From NCBI GenBank assembly GCA_030950365.1, contig JAUZRQ010000012.1, positions 1 to 41,722 on the forward strand: a stretch of 41,722 nt of DNA, read 5' to 3'. Each line of letters opens with the position of its first letter. Position 1 is the first letter of the stretch. A program made the translations under genes and the position numbers. Below the pieces are notes generated by a model, which was not told where the DNA came from, did no database searches, and saw nothing but the letters and a program-made list of their open reading frames with translations. This document shows positions 1 through 41,722 of the stretch, in pieces. This stretch comes from Candidatus Zhuqueibacterota bacterium. GTDB lineage: Bacteria > Zhuqueibacterota > Zhuqueibacteria > Zhuqueibacterales > Geothermadaptataceae.

Positions 1-58
1 TACCGGAGGCGGCGGAAACTCCGGGCACCTGAGAGATTTCTGTATATATTGCATTTTC

Positions 59-85
59 TCCGTCCCAAATCTAATTTGGGACGGA
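59..85. repeat. palindromic stem-loop repeat, copy 1
   Basis: Perfect inverted repeat with 12-base arms (TCCGTCCCAAAT and ATTTGGGACGGA) around a 3-base loop. It shares the outer TCCGTCCCA/TGGGACGGA with the copy at 175-201. The inner bases differ, but they differ in both arms so that pairing is kept. There is no T-run, so it is a dispersed structural repeat rather than an obvious terminator. Confidence 0.75.
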
Positions 86-174
86 ACGAATTTACAGAAG
101 CTGGGCTTCCACCGATTGCTTTTCAAGATGTCCCGTGATCCGTCTTTTCGAAGCAGAGCTTCTTTCTGGCCATT

Positions 175-201
175 TCCGTCCCAGGTGCAACCTGGGACGG
201 A
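175..201. repeat. palindromic stem-loop repeat, copy 2
   Basis: Perfect 12-base arms (TCCGTCCCAGGT and ACCTGGGACGGA) around the loop GCA. Compared with copy 1, the inner arm changes from AAAT/ATTT to AGGT/ACCT with pairing retained. It is directly followed by GGAGGGG. Confidence 0.75.
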
Positions 202-297
202 GGAGGGGAATTGATCTTGATCGGCAATGATTGCAGCCGCGATTTGGTTGGAATACTTTTCGCCCTGCCTGAGGCCGGTTGGTTCCGGGGCCATGAA

Positions 298-322
298 AAA
301 AGCCGGGGTTACCCCGGCTTCT
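298..322 (-). terminator. Rho-independent terminator of the YCII gene
   Basis: Read on the minus strand, a GCCGGGG/CCCCGGC stem (302-308 with 312-318) has a 3-base loop and is followed by a run of six T (296-301). The loop is exactly TAA, the stop codon of the YCII gene, so the coding sequence runs into the terminator stem. Confidence 0.8.
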
Positions 323-626
323 GTATCAGCTCGGAGACCTCATGCGAACCGCCGACATCCAGAAACGGGCAGGTCTTGGCCACCTCCAGCGCGGCTTCCA
401 TCGATTCCGCCTCGAGGATGGTGAAGCCGGACATGGTCGTTGTGCCGCCGGGTGTGACCGTGCTGTCGGAATGGATGGAGTGCGTGTTTTTGAGCGGATT
501 GGCCGGACTGATCGCGGCATCGCCCAGAGAATGGGGCCATTCCATATATTTCTGGAAATGTTTTTTGCCTTCTTGCGGGCTGGGTGGCGGATGGCCGCCC
601 AGATAAACCAAAACGTATTAAGCCAT
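309..626 (-). pseudogene. YCII/DGPF-family protein with stop at codon 3
   Basis: The frame 309-611 encodes about 100 residues resembling the YCII-related (YciI/DGPF) family of small dimeric proteins. The middle and end carry the family pattern: a PEEG-like segment, a GG...SGFTILEA strand, and an AAL..A..CPFLDVGGSHEV tail. The best start by ribosome binding site is ATG at 624-626, preceded five bases away by AAGGAGG. From that ATG the frame reads Met-Ala-stop-Tyr-Val-Leu-Val-Tyr-Leu. Family members commonly begin Met-Ala-Lys-Tyr, so one A-to-T change (AAA to TAA) would explain the stop. Translation could instead begin at TTG 609-611, but nothing resembling a ribosome binding site sits before it. 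I call it a probable nonsense mutant, or a base error in the assembly. The molecular function of this family is poorly defined. Confidence 0.7.
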
Positions 627-945
627 GGCTGCCTCCTTAACGGTATTTTTGAATATCGGACGATTGCGCAACTTTTGGTCTATGCGGTGTGGTGTTCGTT
701 TTGTTCATCATAAGCAGTGGACAATCCATACAGATGTTTGGCATCGCGGCTGATGCCGATGGCCAAGCCAGCCTCCAGTTGGGCGAGCTCACGCCGACCA
801 TCAGAGTTTTCTTTCCAATCCGGGCAATAGTACCTATTGCCTTTGCATGCGAAGGCAATACATGGCCGAAAATCGCCATCCCAGCGGATCATTGATAAAA
901 GCCAGTGTGAAGCCTATTTTGTATTGGGACATAAGCCTGCCTGGG
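627..945. other. intergenic stretch
   Basis: No gene can be supported. A 70-codon minus-strand frame at 680-892 (MIRWDGDF start) has fair composition but no recognised family and no clear ribosome binding site. A small dyad GCAATAG/CTATTGC lies near 824-840. The AAGGAGG site at 632-638 belongs to the YCII gene. Confidence 0.5.
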
Positions 946-1311
946 CTATTCCAGCCAGAAAGCATTTTCTAAATGGTGAATCTGGCTGCGGTTGCCGCGC
1001 CGGATCACGCCAATGACATCGAAGCGGCAATCCATGTCATGAATATCGTGCAATTGCAAGTAGTGAGCGGCCACGGTGGCGAGTTGGCGCTGTTTGCGTT
1101 CATCGACCCAGGCTACAGGATCGCCGAGGTGCGGCTTCGCGGCGGTTTTGACTTCGACAAACACCAGCACGCCATCTTTTTCGGCAATGATATCGATTTC
1201 GCCGCGGGCAAACCGAAAATTGCGTTCGCGAATGCGGAAGCCCTGTTGCTCGAGATAGCGCGCCGCCTGGTCCTCTCCCCAGCGGCCGAGGGATTTATGT
1301 TGGCTCGTCAT
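946..1311 (-). CDS. yraN: YraN / UPF0102 family nuclease-like protein
   Basis: This is a 121-residue member of the UPF0102 (YraN) family, which has a Holliday-junction-resolvase-like PD-(D/E)XK fold; its cellular role is not established. The family signatures are all present: LGRWGEDQAARYLEQQG at the N-terminus, then ARGEIDIIA, then LVFVEVKTA (the Asp and the Glu-x-Lys pair of the predicted metal site). The C-terminal CRFDVIGV strand is also present. I chose ATG 1309-1311 because the family usually begins just before this Gly-rich segment and AGAGGG lies upstream. The longer frame to 1485 would overlap rnhB heavily. The chosen start overlaps the end of rnhB by 17 bases, so the two are probably translationally coupled. 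The rnhB-yraN pairing is common in bacteria. Confidence 0.92.
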   Translation of the reverse strand: MTSQHKSLGRWGEDQAARYLEQQGFRIRERNFRFARGEIDIIAEKDGVLVFVEVKTAAKPHLGDPVAWVDERKQRQLATVAAHYLQLHDIHDMDCRFDVIGVIRRGNRSQIHHLENAFWLE

Positions 1312-1984
1312 CGAAAAAGCCCTCTTCGATGAGCTGTTTCGGTCGAAATGAGCGGCGGTGGATCGGACAAAATCCCCACTGGCGGATGGCTTCGATATGG
1401 GCCCGAGTTGGGTAGCCCTTGTTTCGGTTAAACTGGTATTGCGGAAACCGATGGTGGTATTCCTGCATAAGGCGGTCACGTTCAACTTTTGCCAGGATGG
1501 ATGCCGCAGCGATACTCAACGAATGCCGGTCGCCTTTCACCAGGGCCATTTGCGGAATGGACACATCTGGCAGTTCGAAGCCGTCAACAAGCAGGTAATC
1601 CGGCTGGATGGGCAATTGCTCCAGCGCGAGGTGCATGGCCAGAAAAGCCGCCTGGCGGATGTTGATGTCGTCAATTACTTCGGGATCAACGCGGGCGATG
1701 GCAAAGGCCCGGGCCTGTGCGCGAATCCAGGCGAAGGCTTCCTCGCGCTGGCCGGCGCTGAGCGCTTTGGAATCGTCGATGCGCAGGCCCCGCGGCGGCG
1801 CAGGTGTGGTTGGGGAAAAAATCACCGCAGCTGCCACCACCGGTCCGGCGAGCGGTCCGCGGCCGACTTCATCGATTCCGGCGATGCACTTTACACCGCT
1901 GGCCCACAGCGTGTTTTCGTGTTGCAAGCGATCTGCCAAGGTCGGATCGTTTTGAATGGTGGTCCATGGAATGGATTTTTGCAT
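1295..1984 (-). CDS. rnhB: ribonuclease HII
   Basis: This is a 229-residue RNase HII, which cuts the RNA strand of RNA/DNA hybrids and removes single ribonucleotides from DNA in the cytoplasm. The signature GIDEVGRGPLAGPVV holds the catalytic Asp38 and Glu39. DDSKALS follows at 70-76, and the remaining acidic residues are Asp134 in LLVDG and Asp152 in KGDRHS, followed by the SIAAASILAKV helix. Length is usual for the family, with an N-terminal extension of about 30 residues before the first strand. The start ATG 1982-1984 lacks a strong ribosome binding site. It is transcribed in the same direction as nnrE, 153 bases upstream, and overlaps yraN downstream. Confidence 0.97.
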   Translation of the reverse strand: MQKSIPWTTIQNDPTLADRLQHENTLWASGVKCIAGIDEVGRGPLAGPVVAAAVIFSPTTPAPPRGLRIDDSKALSAGQREEAFAWIRAQARAFAIARVDPEVIDDINIRQAAFLAMHLALEQLPIQPDYLLVDGFELPDVSIPQMALVKGDRHSLSIAAASILAKVERDRLMQEYHHRFPQYQFNRNKGYPTRAHIEAIRQWGFCPIHRRSFRPKQLIEEGFFDDEPT

Positions 1985-2137
1985 GATAAACTTGATGATC
2001 CGTTTGCAATGGATTTGGAGTCCTATATGGCGCTCTTTTCATTGTGGGGATTTCGTTTGGCGCCGTTTCGTTCAAATTACAAATCACGGATCACAATTGC
2101 AATGAAATTGCGCGAATGAACGGAGACAGGGTAGGTG

Positions 2138-2902
2138 TTAAATGCTGAGCCGCAGAATGGGGCCCGGGCGGAACAGGTGTTTGACTTTAAATCCGAGTTC
2201 CTGCCAGACGATATCCGGCACGCTGATGTCGGCCACGAACATGTGTTTGGTGGCCTCGGCGGCCTGGCCTTTGGTCAGGCCGACTTTTGGGGCGGCCAGG
2301 GTCACCGTGGCAAAGGCGCGAACGCACGGCTCGAAACATTTGCCGGTGGTGGGATTGAGGCCGGATGGGATGTCCAGTGATATTATGGGCAGGTCTGTTT
2401 GATTCACCTGTGCTATGAGCTCGGCATAAGTATCCTGTGGCCGGCCGACCAGGCTATAGCCAAGCAGGGCATCAAGAATGACATCGCAGCTTTGCAGATA
2501 CTGCACCAGGTCTTCCCGGACGCTCTCATCCCAGCCATACAGAGTGGGGATGTTCATGTTGTTGACGATGCGGAGTTGGTGCATGGCCACTTCTTTGAAA
2601 AAGTGTCCGGGCGTAGCCAGGACAATTTTCACACGGTGGCCCCAGTTGAACAAATGCCGCGCCGCGACAAGTCCGCCGCCGCCATTGTTGCCCTTGCCGA
2701 TGAGCACGGAGACGGCGCTTTCGGGGCCGGTCAGATCGCGGGCGAATTGAGCCAGCCGCAAGCCGGCATTTTCCATCATCTGGTCCAGGCTGATGCCCAC
2801 TTCTTCGATCATGATGCGGTCCACTTCGCGCATTTCGTCGAGGGTTACGACCGGAAAGTCATGGATGGATACAACAGGATAGGGCAAGGGTTGCGATGCC
2901 AC
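2138..2902 (-). CDS. nnrE: NAD(P)H-hydrate epimerase, stand-alone YjeF_N domain
   Basis: This is a 254-residue YjeF N-terminal-domain protein that interconverts the S and R forms of damaged, hydrated NAD(P)H. A dehydratase (YjeF C-terminal domain, NnrD) then repairs them. Visible elements are the N-terminal EMREVDRIMIEEVG helix, the nucleotide loop IGKGNNGGGGLVAARHL, then VILDALLGYSLVGRP and SLDIPSGLNPTTG. The common NNGGDG motif reads NNGGGG here, so the Asp is absent; the second Asn is kept. The dehydratase domain is not fused and no NnrD gene is visible in the window. The start is GTG 2900-2902, supported by AGGAG six bases upstream. Confidence 0.88.
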   Translation of the reverse strand: MASQPLPYPVVSIHDFPVVTLDEMREVDRIMIEEVGISLDQMMENAGLRLAQFARDLTGPESAVSVLIGKGNNGGGGLVAARHLFNWGHRVKIVLATPGHFFKEVAMHQLRIVNNMNIPTLYGWDESVREDLVQYLQSCDVILDALLGYSLVGRPQDTYAELIAQVNQTDLPIISLDIPSGLNPTTGKCFEPCVRAFATVTLAAPKVGLTKGQAAEATKHMFVADISVPDIVWQELGFKVKHLFRPGPILRLSI

Positions 2903-3265
2903 GGGCTGCTCCTACTATGGGTTCATGTCCTGAAATGTCATCGCCGAAAGAGAAGGCGAAAAAACGACGAAAATTGGAATTTAAGCTAAAAAATGAAAGC
3001 CAGAAACGCAAAATAAAATTACTTGAATTCCGTGACGAAACTGTAATTGCTGTTGTAGAGTAAGCTTCCAGCTTGTGATTTCTGGAATGTTGTGCGTTAT
3101 CGCACCAAGCGCAAGCAGGGATGCTTGCGGCACATTCTATTGTTGCATTCATTTAAATTAATTGATAAATTTAAACAATTCGTTTATTCAACAGATTTTT
3201 CCGGAGATCTTGGTCTCACCGGCTCTTAAAGCAACTGTTGCCAACGAACACACAAAGGGGCCATC
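2903..3265. other. intergenic stretch between divergent genes
   Basis: This lies between the divergently transcribed nnrE (minus) and the 86-residue gene (plus). It is A+T-rich from about 2980 to 3190 and probably carries promoters for both, but I cannot assign -35/-10 boxes with confidence. No repeat or hairpin stands out. The minus-strand frame running through it has no family resemblance and overlaps nnrE. Confidence 0.5.
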
Positions 3266-3526
3266 ATGAAATTTGCGGATCCCCGCCTCATGATCCTTGA
3301 AAACGAAATTTTGAAGGTGGCCAGGAAATTCTCCCTCGATCCCGATCATCTGCTGGTCGAATCCTTCGTGCCCAACGGCGCCGCCGTCCTGGTGGAAACC
3401 GTGGGCGACCACCGCGTGCGGTTGCACATCAATCTGCAGGAAAGCCGCATCGTTTCGGCCAAAGAGCTAAATGCCAACCATATTGATCCCGAGCTTTTCA
3501 AAAAGTACCTCGAACACATGCGCTAA
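3266..3526 (+). CDS. small protein of unknown function, 86 residues
   Basis: I do not recognise this protein. It is 86 residues, charged and soluble, with no membrane segment or signal peptide. The predicted pattern is an N-terminal helix (MILENEILKVARKFSL), then alternating hydrophobic strands (GAAVLVETV, VRLHINLQESRIV), and a C-terminal helix (DPELFKKYLEHM), consistent with a small alpha/beta fold. Translation is well supported: ATG at 3266 is preceded by AAAGGGG about five bases upstream, and a GC-rich hairpin follows the stop by about 40 bases. It stands alone between a divergent nnrE and a SprA-related gene. No function is assigned. Confidence 0.7.
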   Translation: MKFADPRLMILENEILKVARKFSLDPDHLLVESFVPNGAAVLVETVGDHRVRLHINLQESRIVSAKELNANHIDPELFKKYLEHMR

Positions 3527-3564
3527 AACCGGTGTTTAAAATTGCGACTGCCGACGCAAAAACA

Positions 3565-3584
3565 GGGGGCCAGCCCCCCCTTTA
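3565..3584 (+). terminator. possible terminator hairpin
   Basis: GGGGGC and GCCCCC form a short, very GC-rich stem with a two- to four-base loop, followed by CCTTTAT. It lies about 40 bases after the 86-residue gene. The T-tract is short, so this is only a moderate call. Confidence 0.4.
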
Positions 3585-3653
3585 TCTACTGCAGGCACCA
3601 GAGAAGTCAGTCCTTCCCTGTTTTGCAACCTCAATTTTTCCTACAATCGGACG

Positions 3654-4427
3654 ATGATTCCGATAGCCAGTAACGTCGAGCAAAACCAAACTCGAGCGAA
3701 AATGATCTCAAGCATTTCTGACCCAAGCTGGATTCAATTTCGAACAGCGCCGGCCGTGGCATCTGCGGAGGAACGCCAGCCGACCGAGGCAAATCCCCGG
3801 AGGATTTCTCGACAGAACGGTACACCGCACGCACAGGGGAAAAGTTCGCCGGTGGAGCGCAGCACCAACGGTGTGAGAAATGAACAGCAGAACCTGAGTG
3901 AAGAGGAACGCCGTGAAATTGAGGAGCTCAAGCGGCGCGACCGCGAAGTTCGCGCACACGAGCAGGCGCATCTGGCGGCTGCTGGTGGATACGCCAAGGG
4001 GGGCGCGCGTTATACCTACAAAGTGGGCCCCGACGGCAAGCGCTATGCAGTCGGCGGGGAAGTGCCCATCGACGTGAGCGAGGTGCCGGGCAATCCACAG
4101 GCCACACTACAAAAGGCCATGACCGTGCGTCGGGCGGCGCTGGCGCCGAGCAATCCGTCGGCAGCCGACCGCTCCATTGCCGCCAGAGCCTCGATGATGG
4201 CCGCCAAAGCGCGACAGGAAATGGCGCGTGAAGCAAAACCGAACGGGAGTGCAGAGGATGCTACACCGGTGTCTGAGGGGAAAGCTTCCGAATTTGTTTC
4301 TGCCATGCCTTCCAATGCAACCACGAAGGCATATCCTGACTCAAGCGCTCGCCTACGTAGCAGAATGCGTGCATATGCCAGGGACAATGAAATAGCAGTA
4401 GGGAACCGAGTGGAATTATTGGCATGA
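3654..4427 (+). CDS. SprA-related putative metalloprotease
   Basis: This is a 257-residue protein of the SprA-related family (Pfam PF12118), described as putative metalloprotease catalytic-domain proteins of unknown substrate. An N-terminal disordered, Ser/Pro/Gln-rich region of about 80 residues leads into an EEERREIEELKRRDREV helix. This runs into the zinc-site motif HEQAH (His102, Glu103, His106). The family core then follows: AAGGYAKGGARYTYKVGPDGK, YAVGGEVPIDVS, GNPQATLQKAMTVRRAALAP and a long Ala-rich helix containing ASMMAAKA. No secretion signal is visible. The last 50 residues are low in conservation signal. The ATG at 3654 lacks a clear ribosome binding site; a start within the disordered region (for example Met17) is possible. 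Confidence 0.85.
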   Translation: MIPIASNVEQNQTRAKMISSISDPSWIQFRTAPAVASAEERQPTEANPRRISRQNGTPHAQGKSSPVERSTNGVRNEQQNLSEEERREIEELKRRDREVRAHEQAHLAAAGGYAKGGARYTYKVGPDGKRYAVGGEVPIDVSEVPGNPQATLQKAMTVRRAALAPSNPSAADRSIAARASMMAAKARQEMAREAKPNGSAEDATPVSEGKASEFVSAMPSNATTKAYPDSSARLRSRMRAYARDNEIAVGNRVELLA

Positions 4428-4820
4428 CTTCCTATTTCGGCACGAACCTTGCAAATTTATTAAAATACCGCCATTTTTGGCGGAAATGAACCAATTCGTC
4501 GACATTATGCCTGAATTTTTATCAATTTGGTTACTTTTGCGCCAGGTGATAAAAATTACAATTTATTCATCTGCATAACATCAATTTTTCCGCTATATTA
4601 ACTGGTTAAGAAGATGAATTTTTAGTTGCATGTTACACGATGCTTCGCCAATTGCAGCGATAACAGCATCTTTGCTCCGGAATAAGAAGGGGATGGCTCA
4701 ATTGAGCATGCCTGAAACGCCGACATCGCTAGTGGCATTGAGTATGCAACCGAAAATGGCGGTATGTGGATGGGGCATGCGGGATTGAGACAGGCCCGGC
4801 AGCCGGCAAATGAGGATTTT
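4428..4820. other. A+T-rich intergenic stretch with inverted repeats
   Basis: No gene is supported. A hairpin CCGCCA-TTTT-TGGCGG lies at 4468-4483, 40 bases after the preceding stop. The 13-base word ATACCGCCATTTT at 4465-4477 recurs exactly in inverted orientation at 4753-4765, so the stretch is bounded by inverted copies. The section 4480-4620 is markedly A+T-rich and could contain the promoter of the MBL-fold gene, but no boxes are clear enough to annotate. Confidence 0.5.
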
Positions 4821-5756
4821 ATGTCACAGCACCAGATGACAGTCAAGTTTTGGGGAGTACGGGGAAGTTATCCCGTGCCGGGACCGGGAACGGTCAAATA
4901 CGGTGGCAACACCGCCTGCATCGAAATCAGTACTCCCGACCACCTGGTGATTTTGGATGCGGGGACGGGAATTATCCCACTGGGCGAGGAAATCGTCGCC
5001 AATTACCGTAAAAAGTATCCTGAAAATTCCGAAAAGCTCAAGATCACTATACTGATTACACACACGCATCACGATCACATTCAGGGTTTACCGTTTTTCC
5101 ATCCCATCCATCTGGGATTCTGTTCCCTGTATATTTTTGGTCCACAATTGTTGGGTGACGATCTGGAAGAAAGTCTATCCATTTCCATGGAGCCGCGCTA
5201 TTGCCCGGTGCGCCTCGAGGAAATGAATTCGGAAAAAATCATCAATAACATGTCCGAAAACGACGTGCTGATCTTGAAGCACGCCGAGCATGCGCCGCTT
5301 CTGCACAAGCAGATCAACCTCAACGGTCAGCTCAAACTGAAACCGCAGGACCTGTTTATCACGGCCTATCACAGTTACGCGCATCCCAAAGACGGGGTGC
5401 TCATTTTCCGAATCAGCATGAACGGCAAAAGTGTGGTGTACGCCACGGATACCGAAGGATACACCGGCGGCGATACCCGGCTCATCCATTTCGCCCGCGA
5501 TGCCGATCTGCTGATTCACGATGCACAGTACCTGCAAGAGGAATACACCGATCCGGCGCATCCGAAGCAGGGCTACGGGCACAGCACGGTGGACATGGCC
5601 TGCGAGGTGGCGCAAAAGGCCAACGTGGGGCAACTGGTGCTGTTCCACCACGATCCCACGCATGATGACTCAGAGATGGATGCGATTGAGAGCTATGCCA
5701 AAACCCTGTTCCCGCGCACCATCGCCGGGCGCGAAGGCATGGTGATCACGCTGTGA
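4821..5756 (+). CDS. MBL-fold metallohydrolase, cyclic-phosphodiesterase-like
   Basis: This is a 311-residue metallo-beta-lactamase-fold hydrolase. The opening TVKFWGVRGSYPVPGP..VKYGGNT is shared with the phosphoribosyl-cyclic phosphodiesterase / cAMP-phosphodiesterase-like group. The di-metal motif HTHHDH (His81, His83, Asp85, His86) follows a LDAGTG strand-turn. Later metal ligands are in ATDTEG, LIHDAQY and the C-terminal LVLFHHDPTHDD. The substrate cannot be fixed from sequence. I chose ATG 4821 because GAGGA lies four bases upstream and the family begins here; the open frame extends to 4764 but that part has no homology-like pattern. It appears to be cytosolic and monocistronic. Confidence 0.9.
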   Translation: MSQHQMTVKFWGVRGSYPVPGPGTVKYGGNTACIEISTPDHLVILDAGTGIIPLGEEIVANYRKKYPENSEKLKITILITHTHHDHIQGLPFFHPIHLGFCSLYIFGPQLLGDDLEESLSISMEPRYCPVRLEEMNSEKIINNMSENDVLILKHAEHAPLLHKQINLNGQLKLKPQDLFITAYHSYAHPKDGVLIFRISMNGKSVVYATDTEGYTGGDTRLIHFARDADLLIHDAQYLQEEYTDPAHPKQGYGHSTVDMACEVAQKANVGQLVLFHHDPTHDDSEMDAIESYAKTLFPRTIAGREGMVITL

Positions 5757-5792
5757 TTTTTATTGCAAATGAGCCCGATTTTGCTATTTTAT

Positions 5793-5860
5793 AGGGGCTG
5801 TTCAAAAGGCGTTTTGCTGCGGTCGTGGACCCCGTTGCAAGGGCCGTTTGGACAGCCCCT
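5793..5860. mobile_element. 68-base inverted repeat, IS-end-like remnant or terminator
   Basis: Two 18-base arms (5793-5810 and 5843-5860) pair with 16 matches around a 32-base centre. The outer word AGGGGCTGTYCAAA resembles the terminal inverted repeats of several insertion-sequence families, which suggests a MITE or an excised-element remnant. The right arm is followed by TTTTTCTT, so the hairpin could also terminate the upstream MBL-fold gene. No transposase is present in the window. Confidence 0.55.
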
Positions 5861-5996
5861 TTTTCTTGATAGCATTGGTTCCGTCGAGGAGGGCGAAAGG
5901 AAGGATAGATTTCTGCATAGATGAAATGTCAAGGGCCGCAAAGCGCGGCCGTAAGGCCCGAATTTTATCGCTGACCTTTAAGAAAATAAAACGAAC

Positions 5997-6479
5997 ATGC
6001 AGGAACAACGCGAAAAACCGGTTGTGGAAATGACCGAGATCGTATTGCCCAACGATGCCAACACCCTGGGCAACATTCTCGGTGGTAAAGTCATGCATCT
6101 CATCGATATCGCCTGCGCCATTGCGGCTTCGCGGCATTGCCGCCGGCCGGTGGTCACGGCGTCCATTGATTATCTTGACTTCAAGCATCCTATCAAAGTT
6201 GGCGAACTGATCATCATCAAAGCGGCGCTGAACCGGGCGTTCCACACTTCGATGGAAGTGGGCGCCAAGGTCTGGTCGGAGAATCTGCTCACCGGCGAAC
6301 GGCGGCATACCAGTTCGGCGTATCTCACGTTTGTTGCGCTGGGCGACGATGGCAAGCCCGTACCGGTGCCGGAATACGTGCCGGAAACCGCGGACGAAAT
6401 CCGGCGTTGGAAACAGGCCGAAATTCGGCGGCAGCACCGGCTGGAACAAAAAAAGCGGCTGTCGCAGTATGACGGATAA
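5997..6479 (+). CDS. acyl-CoA thioesterase, hotdog fold
   Basis: This is a 160-residue single-hotdog-domain thioesterase of the cytosolic acyl-CoA hydrolase (YciA/BFIT) type, which hydrolyses acyl-CoA to free fatty acid and CoA. Characteristic segments are EIVLPNDANTLGNILGGKVMHLID (with the Asn/Asp of the active site), CAIAASRH, VVTASIDYLDFKHPIKVGELI and HTSSAYLTFVALGDDGKPVPVP. Length fits a single-domain member with a basic, Gln/Arg-rich C-terminal tail. The ribosome binding site is weak. It is the first gene of a run of six close genes ending at the terminator near 9336, which includes queG and molybdopterin synthase; I see no shared pathway with them. Confidence 0.92.
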   Translation: MQEQREKPVVEMTEIVLPNDANTLGNILGGKVMHLIDIACAIAASRHCRRPVVTASIDYLDFKHPIKVGELIIIKAALNRAFHTSMEVGAKVWSENLLTGERRHTSSAYLTFVALGDDGKPVPVPEYVPETADEIRRWKQAEIRRQHRLEQKKRLSQYDG

Positions 6480-6518
6480 CGGCCGGTCGGTGCGAAAAGA
6501 AACGCGCGGACTGTGATC

Positions 6519-7604
6519 ATGGCACGTGACCCAAAAGCCCTCACGCAAAAGTTGCAGCGCCGGGCGCGAGAGCTGGGCTTTGAGCTGTTCGGCGTGGCGG
6601 CGGTGCAGGATGTTCCCGAGTTGGCGCGCTACCGCGAATGGATCGACGCCGGACTGCAGGCCGACATGCAGTACATGGCGCGCAATTCGGAAAAGCGGAG
6701 CAATCCGGCATTGGTGGTGGAAAAGGCGCGCTCAGTCATCGTTTGTGGCAAAAATTATCACACCCGGGCGCCGCTTTCCACCGAATCGGCATCGCCAACC
6801 GCCGGCTGGATTGCACGCTATGCCTGGGGCGACGATTATCACGATGTGCTGAAGCAGCGCATCCGCAAGCTGTACGAATACCTTGTCGAGTTGACCGATG
6901 GCCGGGCACAGGGACGCTACTATGTGGATACCGGTCCGGTGCTTGAAAAAGTGTGGGGCCAATATGCCGGATTGGGTTGGATCGGCAAGAACACCTGCCT
7001 AATTAATCAGCACATGGGCTCGTTCTTTTTTCTGGCGGTGATCGTGACCGATGCCGAGCTGACCTACAGCACGCCGCCGCCCGACCGCTGCGGCACCTGC
7101 ACCCGCTGCATCGATGCCTGTCCCACGCAGGCCATTATCGGGCCATATGTACTTGACGCGGAGAAATGTATTTCGTATCTTACCATCGAGCATCGGGATG
7201 GCATTCCCGAGCCGCTGCGCGAGGGCATGGGGCGGCACGTATTCGGCTGCGACATTTGCCAGGATGTGTGTCCCTGGAACCAAAAAGCGCCTGTGAGCCT
7301 CGAGCCGGCCTTTCAGCCGCGTTCCGGAAGTGTCAATCCGGAACTGGGCGAGCTTTTGCAGATGGATCAGGAAAATTTTCGTGAACGATTTCGGAAATCG
7401 CCGGTTAAACGAAGTAAACTCCGTGGCCTATTGCGTAACGCACTGATTGCCGCGGGGAATCGTCAACATCCGGCGCTGTTGCCGCATATCGAGTCACTGC
7501 GGCGTCATCCGGATGAAATGATTCGGGAGCATGCACAATGGGCTGTTGAACAAATTACAACATCCACCAAAGCAAAAAAAGAAGACGCCTATGTCCACGA
7601 TTGA
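6519..7604 (+). CDS. queG: epoxyqueuosine reductase
   Basis: This is a 361-residue epoxyqueuosine reductase, the cobalamin- and iron-sulphur-dependent enzyme that makes queuosine from epoxyqueuosine in tRNA wobble positions. The N-terminal cobalamin-binding region contains WIARYAWGDDYHDVLKQRI, YVDTGPVLEK and GLGWIGKNTCLI. Two [4Fe-4S] clusters are encoded by CGTCTRCIDACPTQAI and FGCDICQDVCPWN, and an alpha-helical HEAT-like tail follows. ATG 6519 is chosen; an in-frame GTG lies two codons earlier (6513). The 3' end overlaps the next gene by 14 bases, pointing to coupled expression. Confidence 0.96.
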   Translation: MARDPKALTQKLQRRARELGFELFGVAAVQDVPELARYREWIDAGLQADMQYMARNSEKRSNPALVVEKARSVIVCGKNYHTRAPLSTESASPTAGWIARYAWGDDYHDVLKQRIRKLYEYLVELTDGRAQGRYYVDTGPVLEKVWGQYAGLGWIGKNTCLINQHMGSFFFLAVIVTDAELTYSTPPPDRCGTCTRCIDACPTQAIIGPYVLDAEKCISYLTIEHRDGIPEPLREGMGRHVFGCDICQDVCPWNQKAPVSLEPAFQPRSGSVNPELGELLQMDQENFRERFRKSPVKRSKLRGLLRNALIAAGNRQHPALLPHIESLRRHPDEMIREHAQWAVEQITTSTKAKKEDAYVHD

Positions 7605-8256
7605 AATCCCTGTTTTCCCCTTGCCCAATTTGGTGTTTTTCCCACAGGCGATTGTCCCCCTGCACATTTTTGAACCCCGTTACCGCACCATGATTCGTGA
7701 TGTTCTCAGAGAAAAAAAGCAATTCGGCGTTTTTCTGCTCAAACCCGGCTGGGAGAAAGACTACTGGGGTTCGCCGGAGATTTTTGAAGTCGGTTGCCTC
7801 GGTAAAGTCGAGGCCTATGAGAGTTTGCCCACCGGGCATTTCAACGTGCTGCTGCGCGGCATGGTCCGCATCCGCGCGCTGGAGTGCGTGTGCGACTATC
7901 CGTATCGCCGGATGCGCGTGCAGCCACTGATGGATGAGGACTTCCACTGCACCGCGGCGGAGAAAACACGGTTGTTCAATCACATGTACGACATCGCCGG
8001 GCATTATCTGGATGAAATTCTGCAAATTGAGCCGGCTGCGGTGATGGGGCCACGCGAGGAGAAAAACCTCGAGGCTCTGGTCAACCGCGTTACCATGACG
8101 TTGGACGTGGACGTGTACGAAAAGCAGCGCATGCTGGAGCTGTCGTCGGTGGAAAAGCGCTACTACTTTGTCAAGCAGGCCATCGACGAGCGGCTGCTGG
8201 GACTGAAAAGCATCAAAGCCATCGATAAACTTGATTTTAAGCCAACATTGAATTAA
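7591..8256 (+). CDS. Lon-protease N-terminal (substrate-binding) domain protein
   Basis: This is a 221-residue protein made of the Lon N-terminal substrate-recognition domain alone, with no ATPase or protease domain. The family opening is clear: IPVFPLPNLVFFPQAIVPLHIFEPRYRTMIRD, then GVFLLKPGW, EVGCLGKVE, LPTGHFNVLLRGMVRI and a helical bundle ending near SVEKRYYFVKQAI. Such stand-alone proteins are widespread but their role is not established. The start ATG 7591 lies inside the last codons of queG, with a purine-rich AAGAAGA upstream. It is followed 22 bases later by moaD. Confidence 0.93.
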   Translation: MSTIEIPVFPLPNLVFFPQAIVPLHIFEPRYRTMIRDVLREKKQFGVFLLKPGWEKDYWGSPEIFEVGCLGKVEAYESLPTGHFNVLLRGMVRIRALECVCDYPYRRMRVQPLMDEDFHCTAAEKTRLFNHMYDIAGHYLDEILQIEPAAVMGPREEKNLEALVNRVTMTLDVDVYEKQRMLELSSVEKRYYFVKQAIDERLLGLKSIKAIDKLDFKPTLN

Positions 8257-8278
8257 ATTTGTTATCTTGTGTGAAACC

Positions 8279-8524
8279 ATGGCCGTGACGATTCGATTGT
8301 TTGCAATTTTGCGAGAAGCCGTCGGCAAAGACGGATTCGACATTCACATCGATGAGCCGGTGCCGGTGGAACGGCTATTTGAGCAAATTGTGGCCGAGCA
8401 TCCAGCGCTTGAACGATACAAATCCATGATTACCTTTGCGGTGAACGGCGATTACGCCACCGGTCAAGATCTGGTCAAAGATGGTGACGAGGTGGCGCTG
8501 ATCCCGCCGATTTCGGGAGGCTGA
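8279..8524 (+). CDS. moaD: molybdopterin synthase sulphur-carrier subunit
   Basis: This 81-residue ubiquitin-fold protein ends in Gly-Gly. That is the C-terminus that is adenylated and thiocarboxylated and then donates sulphur to precursor Z during molybdopterin synthesis. Typical segments are VTIRLFAILREAVG, FAVNGDYA and DGDEVALIPPISGG. It sits one base before moaE, the catalytic partner, and the pair form the heterotetrameric synthase. ATG 8279 is used; an upstream in-frame TTG is less likely. moaA, moaC, moeB and other molybdenum-cofactor genes are not in the window, although a molybdopterin enzyme (msrP) is encoded at its far end. Confidence 0.95.
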   Translation: MAVTIRLFAILREAVGKDGFDIHIDEPVPVERLFEQIVAEHPALERYKSMITFAVNGDYATGQDLVKDGDEVALIPPISGG

Positions 8525-8525
8525 C

Positions 8526-8972
8526 ATGGTTGACATCACGCGCGACAAAATCGATTTGGACCGCTTGCTGGCGGAAATGGAGTCTCCCGAAAGCGGCGGC
8601 GTGGTGGTGTTCATCGGCCGGGTGCGCAACCACGCGCAGGGACGGGAAGTGATCCGCATGGAATACGAGGGCTATGAACCCATGGCACGGCGCGTGTTGC
8701 AGCAACTGGAAAACGAGGTGCGCGAGCGATGGCCGGTGGAAAAAATTGCCATGGTGCACCGGCTGGGCATACTGGAGATCGGTGAAGCGAGCGTGGTGAT
8801 CGCCGTGGCATGCGCGCACCGGGCACAGGCTTTCGAGGCCTGCCGTTATGCCATCGACCGGCTGAAAGAAACGCTGCCGGTCTGGAAAAAAGAGTTCGGA
8901 CTCGATGGGGCATCCTGGGTGGAAGGGGTGATGCCCAATGTACATCAATCTGAGGAGGAGACGAATCGATGA
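8526..8972 (+). CDS. moaE: molybdopterin synthase catalytic subunit
   Basis: This is a 148-residue MoaE, the large subunit that binds precursor Z and receives sulphur from MoaD. Diagnostic stretches are GGVVVFIGRVRNHAQGREV, LEYEGYEPMA-like (MEYEGYEPMA), HRLGILEIGEASV and the catalytic Lys-rich PVWKKEFGLDGASWVE. It follows moaD by one base and overlaps the next gene by four bases (ATGA), so the three are probably translated together. Confidence 0.96.
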   Translation: MVDITRDKIDLDRLLAEMESPESGGVVVFIGRVRNHAQGREVIRMEYEGYEPMARRVLQQLENEVRERWPVEKIAMVHRLGILEIGEASVVIAVACAHRAQAFEACRYAIDRLKETLPVWKKEFGLDGASWVEGVMPNVHQSEEETNR

Positions 8973-9274
8973 TGGTGGAATTGAGCGTGGTTCCTGTTTC
9001 GCAGGATGGAAGTGTGGCCAAATACATTGCCGAAGCCGTGCGGGTGGTGGATGAAAGCGGTCTGGATTATCGCGTGACGCCCATGGGCACGGTGATTCGC
9101 GGCGAGTGGGATGAGGTGATGGCCGTGGTCAAAGCGGCGCACGAAAAGGTGCGCTCCATGACCGACCGGGTGATCACCAAAATTTACATCGATGAATCCA
9201 AAGGCGATGATCCGCAGTTTGATGAGAAAGTGGCGTCGGTGGAAAAGGCGCTGGGCAAAGACATCAAAAAATAG
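8969..9274 (+). CDS. MTH1187-family thiamine-binding protein
   Basis: This is a 101-residue member of the MTH1187/YqgV/YkoF-like family (Pfam PF01910), a ferredoxin-like fold whose characterised members bind thiamine or related pyrimidines. The family pattern is visible: ELSVVPVSQDGSVAKYIAEAV, then SGLDYRVTPMGTVIRGEWDEVMAVV, and RVITKIYIDE. A strong GAGGAGGAG lies about eight bases before ATG 8969, and the ATGA overlap with moaE indicates coupling. A direct role in molybdenum-cofactor synthesis is not known, so the association may be only operonic. Confidence 0.9.
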   Translation: MMVELSVVPVSQDGSVAKYIAEAVRVVDESGLDYRVTPMGTVIRGEWDEVMAVVKAAHEKVRSMTDRVITKIYIDESKGDDPQFDEKVASVEKALGKDIKK

Positions 9275-9302
9275 GACATCGCCGGGATGGGTCAAATTGC
9301 GC

Positions 9303-9336
9303 AAAAAGCAGGTTCTCTTCGAGAGCCTGCTTTTTT
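9303..9336 (+). terminator. Rho-independent terminator of the queG-moaDE operon
   Basis: A long stem AAAAAGCAGG-TTCTC pairs with GAGA-GCCTGCTTTTTT around a TTC loop. The right arm merges into six T. It lies 29 bases after the MTH1187 stop codon and is the clearest terminator in the window. Confidence 0.92.
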
Positions 9337-9468
9337 ATTGATCGATTAGTGCTTGCATTCGCCAGCGCTTTTTCTTAATATTTTCAAGTAACTACGACAA
9401 GTCGTATGTGCTCTGACAATGTAAACATGCATCGAACCTGAAACCAGATTAACGTACCGGAGAGGAGC

Positions 9469-9771
9469 ATGAGTCAAAAGCATTTCTTCGTGTGCACCAA
9501 TGTGCGCCCGCCGTTTGCCAAGCCTTCCTGTGGGCAAAGGAATAGCCCTGAAATTCTGTTTCGGTTTCGCGAATTGATCGAACAAAATGGTTGGATCGGT
9601 AAAGTACGCGTAAACGGTACGGATTGCCTCGGCCCGTGCGATATCGGTCCGACGGTGGTGGTGTATCCCGATGGCGTATGGTACGGCAACGTCAGCGTGG
9701 ATGATGTGGAAGAGCTGTTGCGTGCGCATGTGGAAGAGAACCGGCCGGTCGAGCGGCTGCGAATTGGATGA
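9469..9771 (+). CDS. thioredoxin-like [2Fe-2S] ferredoxin
   Basis: This is a 100-residue thioredoxin-fold [2Fe-2S] protein. The four cluster ligands are in the expected places: Cys9 and Cys21 (CTNVRPP...PSCG), and Cys53 and Cys57 (DCLGPCDIGP). The segment VVVYPDGVWYGNV with a following VEELL helix is typical of the family. It probably serves as a small electron carrier in the cytoplasm. GGAGAGGAG lies immediately before ATG 9469. The next gene begins 24 bases later, so the two are probably cotranscribed. Confidence 0.93.
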   Translation: MSQKHFFVCTNVRPPFAKPSCGQRNSPEILFRFRELIEQNGWIGKVRVNGTDCLGPCDIGPTVVVYPDGVWYGNVSVDDVEELLRAHVEENRPVERLRIG

Positions 9772-9795
9772 GGACAAACGTAAGGAGAAAATGGC

Positions 9796-10362
9796 ATGAG
9801 CAAGAAAGCGAATTCCCGTGTGTTGTTGGTGATTGCCGCAGACGCCTTTGATGATCGTCAATATGCGGCCGTGCGTGACGCATTGGAAAAAGCCGGCATT
9901 CAGGTGGATGTGGCCTCGACGGTGAAGAAAGGGGCCCGTGGCCTGGGTGGCATGCGCCTCGATCCCGATTTCATCATCGATGAAGTGGATGCCGGGCCGT
10001 ATGCCGGCGTGGTTTTTATCGGCGGGCACGGCTGTTCTCAATACTGGCACGATGTGTATGCGCATGAAATCGTGCGCACGATTTACGAAAACGGAGGGCT
10101 GGTCGCCGCCATTGGTCGCGCTCCGGTTGTTCTGGGCGAGGCCGGCATCCTCGGTGAGCACAACACCACCGGAGCGGTCGGCATCTATGAAAAAATGGTG
10201 ATTTTCAGCAAAGCATTCACAGCCAATAAAATCGAGGTGGATGGCAACGTCATCACCGCGGAGAATAATAACGCCCTTGAGGATTTCAAAAGCGCCATCG
10301 TGGCCTGGTTCATGCACGGTGATCACAAGCCCAAAAAGCCGGCCGCGGCGCAGGCGGAATAG
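9796..10362 (+). CDS. DJ-1/PfpI-superfamily protein lacking the nucleophile
   Basis: This 188-residue protein has the DJ-1/PfpI (class I glutamine amidotransferase-like) fold. It shows RVLLVIAADAFDDRQYAAVRDAL, IDEVDAGPYAGVVFIGG, and NGGLVAAIGRAPVVLGEAGIL, followed by TTGAVGIYEKM and NVITAENNNALEDF. In active members the elbow reads A-I-C-H-G/A-P. Here it is Ala-Ile-Gly107-Arg108-Ala-Pro, so both the catalytic Cys and the usual His are replaced, and the conserved Glu of the FED motif is Asp (FDD). A different cysteine, Cys80, lies in GGHGCSQYW and could be relevant. It is probably not a classical protease or deglycase. GGAG seven bases upstream of ATG 9796 supports the start. Confidence 0.85.
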   Translation: MSKKANSRVLLVIAADAFDDRQYAAVRDALEKAGIQVDVASTVKKGARGLGGMRLDPDFIIDEVDAGPYAGVVFIGGHGCSQYWHDVYAHEIVRTIYENGGLVAAIGRAPVVLGEAGILGEHNTTGAVGIYEKMVIFSKAFTANKIEVDGNVITAENNNALEDFKSAIVAWFMHGDHKPKKPAAAQAE

Positions 10363-10705
10363 CGCAAGCTGCTTATTCACTTAACACAGCGTCGAATCCT
10401 GGTGCAGCAGGGAAGACCGCCATCCGCTAAGCATTGTAACTGTTCAACAAGAGCCGTTATTTGTCATTCCGATTTTCTGCGGCGATCGCAAGGGAGACGC
10501 TGAAATGGCGGAATCTCATATCCTTTTTTTCAGGCAAGGTGATTCCGGTATCAGCCCAGCCAGTAGTCGGACGCGTCCGCCAGCTGGCGGCACCGGAATG
10601 GCAATTTAAATGTCGAAAGTGTTGATACGCCTGAAAAGTTACTAAGCATTTGACATAGAGCAGTGACGACAGCGTCATTCGCATCAATGTTGAAAGGATG
10701 TTTCC
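10363..10705. other. intergenic stretch holding a MITE-like element
   Basis: No gene is visible. Most of the stretch is the 144-base inverted-repeat element at 10461-10604 (listed separately). The remaining 100 bases before folE hold the folE ribosome binding site GAAAGGATG at about 10691-10699 and no clear promoter boxes. Confidence 0.55.
10461..10604. repeat. MITE-like inverted-repeat element, long copy
   Basis: The ends TTGTCATTCCG (10461-10471) and CGGAATGGCAA (10594-10604) are inverted repeats matching at 10 of 11 positions. Inside are nested pairs: CGGAATC (10509-10515) with GATTCCG (10541-10547), and ATTCCGGT (10542-10549) with ACCGGAAT (10592-10599). Two overlapping perfect palindromes, GGACGCGTCC (10569-10578) and CCGCCAGCTGGCGG (10577-10590), lie between them. 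The left 62 bases align well with 38575-38637, including CTGAAATGSCGGAATCTCAT. There is no coding capacity. It looks like a non-autonomous dispersed repeat. Confidence 0.7.
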
Positions 10706-11257
10706 ATGGAAGAATTGGTTCGGCAGATACTGATCGAGCTCGGTGAAGACCCGAACCGGGAAGGATTGCGACGGACCCCGTCGCGCGTGGCCGGAGCGTT
10801 GCGGTTCCTCACCGCCGGCTACGAGGCGGATATCGATAAAATTATCAATAAGGCCATTTTTCAAGAAGATTACCAGGAAATGGTCCTGGTGAATGATATC
10901 GATTTTTACAGCCTGTGCGAACACCACATGTTGCCGTTTTATGGCAAATGCCACGTGGCATACATACCTGCTGGCAAAATCATCGGCTTGAGCAAAATCC
11001 CGCGCATCGTGGATGTGTTTGCGCGGCGGTTGCAGGTGCAGGAGCGCATGACCACACAAATCGCCGAAACGCTGATGGAATATCTGCAACCGGCCGGGGT
11101 GGCCGTGGTCACCGAAGCCCGGCACCTGTGCATGATGATGCGCGGCGTGCAGAAACAAAATACCCTGGTCAAGGCCAGCGCCCTGTATGGGATTTTCCGT
11201 GAAGACTTGCGCACACGCGAGGAGTTCATGACCCTGATTGCCAACCACCCGTCGTAA
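10706..11257 (+). CDS. folE: GTP cyclohydrolase I
   Basis: This is a 183-residue type I GTP cyclohydrolase, which converts GTP to 7,8-dihydroneopterin triphosphate, the first step toward folate (and the entry to queuosine precursors). The zinc ligands are Cys71 and His74 in [13 protein letters not shown] and Cys142 in [11 protein letters not shown]. Other signatures are [35 protein letters not shown] and the C-terminal REEFMTLI. The start ATG is preceded by GAAAGGATG. The queG gene for queuosine lies 3 kb upstream but in a separate transcription unit. Confidence 0.97.
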
Positions 11258-11304
11258 ATGACGCAATTCATGAGGTGGGGATCTTCAAACGAAGGAGGTG
11301 TGCA

Positions 11305-11988
11305 ATGAAAATTACATTCTGGGGACATGCCGCCTTTTTGGTTGAAAACGGCAGCCATCGTGTGGTGATCGATCCGTTTCTGACTGGCAATCCGCTGGCC
11401 ACGGTGAAGCCGGACGATGTGAAGTGCGACTACATCATCGTGACGCATGGCCATGGCGATCATTTAGGCGATACCATTGCCATCGCCAAAAACAACGATG
11501 CCGTGGTGATCGCCAATTTTGAGGTGGCCACCTACTGCAGCAACAAGGGCTGCAAGGCGCATCCGCTACACATTGGCGGCGGCCACGATTTTCCATTCGG
11601 GCGCGTCAAACTCACCATTGCCCATCATGGCAGTAGCCTCACCGAGGGCGATCAGATTATTTATCTCGGCAATCCCGCCGGTGTGCTGCTGACCATGGAT
11701 GGCAAAACCCTGTATCATGCCGGCGACACGGCGCTGTTCTACGACATGAAATTGATCGGTGAGATGAACGCCATCGATGTGGCGCTGCTGCCCATCGGCG
11801 ATAACTTCACCATGGGCATCGAAGATGCGGTGAAGGCGGTGGAGTTTCTGCAGCCGACGCTCACCGTGCCCATGCACTACAAAACGTTCGACCTCATCGA
11901 CGTGGATCCGGGTGAGTTTGCCAGCCGGGTGGAAAGCATGGGCAAACAGGTGCGCATTTTGAAAGTCGGTGAAGCTCTGGAAATTTGA
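11305..11988 (+). CDS. UPF0173-family MBL-fold metal-dependent hydrolase
   Basis: This is a 227-residue UPF0173/UlaG-like metallo-beta-lactamase-fold protein. The start KITFWGHAAFLVENG and the motif THGHGDHLGD (His48, His50, Asp52, His53) are characteristic. IAHHGSS, YHAGDTALFYDMKLIGE and VPMHYKTF carry the remaining metal ligands. The substrate is unknown for the family. ATG 11305 is preceded by a near-perfect GAAGGAGGTG. It ends in a strong terminator. Confidence 0.94.
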   Translation: MKITFWGHAAFLVENGSHRVVIDPFLTGNPLATVKPDDVKCDYIIVTHGHGDHLGDTIAIAKNNDAVVIANFEVATYCSNKGCKAHPLHIGGGHDFPFGRVKLTIAHHGSSLTEGDQIIYLGNPAGVLLTMDGKTLYHAGDTALFYDMKLIGEMNAIDVALLPIGDNFTMGIEDAVKAVEFLQPTLTVPMHYKTFDLIDVDPGEFASRVESMGKQVRILKVGEALEI

Positions 11989-11996
11989 AACAGGCC

Positions 11997-12052
11997 AACC
12001 GGGACGGTTCGAATACGCCGGTCGCGGCTTTTTGATCCGTCCCGGTTTTTTT
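11997..12052 (+). terminator. terminator after the UPF0173 gene
   Basis: AACCGGGACGG (11997-12007) pairs perfectly with CCGTCCCGGTT (12037-12047), and a T-run follows to 12052. The loop is 29 bases, longer than usual. It lies nine bases after the stop codon. It sits between convergent genes, but only the plus strand has the T-run. Confidence 0.8.
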
Positions 12053-12227
12053 ATGCATCTGATTCAGAAACGTCACAGCGGTTCAACCACGGCGGCAATC
12101 GGAAAAACGAAGCTTTTCTCAGGGGACGCAGAAGAAATGCCTCATCCCCTTTCAAATCCCAGAAAACTTTTTCCGCGTTCCCCAGGGCGAATTGAAGCCG
12201 TAAACTCAGCTCCGTCACCTGCCCGTA

Positions 12228-14492
12228 TCATGGCGCTTCCGCGCGCACCGTCAGCTTCATCAGCGGCATGCCGGTGGTGCCGCCCATTTGCGTGATGTAC
12301 ACCCCGTGCGCCGTGACCGCCACGCCGCGCGGCGCGCGCAGCAGCGGCCTGGTCGGCTGGAGCACAAACCGCAGCATGCCTTCCCGATCGAACACCGTTA
12401 CAAATCCCTGTCCTGTGTGGCTCACATAAATATTGCCCTGACCGTCGGCGTCCACACACCCGATGCGCAGCGCTTCCACATCCAGGTCCGGCACGCGCGA
12501 AAAGGTGGCCAGCGCATTCAGCCGCTGCCACTGGTGCACCGTGCCTTCCACCTGGCACGCGGCATACACGGTCAGGCCATCCGGCGAAACGGCAATACCA
12601 CGCAACAAATGGCCGCCCGGTACCGGCAGGTGTTTGCCCGCGCTATCATCCGGGGTAAAGTGATACCAGTTGCCGCTGCCGGCTTCGGTCACGAAAAGCT
12701 CGCCGAGGTTAGATGCATCCACATCATACGGCACAAAAGGTAGTCCGATGCCGGGAATGGCGACGCCGTTGTGGGCCAGAAATCGCAATAGCACCGGCCG
12801 GTTGGCATTACCGGCTACGACAATGGTATCGCCATGGACACAGGCGATGCCCCCCGGGCGGTACACGGGCACGGCGTTGCCGGCGCTGTCGAGTCCGGCC
12901 GAGATGGGCGAGAACGGCCGTTGCGTGCCGTCCGGCCCGAACACATAGATGCGATTTTCCCACCAGGAGGGCACCCAGAGATTGCCGCGGGCATCGGCGG
13001 CTATAAATTGCGCGCCACCGATGGGAATATCGAACTCCTCGGCGACGAAATCCGGTACGGTTTCCTGGCCTACTGGCAAATGTTGCCATTCGGAATAGCT
13101 CGTATCCCCGGGCGTATCGGCGAGAGTGACTGCGACTCGAAATTCCAGCCATTGTTCGTAATCCGAAAGCAGTACGGGGCGGCTGCTGATGAACTTGCCC
13201 GGTGCGCCTGGCAAAGGGACGAGTTCAACCATTGGCAGCGGATTCTTCCACACCACAAACGCACGCACCGAGGCCGGCTTGCGCCGCTGAATTTCGGCAA
13301 GGATAAAAAACGGCTGTTTTTGCGCCACGGCCGCCGGCCAGGTTGACACGGATTTCACCAGCACGTCCGCCGGGAAAAACGTGGGCGACAGCGGCAGGAC
13401 CTTTTTTTGAAAATAGCGCCTGGTGATCTCTTTGGCCAGAGCACCGATTTGGTGTTCCTTGAACAATCCGGAATAGCTGAACACCGAAATGCCAGCCACG
13501 CCTTTTTCGCGGGCGATTTGAATTTCATGCAGGGCTTTCGGGTCCCTGCTCGGATTGATCCCGGCCACCACCCGGTTGGCAGGAACGTTATCGAGATGGG
13601 CCTGCAGCTCGCTGGCAAACAGGTCCGGATCCGGAGTGTACGTCATGGGGAAGATGAAATCCACCAGGCCGGCGCGCAGCCAGTGGTGGCTATCCTGAAA
13701 AAATACATTGCGTCCGAGCTCGTAAATGCGCCACACCGCTGCGGAGACCACCGGTTTGGCCGGCAATTGCGCCAGACTGTCCTGGATCATGCTCAGCCAC
13801 CGGGTGATGGCATCGCGTCGGAAATCGTCCCAGGCGGCCGGGGCATCCTGCGGACGCAGGCCGGTCAGCAATTGAAACGCCTGCAGTGATGCCGGATCGT
13901 AACTGAAGCCCGGCCCGGGAAAGCGGATGTAATCGAAATGCACGCCATCGGGCTGGTATTTGCGCACGATTTCCATGACCACGCCGGCCAGGTATCGCCG
14001 GACTTCGGGGTGGGTGAGAGCAAGCCACAGATAGTGCGATTGCAGCCGCTGGAAATTGCCATGAAGATCGCGGGCAAACCATCCCGGATGGCGGTTCCAC
14101 AACTGCTCGAACCGGGTGGAGGCCAGTTTGCCGCGCCAGCCGGGCCCGATATTGATCCACACATGCAGTTTGAGGCCGCGTGCGTGGGCTTCGCGTAGCG
14201 CGACCGCCATCGGATCCCAGCCGGGATCTTCGCCGCCGAGCTCGCTCGCCCAGGGCTCGATATCGGATTCGTAAAACGCGGTGGCATTGCCGCGCACCTG
14301 GAACAGCACGGTATTGAACCGCGCCGAAGCAATGTTTTTCATGATGATCTGAATATCCTGCGGCGAACGGTACTCCCAGCGCGTCACCCAGATGGCCCGA
14401 ACCTCGGGATCGAGGGGAGATTGGGAATGCGCAGAATTCACCGCCAGCAACAACAAACTGAACCAAACAACGTGTTGCATTTGCCGGATCAC
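12228..14492 (-). CDS. exported GHL10 glycosyl-hydrolase-like protein with C-terminal propeller
   Basis: This is a 754-residue exported protein. A signal peptide (hydrophobic VVWFSLLLLAV, then NSAHSQ) is followed by a GHL10 (COG1649, family-10-like glycosyl hydrolase) TIM barrel at about residues 28-350. Recognisable parts are VRAIWVTRWEY, ARFNTVLFQVRGNATAFY, RGLKLHVWINIGPGW and GVHFDYIRFPGPGF. A beta-sandwich-like section follows (about 390-480), and the last 270 residues look like a beta-propeller of NHL type (AQFIAADARGNLWVPSWWENRIYVFGPDG, LRGIAVSPDGLTVYAA, GCVDADGQGNIYVS). GHL10 proteins are linked to cell-wall or polysaccharide breakdown, but the substrate here is unknown. I chose GTG 14490-14492 because AAGGAG lies ten bases upstream; ATG 14478-14480 is the alternative. 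It is convergent with the UPF0173 gene. Confidence 0.85.
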   Translation of the reverse strand: MIRQMQHVVWFSLLLLAVNSAHSQSPLDPEVRAIWVTRWEYRSPQDIQIIMKNIASARFNTVLFQVRGNATAFYESDIEPWASELGGEDPGWDPMAVALREAHARGLKLHVWINIGPGWRGKLASTRFEQLWNRHPGWFARDLHGNFQRLQSHYLWLALTHPEVRRYLAGVVMEIVRKYQPDGVHFDYIRFPGPGFSYDPASLQAFQLLTGLRPQDAPAAWDDFRRDAITRWLSMIQDSLAQLPAKPVVSAAVWRIYELGRNVFFQDSHHWLRAGLVDFIFPMTYTPDPDLFASELQAHLDNVPANRVVAGINPSRDPKALHEIQIAREKGVAGISVFSYSGLFKEHQIGALAKEITRRYFQKKVLPLSPTFFPADVLVKSVSTWPAAVAQKQPFFILAEIQRRKPASVRAFVVWKNPLPMVELVPLPGAPGKFISSRPVLLSDYEQWLEFRVAVTLADTPGDTSYSEWQHLPVGQETVPDFVAEEFDIPIGGAQFIAADARGNLWVPSWWENRIYVFGPDGTQRPFSPISAGLDSAGNAVPVYRPGGIACVHGDTIVVAGNANRPVLLRFLAHNGVAIPGIGLPFVPYDVDASNLGELFVTEAGSGNWYHFTPDDSAGKHLPVPGGHLLRGIAVSPDGLTVYAACQVEGTVHQWQRLNALATFSRVPDLDVEALRIGCVDADGQGNIYVSHTGQGFVTVFDREGMLRFVLQPTRPLLRAPRGVAVTAHGVYITQMGGTTGMPLMKLTVRAEAP

Positions 14493-14836
14493 AGCAATGG
14501 ATCTCCTTATAAATGTTTGAATAGAAACCTCTTTTACTCGGTCAAGGCAAATATCTGCAAATTTTGGTTTAAATGACAATGATTTTGTTGTAAATTACGT
14601 TAGCATGCTTGATAAGCATTGTTGCACAATGAACTCATGAATGACATAGTGCTTGAGCTGTATTGCTATTCAATTTCAGAAATAACCGAGTTATTCCGTT
14701 ATTTGTTACCCCAGCTTTCAACGCTGCCTCTGCAGGAATCGCATTAACCTGTTGAAGCTTAAAACGTTATCGGTACTTTTGCCAGCATCATTAATATAGC
14801 TGGCGCAAAGTTGCAAATTCAGGACCAGCATGATCC
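14493..14836. other. intergenic stretch between divergent genes
   Basis: This separates the minus-strand GHL10 gene from dapF. It is A+T-rich around 14510-14700 and must hold divergent promoters, but no pair of boxes is strong enough to annotate. The AAGGAG of the GHL10 gene is at 14503-14508. No gene or clear repeat is seen. Confidence 0.5.
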
Positions 14837-15667
14837 ATGAAAAAGACACGACCGGAAATGATTCCGTTTACCAAATTATCCGCCACCGGCAACGATTTCA
14901 TCCTGTTCGAACGGGAGACATCCGGACTGAGCGGCAAGGAATACGACTTTTTCCGGGACATTTGCGCCCGGCGAACGGGTATCGGTGCGGACGGCATTCT
15001 GCTGCTGGAGCCGGATGCAAAGGCGCACTTCCGCATGCGTTATTATAACGCCGATGGCCGGCCTTCGGAAATGTGCGGCAATGGCGCGCGCGCAGCCGCG
15101 TTTTATGCCTACCGCGCCGGACTGGCGCCGCAGCAGCCACAATTCGTGATCGGAGAAGACCGACTGCGTGCCAACGTGAAGGACCGGCAGGTGGCGCTTA
15201 CGTTACAGATGCCGCAGCAGGTGGATCTGGCTCCCGGTGCTTTGCAGCACAGCGATTTCGAGGAAGTCGGTTTTGCCATCACCGGAGTGCCGCATTATGT
15301 GCTTCTGGCGCCGGAGGTCGATGCCGTGCCGGTGGTGGAGCTCGGGCGGTTTTATCGCCATGCCGATGCTTTTGCACCGCGCGGCACCAATGTAAATTTT
15401 GTGCAGCGCATTGACGAAAGGCGATTTAAAATCCGCACTTACGAGCGCGGCGTGGAAACCGAAACCCTGGCCTGCGGCACCGGGGTGGTGAGCTCCGCCT
15501 ATCTGCTGCGCGCCCGATTGGAACTGGATTTTCCATTGACCTTCGAAACGCGGGGCGGCCGGCTTGCCGTGGATGAGGATGCGCAAACTGGCCAGCCGGT
15601 GCTCTCGGGCGAGGTGCGCATGCTGTATCGCGGCGACATCCTGACCGAATTTTTTGAAACATGGTGA
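14837..15667 (+). CDS. dapF: diaminopimelate epimerase
   Basis: This is a 276-residue PLP-independent epimerase converting LL- to meso-diaminopimelate for lysine and peptidoglycan. The two active-site cysteines are Cys80 in NADGRPSEMCGNGARA and Cys212 in ETLACGTGVV. FTKLSATGNDFILFE, RRTGIGADGILLLE and RGTNVNFVQ are also typical. The frame opens at ATG 14837; the in-frame ATG at residue 8 is the more usual family start, and neither has a strong ribosome binding site. It is the first gene of a compact operon and overlaps the following glycosyltransferase by seven bases. Confidence 0.96.
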   Translation: MKKTRPEMIPFTKLSATGNDFILFERETSGLSGKEYDFFRDICARRTGIGADGILLLEPDAKAHFRMRYYNADGRPSEMCGNGARAAAFYAYRAGLAPQQPQFVIGEDRLRANVKDRQVALTLQMPQQVDLAPGALQHSDFEEVGFAITGVPHYVLLAPEVDAVPVVELGRFYRHADAFAPRGTNVNFVQRIDERRFKIRTYERGVETETLACGTGVVSSAYLLRARLELDFPLTFETRGGRLAVDEDAQTGQPVLSGEVRMLYRGDILTEFFETW

Positions 15668-16740
15668 ACCCGTTGGAAATCGAAATCTCCCGACAAATCG
15701 AAATCGATGTTTCGTCCATCCGACGCATCCTGCTCACGCGATTGCGTTTCATGGGCGACGTGATCCTGACCACTCCGCTGATTCGCCAGTTACGCCGCGT
15801 TTTCCCGCAGGCGCATCTGGCCTACATGACCGAAGCGCCATATGCGTCCCTGCTGCAGCACAATCCGCATCTGGATGAAATCATTGCTATTAAAACGCGT
15901 CCGGCTGGCTCTCCATGGGCCGAGGTGCGCCAGCAATGGCAGCTTTTTCGGGACCTACGCCGTCGGCAGTTCGATTTAGTCATCGATCTGTTCGGCAATC
16001 CGCGCAGCGCGCAGTTGACATGGGCCACGGGCGCGCGCTGGCGCGTGGGCGGCGATTACCGCGGCCGCCGTTGGCTGTACACCGTACGCGTGCCGCAGAA
16101 CGGTCCCCACGTGGATGCCATTGCCTTCCACCAGCGCAGCCTGCAGGTCATCGGCCTTAATGGCGGAGACAAACGCACCGAGCTTTTTCTGACCGGGGCC
16201 GAGAAACAGGCTGGCGCGGCCTATCTCAAGGCATGCGGCTTCAGCCTGTCCGCGCCAATTGTGGGGCTGCACCCCGGAGCCACCTGGCCGAATAAAATCT
16301 GGCCGGCGGCCAATTTCGCGGCCGTGGCGCGGCAACTGATGTCTGAGGGCGTACAGGTGTTTTTGACCTGCGGGCCAGGTGAGGAAGCCATCGTCCGCGA
16401 GGTGCGCGAACACAGCGGCGGTCGGGCTGTGGCCGGCGATGTGCTGCCGCTGCGCAAACTGGCATCTATTTTGCACCACTTTTCCGGAATGATTGCCAAC
16501 GATTGCGGCGTCATGCACATGGCGGTGGCGGTGGGAACGCCAACCATCGGCATTTTCGGGCCGGGCGAGCCGGATATCTGGTTTCCGTACGATCCGCCGC
16601 ACCGCGCGTTCTGGACCGACATCGATTGCCGGCCCTGCCACCAAAATCATTGTCCGCTGGGCACGCTGGAGTGCATGCACCGCATTGCGCCGGAGCCAGT
16701 GGCGCAAACCATGTTGCACATGCTCAAAAAGGCGGCCTGA
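15661..16740 (+). CDS. glycosyltransferase family 9, heptosyltransferase-like
   Basis: This is a 359-residue GT9 (GT-B fold) glycosyltransferase of the ADP-heptose:LPS heptosyltransferase group, acting at the cytoplasmic face of the inner membrane in lipopolysaccharide core assembly. N-terminal ILLTRLRFMGDVILTTPLI matches the family's acceptor-domain opening with the conserved Gly-Asp. In the C-terminal nucleotide-sugar domain, VGLHPGATWPNKIWP and GMIANDCGVMHMAVAVGTPTIGIFGP are diagnostic. A Cys-rich stretch near the C-terminus (CRPCHQNHCPLG...C) is common in this group. Whether heptose or another sugar is transferred cannot be read from sequence. It overlaps dapF and the next gene. Confidence 0.93.
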   Translation: MVNPLEIEISRQIEIDVSSIRRILLTRLRFMGDVILTTPLIRQLRRVFPQAHLAYMTEAPYASLLQHNPHLDEIIAIKTRPAGSPWAEVRQQWQLFRDLRRRQFDLVIDLFGNPRSAQLTWATGARWRVGGDYRGRRWLYTVRVPQNGPHVDAIAFHQRSLQVIGLNGGDKRTELFLTGAEKQAGAAYLKACGFSLSAPIVGLHPGATWPNKIWPAANFAAVARQLMSEGVQVFLTCGPGEEAIVREVREHSGGRAVAGDVLPLRKLASILHHFSGMIANDCGVMHMAVAVGTPTIGIFGPGEPDIWFPYDPPHRAFWTDIDCRPCHQNHCPLGTLECMHRIAPEPVAQTMLHMLKKAA

Positions 16741-17228
16741 TGCAAACCAAACATTTTCGCCTGTACTCCATTGGGCACGGCAGCGACACGCCGGAGCATT
16801 TCTTGCAGCGTTTGCAAACGTTCGGCATCACGTGTGTGGCGGATGTGCGCCGGTTTCCGCACACGGCGCGACTGTCGCATTTCAAGGACAAATCCCTGCG
16901 CTTGCTGCTGGAACGGGCCGGCATCGATTATGTGCCGCTAGGCGAGTGGCTGGGCGGTTTCCGCAAGGAAGGGTACGAGAGCTACACGCGGACGCCGGAG
17001 TTCTCCGAAGGGCTGCAAAAGCTCATGGCACTGGCCGAGGATCAAAATGTGGCGTTTTTGTGTGCGGAGTTCGATCCGCTGCATTGCCACCGACGGTTCA
17101 TTGCGGCCGAGCTGGTGAAACAGCGGTGGCCGGTGGCGCACATCTTGAAAGATGGCTCGCTGATTTCGCATTCGGATCTCATTCATGGCCAGACCCTCGA
17201 TCTGTTCGATCCAACCAATGGTTTTTGA
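16740..17228 (+). CDS. DUF488-family protein
   Basis: This is a 162-residue DUF488 protein. The family pattern is plain: LYSIGHGSDTPEHFLQRLQ, ITCVADVRRFPHTARLSHFK, YVPLGEWLGGFRK, and the late VAFLCAEFDPLHCHRRFIAAEL with its conserved Cys/His-Arg residues. The biochemical role of DUF488 is not established. Its ATG overlaps the preceding stop codon by one base (TGATG), so it is translationally coupled to the GT9 gene. The following histidine kinase starts six bases after its stop. Confidence 0.9.
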   Translation: MQTKHFRLYSIGHGSDTPEHFLQRLQTFGITCVADVRRFPHTARLSHFKDKSLRLLLERAGIDYVPLGEWLGGFRKEGYESYTRTPEFSEGLQKLMALAEDQNVAFLCAEFDPLHCHRRFIAAELVKQRWPVAHILKDGSLISHSDLIHGQTLDLFDPTNGF

Positions 17229-17234
17229 CGACGC

Positions 17235-18572
17235 ATGCATCTGGAAAAGCTGCTACAAAATCGCAAAACCGTGGTGGTGACGCTCATCGCGGCGATTTTT
17301 CTCGTGCTGGGCGCCCTGAATTTGTTTAGCTGGCTGTTCTTCAAGCGCATGGAGGCCAACCTTGACCATGAGCTGGGCCGGCGGCTGCAATCCGTGGCCG
17401 GACTGGTGGCTCGGCTGGCAGAAAGCGAAATTTTCGGCACCAAACTGGATGCTGAATTGAACGAGGTGGAGCGCTATATCCTGCAAACCAGCCTCGATGA
17501 GCTGCGCGACATTAACCAGTTGCAGGCCATTTACCTGGTGACGCCGGAACTTGTTACAATCTTTTCGTCGCCGCCGCACTTCAAACCCGGCGAGATGATC
17601 CGATACCTAATGGAAGATAGCCTTCAAATTCAGCTCGCACTTCAGGGCCGCAATCAGGCCTCGCCTCTGCATGTGATCGAAGGAAATCGCTTTAAATCGG
17701 GATATGCTCCGTTTCACAATGAACTGGGCAAAATCATCGGGCTCGTCATCGTCGAGGCCTCCGCTGATTTTTTCTCCCTACTCAAGTTCTACCGTCGTGG
17801 TTTGATTCTGGGCGGCATCGTCAGTTTCATGGTGGTGCTGCTGGTGGCGTTTTTTATTTCGTGGATCGTGATGTCGTTCGTGCGGTTGCAGGAGCGGCTG
17901 CATCAAAACGAGCGGCTGGCGGCCATGGGACAAATGGCGGCGACGGTCGCGCATGAAATTCGCAATCCGCTGGGCATCATCAAAAGCACGGCCGAGGTGT
18001 TGCGCAACCGGTACCGCAACCCGGAAAAGCAGGACGAATTGTTGGAATTCATTCCGTCCGAGGTGGACCGGCTGAATCGGCTGGTGAGCGATTTTCTCAC
18101 CTTCGCGCGCGACAGGCAGTACGAGCTCGAAACCGGCGATCTGGTGGCCACCATCGAAAAGGCCATTGAGGACATTCGCGCGGAGATGGCGGGCACGGAA
18201 ACACGCATTCAGTTTGAGCCTTCGGTCAGCAAGCTGGCCGTGCCACATCATTCGGACGCCATTCGGCAGGTGATTTTGAACCTGGTGCGGAACGCCGTAG
18301 AAGCCATGAACGGCAGCGGCGATGTGAAAGTTTTGATTATTCCTGAAACAAAATGGGGGAGAAAACAGGTTAAAGTAAGTGTTGCGGATAACGGCCCCGG
18401 GGTCAGCGGTGATCCCGAGAAGATCTTTGAACCGTTTTATACAACCAAAACGTCGGGCAGCGGTTTAGGACTGGCCATCACCCGGCAGATCATCGAGAAA
18501 CACGGCGGAAAAATCTCCATTCACAGTCACCCCGGCGAAGGCACCACGGTCACATTTTTTCTGCCGAGATGA
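17235..18572 (+). CDS. membrane sensor histidine kinase, orphan
   Basis: This is a 445-residue sensor kinase. Two membrane segments (about residues 13-36 and 199-223) flank a periplasmic sensing region of about 160 residues that I do not recognise. No HAMP domain is evident: a short linker leads straight to the phosphoacceptor helix MGQMAATVAHEIRNPLG with His240. The catalytic domain shows the N box (ILNLVRNAVEAMNG), G1 (VADNGPGV), F (IFEPFYTTK) and G2 (GSGLGLAI). It is the last gene of the dapF operon, starting six bases after the DUF488 gene. No response regulator is encoded in the window, so its partner is elsewhere. Confidence 0.94.
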   Translation: MHLEKLLQNRKTVVVTLIAAIFLVLGALNLFSWLFFKRMEANLDHELGRRLQSVAGLVARLAESEIFGTKLDAELNEVERYILQTSLDELRDINQLQAIYLVTPELVTIFSSPPHFKPGEMIRYLMEDSLQIQLALQGRNQASPLHVIEGNRFKSGYAPFHNELGKIIGLVIVEASADFFSLLKFYRRGLILGGIVSFMVVLLVAFFISWIVMSFVRLQERLHQNERLAAMGQMAATVAHEIRNPLGIIKSTAEVLRNRYRNPEKQDELLEFIPSEVDRLNRLVSDFLTFARDRQYELETGDLVATIEKAIEDIRAEMAGTETRIQFEPSVSKLAVPHHSDAIRQVILNLVRNAVEAMNGSGDVKVLIIPETKWGRKQVKVSVADNGPGVSGDPEKIFEPFYTTKTSGSGLGLAITRQIIEKHGGKISIHSHPGEGTTVTFFLPR

Positions 18573-18876
18573 TGTCCTGGCCGGATTCCGGCACCGCAGA
18601 TGCATACAACGTCACAATCGACAGCAGGTCAGGGCATTGCCTGGCCGCGATCAATTTTCTTGATTTGGTGCGGATTATTGCATAACTTCTTGAAATGGAA
18701 CCCACTTCCGTTCGTCGTCGGAAACCGACGCGATGCCCGCTCCATTTCGGCCGCCGTCCGTGCATGAAGATTATTTTAAGAAACCTTTTACATAAACATC
18801 AACAACGCGAATTCAACAAAACCACTGGCTGTTGGGAAGTCATTTTGATCAATCCATAAACGTGGGTGGAATACTC
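18573..18876. other. intergenic stretch
   Basis: No gene is supported. Two small dyads are present: CCGGATTCCGG near 18580 and CGTCGG-AAA-CCGACG at 18716-18730. Neither has a T-run. The last 100 bases are A+T-rich and probably carry the promoter of the next gene. Confidence 0.5.
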
Positions 18877-21800
18877 ATGAGCATGAAGTCAATCTCTCGC
18901 GTCTTTTTGGGGATTTGGACGGTTCTGTTGCTGGCGGCACAGGCGCACGCGCAGTTTGGAAAAAACAAGATTCAGTATCACGATTACGAGTGGAAATACA
19001 TACAGACCGAGCATTATGATATTTATTTCTACGGCGATGGCCTGAATGCGGCCAAATTTGCCGCCGCAGTGGCGGAATCCTCATACAAGCAAATCAGCCG
19101 CCTGCTGGATTTTGAAATGCAGGCCCGCACCCCCATCATCCTGTATAACTCACACAATGATTTCGAGGAGACTACGGTATCGCCGGAAATTCAGGAAGAA
19201 TCCGTGGGCGGTTTTACCGAATTTTTAAAGAACCGGGTGGTTTTGCCATATGATGGATCGGCTGAGCAGTTTCGGCATGTGATTCATCATGAGCTGTTTC
19301 ACAGCCTGCATCTCCAGTATTTTTATGGTGTTGGGCCCGGTGCCATCATTCAGGGCATCTCGGGATTCGCCATCCCACCCTGGTTTGAAGAAGGAAGCGC
19401 GGAATACTTTTCCATCCATTGGGATACCGAGTCTGACAATTTCATTCGAGATGCTGTGGTTTCAGGATATATGCCGCCGATTCCACGCATGTGGGGGTTT
19501 ATGGCCTACAAAGGGGGACAGGCTCTCATGTATTGGATCGAACGTCGATATGGGATCGAAAAAATTACGCAATTGAATGCGGTCATGCGACAACGTAAAA
19601 ATGTGCAAAGGGCCTTTCGTTCGGTTTTTGGTATGAGTGTTGAAGAGCTCAGTGATAAATGGCATCAAGATCTGAAAAAAGAATACTGGCCAGAAATTGC
19701 CAAACGCAAGGCTCCGGATGAATTAGCCATGCCCATTACCGATCACCGCAAGAACGTTAATTTTGTAAACAACGGGCCTTCCCTTAGCCCAAAAGGCGAT
19801 AAAATTGCTTTTTTAAGTGATCAGGCCGGCAAATTCGATATTTGGGTGGCCTCGACCCTGACGCCGAAGAAACCCAAAAAGCTGGTAAGCGGCCAGAAAT
19901 ATAGCGGCCTGGAAGAGATGAAGTGGCTGCGTCCGGGAATTACCTGGTCGCCGGATGGCAAAAAGCTTGCTTTCGCTGCCAAGGCCGGTGAACGGGATGC
20001 CATTTATATTGTTGATGTGCGCAGCGGCAGGATTGAGAAGAGCTTTAGACCGCGTCTGGATGGCCTGTGGAGTCCGGCGTGGTCACCGGACGGTCGTTAC
20101 ATTGCTTTCATGGGCGCCAAAGCCGGCCGCAGTGACATCATGCTGATCGATGTGTATTCCGGCGAGATCACCCGGGTGACGGACGATCCGTACACCGATA
20201 TGGAGCCGGCCTGGTCGCCCGATGGGCAGTGGATCGCTTTTACTTCTGATCGCGGCGTGTTCAAAGAGCCGGTGGAAGATGTACTTCCGCTTGCCGATTT
20301 CGCCAATATCGATGTGTTTCTTGTCCGCCCGGATGGTAGCGACCTGAAGCAGGTGACCTTCGGTCCATACAAAGATAAATTTCCCATCTTCTATCATAGC
20401 AGCGATTCCCTGCTTTACATTTCCGATGCCAACGGCATCAGCAATATCTATTTTCTCAATCTGAAAACTGGCGAAAGCAAGCCATTGACCAACCTGCTGA
20501 CCGGCGCGGTACAGATTTCCGCTTCTATCGAGGGCGACCGAATTGCGTTTACCTCGTTTTACCGCGGTGGATATGATATTTACCTGTGGAAAACGCCGTT
20601 TCAGGATGTGGATTCACTCGGCGAGCTTGAGCCGACGCCGTTCCGCAAACGGCAAATGAAGCAAAAAGAAAAGCCGCACATGCTCACCGAAAAATCGAAC
20701 GGCAAAGAGCGCCCCAAATTCGATATCATGGATCGGCCGTTTCGCAAGTTCGTATTCGATGCCGACTTTCGCGAAGGCAAGATTCGCAACCAGACCATGC
20801 TCGCCGCGCCGGTGGAAATCGCCAAATCGGAACGGCTGACCGAAAAAGGTGAGTTCAAGGTCAGTCCATACAGAACCAAGTTCTCGGTGGACTGGATCGG
20901 AGCCGCCGGCGGCTATGATCCGTTCTTCGGCGTGAGCGGCTACACGCAAATTATCCTCAGCGATTTGATGGGCCATCAGCAAATCGGCATCGGCATTAAC
21001 CTGATTCGTAATATTCAAAATAGCGATTTTATTGTGAGCTGGAATTATTTACCAAAACGCTATGACATAGGCGTTCAGCTTTTCCATTTTGCCTATTTCT
21101 TCCAGACTACCTTTGGTATCGAGCGGCTGCGACATCTGGGCGCCCAAGCATTTTTCTTGTATCCGATCTCGCGGTTTAAGCGCATTGAATTCATGACCAA
21201 CCTTACGCAATTGCGTGAGCAGAATCTGATTTATACGGATATTTTCCCGCAGCAAATCACCACGGCCATGCCCATGACCCTGGCGTACGTATCCGACAAC
21301 ACCTTTTGGCGATTCTTCGGACCGTTCAGCGGAACCCGCTACCGCCTGAGTCTGATTTGGGCACCGCAGTTGCGCAATAGCTGGCTGTCATTCCAGACCG
21401 CCATGTTGGATTACCGAACCTATCTACCGCTGTCTAAAGAGGTCGGCTTTGCGTTCCGCATCAACGGCGGCGTGAGCGGAGGCCCGAACCCGATGCAGTT
21501 CATTATTGGCGGCGTGGAAAACTGGATCAACCCGCGCTTTGCACAGGACATCAACCGGATTGACATCACCAATTTCTTTTTCAGCTACTTCGCCTTTCCG
21601 TTGCGCGGCGCCAATTACTACGAACGCGTCGGCACCCGTTTTTTTCTGATCAACGCCGAGCTGCGCTTTCCGCTGGTGGACTACTTCATCATCCGCTTTC
21701 CGCTGCCCATGGGCTTTGCCAATATCCGCGGTGCCGGCTTTCTGGATGTGGGCTCGGCCTGGGATTCGGATAAGCGCTTTCGCGGCACCACGGTTAACGA

Positions 21801-21960
21801 AACAGGGGAAGTGGTTTTGCGCGATATTGTGGCGTCCTTCGGCTGGGGCTTCCGTGCCAACATGGGCATTTTCCTGCTGCGCATGGATACGGCCTGGCGC
21901 ACCGACCTGGCTTCGACCAGCAAACCGCAGTACTTGTTCAGCCTGGGCATCGATTTCTAA
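18877..21960 (+). CDS. exported peptidase-MA / TolB-propeller / outer-membrane-barrel protein
   Basis: This is a 1027-residue three-part envelope protein. After a signal peptide (VFLGIWTVLLLAAQAHAQ) comes a gluzincin-like domain with HHELFHSL (His138, Glu139, His142) and the downstream Glu of WFEEGSAEY (about 171-172), as in the peptidase MA-like superfamily. Residues of about 295-580 contain TolB/PD40-type propeller repeats, each with a WSPDG-like turn (SLSPKGDKIAFLSD, TWSPDGKKLAF, AWSPDGRYIAF, AWSPDGQWIAFTSDR). The last 340 residues are rich in alternating aromatic strands and end in Phe (YLFSLGIDF), as expected of an Omp85/surface-antigen-type barrel. It probably sits in the outer membrane; the substrate is unknown. 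The start ATG 18877 follows GGTGGAA; ATG 18883 is possible. Confidence 0.85.
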   Translation: MSMKSISRVFLGIWTVLLLAAQAHAQFGKNKIQYHDYEWKYIQTEHYDIYFYGDGLNAAKFAAAVAESSYKQISRLLDFEMQARTPIILYNSHNDFEETTVSPEIQEESVGGFTEFLKNRVVLPYDGSAEQFRHVIHHELFHSLHLQYFYGVGPGAIIQGISGFAIPPWFEEGSAEYFSIHWDTESDNFIRDAVVSGYMPPIPRMWGFMAYKGGQALMYWIERRYGIEKITQLNAVMRQRKNVQRAFRSVFGMSVEELSDKWHQDLKKEYWPEIAKRKAPDELAMPITDHRKNVNFVNNGPSLSPKGDKIAFLSDQAGKFDIWVASTLTPKKPKKLVSGQKYSGLEEMKWLRPGITWSPDGKKLAFAAKAGERDAIYIVDVRSGRIEKSFRPRLDGLWSPAWSPDGRYIAFMGAKAGRSDIMLIDVYSGEITRVTDDPYTDMEPAWSPDGQWIAFTSDRGVFKEPVEDVLPLADFANIDVFLVRPDGSDLKQVTFGPYKDKFPIFYHSSDSLLYISDANGISNIYFLNLKTGESKPLTNLLTGAVQISASIEGDRIAFTSFYRGGYDIYLWKTPFQDVDSLGELEPTPFRKRQMKQKEKPHMLTEKSNGKERPKFDIMDRPFRKFVFDADFREGKIRNQTMLAAPVEIAKSERLTEKGEFKVSPYRTKFSVDWIGAAGGYDPFFGVSGYTQIILSDLMGHQQIGIGINLIRNIQNSDFIVSWNYLPKRYDIGVQLFHFAYFFQTTFGIERLRHLGAQAFFLYPISRFKRIEFMTNLTQLREQNLIYTDIFPQQITTAMPMTLAYVSDNTFWRFFGPFSGTRYRLSLIWAPQLRNSWLSFQTAMLDYRTYLPLSKEVGFAFRINGGVSGGPNPMQFIIGGVENWINPRFAQDINRIDITNFFFSYFAFPLRGANYYERVGTRFFLINAELRFPLVDYFIIRFPLPMGFANIRGAGFLDVGSAWDSDKRFRGTTVNETGEVVLRDIVASFGWGFRANMGIFLLRMDTAWRTDLASTSKPQYLFSLGIDF

Positions 21961-22002
21961 ATCGTGAATGCAACGGATTTTCATAAACGGATGGACTCCA
22001 TT

Positions 22003-23274
22003 ATGGCAACAAAAAAGATCCGATTTCGCTCAATTCAACCGTTGATGTTTATAGGATCAATTCTCGGCTTGATGGCGGGCGGCTGCGCCGTCCCCAGCGG
22101 AGGCGTGCACGGAACGGACGTGTGGTCGCGTCTGAACCTGTCAGCTCGCGTGATCAATCTACCTTCAGAAACGCCGAATCTGGGCCGGGTGGTGTGCTTC
22201 GCCGAGGTCCGCTACCGCGATATTCAGTTTGTTAAAACCGATGACGGCTACGAGGCCGTGCTGGAATTCACGTTTTCGATTTATCAGAAAGACAACCGCG
22301 AACCGCTGAAACTCACCGACCGCAAGAAAATCCTGCGTGTGGGGACGTTCCGGGAAACCATCGATCGCAAGAAAACGGTGCGCTTACTGGAAAATTTTGA
22401 GGTGCCGTTTGGTCAGTACACGGCGCGGGTAGTGGTGCGCGATCGCAATGCGCGCAGCATGGGCATCGCCAGCGAATCGATCGAAGTGGTGGACCTGTAC
22501 AGCAATCTATTTATCAGCCGCCCGATCTTGATGTGGGACTCGGTGAGCACGCTCGATCCCGATCAAATGGTGCCGTTTCAAAATCGTCGATATGAAAACG
22601 ATGTTTTCGCATTAGTGGTGGTTGGCGGTATCAATCCCAAAGAAACCTACAAAATTCATTACCGCCTCGAGGACACACGCGGACAGATGATGTATGAGCG
22701 CACGATGAATTTGAAACCAACTGGCCGAGTGAATTTCGTTTCGCTGCGCATTCCGGTGAGCAAACTGGCGCTGGGCAAAACCAACATTCTGGTGACCGCC
22801 GAACAATTCGGCAACCGCGTCGCCAGCCGTTTGACGCTGTATTCCTCTTTGGGCCGCGGCACCGAGGTCACGCAAAACATCGATTCCTACATCGAGCCAA
22901 TGCGCTACATAATGCCATCGGATGACTGGAAGAGACTGCGCGACGCTAACCCAGAAGAGCGCAAAAAGCTGTTTGAAGCCTTCTGGAAAGAACGGGATCC
23001 CGATCCGAATGATTTGGTCAATCCACTAATGGAAGAGTTCTTCTTCCGGGTGCAGGAAGCAAATCAGAAATTCAGTTGGGGCTCGGAAGAAGGCTGGGAA
23101 ACCGATCGTGGTCGGATCTACATCATTTACGGCCCGCCGGACAGCATCGAGCGGCAGCGATCGCCACGCTCGGGCATCACCTATGAAATCTGGCGCTACT
23201 ATAATATCGGTAGGCAATTCGTGTTCGAGGATCGCTACAATAATGGCAATTACCGGCTGTATTCATCGAATTGA
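22003..23274 (+). CDS. GWxTD-domain lipoprotein
   Basis: This is a 423-residue protein with a lipoprotein signal: a basic start, a hydrophobic core, and the lipobox LMAGGC with Cys28. The C-terminal domain carries the signature Gly-Trp-Glu-Thr-Asp at 364-368, followed by RGRIYIIYGPPDSIERQ and YEIWRYYNIGRQFVFEDRY. The preceding DPDPNDLVNPLMEEFFFRVQEAN is typical of the GWxTD family. The middle region is predicted to be beta-sandwich. The family's function is unknown; it is mainly found in FCB-group and related uncultured bacteria. It follows the peptidase/propeller/barrel gene by 42 bases and precedes a triple-BON protein. ATG 22003 is preferred over upstream in-frame starts because a signal peptide begins there. 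Confidence 0.9.
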   Translation: MATKKIRFRSIQPLMFIGSILGLMAGGCAVPSGGVHGTDVWSRLNLSARVINLPSETPNLGRVVCFAEVRYRDIQFVKTDDGYEAVLEFTFSIYQKDNREPLKLTDRKKILRVGTFRETIDRKKTVRLLENFEVPFGQYTARVVVRDRNARSMGIASESIEVVDLYSNLFISRPILMWDSVSTLDPDQMVPFQNRRYENDVFALVVVGGINPKETYKIHYRLEDTRGQMMYERTMNLKPTGRVNFVSLRIPVSKLALGKTNILVTAEQFGNRVASRLTLYSSLGRGTEVTQNIDSYIEPMRYIMPSDDWKRLRDANPEERKKLFEAFWKERDPDPNDLVNPLMEEFFFRVQEANQKFSWGSEEGWETDRGRIYIIYGPPDSIERQRSPRSGITYEIWRYYNIGRQFVFEDRYNNGNYRLYSSN

Positions 23275-23334
23275 TGGAATCCATTGTTCAGGTTCAGGCT
23301 TTGCATCCGTGAATTTTGTAACCGGGAGAAACTT

Positions 23335-24090
23335 ATGCGTCAGCAGGGGAACGCGGTGACCCGCATTGCAACCTGTGTGTTTGGTTTAATCCTTGCGACC
23401 GGGATGTTTTCCGGTTTCGGTCTGGCTCAACAGACCAGGGAAGATTCGCTGTTGGCCAGCCGCATTCTGGAAGAATTTGAGAAAGACAGCCGGATGCCGG
23501 TCAGCGGCATTTCCGTTGTGGTGCTGAACGGCATGGTACGGCTCAAGGGCGTGGTTTCCACCCTGGCCCAAAAGCACTGGGCCGAGGAAATTGCCTATGG
23601 TGTCCCCGGCGTGCGCGTGGTGGACAACAAACTCTGGGTCGATCGGCCGCGCATTTCCGATGCCAGGTTGAAAAAGAACATCGAGAAAACATTGCGCAGC
23701 AATCCGGATTCGCTGTTCAAGCACGTGCGCGTGCGAGTCGAGGATGGCGAAGTGCGGCTGAAAGGCACCGTGAGTAGCTGGGGCGCCAAATACACCGCCA
23801 CCGACATCCTGTCGATGATTCCCGGGGTGCAGAAAATCAAAAATGACCTCAAAATCCGCGACGCCAAAAACCGCACCGATGAGCAAATTCGCCGCGCGGT
23901 GATCCGCGCCATTCGTAAGAAAATTTCCACCAGTAGTGAGTATTGGATCAAGGTGAAAGTGGTGCGCGGCGTGGTGACTCTCAAGGGGCGCGTGCGTAGC
24001 GAAAATGAAAAGCGCATTGCCATTCAGACGGCGCTGTTCGTGCCAGGCGTCGCTGAACTGGTGGACAAACTGGAGGTCCTGCCAGAATAG
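23335..24090 (+). CDS. exported protein with three BON domains
   Basis: This is a 251-residue protein with a signal peptide (CVFGLILATGMFSGFGLAQQ) and three tandem BON domains, roughly residues 38-105, 109-175 and 182-251. Each has a helix followed by a V.V.NG.VRLKG.V strand and a PGV...V.... motif: VVVLNGMVRLKGVV / VPGVRVV, VRVEDGEVRLKGTV / IPGVQKI, VKVVRGVVTLKGRV / VPGVAEL. BON domains are thought to bind lipid or act in envelope stability. GGGAGA lies before ATG 23335. It lies 60 bases after the GWxTD gene and is probably cotranscribed. Confidence 0.9.
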   Translation: MRQQGNAVTRIATCVFGLILATGMFSGFGLAQQTREDSLLASRILEEFEKDSRMPVSGISVVVLNGMVRLKGVVSTLAQKHWAEEIAYGVPGVRVVDNKLWVDRPRISDARLKKNIEKTLRSNPDSLFKHVRVRVEDGEVRLKGTVSSWGAKYTATDILSMIPGVQKIKNDLKIRDAKNRTDEQIRRAVIRAIRKKISTSSEYWIKVKVVRGVVTLKGRVRSENEKRIAIQTALFVPGVAELVDKLEVLPE

Positions 24091-24272
24091 CGTGCCTGGG
24101 GAGGCATTTCAGGGGGAGCCTTACGCAATAAGAGAAAGTTTTCTGCTCTTTCGTTCCATTCTGTTTGCCCTTTCCTGCCTTCTCTCGTAGATTGCGCATG
24201 AGTCACCGGACCAGGGCATTCGTGTGCCATTGGGTCCTTTTCCAAAGCCGCTCATGCAAATCGAGGGTATTC

Positions 24273-25328
24273 ATGTTCAAAAAGAAGTGGTTTCGCGTTG
24301 CCGTCACGCTGCTTTTCGTGCTGGCGTTTCTGGTTTTGAAAACCTATCGCGATGCCGGTGAATTCAAAGCGATTCAGGCGATTGGTGGGCAGGAATGCCG
24401 GTTGGTTTCTGGCGTTCAAAGTTCCGAAGACATCACCATTCATCCGAAAACGGGCATGGCCTTCATCTCCTCCGATGACCGCCGGGCCTTTGTGCAGGGG
24501 CTGACCTCGCAGCCGGGCGCCATTTACGGTTTCGATCTGACAAGCTCGGAGCCGGTGCTGGTCAACCTGACGCCGACCCTGCCGTTCGAATTCCATCCCC
24601 ATGGTATTGGTCTGTATATCGATGACAGCGATTCTACCTGGCTCTTTGTGGTCAATCACCGTGAGGATGCATCGTATGTGGAAATATTTCAGTTTGACGG
24701 TAGCCGATTGCGTTACGTGGAATCCATTCATGGCGAACGGATGCACAGCCCTAACGATGTCCTCCCCGTGGGGCGGCGGCAATTTTACGTGACCAACGAC
24801 CATGGCAATACTTCGAAACTGGGGCGCCTGCTCGAAGAATATTTGCAACTGGCGCGATCGCATTTGCTCTACTACGATGGCCATTCTTTCCGCGAAGTCG
24901 CCGGCGGGTTCGGATACGCCAACGGCGTCAATATGAGTCCGGATGGTCGGCGGCTGTATGTGGCGGCGACCACCAGCAAGGCGGTGTTTGTGTTTAATCG
25001 CGATCCCCACAGTGGCGATTTGACGCCGCGTCAGCGGATCGATCTCGGCACCGGGGTGGATAATATCGAAGTCGATGCAAACGGCGATTTGTGGATTGGG
25101 GCGCACCCCAAACTGCTGACGTTTGTCGCCTATTCAAAAGATGCGAATAAGCTCTCGCCATCTCAGGTAGTACGCATTCACTGGCGGGGGGAGGGAAATT
25201 TCGATATCAATTACATGTATAGCAGTGATGGCCGGCCTCTATCTGGCTCCAGTGTGGTCGCCGTTTGGGGAGAGCATTTGCTCATCGGCTCGGTGTTCGA
25301 TCCGGCGTTTTTATGGTGCAAAAGGTAA
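24273..25328 (+). CDS. membrane-anchored paraoxonase/arylesterase-like protein
   Basis: This is a 351-residue protein resembling the serum paraoxonase (PON/arylesterase) family, six-bladed propellers that hydrolyse lactones and esters using calcium. An uncleaved-looking N-terminal membrane segment (about residues 8-23, VAVTLLFVLAFLVL) matches the retained anchor of PON proteins. Typical stretches include SSEDITIHPKTGMAFISSDDR, FHPHGIGLYID, LFVVNHRE, MHSPNDVLPVGRRQFYVTNDH, GFGYANGVNMSPDGRRLYVA and GVDNIEVDANGDLWIGAHP, which supply the Asn/Asp/Glu calcium ligands. The substrate is unknown. ATG 24273 is preceded by GAGGG. The next gene follows after 67 bases. Confidence 0.88.
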   Translation: MFKKKWFRVAVTLLFVLAFLVLKTYRDAGEFKAIQAIGGQECRLVSGVQSSEDITIHPKTGMAFISSDDRRAFVQGLTSQPGAIYGFDLTSSEPVLVNLTPTLPFEFHPHGIGLYIDDSDSTWLFVVNHREDASYVEIFQFDGSRLRYVESIHGERMHSPNDVLPVGRRQFYVTNDHGNTSKLGRLLEEYLQLARSHLLYYDGHSFREVAGGFGYANGVNMSPDGRRLYVAATTSKAVFVFNRDPHSGDLTPRQRIDLGTGVDNIEVDANGDLWIGAHPKLLTFVAYSKDANKLSPSQVVRIHWRGEGNFDINYMYSSDGRPLSGSSVVAVWGEHLLIGSVFDPAFLWCKR

Positions 25329-25395
25329 GTTGACGCTTCCCCGGGGTCTGGCAGCGTTTCATTATCCAATAGAGACCATTCATATGGAGGATACG

Positions 25396-27879
25396 ATGGC
25401 ATACGAAAATAAATTTCTGAATGTGCAATGGCTATTTCTCAGGCCATTGTGGTGGATGCCCTTTATTATAATGGTTCTAACCATGCACGTATTTGCACAA
25501 TCCGGTACAGAGTATCAGTACCGCATGCCGCCGAAAGCCATTGCGGATCTGGCGGACGCGCCGCCCACGCCATCGGTCAGTCTATCGCCGGATAGCCGGT
25601 GGTTGCTGGTCATGGAGCGGCCCAATCTGCTGCCCCTCCGCGAGCTGGCGCAACCGGAACTGCGACTGGCCGGCCGGCGCTTCAATCCGCGCACCAACGG
25701 CCCCAGCCGTAGCCGGTATTACACCCAATTGAGTTTGCTGAACCTCGATGACCGCAGCACGCGTCCGATTCTGGGATTGCCGGACGATCCGCGCATCCGC
25801 GACATCCGGTGGTCGCCCGATGGCCGCTGGATTGCCTTCTCGCACACGCGCCATGATGCGGTGGAACTGTGGGTGGTGGATGTAACCGCCGCGAAGGCGC
25901 GCCGCCTGGCCGATGTGCGTCTCAACGGCGTGTACGGCACGCTGTACCGGTGGATGCCCGACAGCAAATCCTTGATTTGCAAAATCGTGGCCGAAAACCG
26001 CGGCGAACCGCCCACACCGCCCGAGGTGCCCACCGGACCGACCATCCGCGAAACTACCGGCCACAAAGCGCCGGCGCGCACCTATCAAGATTTGCTGAAA
26101 AATCCATTTCACGAAAAGCAGTTCGAATATTACATGAAATCGCGGTTGGCGCGGATCGACCTGAACGGACAGGTGACCGGACTCACGGAAACCGCGCTGT
26201 ACACCTTTTTCGAGCCGTCGCCGAATGGCGAGTATTTGCTGGTGCAGTCGATTCACCGGCCGTTTTCGTATCTGGTGCCGGTGTACCGGTTTCCCCGCCG
26301 GGTCGAGGTGCTGGATCGTAACGGCAAGCTCGTGAAACAGCTCGCTGACCTGCCGCTGGCCGAGGAAGTGCCCATCGGTTTTGGCGCCGTGCCCACGGGG
26401 CCGCGTGCGTTCGGCTGGCGTTCCGATGCACCGGCCACGGTGTACTGGGTGGAAGCACAGGACGGCGGCGATCCGCGCGCCAAGGTGGATATCCGCGACA
26501 AAGTGTTCATGCTAGCGGCGCCGTTTGCCGACAAGCCCGCCGGGCTTATTTCGCTGGGGCTGCGCTATTCCGGCATCCAGTGGGCCAACGACCGGCTGGC
26601 GCTGGTGAACGAATTCTGGTGGCGCACGCGCCAGACGCGCACCTGGATCGTCGAGCCCGCAAAGCCGGGCAAAACGCCGCGCATCCTGTTCGATCGCTCG
26701 TACGAAGACCGCTACAGTGATCCGGGGCGGCCGGTGATGCGGTCGGCCGGCAATGGATATTATGTGCTGCAAACCGATCGCCGCGGCCGCAAAATCTACC
26801 TGATCGGCGAAGGCTACTCGCCCGAGGGCAACCGCCCGTTCGTCGATGAGCTCGACCTGCGCTCGAAAAAGACGAAACGCTGGTTCCATTCGCAGGCGCC
26901 GTATTACGAACGGCCTGTGGCGCTCGTCGATCTCAAAAAGCGGCTCATCCTTACGCGGCGGGAATCCAAAACCGAGCAGCCCAATTATTTTCTGCGCGAT
27001 TTGAAAAAGGACCGGCTGGTGCAGCTCACCCAGTTTCCGCATCCGGCGCCGCAGCTCGAAGGCGTGACCAAAGAGCTCATCCGCTACAAGCGCGAGGATG
27101 GCGTTGATCTGTTCGCCACCCTGTACCTGCCGCCCGGCTACAAAAAAGAGCAGGGGCCGCTGCCGGTGCTGATGTGGGCCTATCCGCGCGAGTACAAGAG
27201 CGCCAAAGCGGCCGGCCAGGTGACCAGCTCGCCTTACCGGTTCGTGCGCATCTACTGGGGCTCGCCGCTGTTCTGGCTCACCCAGGGTTATGCCGTTCTC
27301 GAGGGCCCGACTATGCCGATCATTGGCGAGGGCGACAGGGAGCCCAACGACACGTATGTGGAGCAACTCGTAGCCAGCGCAAAAGCGGCGGTGGAGGAGC
27401 TGGTGCGCCGCGGCATCGCCGACCGGGAGCGCATTGCCATTGGCGGGCATTCGTACGGCGCGTTCATGACCGCCAACCTGCTGGCGCATTCCGATCTGTT
27501 CCGCGCCGGCATTGCCCGCAGTGGCGCCTACAACCGCACCCTCACGCCGTTTGGCTTTCAGGCCGAGGAGCGCACGCTGTGGGAAGCGCCCGAGGTCTAT
27601 TTCCGCATGTCGCCGTTCATGCATGCGGACAAGGTGAACGAGCCAATTCTGCTCATCCATGGCGAGGCGGACAACAACTCCGGCACGTTTCCCATCCAGA
27701 GCGAGCGGTTCTATCAGGCGCTGAAGGGGCTGGGCGGCAAGGCGCGGCTGGTGATGCTGCCGCTGGAAAGCCACGGCTACCGCGCGCGGGAATCGGTGAT
27801 GCACATGCTGTGGGAAATGACCGAGTGGCTGGAAAAATACGTCAAAAACGCTCCGCCGCGCTCCGGCACGCAGCCGTGA
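25396..27879 (+). CDS. exported S9-family serine peptidase, glutamyl-endopeptidase-like
   Basis: This is an 827-residue prolyl-oligopeptidase-family (S9) peptidase with an N-terminal signal (WWMPFIIMVLTMHVFAQ). An irregular propeller spans about residues 50-560 (SLSPDSRWLLVMERPN, IRWSPDGRWIAFSHTR). The alpha/beta-hydrolase domain carries the triad Ser686 in GGHSYGAF, Asp759 in HGEADNN and His793 in ESHGYRA. The layout, including PTPSVSLSPDSR near the start and LPLLMWAYPREYKS-like text before the oxyanion region, resembles the glutamyl endopeptidase (CGEP) subgroup rather than dipeptidyl peptidase IV. It is probably periplasmic. GGAGG five bases before ATG 25396 decides the start, although an ATG also lies at 25384. 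Confidence 0.93.
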   Translation: MAYENKFLNVQWLFLRPLWWMPFIIMVLTMHVFAQSGTEYQYRMPPKAIADLADAPPTPSVSLSPDSRWLLVMERPNLLPLRELAQPELRLAGRRFNPRTNGPSRSRYYTQLSLLNLDDRSTRPILGLPDDPRIRDIRWSPDGRWIAFSHTRHDAVELWVVDVTAAKARRLADVRLNGVYGTLYRWMPDSKSLICKIVAENRGEPPTPPEVPTGPTIRETTGHKAPARTYQDLLKNPFHEKQFEYYMKSRLARIDLNGQVTGLTETALYTFFEPSPNGEYLLVQSIHRPFSYLVPVYRFPRRVEVLDRNGKLVKQLADLPLAEEVPIGFGAVPTGPRAFGWRSDAPATVYWVEAQDGGDPRAKVDIRDKVFMLAAPFADKPAGLISLGLRYSGIQWANDRLALVNEFWWRTRQTRTWIVEPAKPGKTPRILFDRSYEDRYSDPGRPVMRSAGNGYYVLQTDRRGRKIYLIGEGYSPEGNRPFVDELDLRSKKTKRWFHSQAPYYERPVALVDLKKRLILTRRESKTEQPNYFLRDLKKDRLVQLTQFPHPAPQLEGVTKELIRYKREDGVDLFATLYLPPGYKKEQGPLPVLMWAYPREYKSAKAAGQVTSSPYRFVRIYWGSPLFWLTQGYAVLEGPTMPIIGEGDREPNDTYVEQLVASAKAAVEELVRRGIADRERIAIGGHSYGAFMTANLLAHSDLFRAGIARSGAYNRTLTPFGFQAEERTLWEAPEVYFRMSPFMHADKVNEPILLIHGEADNNSGTFPIQSERFYQALKGLGGKARLVMLPLESHGYRARESVMHMLWEMTEWLEKYVKNAPPRSGTQP

Positions 27880-27935
27880 ATCGGAAGGTGGGGCTCACCA
27901 CAAAGGCACAAAGAACACCAAGAAAAGCAGGTACC

Positions 27936-27968
27936 AGACACCAGGCACTTTCAAAGTGCCTGGCGTCT
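27936..27968. repeat. perfect-core palindromic hairpin
   Basis: CCAGGCACTTT (27941-27951) and AAAGTGCCTGG (27953-27963) pair perfectly around one base. AGAC/GTCT extend the stem after one mismatch. It sits between the S9 peptidase and the MltF-like gene, flanked by CACAAAGGCACAAAGAACAC and a CTCTGCG-rich stretch that look like decayed copies of other dispersed repeats. There is no T-run. Confidence 0.65.
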
Positions 27969-28035
27969 CGATCGCCTCAGAGACTCTGCGAGCCCGGCGT
28001 CTCTGCGCGAGGTTTTCAACGCTTGAGATGAATAT

Positions 28036-29529
28036 ATGCTCTTCCACCAAATTCAAAAAACGTCCGGATGGTGGTTCGGCTGGCTGCTGTTGCTTGCGCT
28101 TTTGGGATGCAAGCGCTCTGAATCGGGGAAGGGAAACGAGGAGGCCTTCCCCGATTCCTCGTTTGTCTCGGCGTTGGAGCAGTTGACCGATCCCGTGCCG
28201 GTCGATCTCGATCAAATCCGCGAGCGCGGCCGCCTCATCGCCCTGACGCGGTACAACGCCAACAGCTATTTCATTTACCGCGGCCAGCCCATGGGCTTCG
28301 AATACGAGCTGCTCACCCGGCTGGCCGATCACCTCGGCGTGCGACTGGAGATTCGTGTGCCGGCCACCTGGGATTCGCTGTTCATCCTGCTGTACCGCGG
28401 CGAAGGCGACATCATTGCGGCCAATCTCACCGTGACCAAACAGCGCGCCAAAAAGCTGGCTTTCACCGAGCATCTCATCACCACGCGGCAGGTGCTGGTG
28501 CAGCGCAAACCCGAAGGCTGGCGCAAGATGAAACTGCACGAGATCGAAAAGCAGCTCATCCGCAATCCCATCGATTTAATCGGCAGGCGGGTGCACGTGC
28601 GCCGAAACTCGGCCTATTACACGCGGCTGGTGCATCTGTCCGAAGAACTCGGCGGGGATATCGACATCGTGGCCATGCCGGAAGACCTCGAAACCGAAGA
28701 TTTGATCCGCATGGTGGCTCGCGGGGACATTGACTACACCGTTGCCGATGAGAACATCGCTCTGATCAATCAGGCCTATTACGCCGACATCGATGTGCAG
28801 ACGCCGCTTGGAGTGCCGCAGCGCATTGCCTGGGCCGTGCGGCCCAATGCGCCCCAACTTTTGCAGGCCATCAACGACTGGCTGCGGCAGATCAAATCCG
28901 CCGACGATCCCACGTTCAACCTGATTTACAACAAATACTACAAAAACCGCCGCGCCTTCCGCGCCCGCATGCGCAGCGAGTTTTTCTCCAGAACCGGCGG
29001 CAAGATATCGCCGTACGACGACCTCATCCGGCAGTATGCCGATTCCCTGGGCTGGGATTGGCGCTTGTTGGCGGCGCAGATGTACCAGGAGTCCCAGTTC
29101 GATCCGCAGGCGCGTTCGTGGGCCGGCGCGGTGGGGCTGATGCAGGTGCTGCCGCGCACGGCCCGGCAGTACGGCATCACGCGGCTGTCCGATCCGCGGC
29201 AAAATCTTGCCGCGGCGGTGCAGCAATTGCGGTGGTTGTGGGATTACTGGCAGGAGATCCCGGATCCAGTGGAGCGAATCAAATTTGTGCTGGCATCGTA
29301 CAACGCCGGTCACGGTCACGTGCGCGACGCCCAGCGGCTGGCGCAGAAATACGGCCGCGATCCCATGCACTGGGATGACAATGTTGAATATTTTTTGTTG
29401 TTGAAATCCAGGGAAAAATATTTTACCGATCCGGTGGTACAATTTGGTTATTGCCGGGGAGAAGAGCCGGTCAATTATGTTAAAGAGATCCTGGAGCGTT
29501 ATGAGCACTACAAACGGTTCATCCAGTAA
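28036..29529 (+). CDS. mltF: MltF-like membrane-bound lytic transglycosylase
   Basis: This is a 497-residue lipoprotein with lipobox LALLGC (Cys25). Residues of about 60-300 form a solute-binding-protein family 3 domain (LIALTRYNANSYFIYRGQPMGFEYELLTRLADHL, VTKQRAKKLAFTEHL, VADENIALINQ). From about 330 there is an SLT lysozyme-like domain with catalytic Glu352 in QMYQESQFDP, then GAVGLMQVLPRTARQYG and LASYNAGHGHVRDA. This two-domain layout is that of MltF, which cleaves peptidoglycan to 1,6-anhydro-muropeptides under control of the binding domain. The lipoprotein signal suggests an envelope anchor. Its 3' end overlaps the next gene by 29 bases. Confidence 0.93.
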   Translation: MLFHQIQKTSGWWFGWLLLLALLGCKRSESGKGNEEAFPDSSFVSALEQLTDPVPVDLDQIRERGRLIALTRYNANSYFIYRGQPMGFEYELLTRLADHLGVRLEIRVPATWDSLFILLYRGEGDIIAANLTVTKQRAKKLAFTEHLITTRQVLVQRKPEGWRKMKLHEIEKQLIRNPIDLIGRRVHVRRNSAYYTRLVHLSEELGGDIDIVAMPEDLETEDLIRMVARGDIDYTVADENIALINQAYYADIDVQTPLGVPQRIAWAVRPNAPQLLQAINDWLRQIKSADDPTFNLIYNKYYKNRRAFRARMRSEFFSRTGGKISPYDDLIRQYADSLGWDWRLLAAQMYQESQFDPQARSWAGAVGLMQVLPRTARQYGITRLSDPRQNLAAAVQQLRWLWDYWQEIPDPVERIKFVLASYNAGHGHVRDAQRLAQKYGRDPMHWDDNVEYFLLLKSREKYFTDPVVQFGYCRGEEPVNYVKEILERYEHYKRFIQ

Positions 29530-30460
29530 AATGCCTGCGAAACGTGTCGTGACTTTGATTGCCAGCGCAACCGAAATCGTGTGCGCATTGGGATTGGAAG
29601 ATTGGCTGGTGGGCCGGTCGCACGAGTGCGATTACCCGCCATCGGTGCAGTCGTTGCCGGTGTGCACGGAAGTGAAATTCCAGACCGATGGCCGCAGCTA
29701 CGAGATCGATCAGCGCGTGAAGGCGATCGTCGAAGAGGGCGTTTCGGTGTATCGGGTGCGCTCCGATGTGCTGAATCGGCTGCGGCCGGATGTCATCATC
29801 ACGCAAACGCAGTGCGAGGTGTGCGCGGTAAGTCTGCGCGATGTGGAGGAGGCGGTGTGCGAACTGGTGGAATCCCGGCCACAGATCGTCTCGCTGCATC
29901 CCGATTGCCTGGCCGATGTGTGGGAAGACATCCGCCGCGTGGGACGCGCGCTGGGCGTGGCCGACCGAGCCGAACGGTTGGTGCAACAACTCCAGGCGCG
30001 AATGGAGGCCATTGCAAACGAAGCGAAATCGGCGACGAAACGGCGGCGCGCGGCCTGCATCGAATGGATCGATCCGCTAATGGCCGCCGGCAACTGGATG
30101 CCGGAGCTGGTCGAAATGGCTGGCGGGATCCATTTGTTCGGTGAGGCAGGTAAACATTCCCCATTCATGAGCTGGGACGAACTGCGCCGGGCCGATCCCG
30201 ATATCCTTCTCATTCATCCCTGCGGTTTTGATATTGCGCGCACGTTGGAGGAAATGCCCGTCCTAACCCAGCGCCCGGACTGGGGCGATCTTCGCGCCGT
30301 CCAGCAAAAACAGGTGTTCGTGCTGGATGGCAATCAGTATTTCAACCGCCCCGGCCCGCGGCTGGTGGAATCGCTGGAAATCCTGGCGGAGATTTTTCAT
30401 CCATCGCTGTTTCAATTTGGGCATGAGGGCAGGGGATGGGTGCGGTTTTTATCCCGGTAA
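29501..30460 (+). CDS. cobalamin-binding-type periplasmic-binding-fold protein without signal peptide
   Basis: This is a 319-residue protein of the BtuF/FhuD-like class III substrate-binding fold (COG0614). RVVTLIASATEIVCALGLEDWLVGRSHECDYPP, then LRPDVIITQTQCEVCAVS and VSLHPDCLADVWEDIRRVGRALGV, is the pattern of proteins annotated as cobalamin-binding. RRRAACIEWIDPLMAAGNWMPELVEMAGG and a late WGDLRAVQQKQVFVLDGNQYFNRPGPRL follow. No signal peptide or lipobox is present, and no BtuC/BtuD transporter genes are nearby, so it probably acts in the cytoplasm. ATG 29501 has GGAG five bases upstream and overlaps the end of the MltF-like gene by 29 bases. Confidence 0.88.
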   Translation: MSTTNGSSSKMPAKRVVTLIASATEIVCALGLEDWLVGRSHECDYPPSVQSLPVCTEVKFQTDGRSYEIDQRVKAIVEEGVSVYRVRSDVLNRLRPDVIITQTQCEVCAVSLRDVEEAVCELVESRPQIVSLHPDCLADVWEDIRRVGRALGVADRAERLVQQLQARMEAIANEAKSATKRRRAACIEWIDPLMAAGNWMPELVEMAGGIHLFGEAGKHSPFMSWDELRRADPDILLIHPCGFDIARTLEEMPVLTQRPDWGDLRAVQQKQVFVLDGNQYFNRPGPRLVESLEILAEIFHPSLFQFGHEGRGWVRFLSR

Positions 30461-30576
30461 AGGCAAACGAATTCGGCATAGAATCAAAAAAGTCATTGAC
30501 CATCCGCGTTCATCCGTGGCGAACAAACCATCTTTCCTACACATTCGCCATTTTAACTTCCCCTAATTATCATCAA

Positions 30577-31704
30577 TCACGCCGAACACGCCACCTCTGC
30601 CAGACCATCGTCGCCGACGCCGCGATCGAGCTGGCGATCCATGTCGTATTTCGGATCCCACACGAAACGAGTGTGGAAGCCGGAATCGTGCACTGGCAAC
30701 CGTTGCTGCACGCCGCGCTTCTCCAGCTCCGTGGCAAAATTCTCGATGAGCCGGATCGCCTCCTGCAGATCATCGGCCACGTTGATTTTTTCGCGTAGGT
30801 GCTTGGAGCCGGGCCAGCCTTTGGTGTACCACAACAGGTGCTTGCGCATGCAAATGGCGCCGATGCCGCGGTTGCCGTACGCCTCCTGCTGCCAGCGCAG
30901 ATGGTCGGTCACCACCTGCAGCCATTCTTGCAGCGTCACCGGGCGGGAATCGCCCTTGATCTCGCGGAAAATCCATGGATTGCCCAGCGCGCCACGGCTG
31001 ACCATCACCCCATCCACGCCGGTTTTGTCGGTCATGTACTCCATGTCCTGACGCGAAAAGATATTGCCGTTGCCGATCACTGGAATGTGCAGTTGCGCCT
31101 TGACTTCGGCGATCTTTTCGAGATTCACCGGCACGGAATAGTCATCGGCGCGGGTGCGGCCGTGCACCGTGAGCCAGGCCGCCCCGCCTTCCTGCGCCGC
31201 CAGCCCCACCTCTACCGCGTTGATGGACTTGTGATCCCAGCCGAGTCGGATTTTGGCCGTGACCGGTCGGTCCGTGGATTGCGTGGCTTTGAGCACGGTC
31301 TGATACACGCGCTCGGGGTCCTTCAAAATAGCGCTGCCGCTGCCGCCACTTACCACCTTGCGCACCGGACAGCCCATATTGATATCCACCACCTCGAACG
31401 GATACCGATTGAGCCAATCGACGGCGCGCGCCACCTCATCGGCGTTGCGGCCGGTGAGCTGCACGCCGAGGATGGGCTCATCCGGATGGCGCTGCAGCAT
31501 TTCCAGAGTGCGGCGGCTGCGCTGCAAAATCGCCACCGCCGACAGCATTTCCACAAAGGTGAGATCGGCCCCCAGTTTCTGGCACACGCGCCGGAACGGA
31601 TGATCGGATACACCGGCAAGGGGCGCAAGAAAAACAGGCTGTTCCGGTAATCCCAGTCGAGAAAAAATCGGCTCAGGGCGGTTCGTATTTTTATCGTTTT
31701 TCAT
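30577..31704 (-). CDS. dus: tRNA-dihydrouridine synthase
   Basis: This is a 375-residue flavin enzyme of the Dus family (COG0042, DusB-like), which reduces uridines in tRNA to dihydrouridine. The FMN-barrel signatures are FLAPLAGVSDHPFRRVCQKLGADLTFVEM, VVDINMGCPVRKVVSGGSGSAIL (with the catalytic Cys), TAKIRLGWD, VHGRTRADDYS, VIGNGNIFS and GVMVSRGALGNPWIF. The C-terminal part has the helical RNA-binding extension with a Cys/His-rich MRKHLLWYTKGWPGS. I chose ATG 31702-31704, preceded by CGGAG; a longer frame to 31761 would overlap the upstream SRAP gene. It is convergent with the cobalamin-binding-type gene. Confidence 0.94.
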   Translation of the reverse strand: MKNDKNTNRPEPIFSRLGLPEQPVFLAPLAGVSDHPFRRVCQKLGADLTFVEMLSAVAILQRSRRTLEMLQRHPDEPILGVQLTGRNADEVARAVDWLNRYPFEVVDINMGCPVRKVVSGGSGSAILKDPERVYQTVLKATQSTDRPVTAKIRLGWDHKSINAVEVGLAAQEGGAAWLTVHGRTRADDYSVPVNLEKIAEVKAQLHIPVIGNGNIFSRQDMEYMTDKTGVDGVMVSRGALGNPWIFREIKGDSRPVTLQEWLQVVTDHLRWQQEAYGNRGIGAICMRKHLLWYTKGWPGSKHLREKINVADDLQEAIRLIENFATELEKRGVQQRLPVHDSGFHTRFVWDPKYDMDRQLDRGVGDDGLAEVACSA

Positions 31705-31727
31705 GGGCTCCGTTGTCTGCGTTGGTT

Positions 31728-32405
31728 TCAGAGTTCGTGTTTTCGCACCGGTTCGATGCATTCCGGCGTATCGTTCCTGGGGGAATTGACCCGCGTGGAT
31801 ACATCGTGGCAGCGCATCGCTTCGGCTGGAATGGCCTTGAGCAACGCTTTTAACGCCGTCTCGTCCTGCACGCGATCATCCAGCCAGAGGTCGATCTCAT
31901 GTTCGCGCAGAATTACCGGCATGCGGTGATGCGCCGTGCGCGCCAGTTCGTTCGGTTCCGTGGTAACGATGACGCAGCTTTGCAGGACCCCGCCATCCGG
32001 CGTCTGCCACAATTCATATAGTCCCGCAAACGCAAAGGGTTCCTCGGTAGCGGAATAGAAATACGCCGGAGTTTTGCCATCCTCCTCCTTTCGCCATTCG
32101 TAATAGCCATCCGCAGGAATGACGCAGCGGCGCTTTTTAAACGCCTGCCGGAAGGCCGGCTTCTCGGCAAGCGTTTCGGCCCGGGCATTGATCATGCGGC
32201 TGCCGATGGACGCATCTTTGGCCCAGAAGGGCACCAGGCCCCATTTGAAGCAGCGCAGCCGCCGTTCAGGGCCGCCCGTAATGGCCAGCACCGGCTGACC
32301 GGGCGCCACGTTGTAGCTCGGCGGCAGGTCGCAATCCACCTCGTGAATGGCAAACAGCTCAATGAGCTGATCGATCGGTGTGGTTCGGACAAATCGGCCG
32401 CACAT
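31728..32405 (-). CDS. SOS-response-associated peptidase, SRAP/YedK/HMCES family
   Basis: This is a 225-residue SRAP protein. Members form a covalent thiazolidine link through Cys2 with abasic sites in single-stranded DNA and so shield them. All key residues are in place: Cys2 (MCGRF), Asn73 and Glu77 (MINARAETL), Glu103 (DGYYEW) and His160 (HHRMPVIL), along with WGLVPFWAKD and RRCVIPADG. The start must be ATG 32403-32405 because Cys2 has to become the N-terminus after Met removal; the frame stays open further upstream. dus follows 23 bases downstream on the same strand. The giant ATPase gene starts divergently 276 bases away. Confidence 0.95.
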   Translation of the reverse strand: MCGRFVRTTPIDQLIELFAIHEVDCDLPPSYNVAPGQPVLAITGGPERRLRCFKWGLVPFWAKDASIGSRMINARAETLAEKPAFRQAFKKRRCVIPADGYYEWRKEEDGKTPAYFYSATEEPFAFAGLYELWQTPDGGVLQSCVIVTTEPNELARTAHHRMPVILREHEIDLWLDDRVQDETALKALLKAIPAEAMRCHDVSTRVNSPRNDTPECIEPVRKHEL

Positions 32406-32680
32406 GCCTCGCACGCTGGTTTGCATGAATATCCGCCCGGACTCCGCGATGTTGAACGGCGGCCCGGGTTCTCGGTTGAACTCACCTTTGAAAAGGTGAC
32501 GAATCCGCAGAGCAATTATAATAAATTTCGAGGTTTGGATCAACCTTTTCCAGTATGGCGTCGTGGATACGCAATTTGTTCTGCAACAGGCCTGCGTATC
32601 CGGTATAGTTAAACGATAAACAACCAAAATCAGCGAAACGGCATCGCGGGAGCCCATTAATCACCATTTGAAATCGTCCC

Positions 32681-35600
32681 ATGAATGTGCAGGATGGTCT
32701 TCAACAGCAGGACATCAGGCCCACCCCAAAAAGCCAAGTCTTTTTAACGCCCGCGCAGCACAAGACGATCGAAACGTTCAAACGAGCTCTGACCGAGCGT
32801 CCGGCCAACCCCTGGCTGTTTTATTTGCATGGCCCGGATGGCATGGGCAAAAGCTGGATTTTGAAACAGATCGTGCAGCATTGCGATCGCCAGCGGTTCA
32901 TGTCGCCGGTCGTGCCGGAAGCTAGTGGCAGCAACGGTCATTATCACCGCACACCAGCTCAAACGCCCGGAGTGCCGGTGGCCATGCTGGACTTTTCGAT
33001 AGCGCCGCGGGGCGTGGTGCGTCCGCGCGAGCCGTTTTTTGCGCTGATGGATCTGCGCCGCCAACTGGGCCGGTTTCATATCAATTTGCCGGTTTTCGAT
33101 GTCGCCGCCTTGCTGTATCTGTTCCGCAGTGGGCAACTGATGCCGGCCACGCTGCAACGGCTGTTCCCGCAGGCCATCCGGCCGTTCGTGTATGCCCTGT
33201 CAGATTTGATCCTCGATAATTGGAAAGACAACGCCGCCGAAGATTTTCTTGACCCGATTGAGCGCTTCTGTCGCAACCATTCCTATCCGGTGGCCTATCA
33301 GCCAGACATGGCGCGAACCACTTTAAAAAAATGCCTCACCGCACATGATCCCGCGCAACTGCTGCAAAGTCTGGCGGGCATTTTTATCAGCGAGCTGCGA
33401 TTGCAATCCGAACACGCCCCAGATGAGCGAAAGCTGGTTTTCGTATTCGATCATTTACCGGAAGGCGCGCTGCAATATGCCGGCAAAAGCATGGAGCCGC
33501 TCGGACAGCCCGTTTTCTGGATTCGCCGCTTTTGCGAATTGCTGATGCAGGTCCCACGCAGCGTTTTGCTACTCACCGGCAAAACAGCCGATGGCTGGCC
33601 CGCAACGGCATCTGATCCAAGCTGGCATGCAGAGACGATTCGGTTTGAAGCCATTAGCCGCGATCGCGCCAGGCTGTTTTTTCAGCACGCGGTCGTGGCG
33701 CCCAGGGAGGTGCAAAAAACCGCATTGACCCTGGCTGGCAACGGGCATAGCCGGCTTACGCCGCTGCATCTGGTTTCAGGCTGCCGGCTGGCACAAATCA
33801 TGCACCGCCAAAACGGCCAGCAGGAGCCGCATGCGCTGTCCATGCAAACTGATCCACGCATGACGCTGGCGCGCAATCTCATTCACCATCTTCCCCGCGA
33901 TCTCGCTTTCGGCATGATCGCCCTTAGCGCTGCACGTTCCTTCGACATTGACATGTATCTGTATCTAGGTAAATCCCTGGTATTCAACGCCACCGCGCCG
34001 TTTTTCAAGATGTTGCGGCAAATGCCGTTCCTGGTGGAATTGCCCGGCTCCCGGCCGTCGCAGTTTCAGGTGCATCCGGCCTTCTGCGAGTCGTTCAAAA
34101 GCATCGGGGGGCGGCTGGTTTCACGGGCGCATCAGGCGCTGTACACCTATTACAGCCGGCGCGCCGATGCCGGTGAAGCCACGGCACGAGCCGAAGCCGT
34201 GTACCATCTGCGGCGGGCCGCCGGCGAACGGGGCATTCTGGCCTGGATCGAGGCTTTTGACGAGGCCATCGAGCGGGAGCGGTTCGCGGAATGCCATGCA
34301 TTGTTGGCCGTGCTTCCGGAGATGGGTGTTGGCGCGCCCTTCTGGAAAGCCCGCATCTCGCAGGCTCTGGCACGCTATTATGCCCGCATCGGTTCGCGGC
34401 GCTCGGCGTTGCACAGCCTGAAGAGCGGATTGCAGCAGGCCAGCGCGGCCATTCGCCAGCAGCCGGAAGTGCCGCATGCCTATATGGGCAAAATCCGGCT
34501 CTGCGCCTCGCTGGCCAGGCATGATGTCCAAATGGGCGATCCCGATTCAGCCAGCGGCCACATCCGTGAGCTGCTCGAGACCTGCGACGCGCTGTTGCAG
34601 CAGGAACCGAACCATGTCGCCGCAATGGCCTTCAAGGCCGAAGGGCATTTTCTGCTGGCCGTGGCCGAATCGCAAAAGAGCGGTCTAAAATCCGCGTTGC
34701 CGCATTTCGATACGGCGGAGAAACACATCCGCGATGCGTTGCACCGGGCTCCCCGCTACGCCGAGGCCCTGCGTATCAAATCCAGGATTTTGTTTGCGCG
34801 CGGCTGGATGCGATTCCAAAATATGCAGCCGGAACAGGCCGAGCAGGATTTCCGTCAGGCGCTGAATAGCCTGGACAGCATGCGCTTTCCGACTCCGGCG
34901 GATTTGCATCTGAAAGCCCGATTCCATCTGGGCGGGGCACGGCTGCAGCGCGATCGCGCCGAGTTTCTGCAGGCTATCGATCAGCTTGAGCTGGCCTATC
35001 AGGCCATCGATACGGCCAACCGTCAGCTCCCGGAAAACCTCGATATTGCGGTCACCAAAATTCGCGTGTTTATCGAAAGCGGCTGGACGTTCTGGCTGGT
35101 GGCGGAAGATCAGCGGGCGCGGGAATGCTTTGAGGCGGCGATCAAACTGGCCGAGTTTTATCTGGCCAGCTATCCGGAAGATTACCGGCTGATGGCCGGT
35201 CTGGCTACCGTGCTGTATTTGCAGATGCTGCGCGATGCCCGCCCCGAAACGCTACAGCAGGCCCAGAAGGCCACTCCGGGCGTACATGCGCTGGTGTTCA
35301 AGCTGCTGCGTCAGCGTAAGACCGGAATGCCGACACCGTCAAGGCTGTATGCGCTTTTGATCGACATCGGTGATGCACTGGAATGGCACCACGACACGTC
35401 GCAGGCCATGAAGGTGTTCAAACAGGCCGCTAAAATCGCTGACGCGGCGGCCCTGCGGCATGCGCTAATTGCAGCGGAGCGGCTGCTCAAAATTTATGAA
35501 CACAGCGATGATCGCGATGCCGCAGAGGAAGTGATTGGCCAGATGGCTGAAATCGAGACGGCCGAAGCCGACCGTGATGGCCTGCACGGACTGATCGCGC

Positions 35601-38077
35601 GTGCCAGCTATGGACTGGAAAAGGGCTGGATCGCTTATCAACACTCCGAGTTTGAAAAGGCCCTCGACCTGATCGATGACGTCCAGGCGTTGCTGGAAAA
35701 AGCGGCAAAGGGCTTTCCGCAGAATCCGTTTTTGCAGAGCTGTCAGGCGGATTTGTATCATCTCAAAGGCAACATAATGGCCCGCCGCGGACTGTCGGCG
35801 GACGCCGAGCTGCTGTTTAAAATGGCGACTCAGGCCTATCAGCATGCCCGGAAAACCGTTCCCGGGCTGCTGGATATCCGCTTTCAATTGTGCCTGGTGT
35901 ACCTCGACTGGGCTCGCTTTTATCTCCTATTGGGCAATTATGTCGGCGCGAGTCAGAGCCTGCGCACGGTTGAGAGCATTCTCGATGACTTGCGTGAGGC
36001 AGGCGCCGCATCCGATTGGCTGCACAATCTGATCGGTCTGATGCAGTTCGAATTTGCGCAGCTCTTTCTTGACCTCGCCTCGAATAAAGAAGCCGCCGAA
36101 TACCTTACGGCCGCCATTGCCACGTTTGAAGCCTATCATCAGGCCTGGCCGGATAGCATCGAGGCCAGGCACAACCTCGCCATCAGCCTCATGGCCCGGC
36201 TGTTGCTGGCCCGCCACGCCGATGACGTGCCGAAGGCTCATGACGATTATCATGCCGCGTTGACGCTGTTCAAGCAGAGTCTGGCCCGGATGCCCGGTCA
36301 CCGGATACTGGAGCGCAATCGCCTGGTGGGCATGCTTCTGTTCTCGCGGTTATTGCTAAACGAGGACACCATCCAGGCGCAGCAATTGCTGCGGCAGGTG
36401 CACAACGAGGCCGAGGCAGCCGGCAGCAGCGCGCGTTTCGATGGGCTGTCTCTGCAGGCGCAGGCGTTCATCCTTCGCGGCAAAATCCTGATGGTTTCGC
36501 AAAAGCCGATTCTGGCCACGCAGGTGTTTGGCAAGGCGAGGGAGCTTCTGGATAAAGCCCGGGAATGCTGTCCGGACAATCCGCAGCTCCGCATGCAACT
36601 GGCCGATTTGCACATGGCCACGGCGCGGGCATATTACCTGCAGGGTGACGGAAAACTGGCTCTGGAGTATTATGAACAGGCTCTTGATGCTTTTGGAAAG
36701 CTGCTGGAAGCTGGCTACGAAAATATCGATATTTTGTTCAGTTTTGCTGAAACGCTTGCGCAGCTCGGCTTCGTGCACAACGAACACGGCCGCGAGCAGG
36801 AAGCCCTTGCCCGCCTGATGAAGTCCCTCGAAACGTTTGAACGATGTGTATTGAAAGCGCCGAAATTCGTGGATGCGTACCGTCGCACTGGCGATATTCA
36901 TTTGATGGTGGCCCATATTTCGCTGAAAGCCCGATCGTCCGAAAGCGCCGGCGATAGCTTCAAGCGCGCGATTTCGGCCTATGAACAGGCGATCAAGATC
37001 GACGGCGGAGACATGCTAACGCTGTCCAGCATGGCCCGGGCGCATTTGCAGTATGGAGAATTTTTGGCCGACAGCAATGACTACGGCCAGGCGCTGTGGC
37101 AATTCAATCAAGCGGTGCAGGAATTCGAGCGCATTCTTCAAAGCGAGCCCGGCCAGGTTTCGGCGCAAAAGCGGCTTGGGGATGCCTTGCTCAATCTGGG
37201 CGACCTGCACATGAAATATGCGCAATATCACGAGGCCAAAGAGAAATTCTATCAGGCGCAGCGAGCCTATGATGCGGTGCTGGACATTACTCCGGATGAC
37301 CTTGAGGCGCTGTATTCGCGGGCAGTAAGCCGTGGCAATCTGGCCGGAGCCGGCATGCAGTTGCATGAATACGACCAGGCATTGTCCATGTTTCAGCAGG
37401 CCGTGCAGGATTATCAAAAGGTTCGGGAGCTGAATGAGGACTATGGCAATGCTCTGTTTAACCAGGGGCTGTCGTTCATGGCCATGGCGCGGATTCTGCA
37501 GTCTGGCCACAAATGGGAGGGGGCGCAATCCAACCTGGAAAAAGCGATTCATGCTTTCGATGACTGGCTGAAGCTGCATCCGGATGATCCGGACGCCGTG
37601 CAGCAAAAAGCCACCGCCACGGCCGCTCTGGCGGAAATTTATGTGGGCAAAGAGCTGCTGGAATCGGCTAAAATCTATTTCGAGCGCGCGATCAAAATTT
37701 TGCAGAAACTGCTGGATGATGATGTGCGAGCCTGCCCGGCGGCGCTGGACATCAGTCGCGTGACCGAAAAACTGGTCGATGTGTTGGAGAAGCAGAGCGA
37801 GCATAAAGAAGCCGCTGCGCGGCTGCGAGCCGCACTGTCCATGCTGCAAAAGCTGTTGCCACTGGAGGACCGCAAGGTCGATGTGCTGATGCAGTTGGGA
37901 GCTCTCCATAAACGACTCGCCGAACTTTACGCGCGCGAAAACATCGCCGATGCAGTTCGTACGCATTTTCAGAAAGCCTTCCAGAGCTATTACGATGCCT
38001 TCCAACTCACCCCCGATGACGCCACCCTGCGCCTGACCTTACAGGATTTGAAAAAACGGATGAAGGAGTTTGAATAG
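32681..38077 (+). CDS. giant P-loop ATPase with long TPR array, STAND-like
   Basis: This is a 1798-residue cytoplasmic protein. Residues of about 20-400 form a P-loop NTPase: Walker A GPDGMGKS (51-58), Walker B KLVFVFD (Asp257), a following VPRSVLLLTGK strand, then FEAISRDRARLFF and GHSRLTPLHLVSG, which resemble the end of STAND/AAA modules. A winged-helix-like section (about 405-480) follows. The remaining 1300 residues are almost continuous TPR-like helical pairs, for example LGDLHMKYAQYHEAKEKFYQA and AARAYYLQGDGKLALEYYEQA-like segments. No toxin or effector domain, membrane segment or signal peptide is visible at either end. By architecture it could be a STAND-type sensor or a scaffold; neither function nor defence role is shown. 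The ATG at 32681 lacks a strong ribosome binding site. Confidence 0.8.
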   Translation: MNVQDGLQQQDIRPTPKSQVFLTPAQHKTIETFKRALTERPANPWLFYLHGPDGMGKSWILKQIVQHCDRQRFMSPVVPEASGSNGHYHRTPAQTPGVPVAMLDFSIAPRGVVRPREPFFALMDLRRQLGRFHINLPVFDVAALLYLFRSGQLMPATLQRLFPQAIRPFVYALSDLILDNWKDNAAEDFLDPIERFCRNHSYPVAYQPDMARTTLKKCLTAHDPAQLLQSLAGIFISELRLQSEHAPDERKLVFVFDHLPEGALQYAGKSMEPLGQPVFWIRRFCELLMQVPRSVLLLTGKTADGWPATASDPSWHAETIRFEAISRDRARLFFQHAVVAPREVQKTALTLAGNGHSRLTPLHLVSGCRLAQIMHRQNGQQEPHALSMQTDPRMTLARNLIHHLPRDLAFGMIALSAARSFDIDMYLYLGKSLVFNATAPFFKMLRQMPFLVELPGSRPSQFQVHPAFCESFKSIGGRLVSRAHQALYTYYSRRADAGEATARAEAVYHLRRAAGERGILAWIEAFDEAIERERFAECHALLAVLPEMGVGAPFWKARISQALARYYARIGSRRSALHSLKSGLQQASAAIRQQPEVPHAYMGKIRLCASLARHDVQMGDPDSASGHIRELLETCDALLQQEPNHVAAMAFKAEGHFLLAVAESQKSGLKSALPHFDTAEKHIRDALHRAPRYAEALRIKSRILFARGWMRFQNMQPEQAEQDFRQALNSLDSMRFPTPADLHLKARFHLGGARLQRDRAEFLQAIDQLELAYQAIDTANRQLPENLDIAVTKIRVFIESGWTFWLVAEDQRARECFEAAIKLAEFYLASYPEDYRLMAGLATVLYLQMLRDARPETLQQAQKATPGVHALVFKLLRQRKTGMPTPSRLYALLIDIGDALEWHHDTSQAMKVFKQAAKIADAAALRHALIAAERLLKIYEHSDDRDAAEEVIGQMAEIETAEADRDGLHGLIARASYGLEKGWIAYQHSEFEKALDLIDDVQALLEKAAKGFPQNPFLQSCQADLYHLKGNIMARRGLSADAELLFKMATQAYQHARKTVPGLLDIRFQLCLVYLDWARFYLLLGNYVGASQSLRTVESILDDLREAGAASDWLHNLIGLMQFEFAQLFLDLASNKEAAEYLTAAIATFEAYHQAWPDSIEARHNLAISLMARLLLARHADDVPKAHDDYHAALTLFKQSLARMPGHRILERNRLVGMLLFSRLLLNEDTIQAQQLLRQVHNEAEAAGSSARFDGLSLQAQAFILRGKILMVSQKPILATQVFGKARELLDKARECCPDNPQLRMQLADLHMATARAYYLQGDGKLALEYYEQALDAFGKLLEAGYENIDILFSFAETLAQLGFVHNEHGREQEALARLMKSLETFERCVLKAPKFVDAYRRTGDIHLMVAHISLKARSSESAGDSFKRAISAYEQAIKIDGGDMLTLSSMARAHLQYGEFLADSNDYGQALWQFNQAVQEFERILQSEPGQVSAQKRLGDALLNLGDLHMKYAQYHEAKEKFYQAQRAYDAVLDITPDDLEALYSRAVSRGNLAGAGMQLHEYDQALSMFQQAVQDYQKVRELNEDYGNALFNQGLSFMAMARILQSGHKWEGAQSNLEKAIHAFDDWLKLHPDDPDAVQQKATATAALAEIYVGKELLESAKIYFERAIKILQKLLDDDVRACPAALDISRVTEKLVDVLEKQSEHKEAAARLRAALSMLQKLLPLEDRKVDVLMQLGALHKRLAELYARENIADAVRTHFQKAFQSYYDAFQLTPDDATLRLTLQDLKKRMKEFE

Positions 38078-38180
38078 AGGAGGAGGTTAGGGCTTTAGCC
38101 TGCTTTGTGTGAGCCCGGGTGAATGGATCGAATCCGGGCCATGCATGGCAAAGGTTGCGTTGGGTGGGTTCCACTTTAGA

Positions 38181-38205
38181 GCTTTAATTTTTTAAAAATT
38201 AAAGC
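38181..38205. terminator. A+T palindrome after the giant gene, possible terminator
   Basis: GCTTTAATTTTT and AAAAATTAAAGC are perfect 12-base arms around one base. The stem is A+T-rich and lies about 100 bases after the giant ATPase stop codon. It could act as a weak bidirectional terminator or be another dispersed palindrome. Confidence 0.4.
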
Positions 38206-38402
38206 CATAGCTATTCATCGAGCAATCAAAAAAGTGAAATCTCGCAGAGCGCGCAGTGTGCGCAGAGAGCATTCAGCTGAATTTACCCTGAATAGGCTGT
38301 CGGCGCTGCTCTGAATAAAGTACGGTTAAAATGGATGACGAACATATTCTCGAAGGTTCATCAAATAAAAGCAAGAGACAAAAAAGGCAACTATTCAGCG
38401 AA

Positions 38403-38441
38403 TTCCCCTCCTTCCCAAGTTAAACTTGGGAAGGAGGGGAA
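38403..38441. repeat. palindromic stem-loop repeat, copy 3 (extended)
   Basis: A 39-base perfect palindrome with 19-base arms (TTCCCCTCCTTCCCAAGTT and its complement) around a single base. The TCCCAAGTT/AACTTGGGA core matches the layout of the copies at 59-85 and 175-201, with changes again paired in both arms. It is followed by a run of six A, so on the minus strand it is preceded by T and would not terminate plus-strand transcription. Confidence 0.7.
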
Positions 38442-38574
38442 AAAACCGCTTTTTTGTGTTGCATCTTAGCTTTGTGTGCAAATTTTAAAAAAAACCTAAA
38501 TGCCAGCACCAAAGCCCTGTTTCATTGCTCGCCTGAAAGATAACGGTTTACCCATTCAGATTTGACATTTTTTC

Positions 38575-38658
38575 TGTCATTCTGGTTTTTTAGCGGCGAC
38601 TCAATAGGAGCCGCTGAAATGCCGGAATCTCATATCCGGCACGTTCTATGGAATAACA
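38575..38658. repeat. MITE-like inverted-repeat element, short copy
   Basis: Bases 38575-38637 align with 10462-10523, sharing TGTCATTC, GCGGCGA and CTGAAATGSCGGAATCTCAT followed by ATCC. The right half of the long copy is missing; the element ends near GGAATAACA (38650-38658), an imperfect inverted match to its start. An internal hairpin AGCGGC...GCCGCT is better preserved than in the long copy. Confidence 0.6.
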
Positions 38659-38781
38659 AATAAATGTCAATTATGACTGAATAGTTCTAAAAACTAAAAA
38701 TAAAGGTAATCGCTTATTCCATTCTCCGCCAGTGATGTTTGCCTCTCTGATATTTTACATCTGCCCCTTTGAATAAAAAAC

Positions 38782-38810
38782 TTGAAATAGTTAATAAAGT
38801 ATTTTAGATT
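38782..38810 (+). promoter_or_regulatory. candidate promoter of the toxin-antitoxin pair
   Basis: TTGAAA (38782-38787) and TAGATT (38805-38810) are separated by 17 bases in an A+T-rich context, 47 bases before the antitoxin ATG. The -35 box matches consensus at five of six positions and the -10 box at four of six. This is pattern-based only, and promoter consensus in this lineage is unknown. Confidence 0.35.
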
Positions 38811-38856
38811 GAATTCAGTCGAAGAATTTTATGAATCAAATCCGGAGATTGCAATA

Positions 38857-39102
38857 ATGACCAGGGTCATTCTACAATTGGAGGATTCGGACTACAGGCT
38901 CCTGAAGCAGCTTTCGCGTCGCAAAGGCAAATCTATTGAAAAGCTTATTTCTGAATGGATTGCACAATTTTCTGAACAGCAAGATCAAACTGGCGATCTG
39001 GACGTTCGGCAGGACCCGATCTATCAATTTGAGGGTTATGATTCGAAAGCTCCGGAGGATTTTTCGGTTCAGGCCGATAAGTACATCTATCAGGAAAAAT
39101 GA
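38857..39102 (+). CDS. putative VapB-type antitoxin
   Basis: This is an 81-residue protein directly upstream of a PIN-domain toxin and overlapping it by four bases (ATGA). An N-terminal strand (RVILQLEDSDYRLLKQLSRRKGKSIEKLISEWIAQF) resembles a ribbon-helix-helix DNA-binding segment, as in many antitoxins. The acidic, aromatic C-terminal half (about 45-81, with YQFEGYDSKAPEDFS) would be the toxin-binding tail. I do not recognise a specific antitoxin family beyond this, so the call rests on position and layout. ATG 38857 has GGAG nine bases upstream. By analogy the pair is probably autoregulated. Confidence 0.8.
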   Translation: MTRVILQLEDSDYRLLKQLSRRKGKSIEKLISEWIAQFSEQQDQTGDLDVRQDPIYQFEGYDSKAPEDFSVQADKYIYQEK

Positions 39103-39512
39103 AATACGTGTTTGTCGATACGAACGGCTGGATCGCGCTGGCCAATAAGCGTGATCAATATCACAAAGCAGCCGTGGAATTGAATAAAAGTCTTCTCGAC
39201 CGTGGATGTCGATACATCACCACCAATTATATCCTCGATGAGACCCTCACTGGTATTTTGTATCGCGTTGGCTATGCAGCCGCTGTAGACTTCGGCCAAA
39301 AACTTCGTTCTTCCCAAGTCACGACCATCCTTTTTATTTCGGAAAGCCTGGAAGAAAAAGCATGGCAATTATTCTGCAAATTTGCGGATAAACGGTTTTC
39401 TTTTACTGATTGTACATCGTTTGTCATCATGGAAGATCGCCAGAGCCACGATGCCTTTACCAACGGTCACCATTTCGAACAAATGGGATATACAGCTCTT
39501 ATGAGTTCATGA
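39099..39512 (+). CDS. PIN-domain toxin, VapC-like ribonuclease
   Basis: This is a 137-residue PIN-domain protein. The acidic metal-binding residues are Asp7 (VFVDTNGWIAL), Glu48 (NYILDETLTG), Asp104 (FSFTDCTSFVIM) and Asp118 (SHDAFTNGHHFEQMGY), so the active site looks intact. VapC toxins are Mg2+-dependent RNases that cut tRNA or rRNA when freed from their antitoxin. It starts at ATG 39099 within the antitoxin's last codons, the usual toxin-antitoxin arrangement. It lies in the repeat-rich section between the giant ATPase gene and a truncated yceI. Confidence 0.93.
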   Translation: MKYVFVDTNGWIALANKRDQYHKAAVELNKSLLDRGCRYITTNYILDETLTGILYRVGYAAAVDFGQKLRSSQVTTILFISESLEEKAWQLFCKFADKRFSFTDCTSFVIMEDRQSHDAFTNGHHFEQMGYTALMSS

Positions 39513-39688
39513 TGAATAGAGCTTTTCTATCAAAGTAATGCCCTAATGCAGAGATCATCCCAAACATTAAATACTGGCTTTTTCGGGACAGGCTGTTGAA
39601 ATTAGTTCAACATTTTCGAGAAATAAAAAAACTGCAGGCCAGACCGGGCTGCCCTGCGGATTGGGGACTGGAGGACATGTCGGGGGAA

Positions 39689-40087
39689 TTATTGCCTGGC
39701 AACCGCCTCGCCATTGATTTCAATTTTCACTTCATTGCCGACCACAAGCCAGCCGTTATCCAGGCTCTTGCTCCAGTTGACACCAAAATCCTTGCGGTTG
39801 ATTTTGAGCATGCCTTCGACACCGAACCGCTTTTCGCCAATCTTCGGATTGTTGATGGGGCCGAATAGCGTAAAGGGAATTTCCACCGGGCGGGTTTTGC
39901 CGCGGATGGTTAAATTGCCAATGGCCACATACTGATCGCTGCGTTTTTCGATGCGGGTGCTTTCGAAGCGCAGCGTCGAAAAGCGTTTCACTGCAAAGAA
40001 ATCCGAACTGCGCAGATGATTGTCGCGCCTGGTCACACCGGTGTTGATGCTGGCGGCATCAATGACGACCTTGACCGATGACTACCG
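39689..40087 (-). pseudogene. yceI, 5'-truncated
   Basis: About 130 codons encode the C-terminal two thirds of a YceI-family lipocalin-like protein, a family that binds polyisoprenoid-type lipids in the periplasm. In frame one reads SSVKVVIDAASINTGVTRRDNHLRSSDFF, then FESTRIEKRS, IGNLTIRGKTRPVEIPFTLFGP and the final VKIEINGEAVARQ. Family members start about 60 residues earlier, with a signal peptide and a region like WxIDPAHSxVxFxVKH. None of that is present: a TAG stop lies directly before SSVKVV (at about 40085-40087) and the upstream sequence is unrelated. An internal GTG or ATG start would give a protein without export signal or the first strands. It is probably a deletion or insertion remnant. 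Confidence 0.75.
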
Positions 40088-40324
40088 ATATCAGATATGA
40101 AAACACCCTTTTGGTGGCAATACCATTTCCACAACATGCAAATGGCGGATGGGAGACATCCAAAATGCCTCGCCTTTGCCGCCGATTTTGATTCAGGCAT
40201 AAAAAATGATTTCGTGGGAAGATTATTGCCATTGACGCGTGTTTCTATTATGTTATGCCATGAGTTCGATTGGCATTTCTCATGAGAAGATCGGATCATT
40301 CAAACTAAAATGGGAAGGAAATCC

Positions 40325-41305
40325 ATGCTCATCAAAATAAAAGAAGGTTGGAAGCTTTCCGAAAGCGAGGTGGCTCCGGAAGAGGCGTATTTCAATCGCC
40401 GTGCGTTTCTGCGCAAATTGGGGTGGACTGGTCTCGGGGTCATCGGACTACAGGCCGGTTGGCTGTCTGCAGTATTGGCCGGTCAGGGCAAAAAGAAAAA
40501 CGGCGTCTGGCAAACCATCCCCGACCCGGCGCCGCCGTATCCTGTGCCGCGCAACCCGCGCTACACGGCGGATCGCCCGCTGACGCCCGAGGAAATTGCG
40601 GCCTCTTACAACAACTTTTACGAATTCACCATGGAAAAAGACCGCGTGTGGCAACTCGCCAAACATTTTGAAACCCAGCCCTGGAAAATCGAGATTCGCG
40701 GCGAGGTGCACAAACCGATGACGCTCGATCTGGATGACCTGCTCAAGCGCATGCCCCTCGAAGAGCGCATCTACCGCCACCGGTGCGTTGAGGCGTGGTC
40801 CATGGTGGTGCCCTGGAGCGGTTTTGCGTTCAAGCGGCTGGTGGACCTGGTGCAGCCGACCTCGAAAGCGCAGTATGTGCGCATGGTGTCGTTCCTGCGC
40901 CCATCGCAGGCGCCCGGGCAAAAGCAGCGGCATTACCCGTGGCCCTATTTCGAAGGATTGACCATGGCCGAAGCCACCAATGAGCTGACGTTTCTGGCCA
41001 CAGGAATTTACGGCCATGCTCTGCCGCCGCAGCATGGTGCGCCCATCCGGCTGGTCACGCCGTGGAAGTACGGCTTCAAAAGCATCAAATCCATTGTGCT
41101 GATCGAATTCACGCGCAAACAACCGCGCACGTTCTGGAATGACCTCGTGCCGGATGAGTATGATTTCTGGGCCAACGTGAATCCCAAAGTGCCGCACCCG
41201 CGCTGGTCGCAGGCCACCGAACGGGATATCGGGACGGGCAAGCGCATCCCCACGCGCCTGTACAATGGCTATGAGGCGTTTGTCGCGCATTTATACCGGG
41301 GCTGA
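40325..41305 (+). CDS. msrP: protein-methionine-sulfoxide reductase catalytic subunit
   Basis: This is a 326-residue MsrP (YedY), the molybdenum-cofactor enzyme that repairs oxidised methionines in periplasmic proteins. A Tat signal is present (NRRAFLRKLGW, Arg25-Arg26), with the same N-terminal extension before the twin Arg as the E. coli enzyme. The molybdenum ligand is Cys154 in YRHRCVEAWSMVVPWSGF. ASYNNFYEF, WKIEIRGEVHKP and the C-terminal HGAPIRLVTPWKYGFKSIKSIVLIE are family hallmarks. AAGGAA precedes ATG 40325. The haem partner gene msrQ is not adjacent; a cation exchanger gene follows 37 bases later. Confidence 0.96.
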   Translation: MLIKIKEGWKLSESEVAPEEAYFNRRAFLRKLGWTGLGVIGLQAGWLSAVLAGQGKKKNGVWQTIPDPAPPYPVPRNPRYTADRPLTPEEIAASYNNFYEFTMEKDRVWQLAKHFETQPWKIEIRGEVHKPMTLDLDDLLKRMPLEERIYRHRCVEAWSMVVPWSGFAFKRLVDLVQPTSKAQYVRMVSFLRPSQAPGQKQRHYPWPYFEGLTMAEATNELTFLATGIYGHALPPQHGAPIRLVTPWKYGFKSIKSIVLIEFTRKQPRTFWNDLVPDEYDFWANVNPKVPHPRWSQATERDIGTGKRIPTRLYNGYEAFVAHLYRG

Positions 41306-41342
41306 ATCATTCCATGGAACAAAGCAGAAAGGAACGCCGCCT

Positions 41343-41722
41343 GTGCTGAAATCGCTTTTGAACAGGCCATCGAATGCGCTGTTGCTGCTTGGCTTGGCTG
41401 CCATTGCCGGTGAATTTTTGCACTGGCCAGGCCTGCTGTTGTTTGTGCTGTCCACCCTCGGCATTGTACCGCTGGCGCGGCTGATGGGCGAAGCCACCGA
41501 GGGGCTGGCGGTGCACACCGGTCCGAAAATCGGCGGCTTGCTGAACGCCACCCTGGGCAACGCCGCGGAGCTGATCATCACCATCGTGGCCATTCGGGCT
41601 GGATTGCTGGAGCTGGTGAAGGCATCCATTACCGGTTCCATCATCGGCAATTTGCTGCTGATTATGGGCGCGTCCATTTTGTTGGGAGGGGTGAAGCATG
41701 GCACGCAGCGGTTCGACCGCAC
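41343..41722 (+). CDS. Ca2+/H+ exchanger, 5' part (cut by window end)
   Basis: An open frame from GTG 41343 runs off the window, giving about 126 residues of a CaCA-superfamily calcium/proton antiporter (CAX/ChaA type) in the inner membrane. The first two hydrophobic segments are ALLLLGLAAIAGE and GLLLFVLSTLGIVPLARL. The diagnostic alpha-repeat follows: HTGPKIGGLLNATLGNAAELI, ITIVAIRAGLLELVKASITGSIIGNLLLIMG, with the conserved Gly-Asn-Ala-Ala-Glu ion-binding stretch. AAAGGA lies nine bases before the GTG. It lies 37 bases after msrP and may be cotranscribed. Confidence 0.92.
   Translation, partial: MLKSLLNRPSNALLLLGLAAIAGEFLHWPGLLLFVLSTLGIVPLARLMGEATEGLAVHTGPKIGGLLNATLGNAAELIITIVAIRAGLLELVKASITGSIIGNLLLIMGASILLGGVKHGTQRFDR

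Follow-up and report, generated by a model that had tools for sequence, protein, structure and literature searches.

Proteins with an N-terminal TolB-like propeller and an Omp85 barrel, and with no POTRA domain, were described as the WD40-Omp85 subfamily and were already likened there to a BamA-BamB fusion (Heinz and Lithgow 2014, PMC4104836); the main text of that paper contains no word starting with 'peptidase', and its sections 10 and 13 make no mention of GWxTD, BamB-like or BON genes as neighbours. In the open-access literature this was the only paper found on WD40-Omp85, and nothing was found on GWxTD or its accessions; subscription papers could hold more. In the accounts cited, the BON protein DolP binds BamA (PMC8081527) and the E. 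coli M48 peptidase BepA acts at BAM (PMC8423444). The propeller-Omp85 architecture has been known since 2014, and what is added here is a peptidase domain, a conserved gene pair and exchangeable partners.

The locus lies in a stretch of 41,722 nucleotides, which is called the window (Table 1). The initial annotation had reported a 1027-residue protein with an HExxH domain, TolB-type repeats and a barrel-like C-terminal part, followed by a GWxTD lipoprotein and a three-BON exported protein, and these elements were all recovered: three open reading frames on one strand with gaps of 42 and 60 bases, the sequence HHELFH...WFEEGSAEY and PD40 repeats (Pfam, 5.1e-31) in the first protein (PHB), and a C-terminal part that could be refined to an Omp85-type barrel. 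Scans for promoters and terminators gave no excess over shuffled sequences (6 against a mean of 4.7, and 8 against 7.1), so the operon structure was deduced from spacing and strand. In PHB, a domain with a zinc-peptidase motif, a TolB-like propeller and a 16-strand Omp85 barrel of BamA type follow one another (AlphaFold2, pLDDT 86.9), and full-length relatives were found in KSB1, Calditrichota, Ignavibacteria, Marinimicrobia and allied MAGs. The reading that we prefer, and put at about an even chance, is that PHB and its partners form a module for outer-membrane assembly and quality control, of the Omp85 class and equipped with a periplasmic protease of its own.

Table 1. Features of the three-gene locus; positions refer to the window, residues to the respective protein.
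Feature	Position	Strand	Residues	Remarks
PHB (peptidase-propeller-Omp85 protein)	18877..21960	+	1027 aa	from ATG
PHB signal peptide	18877-18954	+		judged by eye
PHB N-terminal gluzincin-like peptidase domain	18955..19746	+	27-290	Peptidase_MA_2 match below cut-off
PHB HExxH	19288-19302	+	H138, E139, H142	
PHB third putative zinc ligand	19390-19392	+	E172	
PHB TolB-like beta-propeller	19765..20610	+	about 297-578	PD40 x4
PHB 16-strand Omp85-type barrel	20881..21957	+	669-1027	PF01103 over cut-off
PHB loop-6 motif RG	21604-21609	+	R910, G911	
GWxTD protein	22003..23274	+	423 aa	lipobox LMAGGC (PROSITE-type)
GWxTD protein, two Ig/FnIII-like sandwiches			about 45-285	
GWxTD protein, GWxTD domain			about 289-422	
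GWETD motif	23092-23106	+		source of domain name
Exported triple-BON protein	23335..24090	+	251 aa	signal peptide by eye
Three BON domains	23443-23637, 23656-23859, 23875-24081	+		

PHB belongs to the Omp85 superfamily. PF01103 was matched at 39.2 bits (cut-off 24) over residues 751-1027, reaching profile position 324 of 325, and the predicted model has 16 long strands at residues 669-1024, which were best aligned with BamA (up to Z 22.6; D. radiodurans BamA against the model of residues 671-1027, Z 21.2 over 299 residues). The loop-6 RG(F/Y) motif, which we take to be a feature of the superfamily, is represented by an Arg-Gly pair present in 77 of 77 PHB rows, and the PLRG of PHB is aligned with that of the genome's own BamA. 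In this separate BamA five POTRA domains were found by Pfam, whereas PHB gave no POTRA match (Pfam, E 0.01). In Omp85 barrels the two ends lie on the periplasmic side. The surface proteolysis suggested in the initial annotation, for which peptidase and propeller would have to traverse the barrel and work extracellularly, is very unlikely, since the N-terminal domain of an Omp85 barrel is expected on the periplasmic side; PHB does have a signal peptide and a barrel, and delivery of its enzyme to the surface was once assumed for PlpD (as given in PMC4104836), but according to the account in PMC11116518 the PlpD enzyme domain was shown to remain periplasmic.

For the PHB propeller the closest match was TolB (3iax, VIA-align: Z 27.0, 244 residues, rmsd 2.1), and the TolB equivalog of NCBIfam (TIGR02800) was matched at 4.2e-41 but below its cut-off (141.3 against 343.15); the TolB N-terminal domain found no match in PHB (Pfam). 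This nearest propeller (Z 27) would suit an envelope homeostasis enzyme, in which the barrel would anchor a periplasmic enzyme and the propeller, in the manner of TolB, would bind partners that are Pal-like or linked to peptidoglycan. PlpD offers a precedent: in an Omp85 protein with an enzyme domain the task may be lipid homeostasis, which counts against the assembly and quality-control reading (as described in PMC11116518), and a patatin-Omp85 protein is also encoded in the source genome. Such a role is nevertheless quite improbable for PHB, given the unmatched TolB N-terminal domain, the equivalog score not reached, and the BamB-like and BON genes beside PHB paralogues, which point to protein assembly.

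The HExxH motif, which BepA also carries, and a downstream Glu make up the gluzincin signature, and all four residues were present in 77 of 77 aligned PHB rows, an alignment from which L180, L203, L216 and L223 (of 80 loci) were omitted and for which HHE, though neither H142 nor E172, belonged to one retrieval pattern (16 rows were retrieved without it). The four omitted loci also retain HExxH and the EG motif, and the same four residues occurred in all 30 rows of an alignment with PHB paralogues. Peptidase_MA_2 (PF13485, cut-off 32.4) was matched by 29 of 30 members at E 0.01; the window's PHB itself stayed below the cut-off (22.9 bits whole, 28.2 for the domain alone), which counts against the preferred reading, and among the paralogues L133 (37.5) and L134 (35.6) passed and L237 (23.6) failed. 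Glutamyl aminopeptidase was hit weakly in a profile search (E 0.1), its HELVH and NEG being aligned with the HELxH and EG motifs. Judged from its sequence, PHB is a putative zinc peptidase.

The second protein was rightly called a GWxTD lipoprotein: TIGR04514 (3.4e-33, 114.3 against a cut-off of 28) and PF20094 (1.1e-20, 74.6 against 26.9) were matched, with the GWETD motif and a PROSITE-type lipobox. The lipobox pattern, which missed at least one partner (L074), was found in 13 of 48 GWxTD partners, 11 of them in the window's order. Searching the PDB with the sequence gave weak matches only (single, E 0.16 and up; profile, 0.24 and up).

Neighbour genes were sought by six-frame profile searches, for which GWxTD, BON and PHB profiles were built from sequences gathered in this analysis. 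The proposed three-gene cassette stood for its first two genes, GWxTD lying downstream of PHB in 46 of 49 loci from the window's class (listed loci such as G025:C140, G051:C242, G054:C111, G055:C97:24832 and G056:C48 were excluded), and the next commonest neighbour family being found in 9 of 49. The C-terminal part models as a barrel and the pair is conserved, so the pair is neither adjacent in this genome only nor devoid of a barrel. The pairing is seen in two duplicated copies and across ten families within the class; outside the class GWxTD adjoined PHB in 2 of 19 loci, both in one genus, which counts against an assembly and quality-control module, and in the genomes of the other 17 GWxTD genes occur elsewhere. 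The GWxTD partners of two PHB sub-lineages form separate clades (99/97 and 100/98) that mirror the PHB tree, 10 orphan GWxTD genes falling apart from both (36 of 48 partners were included, 29 labelled from the PHB tree and L075, L077, L081, L098, L109, L111 and L149 by PHB similarity). From these parallel trees of two old pair copies it follows that PHB and GWxTD were duplicated and inherited together. That the genes are functionally unlinked neighbours held together by slow rearrangement is very improbable: the BON gene is lineage-specific and synteny may persist long among related genomes, but the excess of GWxTD over the next family, across ten families and two duplicated copies, argues against it.

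Pairing and parallel trees would also be expected from a two-partner-secretion-like (TpsA/TpsB-like) pair, in which the GWxTD protein would reach the surface through PHB, its dedicated translocator, and be processed en route by the peptidase domain, and the tandem Ig/FnIII-like domains of the GWxTD protein, with the biofilm scaffolding protein RbmA as top Foldseek match (E 8.9e-9), are consistent with this. TpsB proteins, however, have POTRA domains, for which PHB gave no match, its barrel aligns best with BamA, the GWxTD neighbour is absent at 17 of 19 out-of-class loci, and the Ig-fold matches lack specificity, with complement and alpha-2-macroglobulin chains also found at Z 9-10; we regard such a pair as unlikely.

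The third protein matched PF04972 in three stretches (7.9e-41, 138.6 against a cut-off of 27). Its gene was found at the PHB-GWxTD locus in 2 of 49 in-class loci (the window and one same-genus genome) and in 0 of 19 outside, so a conserved three-gene unit was rejected; the gene joined the pair at the level of the genus. BON matches occurred in 35 of 60 relatives. Among 20 loci picked for BON, four adjoin a PHB paralogue (multi-BON genes, four further paralogues), at L239, L241, L244, L245 and L246 the BON gene is close to a contig end on at least one side, and at the remaining 11 no adjacent PHB was found, the BON gene itself being missed by the profile used at L250 and L252. BON as a general PHB partner was rejected. 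In another set of 20 loci, chosen for their PHB paralogues, no BON gene lay within three genes, and at 16 of them all four partner types sought were missing. Both results count against the preferred reading, as does the OsmY equivalog (NF007858) cut-off missed by the BON protein (74.1 against 174).

In the paralogue clade T2, 21 of 22 loci carry a BamB-like propeller gene downstream, and a contig end truncates the remaining one; eight of the 22 (L260, L262, L264, L265, L267, L269, L271 and L273) were placed by similarity, not by tree, and L276 was kept out because it groups with L134 outside the clade. PF13360 was matched over its cut-off, at 124.7 bits, in the one partner scanned with Pfam, and the six of 21 partners scanned against the BamB equivalog (TIGR03300, 285.2) scored 106 to 191 bits, below the cut-off, which again counts against assembly and quality control. 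In favour of the preferred reading, 3 of the 26 loci searched have an HtrA/DegP-type gene no further than 3 kb from PHB.

An envelope assembly role, as the initial annotation had offered, is in keeping with the Omp85 barrel and with the BamB-like and BON genes that adjoin paralogues. In the assembly and quality-control module that we propose, the barrel would lie in the outer membrane and the propeller and zinc-peptidase domain beneath it in the periplasm, and PHB would serve a subset of outer-membrane or exported proteins besides the ordinary BamA. The propeller would dock substrates or partners, the barrel would help substrates to insert or pass, and the peptidase would trim clients or clear stalled ones, a set-up reminiscent of E. 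coli, where BamB and BepA work at BamA as proteins of their own. The dedicated partner subunit of PHB would be the GWxTD protein, probably lipid-anchored by its lipobox in the window's order, with the BON protein as an optional accessory in the window's genus. More tentatively, and with the balance leaning against it, the family may be a second, self-contained outer-membrane assembly system of the FCB group, with the jobs of BamA, BamB and BepA in one chain and with GWxTD, BamB-like or BON partners exchanged among paralogues. PHB is widespread in little-studied phyla and carries an intact protease motif on an insertase-type barrel, with no role assigned in the open-access literature; if it assembles or polices outer-membrane proteins, outer-membrane biogenesis there would not follow the models drawn from E. 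coli and Bacteroidota, and GWxTD proteins would be given a functional context.

Among known systems, PHB shares with BamA the barrel fold and loop-6 RG motif and differs in the five POTRA domains of the genome's BamA; with TolB it shares the propeller fold and PD40 repeats, but neither the N-terminal domain nor an equivalog-level score. Like OsmY and DolP, the window's BON protein is an exported multi-BON protein, but it has three BON domains, no lipobox by eye and a score below the OsmY cut-off. BepA is likewise an HExxH zinc peptidase at an Omp85 barrel (as described in PMC8423444), but it is a separate protein of another peptidase family, whereas the PHB peptidase shares a chain with the barrel. 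PlpD and other patatin-Omp85 proteins have, in the account of PMC11116518, an enzyme domain N-terminal to the barrel on the periplasmic side, as proposed for PHB, but with patatin lipase and POTRA in place of peptidase and propeller. Compared by description, PHB fits the published WD40-Omp85 subfamily (propeller and Omp85 barrel, POTRA-free; PMC4104836) and differs from that description in the conserved gluzincin-like peptidase domain that precedes the propeller.

The three open reading frames, their lengths and the gaps of 42 and 60 bases between them, as described in the initial annotation, were confirmed by an ORF check (table). The window's genome (G000) comprises 4.98 Mb in 136 contigs, with the window on contig C24; the closest titles in the named collection, among the matches listed, were 'bacterium', candidate division KSB1 and Calditrichota.

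Coordinates of the cassette and of further features in the window and its genome
Feature	Location	Coordinates	Strand	Remark
PHB (peptidase-propeller-Omp85 protein; query P0001)	window	18877-21960	+	1027 residues
GWxTD protein	window	22003-23274	+	lipobox
BON protein	window	23335-24090	+	three BON domains
Sensor histidine kinase gene	window	17235-18572		upstream of PHB/GWxTD pair
Arylesterase-type protein and S9 prolyl oligopeptidase-family protein	window	24165-27879		3' of cassette
Protein with SBP_bac_3 solute-binding and SLT transglycosylase domains	window	28036-29529		MltF-like
Second PHB copy	C69	131760-134858		followed by GWxTD gene
Protein with Peptidase_M1 domain	L135 (G000:C107)	6193-9189		999 residues
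Patatin-POTRA-Omp85 protein	L300 (G000:C125)	1354-4083		PlpD-like

Neighbourhoods were compared for PHB genes of full length at 49 loci in the window's class (the window, L073-L112, L132 and L146-L152), and a GWxTD partner was counted if it scored at least 200 bits on the same strand downstream of PHB. Such a gene was found in 46/49 loci, with a gene of one family intervening in 6 of the 46 (the one scanned encodes a homocysteine methyltransferase/MTHFR fusion); the next commonest neighbour family (at least 150 residues) reached 9/49. The loci lacking a downstream partner were L103, L104, where a divergent GWxTD gene lies directly upstream of PHB, and L146, where the contig stops 1.9 kb beyond PHB. 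Outside the class, a GWxTD neighbour was present in 2/19 PHB loci, both from one genus; among the other 17, downstream DNA amounts to just 11 bases in L116 and 2.4 kb in L126. A DsbD-family gene was located downstream within four called genes in 14 of these 19 loci (L119, L123 and others) and a gene for a short, roughly 180-residue protein upstream in 12; one DsbD and two short proteins were scanned, the latter two without a Pfam match. The histidine kinase family was found near PHB in 7/68 loci, five of them from the window's family.

PHB was matched (E 0.001) in 60/60 relatives and in 19/19 genomes from other classes of the phylum, not all matches being full length. At least 539 stretches of the named collection encode a PHB relative, and titles among the matches listed, which may be wrong for MAGs, include KSB1, Calditrichota, LCP-89, Ignavibacteria, Kryptonia, Marinimicrobia, Zixiibacteriota and Chlorobiales. 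Of the best 80 of these loci, 12 have a GWxTD gene nearby, and no BON gene was found near PHB in any of them. BON matches are present in 35/60 relatives, and besides the window only G001, a genome of the same genus, has a BON gene at the PHB/GWxTD locus. Multi-BON genes adjoin PHB paralogues in four fetched loci (L237, L238, L242 and L247); because these paralogues sit at two places in the paralogue tree, the association apparently evolved on more than one occasion. None of 20 loci retrieved through their PHB paralogue had a BON gene within three genes of it, and the BON link to the PHB family is not general.

The 77-row PHB tree places the window protein and the second G000 copy in two sub-lineages (support 93 and 99). 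A GWxTD tree was built from 46 proteins, namely 36 PHB partners, labelled from the PHB side (29 via the PHB tree, 7 via PHB similarity), and 10 G000 genes without a PHB neighbour. The partners separate by PHB sub-lineage into two clades, of 17 (99/97) and 19 proteins (100/98), and the 10 remaining genes are placed apart (91/81). A pair duplicated and inherited jointly would give such parallel trees. G000 carries 12 GWxTD genes in all, 10 of them without a PHB neighbour in the stretches covered. A lipobox was detected in 13/48 GWxTD partners by a pattern that missed at least one, 11 of the 13 in the window's order; on visual inspection, the others have conventional signal peptides. The GWxTD protein was modelled from 13 sequences (pLDDT 84, pTM 0.69) as two Ig/FnIII-like sandwiches followed by a C-terminal mixed domain holding the GWxTD motif, and structural matches were mainly over the sandwiches.

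Pfam searches of PHB gave four PD40 repeats, a match to Peptidase_MA_2 under cut-off and, above cut-off, an Omp85 domain that runs to the end of its profile. The AlphaFold2 model (77 sequences; pLDDT 86.9, pTM 0.85) predicts a mostly helical N-terminal domain, then a propeller and 16 long strands; TolB aligned with the propeller over 244 residues at Z 27.0 and rmsd 2.1, and BamA proteins of F. johnsoniae (Z 22.6) and D. radiodurans (Z 21.2) aligned with the barrel. By profile comparison, PLRG of PHB and the strands after it were aligned to G000's own BamA, PLRG falling on PLRG (probability 80, E 1.4e-5); since that BamA is separate and has five POTRA domains, PHB counts as a further Omp85 protein. 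H138, E139, H142 and E172 are kept in 77/77 aligned rows, in 30/30 rows including distant paralogues and in the four loci left out of the 77-row alignment. HHE stood in one retrieval pattern used to collect rows, so part of the zinc-motif conservation is due to selection; H142 and E172 lie outside the pattern, and all four residues are kept in the 16 rows collected by protein search.

In T2, a PHB paralogue clade of 14 rows (support 100), a BamB-like PQQ-propeller gene follows on the same strand in 21/22 loci fetched, often overlapping PHB by longest-ORF starts; in the exception, L262, the contig stops at the PHB gene. The partner in L133 scored 124.7 bits with PF13360, six partners fell below the cut-off of the BamB equivalog model, at 106-191 bits, and a lipobox was found by pattern in 15/21. 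Of 26 loci searched, L237, L238 and L287 have an HtrA/DegP-type gene no more than 3 kb from the paralogue, and none of the four partner types searched was present at 16/20 paralogue loci fetched from the PHB side. At the place of the Peptidase_M1 protein in L135, an Omp85 match under cut-off covers the C-terminal part; this is possibly another peptidase-Omp85 fusion.

Both ends of Omp85 barrels are on the periplasmic side. The N-terminal enzyme domain of PlpD was shown to remain in the periplasm (PMC11116518), BepA acts on clients at BAM (PMC8423444), the BON protein DolP binds BamA (PMC8081527) and accessory subunits of Bacteroidota BAM complexes vary by species (PMC12611786). Given this topology and these precedents, we infer as the most economical reading, a step past what the fold prediction, the conserved motifs and the gene neighbourhoods show, that PHB would be a BAM-like module for assembly and quality control that carries its own protease and takes interchangeable partners. 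No paper on GWxTD or its accessions was found in the open-access literature searched. The name WD40-Omp85 was given by Heinz and Lithgow to a subfamily that carries a TolB-like propeller and that they likened to a BamA-BamB fusion (PMC4104836); the main text of their paper contains no word beginning with 'peptidase'. The window's PHB matches their description of this subfamily.
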